Source: Salinivenus sp.
GTDB lineage: Bacteria; Bacteroidota; Rhodothermia; Rhodothermales; Salinibacteraceae
Reading direction: 5' to 3'
DNA length: 34,584 nucleotides
NCBI GenBank assembly: GCA_018609755.1
Contig: JAHENZ010000124.1
Coordinates: forward strand, 1-34,584
Part shown: in pieces, positions 1-34,584 of the stretch
Layout of the letters: every line of letters starts with the position of its first letter
Position numbering within the stretch: the first letter of the stretch is position 1
Made by a program: the position numbers and the translations under genes
The notes under the pieces: generated by a model
The model's input: the letters and a program-made list of their open reading frames with translations, nothing else
Told to the model about the DNA's origin: nothing
Database searches by the model: none

Positions 1-1308
1 ATCCATCCGTCGCCGAGCTATCACAAGTACGACGTGACCGACTACCGGGCCATTCATCCGGACTACGGGACGATGGCCGACTTTGAGCGCTTCCTGGCGG
101 AGGCCCACGAGCGCGGCATCCGGGTGGTGATGGATTTCGTGATCAACCACACCGCCCGGGCGCATCCGTGGTTTCAGCGAGCCGTGGAGAATCCCAGTGG
201 ACCGTACCATGACTTCTACGTCTGGGCCGACCCCGATACCCTTTCTTCCCTGACGGTGGAGGGGACCAATCCCGATTCCGACAATCGAGAGCTCTGGCAC
301 GAGGCCGAGGGACTGGAGGAGCGCTACTACGGCTTCTTCTGGGGCGGCATGCCGGATCTAAACTTCGACAACGCCGCCGTTCGCGACTCAATCGTGGACA
401 TTGGGCGGTTTTGGCTGGAGAAAGGCGTCGATGGGTTCCGGCTCGACGCTGCGCGGCACATCTACCGAACGCCCAAGAAGAATCACCGCTTCTGGGAGCA
501 GTTTCGGGCCGAGATGGAGGCCATCAAGCCGGACGTGCTTCTCGTGGGCGAGGTGTGGGACGAACCGGACGCCGTCACGCCTTATCTGTCCGGCCTGCAC
601 TCGGTGTTCAACTTCGACATGGCCCAGGCCATGCTTGACGCTGCCGGCACGGGTCGCGCCGACAGCCTCGCCCACCGCCACGCCCGGATCCGGTCGGCCT
701 ATCAAGAAGTGGCACCCAACTTTGTAGATGCCACGTTTCTGGCCAATCACGACCAGAATCGGGTGCGGAGCGTGCTCGACAGTGACGCAGAGGCGCGGGT
801 CCCCGCCCACCTTCTCTTTACGCTCCCGGGGCACCCGTTCGTGTATTACGGCGAAGAAATTGGGATGCGCGGCAAGAAGCCGGACCCACACATTCGGGAG
901 CCGTACCTTTGGACTCGTCCGCCCGATTCCGTCCGGGCCGACTGGATTGAGCCGGAGTATAGCACCGACTCGACTGTTACTCCCCAACAAATACAACGGC
1001 AGCGCGAGGGATCCTTGTGGCAGCTCTATCGGCGCCTCATCAAAATCCGAACGCAACAGCCGGCGCTCCACGACGGGGGGCTTCGGCCCGTGTCGTCCCC
1101 CGACACGTCTGTCGCTCTGTTCGTCCGAACACATGCCGAGGGCGACCTCCTGGTGGCCCACAACGTAGGGGAGAATGAGGTTCGTACAGAATTGCCGGAC
1201 GCTCTTCGTGCATTTGAGCAGAGACTCTATCGCTCTACCCCACATGCGCAGCGGCAGTCGGAGGCACTCGTCCTGCCCGCTCGAAGCACCCTGATTCTTC
1301 GCCGGTGA
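1..1308 (+). CDS. GH13 alpha-glucosidase/alpha-amylase family protein (5' partial)
   Basis: The gene is cut by the left window edge; frame 1 is open from base 1 (IHPSPSYHKYDVTDYRAIHP) to the TGA at 1306-1308. GH13 signatures are visible in order: the DFVINHT region, the nucleophile Asp in GFRLDAARH (445-447), the acid/base Glu in LLVGEVWDE (550-552) and the transition-state Asp in LANHDQNR (751-753). The catalytic set is therefore complete. About 100 N-terminal residues of the (beta/alpha)8 barrel are probably missing. The C-terminal beta domain ends in STLILRR. The overall pattern resembles oligo-1,6-glucosidase/alpha-glucosidase and trehalose-synthase-like members, which act on alpha-glucosidic bonds of maltodextrins or trehalose. 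The exact substrate cannot be read from the fragment, and the missing N-terminus hides any signal peptide. The GH31 gene 245 bp downstream on the same strand suggests shared alpha-glucan use. Confidence 0.93.
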   Translation: MHPSPSYHKYDVTDYRAIHPDYGTMADFERFLAEAHERGIRVVMDFVINHTARAHPWFQRAVENPSGPYHDFYVWADPDTLSSLTVEGTNPDSDNRELWHEAEGLEERYYGFFWGGMPDLNFDNAAVRDSIVDIGRFWLEKGVDGFRLDAARHIYRTPKKNHRFWEQFRAEMEAIKPDVLLVGEVWDEPDAVTPYLSGLHSVFNFDMAQAMLDAAGTGRADSLAHRHARIRSAYQEVAPNFVDATFLANHDQNRVRSVLDSDAEARVPAHLLFTLPGHPFVYYGEEIGMRGKKPDPHIREPYLWTRPPDSVRADWIEPEYSTDSTVTPQQIQRQREGSLWQLYRRLIKIRTQQPALHDGGLRPVSSPDTSVALFVRTHAEGDLLVAHNVGENEVRTELPDALRAFEQRLYRSTPHAQRQSEALVLPARSTLILRR

Positions 1309-1553
1309 CTGGCGGTTTGTGCCAAACCGGGCGAAAGGCTTTGAGCACACGTTCCCGGAAGCGTCGTTGGACTCTAAGGGACTTCAATCGAGAGCTTGGG
1401 ATTGGCGTTTAGAAAAACGGCTCGCAGCGGCTATCAGAGCCGATATTTAGCGGAGAAAAGTCCAATTTCATGGTTGAAGTTACTTACCGCCGCTCCTGAT
1501 ACGTTCTGCCACTGGTACTCCTTCGCGTTCACAAGATCAACTCCTCGCGTCCG

Positions 1554-4037
1554 ATGACGAATTTGAGCATAGCGGCTTTCCGGTCTCTACTTTTCGGAGT
1601 TTTGCTTCTCGTCCTCCCCCTAAGCGACGGCCTTGCGCAGCGGGCGGCCCCTGGTCCAGGCAATTACGTTGAACATCGAGTCGATGCGTCGACCGTCGTT
1701 GTGGAGGGGCAGAACGCCGACCTTCACCTCACGATCGTTCGGCCGTCCGTGGTGAAGGTTCATTGGCGGCGAGGCGAATCGGGTCCCGATACCTCTCAGG
1801 CGGTTCTGGGAGACGCCACCGCCGACCTGCGCCCGACGGTGCAGGAAAGCGCGAATGCCCTGTACGTGCGCGGCGGCGACGTGACCGCAATTGTGGATAA
1901 GAATCCTCTGCGCGTCCGGGTCACCGACGCCACCGGTCGCACCGTATTCCGGGAGGCGTCGTCGAACGTGGCGTGGACGGACACCAGCCGCACGCTCCGG
2001 ATGGAGATGGACGCGGACACTCGGGCGTACGGCACCGGCGAGCGTCCGGTGTTCGGCGTGAAGGGGCACGCCTTCGACCTCGTCAACACCCAGCGCTACG
2101 GCTACAATGAAGCGCCAATGACGATGAAGGTGAACGTGCCATTCGTCCCCACGACGGGCGGGTACGGCCTCTTCATCGACAACCCCTACAAGGCTTACCT
2201 CAATGTAGCGGAGGCTGATTCAACGCAGCTCCGATACGAGACGGGAGGGGGGCGCCTGCGCTACTACGTGCTGGTGGCTTCCACCATTAAGGAGCAAATT
2301 CAGCAGTACACCGCGCTCACGGGCCGGCAGCCGCTTCCGCCGAAGTGGGCCCTCGGCTACATGCAGTCGAAATACGGCTATCGCACCGAAGACGCGGCTC
2401 GGAGTGTCGTCGATACGCTGCGGCAGAAAAACTTTCCGGTAGACGCGCTCATCCTCGACCTCTACTGGTTCGAGCACATGGGCGACCTTCGGTGGAACCG
2501 GGAGGCGTTCCCGGAGCCGTTTCAGATGATGCAGGACTTGAAGGATCGGGGCGTGCAGTCGATCGCCATCACGGAGCCGTACATCGTGCGTCCGTCCCGC
2601 CTCTTCGAACCGGCGCTCGACAGTAGCTTCGTGGGGCAGACCCCGGAGGGGGAGCCTTACATTATGGAGGACTGGTGGTCGTGCCCGGACGGCTGCGGCG
2701 TGGCCCTGCTCGACATTACGGACCCGGCGGCGCAGGACTGGTGGGCGGAGCAGTACCCGCCGTTCATGGGAGAGACGATGGCGGGACTCTGGACAGACCT
2801 CGGGGAGCCGGAGGAGCATCCGGAGGACATGCAGCACCACATGGGAACCACCCCCGCGGTTCACAATCTTTACAACTTCCTCTGGGCCCGTACCCTCTAC
2901 CAGCGCTGGGACGAATGGCGCCCCGATCGACGGATGGTCAATCTGACGCGCTCAGGGTACGCCGGGATTCAGCGCTACGGGACGGTGCTCTGGAGCGGGG
3001 ACGTGGCGCGCAGCTTCGACGGCCTGCAGGCCCAACCGCCGCTCCTCCTCAACATGGGGCTCAGCGGTCTGGGGTATTACGGTTCGGACCTCGGGGGCTT
3101 CACGGGCGGTCCCAAGCAGCCTGAGCTGTACGCCCGCTGGCTGCAGCACGGGGCCCTCTCGCCCATCATGCGGGTCCACGGCGTCGACAATCTCCCGACG
3201 GAGCCCTGGCGGTTTGGGGCACAGGTGGAGCGCATCGTCCGCTCCAGCGTCCATCTCCGGTACCGGCTGATGCCGTACCTCTACTCCCTGGCCTGGACGA
3301 ATCATCGCACCGGCGTTCCGCTTGCCCGTCCCCTCTTCTTTGCGGATCCGGACGACGAGCAGTTGCACGGCTACACGGACGCGTATCTGCTGGGGCCGAA
3401 CCTTCTCGTGGCCCCGGTGCTGGAGGAGGGCAAGCGGTCGAAGACCGTCCGGCTCCCGGAGGGAACCTGGATTGACTGGTGGAGCGACCGGGCGTACGAC
3501 GGAGGGCAGACGATCACCGTCGACGCTCCGCTCGACGAAATTCCTCTCTTTGTGAAGGCGGGCTCCATCGTTCCCACCCGACCTGTGGCCCCGCACACCG
3601 GCGCCCAGTCGACCGACACGCTTGGGGTTACTGTGTATCCCGATGCTGAAGCGTCTGCGTCCTTCTCTCTCTATGAGGACGATGGCCAGACGCGGCGATA
3701 CCGACAGGGAAGCTATGCCCTTACGTCCCTTCGTCAGTCGTGGCAGTCGGGAGAGGACGCATCGGCCCTTCGCCTTACGGTCGGGGCCGCGAACGGGCAC
3801 TACGAGGGCCAGCCCGAGGCTCGGACCCTTCAGGTCGACGTGCATCGGCTCGCATCGGCGCCTTCCCGCGTGGTCGTGGACGGAAATCCGTTGGCGGAGT
3901 CTGCTTCTCAGGCCGCACTTGCGCAGCATGACGGGTGGTTCTACGACGATGACGAGCAGATTCTCTACGTGCAGCGTCGGGCCGACGTCCACCAGCCGCT
4001 CCGGATCACGGTCCACGGCGCTCGCATTGAGGATTGA
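1554..4037 (+). CDS. Exported GH31 family alpha-glucosidase/alpha-xylosidase
   Basis: This is an 827-residue protein with an N-terminal Sec-type signal (hydrophobic stretch about residues 7-24, likely cleavage after GLAQ). It has the expected GH31 order: N-terminal beta-sandwich (about 35-250), catalytic barrel (about 260-600) and C-terminal beta domains with a DUF5110-like tail. The likely nucleophile is Asp415 in GLWTDLGEP, and the likely acid/base is Asp483 in LWSGD. Family members release glucose or xylose from non-reducing ends of alpha-linked oligosaccharides. The export signal places it in the periplasm or at the surface, so it could supply monosaccharides to uptake systems. The ATG at 1554 is chosen because the signal peptide begins directly there. 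The gene lies 53 bp before the mscS-like gene, so cotranscription is possible. Substrate choice among GH31 activities is not decidable here. Confidence 0.92.
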   Translation: MTNLSIAAFRSLLFGVLLLVLPLSDGLAQRAAPGPGNYVEHRVDASTVVVEGQNADLHLTIVRPSVVKVHWRRGESGPDTSQAVLGDATADLRPTVQESANALYVRGGDVTAIVDKNPLRVRVTDATGRTVFREASSNVAWTDTSRTLRMEMDADTRAYGTGERPVFGVKGHAFDLVNTQRYGYNEAPMTMKVNVPFVPTTGGYGLFIDNPYKAYLNVAEADSTQLRYETGGGRLRYYVLVASTIKEQIQQYTALTGRQPLPPKWALGYMQSKYGYRTEDAARSVVDTLRQKNFPVDALILDLYWFEHMGDLRWNREAFPEPFQMMQDLKDRGVQSIAITEPYIVRPSRLFEPALDSSFVGQTPEGEPYIMEDWWSCPDGCGVALLDITDPAAQDWWAEQYPPFMGETMAGLWTDLGEPEEHPEDMQHHMGTTPAVHNLYNFLWARTLYQRWDEWRPDRRMVNLTRSGYAGIQRYGTVLWSGDVARSFDGLQAQPPLLLNMGLSGLGYYGSDLGGFTGGPKQPELYARWLQHGALSPIMRVHGVDNLPTEPWRFGAQVERIVRSSVHLRYRLMPYLYSLAWTNHRTGVPLARPLFFADPDDEQLHGYTDAYLLGPNLLVAPVLEEGKRSKTVRLPEGTWIDWWSDRAYDGGQTITVDAPLDEIPLFVKAGSIVPTRPVAPHTGAQSTDTLGVTVYPDAEASASFSLYEDDGQTRRYRQGSYALTSLRQSWQSGEDASALRLTVGAANGHYEGQPEARTLQVDVHRLASAPSRVVVDGNPLAESASQAALAQHDGWFYDDDEQILYVQRRADVHQPLRITVHGARIED

Positions 4038-4090
4038 GAAGACGCGGGTCGTTCATCCGCTGCACTGTCTGTGCCCAGATTCGTTCGGCA

Positions 4091-5212
4091 ATGGAGGCAC
4101 TATTTTTTGGCGAGGCCGCGAGTGGAAGCAATGGGTTTTGGGGGCTCGGCCTGCTGATTGGAGCGGTGGTACTCGGGCTCCTGGTTCACGCGCTCGCGAC
4201 CTGGGGCGCGCGCCGCATTTTGGATCGCTCCGTTGAGACGGCACCGCTGCGCGGGGCGTTGCTCCGGCGACTCTCGGGGCCTCTCCGCGTTCTGGTACCG
4301 ATCCTCTTTGCATACGGCGTTCGTCCGGTGGCTCGGTTACATCTGCCTGCAGAGGCGAGCGCGGTTCTCGATGGGGGGCTCTACGTTCTGCTCATCGTCG
4401 CAACGACGTGGCTGATTGTGGCGGCGCTCCGGGCAGGGGAAGAAGTCGTGGCGGAGCATTATTCGACGGACGTGCCGGACAACCTGAAGGCCCGGAAAAT
4501 TGTGACGCAGGTGCAGATTCTGCGTCGTATTGCCACTGCTGTCATCATCGTTCTTGGGGTGGGGCTCGTACTCTTGCAGTTCGAGCCCTTTCGGAAGCTG
4601 GGGACCGGGATCCTGGCGTCTGCGGGGATCGTCGGCATCGTCATCGGAGTGGCTGCACAGAGCACACTCAGCGACCTCATCGCCGGCATCCAAATCGCCC
4701 TTACCCAGCCCATCCGCGTCGACGACGTGGTAATTGTGGAGGGGGATTTTGGGTGGGTGGAAGAGATCACGCTGACCTACGTCGTCGTGCGGGTATGGGA
4801 CAAGCGACGCATTGTCCTGCCTATCACCCACTTCGTCGAACAGCCGTTTCAGAATTGGACCCGGACGTCTGCGGAGTTGATTGGTTCGGTGTTTCTCTAC
4901 GTCGACTACCGCACGCCCGTACAGGCGGTGCGGGACGAACTGCAGCGGATCGTGCAGGCGTCCGAGTACTGGGATGGGGATGCCTGTGCGTTGCACGTGA
5001 CGAGCACCAGCGAGCGAGCAATTGAACTCCGGGCCATCGCCAGTGCGGAAAGTGCGCCCCAGTTGTGGGAACTCCGGTGCGAGATCCGAGAGAAGCTGGT
5101 GACCTACCTCCAAGAAGAGCATCCTGAGGCGCTTCCTGTCGTCCGAGCACGGATGCAGGACGACTCGTCTCTCCCATCTTCAGAGCTAGAAGGGCAACCG
5201 GAACAGCCATAA
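4091..5212 (+). CDS. MscS-family small-conductance mechanosensitive channel
   Basis: The protein has about 373 residues from the ATG at 4091. A TTG at 4034 would add 19 residues and overlap the GH31 stop, which is less likely. Several hydrophobic segments are visible: LLIGAVVLGLLVHAL, LRVLVPILFAYGV, YVLLIVATTWLIVAAL and IVIIVLGVGLVLLQ-like stretches. They are followed by the pore helix region rich in Gly and Ala (LASAGIVGIVIGVAAQ) and the soluble beta domain (RVDDVVIVEGDFGWVEEI, then LPITHF and PFQNWTR). This order is diagnostic for MscS channels, which release solutes on hypo-osmotic shock. That fits a halophile, though osmotic function is inferred from the family. The C-terminus is acidic and Ser/Glu-rich. 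A hairpin follows directly at 5220-5256. Confidence 0.92.
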   Translation: MEALFFGEAASGSNGFWGLGLLIGAVVLGLLVHALATWGARRILDRSVETAPLRGALLRRLSGPLRVLVPILFAYGVRPVARLHLPAEASAVLDGGLYVLLIVATTWLIVAALRAGEEVVAEHYSTDVPDNLKARKIVTQVQILRRIATAVIIVLGVGLVLLQFEPFRKLGTGILASAGIVGIVIGVAAQSTLSDLIAGIQIALTQPIRVDDVVIVEGDFGWVEEITLTYVVVRVWDKRRIVLPITHFVEQPFQNWTRTSAELIGSVFLYVDYRTPVQAVRDELQRIVQASEYWDGDACALHVTSTSERAIELRAIASAESAPQLWELRCEIREKLVTYLQEEHPEALPVVRARMQDDSSLPSSELEGQPEQP

Positions 5213-5219
5213 CACACAC

Positions 5220-5256
5220 GTGCCCATCCGGATCCGTGCGAGGTCCGGACGGGCAC
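5220..5256. terminator. Hairpin between convergent genes, probable transcription terminator
   Basis: Arms GTGCCCATCCGGA (5220-5232) and TCCGGACGGGCAC (5244-5256) pair at 12 of 13 positions around an 11-nt loop. The only mismatch is A5226 against C5250. It starts 7 nt after the stop of the MscS gene and faces the end of the convergent minus-strand gene at 5311, so it could serve both. No clear T-run follows on either strand, so it is not a textbook intrinsic terminator. Confidence 0.55.
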
Positions 5257-5310
5257 AGTCGTCGGGGAAGGCGTCAGGTCAGAGACGCTTCCTTAGAATA
5301 CAAAACCAAC

Positions 5311-5694
5311 TCAGGCGTTCGTACGGGCCCGTTGAGACTGCCTCTGATTTTTCGCAACGTCGTTCGGAGGCCAGTCATCATCTTCCTGTTCCGGCTCGGG
5401 CCACAGCGTCTTTACCTCCTTCGTTGATTTGTCCACAAAGGGTTTTTGCTCCTCTTCGGGGGAGGGTTCTGGTTCTTGTGTCTGGGTCGTGCGCTTCGAA
5501 GCCTTGCTCCTAGAGACGTCGCTCACCATCAGAAGTGCTGGCATTACAAACAGAGCAGAGAGGAGAGACCACATCAGGCTTTTCACCCAGACTCCGGCAT
5601 TGGCAGTGTCGAACATCGTCCCTCCGAAGCTGACCAAAACCCAAACGCCGATGGCGATACTAAGGTAGAGAATGGCGCGACGAACATTTTCCAT
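5311..5694 (-). CDS. Small two-helix membrane protein with charged C-terminal tail, unknown function
   Basis: The protein has about 127 residues if translation starts at the ATG at 5694 (MENVRRAILYLSIAIGVWVL). An upstream in-frame ATG at 5751 would add 19 residues without hydrophobic character and is less likely. Two transmembrane segments are visible, about residues 7-24 (AILYLSIAIGVWVLVSF) and 36-56 (SLMWSLLSALFVMPALLMV), joined by a short loop. The remaining 70 residues form a hydrophilic, Pro/Glu/Gln-rich tail (TQEPEPSPEEEQKP, then WPEPEQEDDDWPP), probably cytoplasmic and disordered. I recognise no family. The gene is convergent with the MscS gene and separated by about 490 bp from the rtcB end, so it appears monocistronic. 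Confidence 0.6.
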   Translation of the reverse strand: MENVRRAILYLSIAIGVWVLVSFGGTMFDTANAGVWVKSLMWSLLSALFVMPALLMVSDVSRSKASKRTTQTQEPEPSPEEEQKPFVDKSTKEVKTLWPEPEQEDDDWPPNDVAKNQRQSQRARTNA

Positions 5695-6181
5695 AACGAT
5701 AGGGGCGAGAGACGAACTTGGCAGACCTGCACAATTAGGTTCTATCTCCAACGAGAAAAGGATAGGAAATTCGGAAATGTCGATCCCTCCTAATGCCTCA
5801 CAAAGGGGGCGATGAGATGTGCAGGGTAGCGTTTGTTCGCTCCCGCCGGTTTGTGAATGAGTAGACGCACGGGTGTTTTCTAAATGGGCACTTCTATATA
5901 GGCAGGATATTTCTCTGTGTTTCGTTTTGTACCAGAACGATCAAAAATTGTCCGAGATAAGGGCCCAGCAAATAGTATACCAACAGTTGGGAGTGGGCTG
6001 GTTTTTTCCATGAGTTGAACCGGAGGTGTGGAAATTTAGTGTCTCCCAAACGGAACATCTGCCTTTTGTGAACTGGAGATCAATTTTTTTAGCAGGGCAT
6101 TTGGTCCGCTCATCCTTCCGGGTATATCTCTACAAGACGATTCATTGAGGGGGCATCGGCTTCGGGCTTTGCAGGTCGGCG
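5695..6181. other. Intergenic region, 487 bp, AT-richer than neighbours
   Basis: This spacer lies upstream of the small membrane-protein gene (minus strand) and downstream of rtcB (minus strand), so it should hold the rtcB transcript end and the membrane-protein promoter. Base composition is clearly more AT-rich than the genes, for example around 5890-5950 and the T-run near 6090. I found no convincing strong hairpin, tRNA or open frame with coding character. Confidence 0.5.
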
Positions 6182-9166
6182 CTATCCTTTGATGACACCG
6201 AGGGGGCGGAGTTGCGCCACTTTTTTCGAGAGACCAGCGCCTTCCACTGCTTCAACTACGTCCGCCACGTCCTTGTACGCCTCCGAGATTTCCTCGCGCA
6301 CCGTGCGGTTGCTCTCCCCGCGAACGATGATTCCTTCATTTGCAAGCTCGGCGGTAATATTTCGGTTGCCGGCCGTCTTACGGGCCTGCCGGCGACTCAT
6401 CTTGCGTCCGGCGCCGTGACACGTGCTGCCAAACGTTTCCTCCATCGCCTTGTCGGTCCCCACGAGGACGTACGAGTAGCGGCCCATGTCGCCGGGAATG
6501 AGGACCGGTTGCCCCACCTTCTGGTAACGGCCCGGCACGAGCGGGTGGCCGGCGGGAAGGGCCCGCGTCGCCCCTTTCCGGTGCACGCAGACCTCCTGCT
6601 CGCGTCCGTCGACGCGGTGCGTCTCGAACTTCGCAATGTTATGGGCCACTTCGTAGACGGTGTGTAGGCCGTGTTCGCGGGGCGAGAGGTCGAGCGCTTC
6701 CTCGAACGCGACCCGCGTGTTGTGGGCCATCACCTGCCGATTGGCGAAGGCGTAGTTGATCGCGCAGCGCATCCCGCGGATGTACTTTTGCCCCTCGGCC
6801 GAATCGATGGGCGCACAGGCGAGCTGGCGGTCGGGGAGATCGATGTTGTACTTGTTCATGGCCCGGTCCGTGTCCTGCAGCGCGTCGTCGCACACCTGAT
6901 AGCCGAAGCCGCGGCTTCCGGAGTGGATGATGACGGTGATAGCGCCTTCGTCGAGCCCCATGATGCGTGCGGCTCGCTCGTCGTAGACGTCCGACACGTA
7001 GCCGACTTCGAGAAAGTGATTGCCGGAGCCGAGCGTCCCGATCTGATCGAGCCCCCGTTCCCGCGCCCGGCTCGACACCGCATCCGGGTCGGCCCCGTCC
7101 ACCTGCCCGCCCTCTTCGATCACGTCCAGGTCGGCGTCGGAGCCGTAGCCCTGGTTGACGGCCCACGTGGCCCCCCGTTGCAGGACGCGCGGCAGCGTCG
7201 AATGGTCGACGCGCAGGGCCCCGGAGGAGCCCACGCCCGTGGGGACGCGGTGGAAGAGGGTGTCGACGAGCCGCTCCGCATCCTGGGTGTCGATGTCCTC
7301 CTTCGTGAGCTTGGACGACATCAGCCGTACGCCGCAATTCGAGACGACGAATCCGTTCGCGACAAAGTTGTGGTCTTCGTGGGCAACGGTGAAATCGTAC
7401 ACGTGTGGGTCCCCTGTTTCCGCCTCCAGGTCGACGGGATCAACCGAGTCGATCGTTGACCAGACCATTCCGCTGCGCTTCAATCCGTCGAGTGCCTGTT
7501 CGCAAAAGGTGTCGAATGTGGGGAACGAGGACCCGATGCGGACACCTGTTTTCCGCTCCCCATAGAGCGCTCGCTCCAGAAATCGACAATTTACGTACTC
7601 GTCCGTCAGGTCGTCGTAGATGATAGAAGGGGACGTGCCGGCCTCGTGGCGCGTTTGGGCCTGCTCGGCGGCGGTCTTTCGCCGGGAAAGAATCTGCTGT
7701 TTTTGCTTGAGATATTCGACAGCCGCCATCGCGAGCGACGACCGTTTTTGATTGTACTCGTACCCAATCCGACTCCACAGCGGAAACAGCGAGTCCGTTC
7801 GCGACGAGAGCATCAGGCGAAGCCGCACCCGACCGTCGGCACTGTTCTCCGGAGCGACTTCGGTAATCTCCTTCGTGTCTACTCCGAATTCCCCGATGAT
7901 AGATGCCAGATCCTCAAGGAATTGCCGGCCACTCTCTGCAAACTCTTCTCTCTTGCTAAGAGAAAGAGCCGGAGCGTAAAAGTTGCGTCCGTGATCCGTC
8001 ATCGTCGAGGGAGCAGACAGCTCAGCGCCAAAGAGAGGGGCCAGGAAGAGCCGCTGATGCCAGAGTGGGGCGTCGGACAACCATTCGGGAGTGCCGTAGT
8101 CCTGAGCCGCTTTGTCTCCAACGGGGACCCCCAATGCTGCCATGACGGCCGCGAAGGACGTGCTGACCACCTTGAAGGACGTCTCGGTTCGCTCGAAGTC
8201 GTAGTGTTCGTATGGAGTCTCGATGCTGTGACTCCGCTCCCGTTGGTAGATACGAGAGGGTGTAAATCCGGCCGCCTCCACGTCGGCTCGAATCGTCTCC
8301 AGATCGTCAGGACCAGCGTAAAACCACGCAGTCCCCTTTCCACGATCGCCGCTGAAAAAGAGGGTGCCATCTCCGAAAAGAAAGCCGGCAATTTTGATGA
8401 GGGGGGGAACGGCCGAGTCGTCTGCTCGAAGTGGAAGGAGGTCTCGCTCGCGAAGGTAGCGGAGTACTTGCCCCAAGGCATTGCCGGCGTTTTCTTTTCC
8501 GTGCTCTTTCAGCACCTCGCGGATGTCGGCTTCGTCGACGAGGACGTGATCGGACGGCTCATCGTAGGGGACGCCCTCAAACGGATGGCGAGCGATCTGG
8601 GCTCCCGGTCCTAAATTGTCGAGATCGCTCATGCCATCGGGGGTCCAGAACGGGTGGTCGCCGGTGGTCAGGACTTCGTCGCCGCCGGTGGTGCGGAGGC
8701 GATACACCGGCTGATCGGGTTGATGCTTCAAAAATGCAGCCACGGATGTCTCGGCGCTCGCTGGAGTATCAAGGTCGTGGCAGTGGAGTACGTCGTTTTG
8801 CCACGTCGTCTCCATCTCCGCGATCGTGCGCGTGTAGCCGTGGGTGTGGAGGACTTCGCTGTCGCCCGCGAGGCAATTGATGTCGTACCCGACCCCTCCA
8901 GGCGAGATTACACCGTCGTCCGGGTCGAACGCGGCCACGCCGCCGATGGGAAAGCCGTAGCCCCAGTGAATGTCGGGCATGGCGAGGGAGGCCCCGACGA
9001 TGCCGGGCATGTGAGCCACGTTGATGGCCTGCTGGGGCGCGTCGTCCGAGAGGATGTCCTCCAGCATCGGTTCGCTGGCATAAAGGCGGGCGGGCACGCG
9101 CATGCCGCCGCGTTTGGGGAGTTGCCAACGGTAATCGTCCAGTTTTTCGAGGGTGTAATTGGGCAT
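6182..9166 (-). CDS. rtcB: RNA-splicing ligase RtcB, interrupted by an in-frame intein
   Basis: The 994-residue precursor encodes a 481-residue RtcB after removal of a 513-residue intein (residues 98-610). RtcB joins RNA 2',3'-cyclic phosphate or 3'-phosphate ends to 5'-OH ends using GTP and Mn2+, in tRNA splicing or RNA repair. Visible landmarks are PGGVGYDIN|CGVRLMSS across the splice junction, GSGNHFLEV (His717), IIHSGSRG (His748), EVAHNIAK (His842) and the guanylylation-site His917 in CHGAGRKMSRR. After intein removal the last becomes residue 404, the number known for the Pyrococcus horikoshii enzyme. Cys98/611 is the metal-binding cysteine. Start is the ATG at 9166 (MPNYTLEKL), preceded by a spacer shared with the divergent TonB receptor. 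No archease or rtcR-like regulator lies nearby. Confidence 0.97.
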   Translation of the reverse strand: MPNYTLEKLDDYRWQLPKRGGMRVPARLYASEPMLEDILSDDAPQQAINVAHMPGIVGASLAMPDIHWGYGFPIGGVAAFDPDDGVISPGGVGYDINCLAGDSEVLHTHGYTRTIAEMETTWQNDVLHCHDLDTPASAETSVAAFLKHQPDQPVYRLRTTGGDEVLTTGDHPFWTPDGMSDLDNLGPGAQIARHPFEGVPYDEPSDHVLVDEADIREVLKEHGKENAGNALGQVLRYLRERDLLPLRADDSAVPPLIKIAGFLFGDGTLFFSGDRGKGTAWFYAGPDDLETIRADVEAAGFTPSRIYQRERSHSIETPYEHYDFERTETSFKVVSTSFAAVMAALGVPVGDKAAQDYGTPEWLSDAPLWHQRLFLAPLFGAELSAPSTMTDHGRNFYAPALSLSKREEFAESGRQFLEDLASIIGEFGVDTKEITEVAPENSADGRVRLRLMLSSRTDSLFPLWSRIGYEYNQKRSSLAMAAVEYLKQKQQILSRRKTAAEQAQTRHEAGTSPSIIYDDLTDEYVNCRFLERALYGERKTGVRIGSSFPTFDTFCEQALDGLKRSGMVWSTIDSVDPVDLEAETGDPHVYDFTVAHEDHNFVANGFVVSNCGVRLMSSKLTKEDIDTQDAERLVDTLFHRVPTGVGSSGALRVDHSTLPRVLQRGATWAVNQGYGSDADLDVIEEGGQVDGADPDAVSSRARERGLDQIGTLGSGNHFLEVGYVSDVYDERAARIMGLDEGAITVIIHSGSRGFGYQVCDDALQDTDRAMNKYNIDLPDRQLACAPIDSAEGQKYIRGMRCAINYAFANRQVMAHNTRVAFEEALDLSPREHGLHTVYEVAHNIAKFETHRVDGREQEVCVHRKGATRALPAGHPLVPGRYQKVGQPVLIPGDMGRYSYVLVGTDKAMEETFGSTCHGAGRKMSRRQARKTAGNRNITAELANEGIIVRGESNRTVREEISEAYKDVADVVEAVEGAGLSKKVAQLRPLGVIKG
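7337..8875 (-). mobile_element. RtcB intein with LAGLIDADG homing endonuclease
   Basis: This is a 513-residue class 1 intein. The N-terminal splicing block begins with Cys98 (CLAGDSEVLHTHGYTR). Block B has the TxxH motif at Thr168-His171 (TTGDHPFW). The C-terminal blocks read YDFTVAHEDHNFVANG and then FVVSN, ending in Asn610 before the +1 Cys611. The penultimate residue is Ser609 rather than the common His; the well-studied DnaE split inteins also lack His there, so splicing is still plausible. Two LAGLIDADG-like helices are present: IAGFLFGDGT with Asp266, and FLAPLFGAE with Glu382. Both acidic positions are kept, so the endonuclease may be active. The insertion point is the conserved active-site motif of the host, a typical intein site. 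Confidence 0.95.
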
Positions 9167-9775
9167 GGGGACTGCGGGTGCCTAAGGGTAATAGGGAAGA
9201 GGAAGTGTACCGTTAAGACAATGCGCTGTTTTCGGCTATGTGCACATTTGATTTGAGTACGACTGTTCTCTCGGCCGGGGCCGTAGGGGGAGGTATTGAT
9301 CGAGTTGGAGACGTAATGACGGCGACGATATGCAAAAATGAGATGAAGAGGTGACACGTAATAATCTATTATTGAGTTTTTTGTTAATTATAAGTTTTTA
9401 TTCACATCTTGAAACCGGTTTCGTGCTGGTCTTACAGGTTCGTCACTATTACACTGGATCTACAGAAGTCATAAAGGAAGCGAATCCAAGGAATTCCACC
9501 TGTGTGATCGTGGAAGCGATTACAATTGGATTCGTGAGAACACGGTTTGTGGGGAGCTTCCCTTTCCGCCAAGGCTGTCTCTACGGAGTTCGCGTTGAGA
9601 CGCAACCGTTTTGAGCGGATTGAGACGGTTTGTCGGTAGGGGGCGACTTAAGACGATATGTCCGAAGACGAACCGCCTCAAGGTGCCAAGTTCGGCATTG
9701 TCGCAGGCCCCAGAGATCGTCATAGACGGGCTCTACGAGGTCCCTTTTCGATTAGATCAAAATCCACCTGCTGTT
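9167..9775. other. Divergent intergenic region, 609 bp, with an AT-rich tract and nested inverted repeat
   Basis: This region separates rtcB (minus) from the TonB receptor (plus) and should hold both promoters. Positions about 9355-9405 are very AT-rich (TTAATTATAAG within them), unlike the flanking genes. A nested inverted repeat lies at 9481-9534. An open frame from GTG 9351 exists but lacks convincing coding character. No tRNA or known riboswitch was recognised. Confidence 0.6.
9481..9534. repeat. Nested inverted repeat upstream of the TonB receptor gene
   Basis: The outer arms CGAATCCAA (9481-9489) and TTGGATTCG (9526-9534) are perfect reverse complements over 9 bp. Inside them TTCCAC (9494-9499) and GTGGAA (9510-9515) form a second 6-bp pair around a 10-nt loop. 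If transcribed it would make an extended stem-loop about 240 nt before the TonB receptor start, so it could be leader structure or an operator. No known riboswitch class was recognised. Confidence 0.45.
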
Positions 9776-12700
9776 ATGAGAAAAGCGATACGGGTTCTCG
9801 CGTCTACACTTCTCATTTTTTGTATTTCTGCCTCTCTGACCTGGGCGCAAACGGGACAGATTGCGGGACAGGTCGTTGAGGAAGAGACAGGAGAGCCCCT
9901 TCCTGGAGTGAACGTCGTCCTCCCAGAACTGACGGGGAAAGGAACCAGCACAAATCAGGACGGGCAATTTCGGATTATCAACGTCCCCCCGGGTACGTAT
10001 ACCGTTCAGGCGACATTCGTAGGGTACGAGACCGCGACTGTTGAGGGTGTGCAGGTGAATCAGGACCTGACGGCCGAGATCACGATCCAGCTTCGGCAAG
10101 ACGTGGCGGAGCTTGAAGGCGTGACGGTGCAGGCCCAACAGGATGTGGTGCAGTCGGACCTGTCCGCGAGCCGAGCGGACATTAGTGCCGAAGACATCGA
10201 AAACCTCCCTGCCGCCGACGTTGCGACCGTTGTGGGACTTCAGGCAGGAATTCAGGGGTTGAATATCCGGGGAAGTGAAGCCGATCAGGCGGACTTTCAG
10301 GTCAATGGCTTTAGTCAGCAGAGCGGTCGAGACAATACGCCCTACACCGGGGTTCCGTACACGGCGATTCAGCAGGTGCAGGTCCAGTCCGGAGGGTTCA
10401 ACGCCGAGTACGGCAACATCCGCTCGGGCATGGTCAACGTGACGACGGTCGAGGGGCCAAGGGATGAATACATGGTAGACGTACTTGCCCGCTATAGTCC
10501 GGCAAGCAGCAAAAGCTTTGGCATCTCGCCCACCGATCCCAACTCCTACTGGATGCGTCCCTATCTCGACCCGGAAGTCGCGATGGAGGGCACGGGACAG
10601 TGGTCGGAGGAGCTTCAGAATTCGTATCCGGATTTTGAGGGATTCAACGAGATCGCGGCCAACAATCCCCAACTCACCCCGCAGCAGGCGCAGGATCTGT
10701 TTCGGTATCGTCACCGCCGGGACATTAGCATCGACAAGCCGGACTACCAGATCGACGGCACGATTGGAGGCCCAGTGCCTGTCGTCAGCGACTATCTTGG
10801 GGATCTCCGGTTTGCCGTCTCGTACCGGCGGGAGCAGGAAGAGTACATTATCCCGCTTTCTCGAAGTGGGTACGACGAACAGACGGGTCGCTTCAACCTC
10901 ACCTCGAACGTCACGAACAACTTTAAAGTAACGTTGACGGGGATGACGGCGATTCAGAAGGGAAACAATCAGGAGAGCCCGCGGACGGGTCCCACCCGCA
11001 TTCGCCGGGATGGAGATCGAGAATGGATTTCAGACTACGGGGCCGGAGTGAACTACACGGAGATTGGAGCCTGGGGGGGAGAGGACATCTTTGGAACGGG
11101 CGCCTGGTCGGAGAGCGACATCCGCCGCTACATGGGCGGACTAAAGGTCAATCACACACTCGGGGAGAACACCTTCTACGAGGCCCAACTGCAGTGGCGG
11201 CAAACCAGCTACCGCACGAATCCGCCCCGGGAGCGCGATACGACAACGATTGCGCAGTTTGGAGGCGTAAGCGTGGACGAAGGGCCCCTCGGGTTTCAGT
11301 TTACGTCCGAAAACTCGATCACGGGACTGCGGATGGGCGGTCACCACTCCGAGTTTCGGGATACTACGGACACGAAAGAGTGGGCCGGCAAGTTTGCGCT
11401 CACGAGGGCCATTGGGCAGTACCACACGGCGAAGGTCGGCGTCGAGTTTAAGACCGAAAATCACGACGTGGACTTCAACTACAAGGACTTTCTCGTAAAC
11501 CCGCCCGACCATTACGCCCACTACAACAGCACGCCCCTTTACGGCGCGGCCTTCATTCAGGACAAGCTGGAGTACAAAGGCATGATTGCCAACGTGGGGC
11601 TGCGGCTCGACTACTTCGATGCCAATACCGAGCGCTACGTCTTTCCGGAGGCGCAGGATGGGAGTGTGGACCGGTACCCGTCGGCGTTTTTGGGAGGGAA
11701 TAAGCCGCGCTTCGACGAGATGATGGAGACCGAGCCGACCGAACCGAATATCAGCTTGAGTCCGCGGCTCGGGGTCTCGTTCCCCATTACCGACGTGAGC
11801 AAGCTATACTTCAACTACGGGCACTTCTATCAGCAGACGCGTCCGGACTTTCTCGACATGGTCCGTCGCGGAAATCAGACGGACAATGTCGTGCAGATTG
11901 CGAATCCGGAAATGCCCCGCCCGAAGACGACCGCCTACGAGCTTGGGTACGAGCAGGGGTTCAGCGAGCAGTACCTGCTCCGGATTGCCGGGTACTACAA
12001 GGACCTTCAGAATCAGCCCCGCTGGGTGCAGTACACGAGCCGCAATGGGCTCATTCAGTACGAATATCCTCGAGCCGAGAACTACCGGGACATTCGGGGC
12101 GTCGAGGTGAGCCTACGGAAGAATCAGGGGGACTGGGTTCGGGGCTTCGTCAACTATACCTATCAGGTGGAGTCCGGAGGGGACTTCGGCTTCTCGCAGC
12201 AATACGAGAGCCGCGTCGACCAGCGTCAATATGAGCGGCAGACGACCGACTACTACCAGTCGAAGCCGCAGCCGCAGCCCTACGCTCGGGTCAGCCTGAC
12301 GTTCTTGACGCCGTCGGACTTCGGGCCGGAGGTGCTCGGCAGCAACGTGTTCGGCGACCTTCGGCTCAACTTCCTCGGACGCTGGAAAGCGGGAAGCTAC
12401 TTCACCTTTACCAACGAACTCACGGTACCGGAGGTGGAAGACAACATGCAGTGGGAGGGCTACAAGATGGTCGACTTGAGGCTCAGCAAGACCGTTCAAA
12501 CGTCGGGCGTAAGTGCCCAGATCTTCGCCGACGTGAACAACGTCTTCAACCTGAAGAACCTCAATCAGTCGTCGTTCTTCGGGCCGAGAGACTTCCAGCA
12601 GTACATCAACTCCCTGCGTCTGCCGGAGGAAGCCGTCGAGGGGTGGGAGGAAAACTACGCCCCTCGCGACGAAGACGGAAACCCTGAGTACGGAAATGAC

Positions 12701-12805
12701 CAGCCCGGCGACATTGAGGCTGACCACATTAATCCCCCCAATGCGAAGTCGCTGCACTACCTCTTCCCGAGGAGTGTAAACATTGGAGTCCGGATGTCCT
12801 TCTAG
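9776..12805 (+). CDS. TonB-dependent outer-membrane receptor with CarboxypepD_reg-like domain
   Basis: The protein has 1009 residues from the ATG at 9776, chosen because a clean signal peptide starts there (MRKAIRVLASTLLIFCISAS, cleavage near TWAQ). The open frame extends further upstream, but that part has no signal character. Order: CarboxypepD_reg-like beta-sandwich (about 25-110; GQVVEEETGEPLPGVNVVL, DGQFRIINVPPGTY), plug domain (about 130-240; LNIRGSEADQADFQVNGF, GGFNAEYG), then a long beta-barrel ending in the aromatic terminus NIGVRMSF. Such receptors import ligands across the outer membrane using TonB-ExbBD energy. There is no SusD-like lipoprotein next to it, so it is not a classical SusCD pair. 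It opens a run of eight same-strand envelope genes; the next gene starts 37 bp later, which suggests cotranscription. The ligand is unknown. Confidence 0.95.
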   Translation: MRKAIRVLASTLLIFCISASLTWAQTGQIAGQVVEEETGEPLPGVNVVLPELTGKGTSTNQDGQFRIINVPPGTYTVQATFVGYETATVEGVQVNQDLTAEITIQLRQDVAELEGVTVQAQQDVVQSDLSASRADISAEDIENLPAADVATVVGLQAGIQGLNIRGSEADQADFQVNGFSQQSGRDNTPYTGVPYTAIQQVQVQSGGFNAEYGNIRSGMVNVTTVEGPRDEYMVDVLARYSPASSKSFGISPTDPNSYWMRPYLDPEVAMEGTGQWSEELQNSYPDFEGFNEIAANNPQLTPQQAQDLFRYRHRRDISIDKPDYQIDGTIGGPVPVVSDYLGDLRFAVSYRREQEEYIIPLSRSGYDEQTGRFNLTSNVTNNFKVTLTGMTAIQKGNNQESPRTGPTRIRRDGDREWISDYGAGVNYTEIGAWGGEDIFGTGAWSESDIRRYMGGLKVNHTLGENTFYEAQLQWRQTSYRTNPPRERDTTTIAQFGGVSVDEGPLGFQFTSENSITGLRMGGHHSEFRDTTDTKEWAGKFALTRAIGQYHTAKVGVEFKTENHDVDFNYKDFLVNPPDHYAHYNSTPLYGAAFIQDKLEYKGMIANVGLRLDYFDANTERYVFPEAQDGSVDRYPSAFLGGNKPRFDEMMETEPTEPNISLSPRLGVSFPITDVSKLYFNYGHFYQQTRPDFLDMVRRGNQTDNVVQIANPEMPRPKTTAYELGYEQGFSEQYLLRIAGYYKDLQNQPRWVQYTSRNGLIQYEYPRAENYRDIRGVEVSLRKNQGDWVRGFVNYTYQVESGGDFGFSQQYESRVDQRQYERQTTDYYQSKPQPQPYARVSLTFLTPSDFGPEVLGSNVFGDLRLNFLGRWKAGSYFTFTNELTVPEVEDNMQWEGYKMVDLRLSKTVQTSGVSAQIFADVNNVFNLKNLNQSSFFGPRDFQQYINSLRLPEEAVEGWEENYAPRDEDGNPEYGNDQPGDIEADHINPPNAKSLHYLFPRSVNIGVRMSF

Positions 12806-12842
12806 GGGCAGTCCGGGGGGAGGGAGGACTAGGGGAATAAAA

Positions 12843-15068
12843 ATGTCAAGACTCGTTCATAGCTGCTATTTCGTGATGAGCTCTTTTGATACTGATTGGC
12901 TCCAAGCACACACTTTCATTGCTGTCGGATGTCTGCTCCTGTTTATGGGGCTGACGGGGACTCAGAAGGGGTATGCCCAGTTTGACCAGAAACCGATGGC
13001 CATCGGGGACCTCAGCATGGTCTATACCGCGACTGGGGGGGAGCAAGAATACTATAACCAGGGGCCGAATCATCTCGAACTGAACCCCGAATTCCAGGAC
13101 GGGCTGCTCCGTGCCGGGGCGCTTTGGATCGGTGCACGGAACGTGCAGGGGAAAGATGGGACGGAGTACGACGAGCGCGTCGTGCACGTCGGCCCGCGTA
13201 CGACCGGATTCGGAGAGTTCTTCCCGGTCGAGTTCACGAAAACCGTGCGCTACGAGCCTCCCACCGTCACGGTCGACGGCAACGAGACGCTGAAGGAGGA
13301 CAAGGGGTACGATGAAGTCGATTCCAGTCTTCCGTCCGATCAAATGATCGAAATTCGGGCGCACACGCTGCTAGGGGTAACCCTGACAAAGCGAATCTAC
13401 GCATGGACGCAGGGGGATCACGATAACTACCATATTCAGGAATACATCCTGACCAACACCGGCCATGCGAGTGCGGAGGAAAACGGTGCCCTCGAAGGGC
13501 AGACGGTCGAGGATGTGTATCTCCACTTTCAGCGGCGCTACACACATCAAGAGCGCTCCGCAATTCCGGGGCAGGAGTGGGGCGCCAACGTGATGAACGA
13601 TATTGTGGGAGACGGCCAGGAGGATTACGACGTGGATTTTGCGGCACAGTACACTTGGAACGGCAACTCGCCGGGCGCGGACATGGACCCCCTCGGCGGG
13701 CCGGCGTGGAACGACAGTCCCTGGTTCCTGGAGCAGGGGGACGACGGGGGAGAGTTGACCACGTCTCAGTTCGTTGGGACGGTCAAGCTCTACGCGCCGG
13801 AGTCGCCGGACAAGCCGCGGCAGCCCTCGATGACGAGTCACATCGACGCCGACCATCCCCTTACGTCCGGCAACAGCGCCTTCAACGAGCAAATGGAGCG
13901 CGAGTATCGGTTTATGTCGACGGCCGAGCGGGCAACGGACGACTACACGCTAGGGGACGGTTCGCACGCGTACCCCCATCACGCCGACATTGCCGATCAG
14001 GACGGAGACTTTACCACCGTGATGGGCGAAGGGGATCCGAAGCTCGGCAAAGCCGGAGGATACACCTCTGCCTTTAGTTATGGCCCGTACGACCTGGAGC
14101 CGGGCGAAAGCGTTCGCATTGTGACCGCCGAGGCAGTCTCGGGGCTTTCGAAACAGGCGCGCGTCGAGATTGGGCAGGCCTTCAAGCAAACAGCTACGGA
14201 TGCGAGCGATCGGAGCACCACCGACGCGTTTGCCGACATCGAGTACGATGCGGACGGCGACGGGACGATTGATTCCGACGAAAGCATGGGCAAGAACGAA
14301 TGGGTCATGACGGGGCGAGACTCGCTCTTTCAGACCTTTGAGCGCGCGATCGCCAACTTCGATGCGGCCAGTAATGCGGACGGGGAGCTTACGAACTATA
14401 TTCTTCCGCAGCCGCCGCGGCCGCCGAGCTCCTTCAGCGTGGAATCCGGGGTCGACCAGATTGACCTGAGCTGGGAGCGTGGGAGCGATCCCCCCGGTGG
14501 ATTTGAGATTTACCGGGCCCGCAGTCGCGTCATGGGGCAATACGACAACAACTATAATTACGAGTTGATTGCGGAGGTAGACGGAGGGACTCGCAGTTAC
14601 AGCGACTCGGACGTGGTCCGCGGGGCGCAGTATTACTACTACATTCAGGCGGTGGGGAACGAAAACATGGATCCCACAGCGATGACCCCGACCGGCAAGC
14701 CCCTTAAGAGCAATCGGTACCAGACGCAGACCTGGGATCCGGCCTCTCTCAAGCGAGGACCGGGCGAGTCGGTGGCGGACTTCAAGATTGTGCCGAACCC
14801 CTACAACGTAGCGGCAGATCAGGACGTGCGATGGGACGAGCAGGATCGGCTTGGCTTTCTGGAGATTCCGGGCAACTGCATCATCCGGATCTACACGGAA
14901 ATGGGAGAGCTGGTGGAGACCATCCAGCACACGGACGGCAGCGGAGACGAGTTTTGGGACCACACCACTGCAGACCGGCAGCTCGTGGCCAGCGGCTTGT
15001 ACATCGCCGTCGTTCGGGATCTCGATACCGGACAGGTCTCCAAGAAGAAGTTCGTCATTATTCGGTAG
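12843..15068 (+). CDS. Exported fibronectin-III-like protein with T9SS-type C-terminal sorting domain
   Basis: The protein has 741 residues from the ATG at 12843, with a purine-rich AGGGGAA just upstream; an alternative ATG at 12876 keeps the same signal. A hydrophobic signal (FIAVGCLLLFMGLTG) ends near YAQ. The large N-terminal part (about 40-520) has no family I recognise. It contains a Ca-binding-like loop DADGDGTIDSDE. A fibronectin type III-like module follows (about residues 535-625; PPSSFSVESGVDQIDLSWER, then YYYYIQAVGNEN). The last about 85 residues (VPNPYNVAAD, then VASGLYIAVVRD and KKKFVIIR at the very end) look like a type A T9SS sorting domain, which directs export across the outer membrane. 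It sits between a TonB receptor and a PorV/PorQ gene, consistent with a surface or secreted partner. Confidence 0.82.
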   Translation: MSRLVHSCYFVMSSFDTDWLQAHTFIAVGCLLLFMGLTGTQKGYAQFDQKPMAIGDLSMVYTATGGEQEYYNQGPNHLELNPEFQDGLLRAGALWIGARNVQGKDGTEYDERVVHVGPRTTGFGEFFPVEFTKTVRYEPPTVTVDGNETLKEDKGYDEVDSSLPSDQMIEIRAHTLLGVTLTKRIYAWTQGDHDNYHIQEYILTNTGHASAEENGALEGQTVEDVYLHFQRRYTHQERSAIPGQEWGANVMNDIVGDGQEDYDVDFAAQYTWNGNSPGADMDPLGGPAWNDSPWFLEQGDDGGELTTSQFVGTVKLYAPESPDKPRQPSMTSHIDADHPLTSGNSAFNEQMEREYRFMSTAERATDDYTLGDGSHAYPHHADIADQDGDFTTVMGEGDPKLGKAGGYTSAFSYGPYDLEPGESVRIVTAEAVSGLSKQARVEIGQAFKQTATDASDRSTTDAFADIEYDADGDGTIDSDESMGKNEWVMTGRDSLFQTFERAIANFDAASNADGELTNYILPQPPRPPSSFSVESGVDQIDLSWERGSDPPGGFEIYRARSRVMGQYDNNYNYELIAEVDGGTRSYSDSDVVRGAQYYYYIQAVGNENMDPTAMTPTGKPLKSNRYQTQTWDPASLKRGPGESVADFKIVPNPYNVAADQDVRWDEQDRLGFLEIPGNCIIRIYTEMGELVETIQHTDGSGDEFWDHTTADRQLVASGLYIAVVRDLDTGQVSKKKFVIIR

Positions 15069-15154
15069 GGGAGACAGGTGCGACCCACAAACTCCTCGGG
15101 GCGTCTACCGAGTGCCTACATTGAGAGATCACACAATTAACCGAGGTGTACATT

Positions 15155-16177
15155 ATGAAATCGCGCATCGTTACGATCATCGCTCTTTCATGTGCCCTAT
15201 TGGTTGGGCTTTCTGCTCCGTCCGTGGCTCAGGATAACACCAAGCGCGCGCAGACTGGGATGGGCTTTCTAAAACAGTCGCTGAGTCCCAAGGTGGCGGG
15301 AATGGGAGGGACGGGAACGACCCTCCGACTGCAGTCCACGTCCCTGTTTTACAATCCGGCCGGAATGGCCCAGATGGACAACTACGGACACGCTGCATTT
15401 TCGACCATGCAGTGGATTGCCGACATCAATTATAATAGTGCGAGCGTGTCCCTCCGTCCGGCTGAGGGCACATACGGGGTGATTGGATTCACCTTTATGC
15501 AGGTCAGTTACGGCGAACTGGAGGGCACCCGCCGCGCCGGGAATGATCAGGGCTACGTGTCCACCGGCACGTTTAGTCCCAACTCGTGGGCGTTTGGGAT
15601 CGGGTACGCATATCCGGTCACGGATCGCATCTCGGTGGGGGCGAAGGTGAAGTACGCGAAGCAGAACCTCGGCCCGAGCGTCATGTCTGCAGACGGGGCC
15701 ACGAAGCAGAATGAACTCGGGACCGGAGCCTACGACTTCGGGATTCAGTACGATACTGATTACAAGGGCATTCAAGTTGCCATGAACGTGCGGAATTTCT
15801 CGCCCGAGGTGCAGTATGAGCGACAAAGCTTTGAGCTGCCGATGGAACTCTCCGTGGGCATTTCTGCAGATATGTTCGAGATGACGGATTGGCTGTCCGA
15901 CCCGAACAATAATCATTCGTTCAACGTGATGCTCAAGGGCGTGACGCCCCGAGACTTCAGTGAGCGGATGCACTTCGGTGGAGAGTACGCCTTTATGGAT
16001 ACCTTCTTCCTTCGAGGAGGGTATACGCTTCCCAAGTCGAGCCTCGAAGAAGGATTCAACGCCGGTGCGGGTTTTCAGACATCGCTGTCCGGCTTTGAGG
16101 TGGGGGCCGATTACTCCTACACGTCCTTTGATGTCTTCAACGGCGTGAATCGAGTCGGGATCAATGTCGGGTTTTAG
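15155..16177 (+). CDS. PorV/PorQ-family outer-membrane beta-barrel protein
   Basis: The protein has 340 residues from the ATG at 15155; CCGAGG lies 9 nt upstream and fits a ribosome site. An in-frame GTG at 15146 is less likely. A signal peptide (IVTIIALSCALLVGLSAPSVAQ) is followed by the typical family opening, with GFLKQSLSPKVAGMGGTGTT and SLFYNPAGMAQ. Alternating beta-strands follow (YGVIGFTF, WAFGIGYAYPVTDRISVGAKVKYAK is split over two strands) and the protein ends in VGINVGF. Relatives include PorV, which shuttles or anchors T9SS cargo at the outer membrane, but many paralogues of unknown role exist. Its place 86 bp after a protein with a T9SS-like tail supports a dedicated cargo or display role; this is inference. 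Confidence 0.88.
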   Translation: MKSRIVTIIALSCALLVGLSAPSVAQDNTKRAQTGMGFLKQSLSPKVAGMGGTGTTLRLQSTSLFYNPAGMAQMDNYGHAAFSTMQWIADINYNSASVSLRPAEGTYGVIGFTFMQVSYGELEGTRRAGNDQGYVSTGTFSPNSWAFGIGYAYPVTDRISVGAKVKYAKQNLGPSVMSADGATKQNELGTGAYDFGIQYDTDYKGIQVAMNVRNFSPEVQYERQSFELPMELSVGISADMFEMTDWLSDPNNNHSFNVMLKGVTPRDFSERMHFGGEYAFMDTFFLRGGYTLPKSSLEEGFNAGAGFQTSLSGFEVGADYSYTSFDVFNGVNRVGINVGF

Positions 16178-16236
16178 AACTCTAATGCAGAAGCGGGGGG
16201 AGTTCGCGTAGTTGCTTCATTGTCCATTCTTGCGCA

Positions 16237-17508
16237 TTGAGCCAATTGATTGACACAAGGCATGGAAGAAGGGGCCGGTGGATGGCCGTTGTGCTTGCGG
16301 TCTGTACCCTGGTCGTCGGAGGATGTGGATCCGGAGGAGAAGGAGAGCCCGAAGGGACGGGGAATGCCATGTCGCGTCAGGCAGTGGACGACACGACGGT
16401 GTCCATGCTCGTGCAGTCGCAGCGGGCCCTGAAACAAGGGGCGCTCCGCAAATCCCTTGCACTTGCCGATAGTGTCGTTCACCGAGCCCCGCGGCTGGCC
16501 GACGGGCACTTTCAGCGGGGACGTGTGCTCTCGGAGCTCAAGCGCTTTGACGAGGCGGAAACGGAGTACCGGAAGGTCCTGTCGCTCGATCCTCAGTATC
16601 AGGGCGCCTGGTTCAATCTGGGGAATAATGCGTATCGGCGCCAAAACTTCGAGAAGGCCCTCCGATACTTTCAGAACGAGCAGGAGCAGTTTGCTTCGGC
16701 CTCTACGCTCGTCGAGATTGGCAAGGCCTATGGGGCGATTGGGAAGCCGGATAGTGCCCAGTGGGCATACGAGCGTGCCCTTTCGCTCGACTCCACCGCG
16801 GCGGCGGCCCATGCTCGACTCGGTCGATTGTACGAGGAGGAGGGCAAACCGGAGGCGGCGCTCAGGCATTCCCGCCGGGCCCTGGAGCTTGCGCCCGATA
16901 ACGTGAACTACCAATATGTCGTCGGGTCTCACCTCTTTCAGCTCGGGCGATACGAGGAGGCGATTGAGCGGCTGGAGTCCGTGATCGAGAAGCGCCCGTG
17001 GCATCAAGAGGCGCACTACAATCTTGGGCAGGCCCTCGTGCGGACGGGGAAACAGGACAAGGGAAAACGCTACCTATCGGCGGCGGATAGTCTCGATAAG
17101 CAGCAGCGCGAGATTGAGCGGTTGGAGTCCGTTGCGAAGGATCAGCCTGACAATCCGAAGCGATGGAAAACCTTGGGCGATGCGTATCGGCGGGCCGGTC
17201 GGTTGGACAGGGCACGAGAGGCGTATAGCATTGCATTGTATCTCCGTCCCACGAGTCCAACGCTTCGAGATCAGATGGCCCAGCTGGCGGCCGAGCGGGG
17301 CAACTACAAGGCAGCCGTTACGCACTATCGGACCCTTTTGCGTCGGAACCCCAACTTTACGGATGGGTGGTTTAATCTCGGGGTGTTATATGCTCAGAAT
17401 GGAGAAACGGAAAAGGCCCGGAAGATGTGGGAGCGAGTGCTTCAGCAAAATCCGAATCATCCGAGGGCGCGGGACTACCTAACCTCTCTTCCGGAAGGGG
17501 ATTCGTAG
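16237..17508 (+). CDS. TPR-repeat lipoprotein
   Basis: The protein has up to 423 residues. The start is uncertain: TTG codons at 16237 and 16246 give a positively charged n-region (RHGRRGRW) before the hydrophobic core MAVVLAVCTLVVGGC, while the ATG at 16282 would leave no charged n-region. The cysteine of VVGGC (about residue 30) is a likely lipid attachment site. About eight or nine tetratricopeptide repeats fill the rest, for example GHFQRGRVLSELKRFDEAE, AWFNLGNNAYRRQNFEKAL, AHARLGRLYEEEGKPEAAL, WKTLGDAYRRAGRLDRA and GWFNLGVLYAQNGETEKA. TPR proteins are scaffolds for protein assembly; this one should act in the periplasm, attached to a membrane. It begins 59 bp after the PorV/PorQ gene and precedes the VCBS/UnbV lipoprotein. 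Confidence 0.85.
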   Translation: MSQLIDTRHGRRGRWMAVVLAVCTLVVGGCGSGGEGEPEGTGNAMSRQAVDDTTVSMLVQSQRALKQGALRKSLALADSVVHRAPRLADGHFQRGRVLSELKRFDEAETEYRKVLSLDPQYQGAWFNLGNNAYRRQNFEKALRYFQNEQEQFASASTLVEIGKAYGAIGKPDSAQWAYERALSLDSTAAAAHARLGRLYEEEGKPEAALRHSRRALELAPDNVNYQYVVGSHLFQLGRYEEAIERLESVIEKRPWHQEAHYNLGQALVRTGKQDKGKRYLSAADSLDKQQREIERLESVAKDQPDNPKRWKTLGDAYRRAGRLDRAREAYSIALYLRPTSPTLRDQMAQLAAERGNYKAAVTHYRTLLRRNPNFTDGWFNLGVLYAQNGETEKARKMWERVLQQNPNHPRARDYLTSLPEGDS

Positions 17509-17576
17509 GTAGAGCGTACCCACTGGAGGGTCGCGACCGGAGGGTGCGTCGCAGAATCAGGATTCCGGCGATTTAA

Positions 17577-17605
17577 GTTGGAGCACGACGTGCTTGACGT
17601 CCAAC
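17577..17605. repeat. Compound hairpin between TPR and VCBS lipoprotein genes
   Basis: The inner arms AGCACG (17582-17587) and CGTGCT (17589-17594) are perfect around one base, and GTTGGA (17577-17582) pairs with TCCAAC (17600-17605) outside them. A separate perfect palindrome GGTCGCGACC lies at 17529-17538. The spacer could hold an intercistronic processing or attenuation site. There is no T-run, so a terminator is not supported. Confidence 0.3.
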
Positions 17606-17670
17606 TCGTTGTTCAGCACCACTGAAAGAGGGGGGAGAGGGTGGTGATTTTGATCCAGACGAGGTGATTC

Positions 17671-19419
17671 GTGTTGCAGCCGTTGTTGAATCAAACGATC
17701 CGGTACGAAACGGGACGATACGGCGTCCTTTGTCTCGTTCTCTTTTTGGGGAGCGTAGGAATGACGGGCTGTGCCGATTCCGCCTCCTCTCCCAGCGGAG
17801 AGTCGGGGGTGTCGTTTGAGGATGTGACGAAACGAGCCAATCTAGACGGCTTTTGGCACCGAACCGGAGCGTTTGGCGAAAAGTGGTTCCCTGAGACGAT
17901 GGGAAGTGGGGGCGGCTTCATCGATTACAATGGCGATGGACGGCTCGACATTCTGCTGGCCGGCGGGGGGGGGTGGGAGGAAAGTGACGTCGAGCTCAAA
18001 CGGGCACTCTGGCTCTACCGCAACGACGGCGGCGGGAGGTTTACACTCGTAACCGAGGAGGCGGGGCTGGGAGGCGTCGAGGCGTACGGGTTCGGAATCA
18101 CCGTTGCCGATTACAACAACGACGGCCATCGGGACTTTTTCTTTACGACCCTGAACCGGAATCTGCTTTTCCGAAATGAGGGGGACGGGACCTTTACCGA
18201 GGTCGGCCGAGAGGCCGGATTGACGGCTCCCCCTGAGTGGAGTAGCTCGGCTGCGTTCTTCGATGCCGATAACGACGGGCATCTCGACCTCTACGTGGGA
18301 AACTACGTGAAGTGGAGCCGGGAGAGCGACCTTTTTTGTTCGGTCGACGGAGATACAAAAGCGTACTGCACGCCTGAAGAGTACGAGGGTGCGATCGGGC
18401 GTTTCTACCACAACGACGGCGACGGCACGTTTACGGAGTGGACGGAACGCGCCGGCTTCCGGTCGTCCCCCGGAAAGACCCTGGGTGTGACGATGTTGGA
18501 CTACAACCGGGACGGCTGGATGGACCTCTACGTGGCCAATGACATGGAGCGCAACCTGCTATACGAGAATAGAGGGGACGGGACGTTTGAGGAGCGCGGA
18601 ACCGTGAGCGGCACGGCGTACAGTCAGTCCGGACGGGTCCGGGCGGGAATGGGGACCGATGCCGGGGTCGTCGACAGCACCGGGCGTCCCACAATCTTTG
18701 TGAGCAATTTCTCCCGCGAAAAGATTAGCGTCTTCCGCCATGAGGGGGACGGACTTTTTCAAGACCGATCTGCGTTGTCGGGCGTGGGGCGTCCCGGGAA
18801 GTTTACGCTTGGGTTCGGCCTCTTTTTGTTCGACGCCGAACTGAACGGTACACTCGATCTCTTCGTCGCGAATGGGCACGTGCAGCCGGACATCGAACAC
18901 ATCGATCGGGCAATTCACTACAAGCAGCGGCCTCACCTCTTTTTGAATGACGGCAACGGGCGATTTGAGGAACTGGCCGTCGACAACGGGCCTCTTACTG
19001 ATTCGTTGGTCGCTCGGGGCGCTGCCTACGGAGACTATGACGAGGATGGCGACCTGGACATTCTCGTGACGGAAAATGAGGGGGCGGCTCATCTCTGGCG
19101 AAATCAGGTGCGTGAAGGAGAGGGAGAGAATGCCCCGAGGTACCTCCGAGTACAGTTGGAGGGAACGGAAAGCAATCGCGACGGAGTCGGCGCCCGGGTT
19201 CGAGTCGAGCGCGGGGAGGATGTTCAGGAGCGTCTTCTTCGCACGGGATCGAGTTATCTCTCATCGAGCGAGATGACCTTGACCTTCGGACTCGGAGAGC
19301 AGTCGAGCGTCGATCAGGTCACGGTGCATTGGCCGAGCGGGGAAATGGATCGAGTGGAGAATGTGAAGGCCAATCAGACGCTCCGCATCGTCGAGGGGAA
19401 GGGGCGGGAAGCGGTGTGA
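17671..19419 (+). CDS. CRTAC1-like lipoprotein: VCBS/FG-GAP repeats with ASPIC/UnbV domain
   Basis: The protein has 582 residues from a GTG at 17671, supported by GAGGTG 5-10 nt upstream and a lipoprotein signal starting there (hydrophobic core about 18-30, lipobox GMTGC with Cys34). Six VCBS-type calcium-binding repeats are visible: FIDYNGDGRLDILLA (83), VADYNNDGHRDFFF (145), FFDADNDGHLDLYV (196), MLDYNRDGWMDLYV (275), a degenerate LFDAELNGTLDLFV (386) and YGDYDEDGDLDILV (453). Together they should form a beta-propeller. The C-terminal ASPIC/UnbV domain covers about 490-575 (SNRDGVGARVRV, HWPSGEMDRV). Its biochemical function is not established; the repeats suggest calcium-dependent binding of protein or carbohydrate at the cell surface or in the periplasm. 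The gene follows the TPR lipoprotein by 162 bp. Confidence 0.9.
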   Translation: MLQPLLNQTIRYETGRYGVLCLVLFLGSVGMTGCADSASSPSGESGVSFEDVTKRANLDGFWHRTGAFGEKWFPETMGSGGGFIDYNGDGRLDILLAGGGGWEESDVELKRALWLYRNDGGGRFTLVTEEAGLGGVEAYGFGITVADYNNDGHRDFFFTTLNRNLLFRNEGDGTFTEVGREAGLTAPPEWSSSAAFFDADNDGHLDLYVGNYVKWSRESDLFCSVDGDTKAYCTPEEYEGAIGRFYHNDGDGTFTEWTERAGFRSSPGKTLGVTMLDYNRDGWMDLYVANDMERNLLYENRGDGTFEERGTVSGTAYSQSGRVRAGMGTDAGVVDSTGRPTIFVSNFSREKISVFRHEGDGLFQDRSALSGVGRPGKFTLGFGLFLFDAELNGTLDLFVANGHVQPDIEHIDRAIHYKQRPHLFLNDGNGRFEELAVDNGPLTDSLVARGAAYGDYDEDGDLDILVTENEGAAHLWRNQVREGEGENAPRYLRVQLEGTESNRDGVGARVRVERGEDVQERLLRTGSSYLSSSEMTLTFGLGEQSSVDQVTVHWPSGEMDRVENVKANQTLRIVEGKGREAV

Positions 19420-19492
19420 TTCGTTCGTCGTGCTGCGTGAACGCGGCATGCAAGGGGACGTCGGACCAGACATTCAACGTTGAGGTGGTGGC

Positions 19493-20629
19493 ATGAAGGT
19501 GCTGATACGGATTGTACTTCTCGTTTGCGTCGGGCTCGGAGTTGGCAGCCACGCACTGTCGGCTCAGTTCCTCCTCCCGGCGCAAGGAGAGACGCCGAAC
19601 GAAGTCCTGCGGCTGGGCGTCGTGGGGATGGTGCACGGGCACGTCCACGGGTTTCTCCAGGCGAGGCCCTACGATGGGGTGGAACTGGTTGGATTTGCCG
19701 AGCCGGATACGGCGCTGAGACGGCAGGTCGCCGACCAGTACGATTTGGAGTCTGAACGTCTGTACGGAGATCTCACGTCGATGCTGGAGGAGGGCCGCCC
19801 GGACGCCGTGGTGGTGTTCACTCATACCTTCGATCACCGGCGCGTCGTCGAGGAAGCGGCCCCACGAGGAGTGCACGTCATGGTCGAGAAGCCGTTGGCG
19901 GTGGGAATGGAGCACGCCCGAGCGATCCAAAAGGCGGCTCGGGCAAACGACGTCCACGTGTTGGTTAATTACGAGACGACCTGGTATCCCAGCACCCATC
20001 GCGCCTATGCCATTGCCCGTGAGAACGGGCGGCTCGGTCCCCTTCGTAAGATGATCGTGCGAGACGGGCACCGCGGACCCAAAGAAATTGGGGTGGGTCC
20101 GGCCTTTCTGGACTGGTTGACCGACCCCACTCTCAATGGGGGCGGGGCCCTCATGGACTTCGGCTGCTACGGGGCAAATCTCCTCACGTGGATGATGGAA
20201 GGACAACGGCCGCGCTCGGTGACGGCCGTCACGCAGCAGGTGAAGTCAGATCCCGTCTATGGGGAGGTGGACGACATCGCGACAATTATCGTGACCTATC
20301 CCGGGGCACAGGGAATCATCCAGGCCTCGTGGAACTGGCCGTACAGTCGCAAGGACCTGTCGATCTATGGACGGGAGGGCTACGTTCACGCCGACGATCC
20401 GATTCGCATGCGCGTCCGCGTCGGAGACGCCGAAGAGCGTCGGGTGACGCTTGAGACGCAGCCGGCGTTCTACGAGGCGGCTGTGCCGTACCTGCAGAAG
20501 GTGGTGGGGGGGACGGTGGAGCCGCAGGGGCTCTCGTCCCTCGAAAACAACATGATCGTAACCGAAATTCTGGACGCGGCTCGTCGCTCGGCCCAGACGG
20601 GGAAGACAGTCCATCTGCAAGACGAGTAG
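19493..20629 (+). CDS. Exported Gfo/Idh/MocA family oxidoreductase
   Basis: This is a 378-residue NAD(P)-dependent oxidoreductase. The ATG at 19493 has GAGG about 8 nt upstream. An N-terminal Sec-like signal (IRIVLLVCVGLGVG, cleavage near ALSA) lacks a twin-arginine motif. The Rossmann domain follows (LRLGVVGMVHGHVHGFL, about 39-55), with the family motif VEKPLAVG (about 136-143). The C-terminal alpha/beta domain contains GGGALMDFGCYGANLL. Family members oxidise or reduce sugars, inositols and related hydroxyl compounds. The glycine loop GVVGMVHGH departs from the usual GxGxxG, so cofactor binding may differ. Location between the UnbV-type lipoprotein and a TonB receptor suggests a role in processing or sensing the imported ligand in the periplasm, which is inferred. 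Confidence 0.88.
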   Translation: MKVLIRIVLLVCVGLGVGSHALSAQFLLPAQGETPNEVLRLGVVGMVHGHVHGFLQARPYDGVELVGFAEPDTALRRQVADQYDLESERLYGDLTSMLEEGRPDAVVVFTHTFDHRRVVEEAAPRGVHVMVEKPLAVGMEHARAIQKAARANDVHVLVNYETTWYPSTHRAYAIARENGRLGPLRKMIVRDGHRGPKEIGVGPAFLDWLTDPTLNGGGALMDFGCYGANLLTWMMEGQRPRSVTAVTQQVKSDPVYGEVDDIATIIVTYPGAQGIIQASWNWPYSRKDLSIYGREGYVHADDPIRMRVRVGDAEERRVTLETQPAFYEAAVPYLQKVVGGTVEPQGLSSLENNMIVTEILDAARRSAQTGKTVHLQDE

Positions 20630-20775
20630 GTATCTGGGACGGGCGGACGACAGAATTGACGAACGATTTTGGGCATCTCCTCGGCCCCAGAAGGCGAAGG
20701 ATTCCGTCCCTCGGCGGCATTCGTCTGGGAGCGTCGGGAGCACAACACTCTGCGGGAACTGGTATTCCATTCCCC

Positions 20776-23148
20776 ATGACGACGATAACGGCAGCGGTCC
20801 GGTCTCCGGCGGCACTGATCTTCTGGGGCGCTCTACTGCCGTTTTTGCTTTTTGGGGGCACCGAAACGGTTCAGGCTCAGGGACGAGGGGAGAAGACGGC
20901 AGTGCTGAGTGGATTTGTCACGGATTCCAGCGACGGTCAGCCCCTCACTGGGGCCAATGTGCTCCTCCAAAAGCTTCCGGACTCTACGGCGTCGTACGGG
21001 GGGGCCACGGATGCGGACGGGGTGTACCTCATCAAGGGGATTCGACCGGGCCGCTATGAGATGCGAGTCTCGTTCGTGGGATACGTGTCGCATCTTGACA
21101 CCCTGACACTCGATTCAGGTCAGCAACAAACGATCAACGTCTCGATCGGGGCTAGTGAGTCTGCTCTCGAGGAGGTCATAGTCGAAGAGGAGCAAGGGGA
21201 GGCGGTTGACGTCGCGGCCGGACGGGAGCGAATTGATCCGGTTGAGGTTGAGCGCATTCCTACGCCGGACGTAAGTGGAGACCTTTCGTCCTATCTTACT
21301 GTGCTTCCGGGTGTCGTTACGCTGGCCGACCGCGGGGGCCAGCTCTTTATCCGCGGGGGGGAGCCCGCCCAGAACATGGTGCTTCTGGATGGCATGGTGC
21401 TCTACAAGCCCTTCCATCTACTGGGGTTTTACTCCGCGTTCCCGGCGGATATCATCGATCATGCAGACGTGTATGCGGGGGGCTTCGGGGCCGAGTACGG
21501 GCGACGGCTCTCTTCGGTGATTGACGTTGCGACACGTGCGGGCAACAAGCGTCACCTCGCCGGTCGGGTGAGCATTTCGCCATTTATGAGCGAACTGCGT
21601 CTGGAGGGGCCCCTTGGAACCGAGCGCGTTTCGGCCCTGGTGTCCGGGCGACAGTCGATGCTGGAACGGGGGGCGGCTCCGCTTATCGGAGAAGAGCTCC
21701 CGTTTCAGTTTGGCGATGCGTTTGGGAAGGTGCACGTCGATCTCGACGAAAACAGTCGGCTGTCGGTGAGTGCCGTTCGAACCTATGATCGGGGCACCTT
21801 ACGTCCCGACTCGGAGGTGGAGACTCTTCCGGAGGAGACGATTCTGGCCGATCCGTTTGGGGAGATTCGGTGGCAGAACTGGGGCATTGGGGCGCGTCAC
21901 CTCGCCGTCCCGTCTACGCTCCCCGTCGTGACTGATTTTTCCCTCTCCCTTTCGGGACACCGGACGGAGTTGGGGCCTCCAGACGCCCCCACGCGCAGCT
22001 CGAGCGTTCGAACGACGCGCATCGCGTTCGACGCTCGATTTCCGGGCGACCGGCTGACGATGCAGGCCGGATTCGAGGGAAGCTTTTCTCGGCTTTCGCA
22101 CGACCTTGGAGGGCTGTATCAGGACACGTTTACCGATGACCTTACGACGCTCGACCACATCGTGATGTACGTGGAACCCGAGGTGAATCTTGGGGCCGTG
22201 CGGCTACAGCCGGGACTGCGATTGCAGTTTCTGAAGAGCCAGTTCAATCCGTTTCTTGCGCCGCGCCTCCGGATGAGCTGGGAGACGGGGCGGCATCGCG
22301 TGAGTGCGGCGAGCGGACTGTACTATCAGGAGGCGGTCGGGCTGAGCGACCGGCGGGACGCAGCAAGCGTCTTCACTGCGTGGACCAACATTCCCAAGCA
22401 TAGCGGGCTGCCGCGCGACGACGTACGGAGGGGGCAGACGCCCCGGGCCGTACACGGAGTGCTCGGGTATCGCGTTGGCCTCCTACCGGAGGTAACGCTT
22501 TCTCTCGAAGGGTATTACAAGCACCTCTCGGATCTTTTCATCGCGGAATGGACCGCATTCCCCCGTTTTACCACCCGCCTGCAGCCGGCCGACGGTCGCT
22601 CGTATGGAGCAGAGGTGCGGCTTGAAGGAGAATGGGGCCCCTTCTACGGGTATCTGGGGTACGGCTATTCCAATACGTTGTACAACGCGCGTCAGAGCGA
22701 GATTGAACTCTGGTACGGCACGGAAGACCTGCGCTTTCGCCCCCCGCACGACCGACGCCATCAGCTCAGCGTACTCCTGAACGTTGAGGTCGGAGGGTTC
22801 GACGCGAGTGCACGATGGCAGTTTGCCTCCGGGCGGCCGTACAGTCGGATTGTCGGGTTCGATGGATTTGCTCCGGTGACGCGGGTCGGGGATGCGACGG
22901 AGTTTCCCGGAACGCGTCGAGTGATTTATGCTGCCCCCTTCGATGGGGTGCTGCCCCCATACCATCGTCTCGACGTGTCCGCCGAGCAGAGCTTTGCACT
23001 GGGATCCGACCTGGAGCTGTCCGTTCAGGCCGCCGTGGTGAACGCCTATCACCGGCGCAATATCTTTTATCTCGACACCTTCACGCTCAAACGCGTCGAT
23101 CAGCTTCCTTTCACCCCCTCCGTAGGGGTTGCTCTTCGGTACAAGTAG
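20776..23148 (+). CDS. TonB-dependent receptor with CarboxypepD_reg-like domain (second copy)
   Basis: The protein has 790 residues from the ATG at 20776, where the signal peptide begins (core LIFWGALLPFLLFGG, cleavage near VQAQ); the frame continues 40 codons upstream without signal character. Domains: CarboxypepD_reg-like (about 35-120; SGFVTDSSDGQPLTGANVLL, GIRPGRYEMRVSFVGY), a region LEEVIVEEEQGEA that may include the TonB box, plug (about 150-255; GGQLFIRGGEPAQNMVLLDG, YAGGFGAEYGRRLSSVIDV) and a beta-barrel of about 530 residues. It is shorter than the receptor at 9776 and differs in sequence, so it is not a recent duplicate. The last residues GVALRYK end in Lys instead of an aromatic residue. 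The next gene starts 12 bp later, so the two are very probably cotranscribed. Confidence 0.94.
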   Translation: MTTITAAVRSPAALIFWGALLPFLLFGGTETVQAQGRGEKTAVLSGFVTDSSDGQPLTGANVLLQKLPDSTASYGGATDADGVYLIKGIRPGRYEMRVSFVGYVSHLDTLTLDSGQQQTINVSIGASESALEEVIVEEEQGEAVDVAAGRERIDPVEVERIPTPDVSGDLSSYLTVLPGVVTLADRGGQLFIRGGEPAQNMVLLDGMVLYKPFHLLGFYSAFPADIIDHADVYAGGFGAEYGRRLSSVIDVATRAGNKRHLAGRVSISPFMSELRLEGPLGTERVSALVSGRQSMLERGAAPLIGEELPFQFGDAFGKVHVDLDENSRLSVSAVRTYDRGTLRPDSEVETLPEETILADPFGEIRWQNWGIGARHLAVPSTLPVVTDFSLSLSGHRTELGPPDAPTRSSSVRTTRIAFDARFPGDRLTMQAGFEGSFSRLSHDLGGLYQDTFTDDLTTLDHIVMYVEPEVNLGAVRLQPGLRLQFLKSQFNPFLAPRLRMSWETGRHRVSAASGLYYQEAVGLSDRRDAASVFTAWTNIPKHSGLPRDDVRRGQTPRAVHGVLGYRVGLLPEVTLSLEGYYKHLSDLFIAEWTAFPRFTTRLQPADGRSYGAEVRLEGEWGPFYGYLGYGYSNTLYNARQSEIELWYGTEDLRFRPPHDRRHQLSVLLNVEVGGFDASARWQFASGRPYSRIVGFDGFAPVTRVGDATEFPGTRRVIYAAPFDGVLPPYHRLDVSAEQSFALGSDLELSVQAAVVNAYHRRNIFYLDTFTLKRVDQLPFTPSVGVALRYK

Positions 23149-23160
23149 CGACGGTCTCTC

Positions 23161-24069
23161 ATGCGTCCTGCTCTTCTTACATTCCTGTTGAGTGTCGTGC
23201 TCGTGCTTTCGGGCTGCGAGACCTCGGTGGATCCGATTGTGGGGACCGAGAAGGCGTTTTCCCTCTACGGGGTGCTTCAGCCGCGGGCGGACACACAGTG
23301 GGTACGGGTCTATCCCATAAAAGAACAATTGAGGCCCACTCCGCCGGACTCTCTCGACGTCACCTTCAGGTCGACCGAGCTGGAGCGAGGGCGGAGCACT
23401 GTTTGGCACGATTCGCTGATTCGGGAGGACGACGGCCGTTATGCACACGTGTACTGGAGCCGCACCCCCATTGCGTACGAGCGTACCTATCGGTTAGAGG
23501 TCACGGAGAGCGGGGGGACTACCCGGGTAGAGGTTCCTGTGCCCGAACCCGCGGGACTTGCCCTTCGCGAGCCTCAGGCGGAGGCGGCGCCCGTGATTGT
23601 GCCCGTGCACGTCACCCGTAGCGTGCCGCGCCTCATCAACTTGGAGGTGGAGTACTACGTGCAGTACGACCGAGCGGAAAACGTAGCAGGAAATGACCCA
23701 CCGACGGCCCGTCTCCGCGTGTCGTACGATGGGGCGCAGGGGCAGATCGACGGAGGATGGGTGGTGCCCGTCGATTTGAGCGAGGACTTCCAGGTGCTCC
23801 GCGAGCGGCTCGTCAATGCGGATCTGTGGAATTCTTCCGTCGGCCTCGTGATGCGGAATATGACGCTCCGCCTGGAGGTCGTGAACGAGGCATGGAATCC
23901 GCCCGGAGGCGAATTCGACCCCAACGTGCTGGTTGAGCCCGGGGCGATGTCGAACGTGAGAAATGGATTTGGATTTGTGGGGGCGGGATATCAACTCAAG
24001 AAACAGTGGACCCCATCGGTTGAGGTTCTCGAAAAGGCCGGCTGGACGAATCCTGCCGATCTCTATTAA
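23161..24069 (+). CDS. DUF4249-like outer-membrane or periplasmic lipoprotein
   Basis: This is a 302-residue lipoprotein: signal LLTFLLSVVLVLSGC with lipobox Cys19 (VLSGC). The body is beta-rich with an opening typical of the DUF4249 group (KAFSLYGVLQPRADTQWVRVYP), then VTFRSTELERG, TYRLEVTESGG and a C-terminal GFGFVGAGY-type segment. In Bacteroidota, DUF4249 proteins are commonly encoded right after a TonB receptor and are presumed to be accessory lipoproteins; their ligands are unknown. The 12-bp spacing to the receptor fits that arrangement. Family assignment is by pattern only and would need a profile search. Confidence 0.72.
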   Translation: MRPALLTFLLSVVLVLSGCETSVDPIVGTEKAFSLYGVLQPRADTQWVRVYPIKEQLRPTPPDSLDVTFRSTELERGRSTVWHDSLIREDDGRYAHVYWSRTPIAYERTYRLEVTESGGTTRVEVPVPEPAGLALREPQAEAAPVIVPVHVTRSVPRLINLEVEYYVQYDRAENVAGNDPPTARLRVSYDGAQGQIDGGWVVPVDLSEDFQVLRERLVNADLWNSSVGLVMRNMTLRLEVVNEAWNPPGGEFDPNVLVEPGAMSNVRNGFGFVGAGYQLKKQWTPSVEVLEKAGWTNPADLY

Positions 24070-24434
24070 GGGGTCGGGGGTACTGGAGTACGTCCCTCGG
24101 TCGTCCTGAAGGATGAAGAACCTTTAGTAGAGCCTAACCCATGTCGCTCTAGGACATCTGAGATGTCCAGGCCTGACTCCGGCAATCTAGAGTGTCGAGC
24201 CCATCCGACGGTCGCTGGGATCTGTTTTTGTCGATTGGATGGGCTCCAAATCAGGTTTGGAGCGACAAACCATAATGCTTTTGTCTCGGCTTTGCAGCGG
24301 TTTTGTTAGACCTTCTAACATCGTCAGTCGGTTTCCGACTTCTTGTGACTATAAAAGTATGGACGTATGTAGGTGTCACCTCCACACCTACACACGTCCA
24401 CACACATCTCCCAACGACGTTTGCGGAGTTGATT
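24070..24434. other. Convergent intergenic region, 365 bp, packed with hairpins
   Basis: No gene is visible. Besides the terminator-like hairpin at 24361-24399 the spacer has four further inverted repeats: GGACATCT/AGATGTCC around one base (24152-24168), flanked by CTCTAG and CTAGAG (24147-24152 and 24187-24192); AGCCCATCC/GGATGGGCT (24198-24206 and 24237-24245); GCTCCAAA/TTTGGAGC (24243-24250 and 24256-24263); and TGTTAGA/TCTAACA (24304-24310 and 24314-24320). The first three might end transcription of the eight-gene block or form a structured RNA. Confidence 0.55.
24361..24399 (-). terminator. Probable terminator of the minus-strand Gfo/Idh/MocA gene
   Basis: Sixteen-base arms (24361-24376 and 24384-24399) pair at 15 positions around a 7-nt loop. 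Read on the minus strand the hairpin comes about 36 nt after the stop at 24435 and is followed by ATACTTTTAT (24360-24351), a short T-run. This is the best intrinsic terminator candidate in the window. Confidence 0.7.
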
Positions 24435-25826
24435 TTACTTCTGTACTGCCGCTCCAATCACGTCCTGTATCTCACTGAGCGCCCACGGATCGCGAGGATT
24501 CTGGCGGGCGAGGTACTGATTGGCCTCCTCGATATTCGTCACGCGGCCCGCGTCTCCGTCCCACTGAATCTTTCGATTGCCGGCGCGGAGGGAGACGATG
24601 CCGAGCAGCATCGCTTCCGTGAGACGGGTGGCGTACTCGAAGTCGGACGTGGCCTCTTCCTGTCCCTTGATTGCCCGCACCCAGTTCATTTCGTGGTTTT
24701 CGTCTTGCACGCGCTCGAACATCTGGGACGGCGTATCCGTCTGCTCGGCCTTCTCGACCGGGAAGAGCTGAGGATTGCTGCCGTAGGTCTCGTGCATGAG
24801 GTAGCCGTCGCTCCCGACGAAGAGAACCCCACCTGCCGGGTTGAGGGGCTCGTCTTTGGGAATGGCATCGGGACGCTCCGGCATCAGTCCGCCGTCGTAC
24901 CAGGTCATCTGAACCGGCGGCTGTTCTCCCCGCTCCGGGAAGTTGTAGTGCGTCATGGTGGCCTGGGGCCAGCTCTGCCCATTGAAGGCCGTAGAGCGCG
25001 TCTGGACCGAGGTCGGCGCGCCCAGCTCCAGCGCCCAGAAGGGGTGGTCCACCAGGTGGGCACCCATGTCGCCCAGGGCACCGGTGCCCCATTCGACCCA
25101 GCCCCGCCAGCTGAACGGGTGGAAGTCCTCGTGGTACGGCTCCTCGGGCGCCGGGCCGAGAAAGAGGTCCCACTGCAGCTTATCGGGCACGCGCTGGACC
25201 TCCTCGGGCATCTCGATGCCCTGCGGCCAGATGGGGCGGTTGGTCCACACGTGGATCCTTCTCACCTCGCCGATCACGCCGCTACGCACGTACTCGTTTA
25301 CCAGGCGGGCGTCGTTGCTGGAGTGGCCCTGGTTGCCCATTTGGGTCACCACGTCGGTCTCTTCGGCCAACTGGCGCAGGTAGCGGGCCTCGCCCACCGA
25401 CCACGTCAGCGGCTTTTGGGTATACACGTGCAGGCCACGCTGCATGGCGTCGGCCGTGATTTTGGCGTGGGTGTGGTCGGGCGTGGCGACGATGACACCG
25501 TCGATCTCATCGCCCATTTCGTCGAACATCCGCCGGTAGTCGTAATACGTCGCGGCGTCGGGATATTCCTCGAAGACGTCGGATGCGTAGTTGTGATCCA
25601 CGTCGGCGAGCGCCACGACATTTTCGGTGTCCGCCAGGTTGTTGAGGTTGGCTTCGCCGATTCCACCTACGCCCACGCAGGCAATGTTGAGCGTGTCGCT
25701 GGGGGCCTGATGATTCGAGCCGCCCAGTACGTGGCGGGGAACCACCAGGGGCGCGGCGAAGGCCGCCGCGCCGGCTGCGGCCGTTTTGCTGAGGAACGAA
25801 CGTCGGGAAAGAGTACTGTCAGACAT
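24435..25826 (-). CDS. Tat-exported Gfo/Idh/MocA family oxidoreductase
   Basis: The protein has 463 residues with a twin-arginine signal at residues 7-14 (SRRSFLSK), followed by the hydrophobic AAAGAAAFAAPLVV; export of a folded, cofactor-loaded enzyme is implied. The Rossmann fold begins at about residue 46 (LNIACVGVGGIGEANL), with VALADVD as the second strand and the family motif as QKPLTWSV. The C-terminal domain contains GALGDMGAHLVDHPFW, with conserved Asp and His typical of the dehydrogenase site. Tat-exported members are common in Bacteroidota and Planctomycetota and act on sugar-like substrates, usually unidentified. The gene ends convergent with the eight-gene envelope block and follows the esterase gene on the same strand by 74 bp. 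Confidence 0.93.
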   Translation of the reverse strand: MSDSTLSRRSFLSKTAAAGAAAFAAPLVVPRHVLGGSNHQAPSDTLNIACVGVGGIGEANLNNLADTENVVALADVDHNYASDVFEEYPDAATYYDYRRMFDEMGDEIDGVIVATPDHTHAKITADAMQRGLHVYTQKPLTWSVGEARYLRQLAEETDVVTQMGNQGHSSNDARLVNEYVRSGVIGEVRRIHVWTNRPIWPQGIEMPEEVQRVPDKLQWDLFLGPAPEEPYHEDFHPFSWRGWVEWGTGALGDMGAHLVDHPFWALELGAPTSVQTRSTAFNGQSWPQATMTHYNFPERGEQPPVQMTWYDGGLMPERPDAIPKDEPLNPAGGVLFVGSDGYLMHETYGSNPQLFPVEKAEQTDTPSQMFERVQDENHEMNWVRAIKGQEEATSDFEYATRLTEAMLLGIVSLRAGNRKIQWDGDAGRVTNIEEANQYLARQNPRDPWALSEIQDVIGAAVQK

Positions 25827-25900
25827 AAAGGTTGGTGGGTTTTTGTAAACGCTTCCAGATGGTCGAAAGAACGTTGAGCCGCCTTGTGTTCTGCTGGCGA

Positions 25901-27499
25901 TTACTCCGTCGCCACCGCATCGAGGAACAGATAGCGGTCTCGGTGACGGGCCGGTTCAGCCTCTGGCGTGGCATTCAGCCGCAGGACCATCGCTTCCTCC
26001 TCGGTACCGGCGTTCGGCCAGGCTGGAAGGCGATCACCGTTCGGGTCACCGGTTTTGATGAAGTTGGCGAAGTAGCCTTTCATGTGCCTCGACACCGTCC
26101 GATCCTCCGGCGTCCAGGCGTAGATGTCGTTCGTGTCGAGGTTGCCGAGGGCATATTCGATTTCGGCGGAGTGGACCGCGCCGCGAGGGGGCGTCATGCG
26201 CCCGGCGTTTTCGTTCGTGCCGGCGAGGCCCGGCACGTCATTCCCCTTGCCGGGCTTCATCGGGGGGCGCGGATGGGTGTAGAAGTAGCGGTATACCGGA
26301 CGGTCGGTCTGCCGGTGCAAATCGCTCCACTTCCAGGTGGCATATCCGATAAAGCGGTCGCTCGCCAGATCCGTGCCGGCCTGGATGACCTCCTCCCAGG
26401 TGGTGGCCGGATAAAGGTCGAGCGCACGGTCGGCCCGGTCGCCGTAGAGGTCCCGAACCGCGGACGCGTAGACGTCCGGTGTGGGCGGATCGTCGCCGAT
26501 GATCGCCCGGTAATCGCTTTCCTTCGAGTTCCACCCGACGAGGAGGGGGACGCGGGCCTGCTCGCCTGCAGCATACACCTCCGCCGGCGGCTGTTGGAAA
26601 AAGTGACCGTCCACCGTAGCGCTAAAACGGGGCGCGCTCGACTTGGCGGCGAGTTCCAGCAGTCGCGACGACGACAGGGCCCGCAGGTCCGAGAGCGAAT
26701 TGGCCTCAATCTGATCGGCAAAGCGACGGCCCGTCTTCTCCGCTTCAGAGAGTGGGGACGGGGGAAAGCTCCCGAGGACGGCGCCGCTTTCCCCGATCGC
26801 TTGCGCGAACCGTCCCTTCGAGACCGGCGAGGCCATGTGTGCGCTCACGGACATCGAGCCGGCCGACTCGCCGCCGATGGTGACGCGGGTCGGATCGCCG
26901 CCAAACGCCGCGATGTTGCTCTGCACCCACTGGAGGGCGTGCGTCTGGTCCAGCAGGCCGTAGTTGCCGGAGGCGTTCTCGGACGACTCGGCGGTGAGGG
27001 CGGGATGTGCCATGAAGCCGAACACGCCGAGCCGGTAGTTGAGCGTCACCACGACAATGTCCTCCCGTGCCATGCTCGCGCCGTCGTAGCGTGGTTCCGA
27101 GCCGTCGCCCGCGATAAACCCGCCGCCGTAGAAGTAGACGAGGACCGGCAGTTCCCCCTCTTGGGCATCGGCGGGCGCCCAGACGTTGAGGTAGAGGCAG
27201 TCCTCGCTCATGCCCGCACTCCGGAAAATCATGTCGCCGTAGGGGCGCGGTTGCATGCACCGCGGGCCGAAGCGCGTGGCCGAGCGCACGCCGTCCCATG
27301 CGTCGGTAGGCTGGGGAGGACGCCAGCGGCGGTCTCCGACCGGGGGCTTGGCGTAGGGAATGCCTTTGAATACCTGCACGTTGCCGTCCAGCGTCGTTCC
27401 CTCGACCTGTCCCTTCGTGGTTTCTACAATCTGGGCGTGCGATGTCGAGAGGGAAAGCAGCACGACGAACAGGACGAGCGGAACGGAGAAGAACCGCAT
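25901..27499 (-). CDS. Exported type-B carboxylesterase
   Basis: The protein has 532 residues from the ATG at 27499, chosen because the signal peptide starts there (MRFFSVPLVLFVVLLSLS, cleavage near SHAQ); an upstream ATG at 27538 is in frame but adds a Pro/Arg-rich stretch. The alpha/beta-hydrolase fold shows the family's opening (FKGIPYAKPPVGDRRWRPPQ), SEDCLYLNVWAP, the oxyanion region YFYGGGF, the nucleophile Ser in GGESAGSMS, the acid in GWNSKESDYR and the catalytic His in VHSAEIEYALGN. It should hydrolyse carboxylic esters in the periplasm or outside, for instance acyl or acetyl groups on sugars or aromatic esters; the substrate cannot be told. The downstream Gfo/Idh/MocA gene is probably in the same transcript. 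Confidence 0.94.
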   Translation of the reverse strand: MRFFSVPLVLFVVLLSLSTSHAQIVETTKGQVEGTTLDGNVQVFKGIPYAKPPVGDRRWRPPQPTDAWDGVRSATRFGPRCMQPRPYGDMIFRSAGMSEDCLYLNVWAPADAQEGELPVLVYFYGGGFIAGDGSEPRYDGASMAREDIVVVTLNYRLGVFGFMAHPALTAESSENASGNYGLLDQTHALQWVQSNIAAFGGDPTRVTIGGESAGSMSVSAHMASPVSKGRFAQAIGESGAVLGSFPPSPLSEAEKTGRRFADQIEANSLSDLRALSSSRLLELAAKSSAPRFSATVDGHFFQQPPAEVYAAGEQARVPLLVGWNSKESDYRAIIGDDPPTPDVYASAVRDLYGDRADRALDLYPATTWEEVIQAGTDLASDRFIGYATWKWSDLHRQTDRPVYRYFYTHPRPPMKPGKGNDVPGLAGTNENAGRMTPPRGAVHSAEIEYALGNLDTNDIYAWTPEDRTVSRHMKGYFANFIKTGDPNGDRLPAWPNAGTEEEAMVLRLNATPEAEPARHRDRYLFLDAVATE

Positions 27500-27644
27500 T
27501 GAGCGAGCCGGGCGAATGGGCGGGCAACGTGTCTCCACAGGGTAACGACCCGCTCGGGAATATCCAAGGGCGAACGTTGGGCGTGGGAGCGCGGGGGCAA
27601 GGGAGTCGAGCGAACCATGTACGCTCAGATGCCACGTTCCTCAG

Positions 27645-28517
27645 CTATTCGAAGGATGTCAGGGTTCGTTCGACCGAGCCGGCGTATCCTGCACCGAAGA
27701 GGTTGAGGTGGTTGATGAGGTGGTACAGGTTGTAAATGTCACGGCGCGTCTCGTACCCGGGCTCTAGTGCCCATGCGTCCCGGTAGACATCGTAGAAGCG
27801 GTCCTGAAATCCCCCGAAAAGCTCCGTCATGGCGAGGTCGGCCTCCCGGTGGCCGTAGTACGTGGCCGGGTCGAAAATGGCGGGTTCGCCCACCGCGGTC
27901 ACCATAAAGTTGCCTTTCCACAGGTCGCCGTGCAGCACGGACGGATCCGGCGTCTGCGGCAGAAGCTCGGGCAGTCGCCGGTACAGCGCCTCCAGCGGAC
28001 GATTCCAGTCCGATTGCCACCGGCCGCGGTCCCGCGCCATCTGGACCTGCGGCTCCAGCCGCTCCGAGCGGAAAAAGGCCGGCCACTCGTCCATCCACTC
28101 GTTCGATTGGGGAGACTGGCCGATGAAGTTGTTACGGTCGAATCCGTATTCATCGGCGGTGTGTCGATGCAACTCGGCCAGCCCTTCGCCGAACCGCTCC
28201 CAAAAGCGCCGGCCCTTGCGTCCGGAGTTGATCCACTCCATCACGAGAAAGCCGGGATGGTCGTCCGTCGGGGACGCGATTTCGAGGACGGAGGGCACCG
28301 TAAGTGGACTGTCGGCTTCGTCGAGGGCGTCGAGGCCCGCCGCCTCCGCCGGGAAGGTTCGGGCCACGTCCTCGTCGCCGTACTTCAGGAAAAAGGGCGC
28401 CCCGTCCGTCTCGACCCGGCAGGCGTTGGCGATGCATCCACCCCCGACGGCCGCGACGCTCTCAATCGTCACGTCGAGCCGGTCTTCAAGCGTCTCACGA
28501 AGAGAATCAGGGATCAT
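27645..28517 (-). CDS. Fructosamine/ketosamine-3-kinase family protein
   Basis: The protein has 290 residues, the usual length for the family. The nucleotide-binding part shows VGGGCIANACRVE and FFLKYGDED with the ATP-contacting Lys. The catalytic loop is VLHGDLWKGNF, and the metal-binding Asp follows in AIFDPATYYGHREADLAM. The N-terminus, MIPDSLRETLEDRL, fits an ATG at 28517. The fold is that of aminoglycoside-phosphotransferase-like kinases. Characterised bacterial members mostly phosphorylate ribulosamines or erythrulosamines, making the sugar adduct unstable so that the amine is freed. The low-molecular-weight phosphatase gene lies 69 bp upstream on the same strand, matching a recurrent deglycation gene pair. 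Confidence 0.92.
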   Translation of the reverse strand: MIPDSLRETLEDRLDVTIESVAAVGGGCIANACRVETDGAPFFLKYGDEDVARTFPAEAAGLDALDEADSPLTVPSVLEIASPTDDHPGFLVMEWINSGRKGRRFWERFGEGLAELHRHTADEYGFDRNNFIGQSPQSNEWMDEWPAFFRSERLEPQVQMARDRGRWQSDWNRPLEALYRRLPELLPQTPDPSVLHGDLWKGNFMVTAVGEPAIFDPATYYGHREADLAMTELFGGFQDRFYDVYRDAWALEPGYETRRDIYNLYHLINHLNLFGAGYAGSVERTLTSFE

Positions 28518-28586
28518 CGTTCGAGCGTGAGAGAGTGGGTGCGTGGGCGTGAAGAGAGGAAGAGGGTCTGGAGACGTGCTTGCTCC

Positions 28587-29123
28587 TTACCCCCGCTCTC
28601 CCGCGCTCCCGCTCTCTACCTCATCCAGATGCTCCGCGAGCCCGTGCTCCTCCACCAGACGGTGCAGGATGGCGTCCGACGTGCGGTTCACGATGTCGTA
28701 GACATTCTCGAAGCCTTCCCGCCCGCCGTGGTACGGGTCCGGCACTTGGTAGTCGTCCGGCTCCGGATCGAATTCTCGGAAGAGCCGCACCTTGCCGCCG
28801 TACTCGTCGTTCTCGTCGAGGTGGAGGACGTCGTTCAGATTGCTCTTGTCCATCACGAAGATGTGATCGAACGTCTCCAGGTCTTCTGCCTGAAATTGAG
28901 ACGAGCGGTGATCCTCCAGAGAGTGCCCATTACGCTTTGCCGTTTTCCGCATGCGCTGATCGGCCGGGTCGCCAATGTGGTAATTGCTAGTGCCGGAGGA
29001 CGCGATCTCGAAGTGCTCCGAGAGGCCGTTCGTCTCCACCTTGTCGCGGAAGACGGCTTTCGCAAGGGGGCTCCGGCAGATGTTGCCGAGGCATACGAAC
29101 TGGATGCGGATGGGATCGGGCAT
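28587..29123 (-). CDS. Low-molecular-weight protein-tyrosine-phosphatase family protein
   Basis: The protein has 178 residues. The phosphate-binding loop CLGNICRS is at Cys11-Ser18, with nucleophile Cys11 and Arg17. The general-acid Asp lies in VPDPYHGG (about residue 140). FVMDKSNLNDV is the conserved central strand. All catalytic residues are present. The family dephosphorylates phosphotyrosine, and characterised bacterial relatives encoded next to fructosamine-kinase homologues also act on ribulosamine 5-phosphates. Here the gene directly precedes such a kinase on the same strand, so a deglycation role is as likely as tyrosine dephosphorylation. The C-terminus is slightly extended (EVESGSAGERG). 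Confidence 0.94.
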   Translation of the reverse strand: MPDPIRIQFVCLGNICRSPLAKAVFRDKVETNGLSEHFEIASSGTSNYHIGDPADQRMRKTAKRNGHSLEDHRSSQFQAEDLETFDHIFVMDKSNLNDVLHLDENDEYGGKVRLFREFDPEPDDYQVPDPYHGGREGFENVYDIVNRTSDAILHRLVEEHGLAEHLDEVESGSAGERG

Positions 29124-29529
29124 GGGGATCGAAGGAATGGTGCATGGAGAATACGGAGCGTGAACCGGCGCTCGTACCGATCCGTGAGGGCCCGAATCGG
29201 GCTACGAATGGCGCGGTCCTCTGCGATCGAGGAAAGCGAAGTACACATTTTCCCACGAATCGATAACGCAGAGGAGCGGGGGGTGTGCCGGAGACGAACG
29301 GTCCTTTCAAGAAGGTCTCACGCAGGGATGAATCTAAGTGCGATCAAGAGCAAGGTTTGGGAAATGTCGCGAGGTGCACCTCGCGACGGGCTTTTCCTGC
29401 AGGCTGAGGTATGTAAATGCACCGTCCATAATCCCCAAGTTATCACTTGAAGTCACTTAGGGCCTGTTGCAACTCCTACGGGAATCAGTGAGGTTGGTAA
29501 ATGCTCTCAATAACAATCCCCTTTGCGTG
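29124..29529. other. Divergent intergenic region, 406 bp, between the phosphatase gene and xseA
   Basis: It should contain the promoters for the minus-strand phosphatase-kinase pair and for plus-strand xseA. The striking element is the perfect palindrome at 29366-29387. The short repeats TCACTT at 29446-29451 and 29455-29460 lie just upstream of GGCCTGTTGCAA. No coding frame with convincing character was seen. Confidence 0.5.
29366..29387. repeat. Perfect 22-bp palindrome, hairpin or operator
   Basis: The arms GTCGCGAGG (29366-29374) and CCTCGCGAC (29379-29387) flank TGCA, so the full 22 bases are their own reverse complement. On the plus strand GGGCTTTTCC follows directly, which looks like a rho-independent terminator with a short T-run. 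No plus-strand gene ends upstream of it, however, so it may instead end a small RNA or leader, or bind a dimeric regulator. Confidence 0.55.
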
Positions 29530-30771
29530 ATGGCTTCCGCTTCCGACAGCGAATCTGTCCTCAGCGTCACCGAGCTCACCCGCGGCCTCAGCGACCTCGT
29601 CGAACGCGAGTACGACGACGTGTGGGTGGAAGGAGAGCTGTCCAACTTTACCCGGGCGGCGTCGGGCCACTGCTACTTTACGCTGAAGGATGCGGACGCC
29701 CAGATCCGGTGCGTGATGTGGAAGTACCTCACGCAGTACGTGTACTTTGAGCCGGAGGAGGGGATGCAGGTGCGGGTGAACGGCCACGCCTCGGTCTACG
29801 AGCGGCGGGGCGACCTGCAAATCATGGCGCAGGCGATGCGGCAAGCGGGGAAGGGGGCGCAGCAGGAGGCCTACGAGCAGCTCAAGCAGAAGCTACAGGC
29901 CGAGGGGCTCTTTGACCGCGAACGCAAGAAAGCCCTCCCCGCGTTTCCTGAGAAAATTGGGGTCGTGACGTCCGGTGAAGGAGCGGCACTTCAGGACATC
30001 CTGTCGGTGCTGGAGCGGCGCTTTCCGCCGGCACAGGTGGTGCTGTGCCCCGTGCCCGTACAGGGCCTCGACGCCCCCCAGGCCATCGCCGACGCGATTG
30101 CGGCCTTCAACGATCTTCCGGCGGACGACGACCAGCGGCCCGACCTGATCATCACGGGGCGCGGGGGCGGCTCGACGGAGGACCTGTGGGCGTTCAACGA
30201 AGAGGTGGTGGCGCGGGCCATCGCGGCGTCCGACCTGCCGGTGGTGAGCGCGGTGGGGCACGAGAGTGACACCTCCATAGCGGACTTCGTGGCCGACGAG
30301 CGGGCCGCCACGCCGTCCATGGCCGCGGAAATCGTGGTGCCGGACCGGCGGGACGTAGCCGCCCGCGTGCGGGACCTTCACGACCGGCTCCACGACCGCG
30401 TGACGCGTCAGCTGCAGGACGCCCGGCAGCGCATCGACGCGCTCGTGTCCTCCCGCGCCTTCCATTCGCCTGTCCGACGTCTCGAACAACACCGCCAGCA
30501 CCTCGACGCTCTCGTCGAACGCTTGGAGCGCAGTGGCGATCGTATCACGGAGCAGGCGCGTGCCCGCCTCGATCAGCTCCGCAGCCGCCTGCAGGCCCTC
30601 GATCCCGAGCAGCCGCTCCGCCGCGGCTACGCCTACCCCACACGCGACGGCGCTCCGGTGCCCTCCGCCGAGGCGCTGGAGGAGGGCGATCTGCTTCGGC
30701 TCCGGTTCCACGACGGCAACCGGGCGGCGGAGGTACGTCCGGACGCGGATGAACGAGACGAGGAATCGTGA
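29530..30771 (+). CDS. xseA: Exodeoxyribonuclease VII large subunit
   Basis: The protein has 413 residues from the ATG at 29530 (MASASDSESVLSVTELTRGL); the open frame begins 21 codons earlier without family similarity. The OB-fold N-terminus is visible (VWVEGELSNFTRAASGHCYF, VRVNGHASVYERRGDLQI, about 30-95). The catalytic domain follows, with IGVVTSGEGAALQDI, ITGRGGGSTEDLWAFN and VSAVGHESDTSIADFVAD. Then comes a charged helical region (about 270-370; many Arg, Gln and Asp) that binds the small subunit, and the C-terminal segment LRRGYAYPTRDG. With XseB it degrades single-stranded DNA to oligonucleotides during repair. No xseB is seen directly downstream, where it often lies; the next gene overlaps the end of xseA by 23 bp. 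Confidence 0.95.
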   Translation: MASASDSESVLSVTELTRGLSDLVEREYDDVWVEGELSNFTRAASGHCYFTLKDADAQIRCVMWKYLTQYVYFEPEEGMQVRVNGHASVYERRGDLQIMAQAMRQAGKGAQQEAYEQLKQKLQAEGLFDRERKKALPAFPEKIGVVTSGEGAALQDILSVLERRFPPAQVVLCPVPVQGLDAPQAIADAIAAFNDLPADDDQRPDLIITGRGGGSTEDLWAFNEEVVARAIAASDLPVVSAVGHESDTSIADFVADERAATPSMAAEIVVPDRRDVAARVRDLHDRLHDRVTRQLQDARQRIDALVSSRAFHSPVRRLEQHRQHLDALVERLERSGDRITEQARARLDQLRSRLQALDPEQPLRRGYAYPTRDGAPVPSAEALEEGDLLRLRFHDGNRAAEVRPDADERDEES

Positions 30772-31354
30772 GGTACGCCAAGGCACCGCCCGAAGCGATC
30801 CCAATCAAGGCCCTCAACCGCTTGTGCCCGACTCCCCCGCGACAACCGATCCCGGCTACGGCCCCGCGCACCGGCCCGGACGCATTGCCGACCTGTGGGT
30901 TGACGCCTGGAACGATCGCGATGCCGACCGGCTGGCGGCTCTTTTTGAAACGGACGCCGAGTTTGTGAATGTCACCGGGCTCTGGTGGCACGACCGCGAC
31001 GCCATCCGCCGCGCCCACGCCTACGGGTTCGACACGATTTTTCGCGAGTCGACGATTTCGCTTCTGGAGAAGCGGGTGAAGCGACTCACCGGAGATCCGG
31101 CAGGAGACGGCCCCGCGGCGTGCGTGGTACACGCAAAGATGAAGCTGGAGGGGCAGTCGCCCGTGAGGGAGGTCGAGCGGCCGGGCGTGCGACGAAATCT
31201 CTTCTCGTTCGTCGTGCGCCGGACCGACGGCAGGTGGCGCTGTGCGTCCGCCCACAACACCGACGTCGTTCCGGGCTCGGAAACGAACGTCGTCGGCCCC
31301 GATGGGAAGATGCGATCGGTGAGCTACCGGTCTATGCCCGACGACTCGTCGTGA
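30749..31354 (+). CDS. NTF2/SgcJ-like (SnoaL-type) protein
   Basis: The protein has about 201 residues if it starts at the ATG at 30749, which lies inside xseA in another frame; the GTG at 30824 would give about 176 residues and no overlap. The conserved part begins at IADLWVDAWNDRDADRLAALF and continues EFVNVTGLWWHDRDAIRRAH, then RNLFSFVVRRTDGRWRCASAHNTDV. This is typical of the SgcJ/EcaC NTF2-like superfamily, a cone-shaped fold used by small enzymes and binding proteins. No signal peptide is seen. The function is unknown, and the first 40 residues lack family similarity, so the true start may be downstream. Confidence 0.78.
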   Translation: MNETRNREVRQGTARSDPNQGPQPLVPDSPATTDPGYGPAHRPGRIADLWVDAWNDRDADRLAALFETDAEFVNVTGLWWHDRDAIRRAHAYGFDTIFRESTISLLEKRVKRLTGDPAGDGPAACVVHAKMKLEGQSPVREVERPGVRRNLFSFVVRRTDGRWRCASAHNTDVVPGSETNVVGPDGKMRSVSYRSMPDDSS

Positions 31355-31440
31355 AAAGAGGGGGCACCCGTGAAGAAGATCATCTCATGGTGGGCACCTT
31401 TGGATCTTGGACGGAAGCCCCTCAATCAACTCCCGAAATC

Positions 31441-31839
31441 TCAGATACTGATTACGTCGATAGGACCATTGTAGGCCAGCAGGTCGCTGTCGCTCGTGTA
31501 GATTCGATTTGCTTCGTTTCGCAGAGCGGCCTGAAGAACCATCGCATCGGCCATCGAAAGTCCGTTCCCATGCGACAGGCGAGCCGCCTCGTCAAGAAAT
31601 TCGTCTGTGAGGTGCCGTTCAATCGTGCAGGCACGCCCGACCGTTTCGGCAAGCCAGTCGGCGTCCTGGGCATCCAGAACGCCCCGAAGTCCGAGCTTCT
31701 TTAGCTCATAGATGACGATTGCGCTCGCAACGCCCTTTGCGGTGCCGTCAGCCACAGTTTGGAGGGCTTGTCGGGGACGGTCGGGAAGATCGCCAGTTGC
31801 ATACTTGACGAAGTATCCAGTGTCGAATCCGAAGCACAT
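31441..31839 (-). CDS. vapC: VapC-type PIN-domain toxin
   Basis: This is a 132-residue PIN-domain protein. The acidic residues that coordinate Mg2+ or Mn2+ are visible: Asp6 (FGFDTGYFV), Glu45 (IVIYELKK), Asp98 (LSMADAMVL) and Asp117 (IYTSDSDLLAY). VapC toxins are ribonucleases that cleave specific RNAs, often initiator tRNA or rRNA, and stop translation. The antitoxin gene lies 59 bp upstream on the same strand. The start at ATG 31839 has no strong ribosome site. The substrate of this toxin is not known. Confidence 0.88.
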   Translation of the reverse strand: MCFGFDTGYFVKYATGDLPDRPRQALQTVADGTAKGVASAIVIYELKKLGLRGVLDAQDADWLAETVGRACTIERHLTDEFLDEAARLSHGNGLSMADAMVLQAALRNEANRIYTSDSDLLAYNGPIDVISI

Positions 31840-31898
31840 GTTTTTGCAACTGATGGAGGCGATTGGGAAATGAGTCGTTGTCGTGCCAACTGCAGGAC

Positions 31899-32135
31899 CT
31901 ACGGCCGTTCGGGATCTCCTTCTCGGATGTCTCGAAGTGCTTCGTCAAGATCTCCGTGGGCGTCAATTGTGCCGGCACGGCGATCGAGTTCCTGGATCGC
32001 GCGGCGCCGGCGAATGCGTTGGAGGTGCTCTTCGGCAGCCCGAGCATAGAACTCGCTGATTGAAATACCTTCTTCTTCAGCGACAGCTTCGATCTCGGTT
32101 CCAATTTCCTCCCGAATGGAAACGCTATGTCGCAT
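31899..32135 (-). CDS. vapB: Ribbon-helix-helix antitoxin (VapB-like)
   Basis: The 78-residue protein begins MRHSVSIREEIGTEIEAVAE, a short beta-strand followed by helices, as in ribbon-helix-helix DNA-binding antitoxins. The helical segment ISISEFYARAAEEHLQRIRR follows, and the acidic C-terminal tail (GDLDEALRDIREGDPERP) probably wraps the toxin. The gene precedes the PIN-domain toxin gene on the minus strand with a 59-bp gap, longer than the overlap common in vapBC operons. Such antitoxins usually repress their own promoter; possible operators lie just upstream. The name reflects the partner; the sequence family is only inferred. Confidence 0.78.
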   Translation of the reverse strand: MRHSVSIREEIGTEIEAVAEEEGISISEFYARAAEEHLQRIRRRRAIQELDRRAGTIDAHGDLDEALRDIREGDPERP

Positions 32136-32479
32136 GGCGAACCGAATGGGAATGTGATGAACGAAATGGATAAATCAGTGATTAAATGTGAGATGAGCCA
32201 GATGGTTCATCAAAATGCAGCTACAGCGCCATTTTTCAGCACGTCGCGGGCATGTGGTACCCCTGCTTGAATTGAGGGGTGTGGACAATAACAGAATCAG
32301 AAGGTCAAAAGGACGTGTGGCGTCCGTCTGCGGCGTGTCGGCGGGATTTTTCGGAATGGCACTTCATTTGCAAAACGGCAATTCGGTTCGTTCCTTGAAC
32401 CAATCTATCGATGCAAGGGCTCGATCGCTCTGCCGGGTGCAGGGCGACGGCCGTTCTTCTCTGATGACGGACTGGCTGC
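32136..32479. other. Divergent intergenic region, 344 bp, between vapB and smc
   Basis: It holds the promoters of the toxin-antitoxin pair and of smc. Palindromic elements near vapB are listed separately. A short hairpin ACCCCT/AGGGGT (32259-32264 and 32275-32280) is present with no T-run. An open frame at 32215-32514 overlaps the smc start in another frame and lacks coding character. Nothing else was recognised. Confidence 0.5.
32155..32212. promoter_or_regulatory. Candidate vapBC operator: inverted repeats upstream of the antitoxin
   Basis: TGATGAAC (32155-32162) and GTTCATCA (32205-32212) are perfect 8-bp inverted repeats 42 nt apart. Between them lies an odd palindrome AATCAGTGATT (32173-32183). 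All sit within 80 bp upstream of the antitoxin start codon in an AT-rich stretch, where a ribbon-helix-helix autorepressor would be expected to bind. Position and symmetry are the only support. Confidence 0.35.
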
Positions 32480-34584
32480 ATGTATCTGAGCAAACTGGAG
32501 CTGCAGGGCTTTAAGAGCTTTGCCGACGAAACGACTCTAACCTTCGACCCCGGCGTTACGACCATCGTGGGGCCCAACGGGTGCGGGAAGTCGAACATCG
32601 TGGACGCCATCCGGTGGGTGATCGGCGAGCAGCGGCCCACGGTGCTCCGCTCCGAGAAGATGGAGAACCTCATCTTTAACGGTACGTCCGACCGGCGCCC
32701 GCTCGGCATGGCCGAGGTGGAGCTCACCATTGAGAACACCGACGGCGTGCTTCCGACGGAATACTCCGAGGTCACGATCGGGCGCCGCCTCTTCCGTGAC
32801 GGCACGTCGGAGTACCTGATGAACGGCACGCAGTGCCGCCTGAAGGACATCACCGACCTGTTTATGGACACGGGGATGGCGGCGGACGCCTACTCGGTGA
32901 TTGAGTTGAAGATGGTGGACGAGCTGGTGTCCGGCTCCACCGAAGACCGCCGCCGCATGTTCGAAGAGGCGGCCGGCATCACGCGATACAAGATGCGCCG
33001 GCGGCAAGCCCTCCGCAAGCTCGACAACACCCAGGCCGACCTGGAGCGCATCCGCGACCTGACCGACGAGATTAGCACGCAGGTGAAGCGGTTGAAGCGC
33101 CAGGCCGAGAAGGCACAGAAGTACAAAGAGGCGGAGGAGGAGCTGCACCGGCTGGAGCTTCTGCTGTCGCAGGTGGAGTACGACCGCCTCATCGCAGAGC
33201 AGGCCCAGCTCCAGGAAAAGGAGGACGAGTATGCCGAGCGGGCACAGGCCTTGGAGGCGAAGGAAACCGAGACGGAAGAACATCTGAAAGCCCTGCGGGA
33301 GACGCTCGACGAGCGGGAGACCACGCTTCAGGAGCGGCGCGAGGAGTTGCAGGAGCACCGGGCACAGGTCCGGGACCTGGAGGCCGAGCAGCGGCTGCAG
33401 CGCGAGCGGCTGAACCGGGCGCGAAGCGACCGCGACGAGGCGGAGCAGGCGCAGGAGGAGGCCTTGGAGCAGCGCGATCAGTTGACCGAGCAGGTGCAAC
33501 GGTTGGAGAGCACGCTTGAGCAGGCGCGGCCCGCGCTGGAAGAGGCCGAGGCGGCGCTGGAGGAGGCGGAGGCCGAGCGGGACGAAGCCAAGGCTGCGGC
33601 GGCGGACCTGCGCGAACGGGTGCAACACCTCCGGGAGAAGGCCGAGTCGGCGGCCGACGAGCAGGGCGAGCGTCGACGGCAGCTCGACCAGCACACAAAT
33701 CGGCAGGAGATGCTGGAGGAGGAGCAGGCCCGCGTCGCCGAGCAGGTAGAGGAGCTTCAGGAGAAGGCCGATGGATTCGACGACAGGCTGAGAGAAGCGC
33801 AGAGCCGGCGGGCCGATCTTCGGGAACAGCTGGAGGCGGCACAGACGCAGCTGGAGCGGGCCGAAGCGGAGCATCAGGAGCGAGAAGAAGCCCTCGACGA
33901 TGCGACCGACCGGCTCCGCGAGCTGGAGCGACAGCGCGACGCCGCCGAGGCCGAGGTGGAACTGCTGGAAGGGCTCGTGTCGAGCTACGACGAGCTCTCG
34001 GACGCGGTGCAGTACCTCGCCACGGACGGCGCGCTCGACGACCTGAAGACGGTGGCCGACGTGCTGGCCTGCGACGACGAGGTGCGCGTGGCACTCGACG
34101 CGGCCTTGGGTGACCTCGCCTCGTGCATCGTGGTCCACACGACAGAGGAGGCCCGATCGGCGATCGCGCAGCTTCGAAAGGCGGACAAGGGACAGGCCTC
34201 CTTCCTCATCCTCGACCACCTTCCGGCGTCGGTGCCAAACGGAGAGGCCCCGAGCGGCACCACCCCGCTCCGCGACCTCGTGCGCACCACCGACGCGGCC
34301 TACGACCCCCTCGCCGACACGCTGCTGCACGACTGCTACCTCACCGACACGCTCGACGACGCGGAGGACGCTGCCGAGCAGGCCGAGGGGCCGACGCGCA
34401 TCTTTGCTCGCACCGGCGAGTGGGTGGATGGGCGCGGCGTGCTTAAGGGCGGCAGCCGGACCGAGAACGTGTCCCCGGCCGCCAGCCGGCTGGGCCGCCG
34501 CGAGCAGCTGGAGCGCGCCCGCGAGCAGCTGACGGAGCTTCAGCAGAAATGTGACGCCCAGGAGGCCACGGTGGACGAGGCACG
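32480..34584 (+). CDS. smc: Chromosome partition protein SMC (3' partial)
   Basis: This frame is open from the ATG at 32480 to the right window edge (701 codons plus two bases), so the C-terminal half is missing. The protein starts with the canonical MYLSKLELQGFKSFAD and has Walker A GPNGCGKSN (residues 31-39). The ATPase-head segment FEEAAGITRYKMRRR follows. A long coiled coil occupies about residues 170-490, rich in Glu, Gln, Arg and Leu. The hinge begins at about 495 (LVSSYDELSDAVQYL, then LGDLASCIVVHTTEEA, and DGRGVLKGGSRTE near the end of the hinge). The returning coiled coil is just starting at the window edge. SMC dimers with ScpA and ScpB organise and segregate the chromosome. Confidence 0.96.
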   Translation, partial: MYLSKLELQGFKSFADETTLTFDPGVTTIVGPNGCGKSNIVDAIRWVIGEQRPTVLRSEKMENLIFNGTSDRRPLGMAEVELTIENTDGVLPTEYSEVTIGRRLFRDGTSEYLMNGTQCRLKDITDLFMDTGMAADAYSVIELKMVDELVSGSTEDRRRMFEEAAGITRYKMRRRQALRKLDNTQADLERIRDLTDEISTQVKRLKRQAEKAQKYKEAEEELHRLELLLSQVEYDRLIAEQAQLQEKEDEYAERAQALEAKETETEEHLKALRETLDERETTLQERREELQEHRAQVRDLEAEQRLQRERLNRARSDRDEAEQAQEEALEQRDQLTEQVQRLESTLEQARPALEEAEAALEEAEAERDEAKAAAADLRERVQHLREKAESAADEQGERRRQLDQHTNRQEMLEEEQARVAEQVEELQEKADGFDDRLREAQSRRADLREQLEAAQTQLERAEAEHQEREEALDDATDRLRELERQRDAAEAEVELLEGLVSSYDELSDAVQYLATDGALDDLKTVADVLACDDEVRVALDAALGDLASCIVVHTTEEARSAIAQLRKADKGQASFLILDHLPASVPNGEAPSGTTPLRDLVRTTDAAYDPLADTLLHDCYLTDTLDDAEDAAEQAEGPTRIFARTGEWVDGRGVLKGGSRTENVSPAASRLGRREQLERAREQLTELQQKCDAQEATVDEA

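Follow-up and report, generated by a model that had tools for sequence, protein, structure and literature searches.

A putative LacI-type-regulated, SusD-independent operon for surface capture and import of carbohydrate in Salinivenus sp.

The eight-gene locus

The window is the whole analysed stretch of DNA from Salinivenus sp., 34,584 nucleotides long. Its positions 9776–24069 are occupied by a plus-strand run of eight genes for exported proteins (g1–g8), separated by gaps of 12–162 bp. By inspection, a signal peptide or a lipobox is present at the N-terminus of each product. The original prediction of eight consecutive genes for exported proteins is thus confirmed by coordinates, N-termini and domains, and its domain assignments agree with our profile searches. 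The prediction further stated that, having no SusD, regulator or lyase, the locus is not a standard polysaccharide utilization locus (PUL). Indeed, Pfam profiles identified no SusD, regulator or glycoside hydrolase among the g1–g8 products, and the glycoside hydrolase or lyase required of a SusCD PUL is absent from these eight genes. Twelve SusD-like_3 matches are found elsewhere in the genome. GH13 and GH31 genes are situated beyond RtcB, 5 kb upstream of the operon.

No convincing plus-strand terminator was found between the genes of the run. A terminator-like stem of 20 pairs is located at 24357–24403, 3' of g8, between convergent transcription units; with the exception of this stem, the σ70 and terminator scans yielded results at the chance level. 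Since g8 is followed downstream by minus-strand genes, it is the last gene of the transcription unit. Plus-strand ORFs at 24303–29450 were considered as further operon genes and rejected as shadows of minus-strand genes, encoding a Gfo protein, a carboxylesterase, a fructosamine kinase and an LMW-phosphatase.

The first gene, g1 (9776–12805, plus strand), encodes a TonB-dependent receptor of 1009 aa with CarbopepD_reg and Plug domains (Pfam PF13715 and PF07715), which is not a SusC. Neither this receptor nor the second one, g7, reaches the SusC/RagA cut-off (TIGR04056, 368 bits): they score 69.9 and 40.9 bits, respectively, with only the N-terminal part matched in both, compared to 758–874 bits for true SusC proteins of the same genome.

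The product of g2 (12843–15068, plus strand) is a T9SS-tailed, putative surface protein of 741 aa, characterized using its full-length family, profile matches and an AF2 model. It is predicted to consist of an N-terminal super-beta-sandwich, an FnIII-like domain and a type A-like T9SS C-terminal domain (CTD). The type A sorting domain was identified at the family level, the PorZ C-terminus being matched by 47 of 54 members and TIGR04183 by 20 of 54; the match of the window's own g2 is weak (17.2 bits, E 0.0013). In the model (pLDDT 85), residues ~45–520 match the super-sandwich found at the N-terminus of GH94/GH65/GH116 enzymes (Z 14–18.7, ~10% identity). Unlike these enzymes, g2 has no catalytic alpha6/alpha6 barrel, and past residue 520 the model contains only the FnIII and the Ig-like T9SS domains. 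The predicted fold shared with sugar enzymes is compatible with sugar binding but does not prove it.

The third gene, g3 (15155–16177, plus strand), encodes an outer-membrane barrel of the PorV/PorQ family, additional to the canonical PorV of this genome, which is encoded on C274. The g3 protein scores 181.8 bits against the family model NF033709 (cut-off 90) and falls under the equivalog cut-offs of NF033710 (67.3, cut-off 250) and NF033711 (90.6, cut-off 220), scoring higher against PorQ than against PorV. The T9SS of this genome comprises SprA, the canonical PorV and 51 sorting tails. Co-occurrence with SprA was rejected as a test, as SprA is present in 99 of 100 relatives and hence has no discriminating power.

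The next two plus-strand genes encode lipoproteins. A TPR lipoprotein (Pfam TPR) is encoded by g4 (16237–17508, ATG at 16282), with the lipobox VVGGC; a lipobox is present in 42 of 52 members of its family. A CRTAC1-like lipoprotein, comprising an FG-GAP propeller and UnbV_ASPIC (PF13517 and PF07593; 173.5 bits for FG-GAP_3 and 73.8 bits for UnbV_ASPIC), is encoded by g5 (17671–19419); here the lipobox is found in 54 of 65 family members. The two genes are linked by a TPR+FG-GAP+UnbV fusion protein. A tetrahaem-TPR gene (four CXXCH motifs) joins some loci and is absent from that of the window; a haloperoxidase-type or electron-transfer role, prompted by this gene, was therefore rejected. We found no literature report of CRTAC1/UnbV proteins with TonB and T9SS components, or of FG-GAP proteins with SusCD.

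An exported oxidoreductase (Pfam GFO_IDH_MocA) is encoded by g6 (19493–20629, plus strand), a genus-level addition to the locus. It is followed on the same strand by g7 (20656–23148, likely ATG at 20776), encoding the second TonB-dependent receptor with CarbopepD_reg and Plug domains (Pfam), and, after 12 bp, by g8 (23161–24069), encoding a DUF4249-like lipoprotein with the lipobox LSGC. DUF4249 is matched by 14 of 15 members of the g8 family, and the window's g8 itself scores 21.1 bits, under the 28.5 cut-off; its predicted structure (pLDDT 67) matches only generic Ig-like folds. In 15 of 16 cases g7 is adjacent to a g8 homologue, the arrangement of TBDT–DUF4249 pairs, for which BT2172–BT2173 is a precedent, as mentioned in a passage of PMC11003636 citing Price et al. 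2023. By analogy, g8 is probably a surface lid of g7. The description of g7 as a SusD-less receptor is refined by the known alternative lid family encoded beside it.

Conservation of the modules and two subfamilies of the triad

The g1–g2–g3 triad shows conserved synteny in almost all of the roughly 80 loci compared, with g1 standing ahead of g2 in nearly all of them. It occurs in Rhodothermota, Balneolota, Ignavibacteriota, Calditrichota, KSB1, Neomarinimicrobiota and Latescibacterota; in the latter phylum the triads adjoin sugar transporters and a sulfatase. The order of g1–g5 is kept across phyla, and that of g1–g5 plus g7–g8, within the order. This supports the predicted existence of a real multi-protein envelope system, for which conserved order in distant relatives had been suggested as the check. 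The complete set of eight is kept together in one congener only (L046, same order, 74–92% identity). The eight genes are modules rather than one indivisible set.

As a local addition, g6 is found within the cluster in G000 and G009 alone; its orthologues in some 28 other genomes are placed elsewhere, in neighborhoods with no shared pathway. The original interpretation was a possible eight-gene unit for the import and redox modification of a ligand, either sugar-like or metal-complexed. All eight lie next to each other in this genome and in one congener, and the g6 orthologues carry a signal peptide too; but g6, on which the claim of redox modification rests, is part of the cluster in no genome outside the genus, and neither a gene nor a motif for metal uptake was observed. 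We regard this version as highly improbable, the metal-complexed ligand having gained no support.

In the phylogenetic tree, g2 separates cleanly into two subfamilies whose neighborhoods do not overlap, with a single label change, and g1 splits in the same way. The g2 of the window belongs to subfamily B, whose neighbors are g4 and g5, often followed by a receptor and a DUF4249 lipoprotein (g7 and g8); g5 follows the triad in 22 of 23 loci of this subfamily. Subfamily A loci adjoin TIG, T9SS-tail and GHL10 genes. Orthologues usable for testing are present in Roseithermus sacchariphilus and Balneola.

Distances between g1 proteins and between g2 proteins correlate at 0.83; g3 and g2 co-diverge only moderately. 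The N-terminal domain of g2 co-diverges more strongly with g1 (rho 0.82) than with g3 (0.35), and the CTD leans toward g3 (0.43, compared to 0.26 with g1). The bootstrap interaction equals 0.64 (0.44–0.87); this contrast originates chiefly in the separation of subfamily A from subfamily B and is weak within the latter. The control for CTD conservation was mixed: x1 tails show less conservation than the remainder of the protein, and x0 tails show more.

These values bear on the possibility that g2 is an ordinary T9SS cargo, released or sortase-anchored and acting alone on a polymer, with g1, g3 and the lipoproteins co-regulated and forming no complex. Cleavage followed by anchoring or release is the normal fate of type A cargo (PMC10202324), there are 51 other tails in the genome, and the co-divergence of g3 with g2 is only moderate. 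However, g2 is nearly always accompanied by a dedicated PorV/PorQ barrel, its distances follow those of g1, and its model lacks the catalytic barrel that the matched enzymes possess. Hence we consider such a solitary role to be quite unlikely.

Putative operator and the link to carbohydrates

A perfect 12-bp LacI-type palindrome, GAAACCGGTTTC, is located at 9411–9422, 353 bp ahead of the g1 ATG. It occurs once in the window and has eight exact copies in the genome, compared to ~0.2 expected from base composition and none for the reversed control. Other copies are found ahead of a SusC–SusD–SGBP–GH44 locus, of two GH9 genes and of a LacI gene that neighbors GH3; three of the eight have no obvious sugar gene adjoining. 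The palindrome is conserved in the congener G009, where the only genome-wide match of RAAACCGGTTTY is ahead of its own g1, with no second site. None was found in G013 and G033, and a set of 230 loci contains no exact copy of GAAACCGGTTTC. Similar palindromes elsewhere precede SusCD or LacI/GH3-like genes. Located in the presumed promoter region of g1 and found also at sugar genes and at a LacI gene, the palindrome is a putative operator. Together with the g2 fold, this candidate regulon lends support to the predicted sugar-like ligand. At three loci of the same genome, true SusCD pairs are bordered by ASPIC/FG-GAP lipoproteins, and therefore g1–g2 occupies the SusCD position.

The triad might instead be a module of envelope assembly or surface attachment similar to PorZ/PorQ, in which g1 would be a structural partner instead of importing nutrients; it would bind surface polysaccharide or keep up the cell surface. 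This is suggested by the g2 tail, nearest to that of PorZ, by the preference of g3 for PorQ, and by the neighbors of subfamily A, which look more like envelope upkeep than catabolism. In the window's subfamily, however, the neighbors are the CRTAC1/TPR and TBDT–DUF4249 genes, and the putative operator groups the locus with SusCD and beta-glucanases. Besides, within the genus the triad is accessory, missing from most congeners possessing T9SS. An envelope module thus seems unlikely.

Proposed function and comparison with known systems

The best explanation, to which we assign a probability of about 0.55, is a putative LacI-type-regulated, SusD-independent operon for surface capture and import of a carbohydrate, likeliest a beta-glucan or cello-oligosaccharide. 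The g2 protein would cross the outer membrane via T9SS, and its uncleaved CTD would remain at the cell surface, clamped by g3, a PorQ-like barrel of its own, just as PorQ retains the CTD of PorZ (PMC10202324). The sugar-enzyme-like super-sandwich would bind the ligand and hand it to g1 for transport inward, forming with it a complex in which g2 would serve as a lid in the manner of SusD or BtuG. The lipoproteins g4 and g5 may be further surface binders or a scaffold, g7–g8 may form a second receptor-plus-lid pair, and g6 could be an accessory periplasmic sugar oxidoreductase gained in this genus.

On a broader scale, we tentatively suggest, at somewhat less than even odds, a class of TonB uptake machines distributed over several FCB-group phyla. 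In these, the capture partner of the receptor would be a T9SS-exported super-sandwich protein and not a lipoprotein, held by its own PorQ-type barrel, with two ancient subfamilies having different accessory genes. We found no description in the literature of the three-gene core, which is shared by several bacterial phyla; the parts are of known kinds, and the combination is new. Were the triad to operate in this way, a single surface complex would link nutrient import to type IX secretion, in phyla whose surface nutrition is poorly known; it would also provide a role for uncharacterized PorV/PorQ-family paralogues and CRTAC1/TPR lipoproteins.

The locus resembles SusCD PULs in its CarbopepD_reg TonB receptor, surface lipoproteins, putative sugar-type regulator site and ASPIC companions, and differs from them in having no SusD, receptors far under the SusC cut-off, an operon without a glycoside hydrolase, and a partner predicted to be exported via T9SS. 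Lidded TonB transporters are described in PMC10404256 as capped by lipoproteins and as specific to Bacteroidetes. In BtuB–BtuG and XusA–XusB of Bacteroides, as proposed here, a non-SusD surface protein encoded beside a TonB transporter caps it (PMC10404256, PMC13142918), and g5 is a beta-propeller lipoprotein like BtuG and XusB; but the best candidate partner of g1 is the T9SS-type super-sandwich protein g2, not a lipoprotein propeller, and the ligand would be different. The g7–g8 genes share adjacency and a DUF4249-type lipoprotein with the TBDT–DUF4249 pairs mentioned in PMC11003636, whereas the DUF4249 of g8 is divergent and sub-threshold and the pair is embedded in a larger operon. Finally, PorZ–PorQ and the pairs of type B cargo with PorP/SprF also combine an exported protein with its own PorV-like barrel (PMC10202324), and their retained CTD serves as the model predicted for g2; the differences are the associated TonB receptor and the main domain of g2, a super-sandwich instead of the PorZ propellers.

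Gene content and putative transcription unit

The eight plus-strand genes (g1–g8) of the original prediction are confirmed at positions 9776–24069. They encode, in order, a TonB receptor with CarbopepD_reg and Plug domains (g1), a 741-aa protein with a T9SS-like tail (g2), a barrel of the PorV/PorQ family (g3), a TPR lipoprotein (g4), an FG-GAP plus UnbV_ASPIC lipoprotein (g5), an exported Gfo/Idh/MocA protein (g6), a second TonB receptor (g7) and a DUF4249-like lipoprotein (g8). Since the RtcB gene upstream of g1 is divergent and the genes downstream of g8 are convergent, a single transcription unit is plausible from the gene layout. A promoter and terminator scan inside g1–g8 gave no signal exceeding chance. 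A long in-frame intein, matched by Intein_splicing at about residues 106–610, interrupts the RtcB gene (6182–9166, minus strand, 994 aa). Long plus-strand ORFs at 24303–29450 were rejected because they are shadow ORFs lying antisense to minus-strand genes for Gfo/Idh, a carboxylesterase, a fructosamine kinase and an LMW-phosphatase.

Conserved modules and two subfamilies of g2

The g2 protein represents a full-length family with matches in the genomes of 85 of 100 relatives (best matches outside the genus, 42–58% identity). For the triad g1-g2-g3, 80 loci were fetched from a named genome collection, spanning Rhodothermota, Balneolota, Ignavibacteriota, Calditrichota, KSB1, Neomarinimicrobiota and Latescibacterota. 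By scripted count, g1 precedes g2 in 67 of 73 loci and g3 follows it in 74 of 79, that is, in nearly all loci of sufficient length. Several flagged exceptions are ORF-boundary artefacts with g1 or g3 visible; the real ones are loci L112, L159 and the second copy in L105. In L159, a Neomarinimicrobiota chromosome, two tandem g2 genes (9697–14269) have no recognisable g1 or g3 adjoining.

The reading of all eight genes as one system that imports and redox-modifies its ligand finds partial support: the triad order is kept in distant phyla, but the complete set occurs only in the congener G009 (74–92% identity). Beyond G009 the operon is a set of modules: the triad, g4/g5, g7-g8 and g6. Downstream of the triad in 23 window-type loci, TPR genes are found in 20 and CRTAC1-like genes in 22, the copies often alternating. 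The g7 and g8 genes lie next to each other in 15 of 16 cases, and several Rhodothermales keep the order g1-g2-g3-g5-g4-hydrolase-g7-g8, tandem repeats included. Orthologues of g6 (48–59% identity) occur about once per genome in about 28 other genomes, none within this cluster among the loci examined. Elsewhere in the window's own genome, a single 1169-aa protein (L226, contig C234, 7082–10591) fuses the g4 and g5 kinds (TPR, FG-GAP and UnbV_ASPIC).

The FastTree tree of 96 g2 proteins, in which some long branches make fine placements unsure, has a single fully supported split into subfamilies A and B. TIG, T9SS-tail and usually GHL10 genes lie downstream in 54 of 59 members of A; in B, which includes the window, g4/g5 are present at 23 of 23 loci and the A-type neighbourhood at none. 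Exactly one change of neighbourhood label is needed on the g2 tree, likewise one on the g1 tree, and two on that of g3. The two subfamilies are ancient. The six-gene A locus (TBDR, g2, PorV, TIG protein, T9SS-tail protein, GHL10; L096, L100, L113, L128, L141, L144, L148, L162 and others) is kept across Rhodothermota, Balneolota, Ignavibacteriota, Calditrichota and KSB1. Within the CRTAC1/TPR arrays of some B loci sits a membrane-type protein that has four CXXCH motifs and ends in a TPR region (L060, 16856–19726; L065, 12613–15333).

Predicted fold and proposed anchoring of g2

In the AlphaFold2 model of g2 (54 sequences; pLDDT 85, pTM 0.85), residues about 45–520 match the N-terminal super-β-sandwich of GH94, GH65 and GH116 enzymes (Z 14–18.7, rmsd 3–4.2, about 10% identity). 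The catalytic barrel of these enzymes is absent from the predicted fold; an FnIII and then a T9SS-type Ig domain follow. Pairwise distances correlate at 0.83 for g1-g2, 0.39 for g2-g3 and 0.50 for g1-g3. The N-terminal part of g2 tracks g1 at 0.82, and its tail correlates at 0.43 with g3 versus 0.26 with g1 (bootstrapped domain-by-partner interaction 0.64, 0.44–0.87). This contrast arises mainly between subfamilies A and B and is not seen inside B, so the co-divergence of the N-terminal part with g1, and the leaning of the tail to g3, are no more than suggestive. Within g2, conservation is highest in the tail (59% versus 44%), with mixed controls: x1 tails fall below the remainder of the protein, x0 tails above.

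The window's genome has a T9SS (SprA present, 51 type A tails) and five PorV-family loci. Canonical PorV lies elsewhere (297 bits); therefore g3 is an additional paralogue. The PorZ C-terminus is matched by 47 of 54 g2 proteins, and TIGR04183 by 20 of 54. Since the PorZ C-terminal domain is uncleaved and held by PorQ in the T9SS, and type B cargo is clustered with PorP/SprF barrels (PMC10202324), g2 may by analogy be anchored by its own barrel, g3. On contig C82 of the window's genome, a BNR-repeat protein with a T9SS-type tail (L223, 7291–10010) is directly followed by a PorV-family gene, a cargo-barrel pair lacking a TonB receptor.

Candidate ligand and comparison with known systems

Three lines point to a sugar as the probable ligand. 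First, other ASPIC/FG-GAP lipoproteins adjoin true SusC-SusD pairs at three loci of the genome; therefore g1-g2 take the SusCD place here. Second, g1 is preceded at a distance of 353 bp by a perfect palindrome, GAAACCGGTTTC. This sequence occurs eight times in the genome, where composition alone predicts about 0.2 copies and the reversed control gives 0. Its neighbours include a LacI-family regulator that has GH3 upstream, the set SusC-SusD-SGBP_B-GH44, and two GH9 genes; three of the eight copies (contigs C2, C188, C198) adjoin no obvious sugar gene. The sole RAAACCGGTTTY match in the G009 genome is upstream of its g1, in genome G003 such a site precedes SusCD adjoining a LacI gene, and contig C134 of the window's genome carries a related site flanked by a LacI homologue and a GH3-like region. 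Together with the C134 site, the copies that precede SusCD-SGBP-GH44 and the two GH9 genes, along with that next to GH3 and LacI, outline a putative LacI regulon (L240–L246, L250), where a predicted 1032-aa fusion joins GH3 to a β-lactamase-fold domain (L245, 547–3645). Third, the neighbours of the subfamily-B triads in Latescibacterota include MFS_2 sugar transporters, a sulfatase and further catabolic genes. Only the palindrome regulon suggests a class of ligand, possibly β-glucan.

The locus cannot be classed as a SusCD PUL: it has no SusD and no glycoside hydrolase, and its receptors score far below the SusC cut-off. The g7-g8 pair fits, at the family level, the TBDT-DUF4249 pair reported for BT2172-BT2173 (PMC11003636). 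In the open-access literature we found no description of a TonB receptor accompanied by a T9SS-tailed partner that has a PorV/PorQ barrel of its own, an absence that is weak evidence. We infer that the locus represents a new form of lidded TonB uptake; BtuG and XusB, β-propeller surface lipoproteins capping TonB transporters (PMC10404256, PMC13142918), provide a precedent for the g5 lipoprotein.
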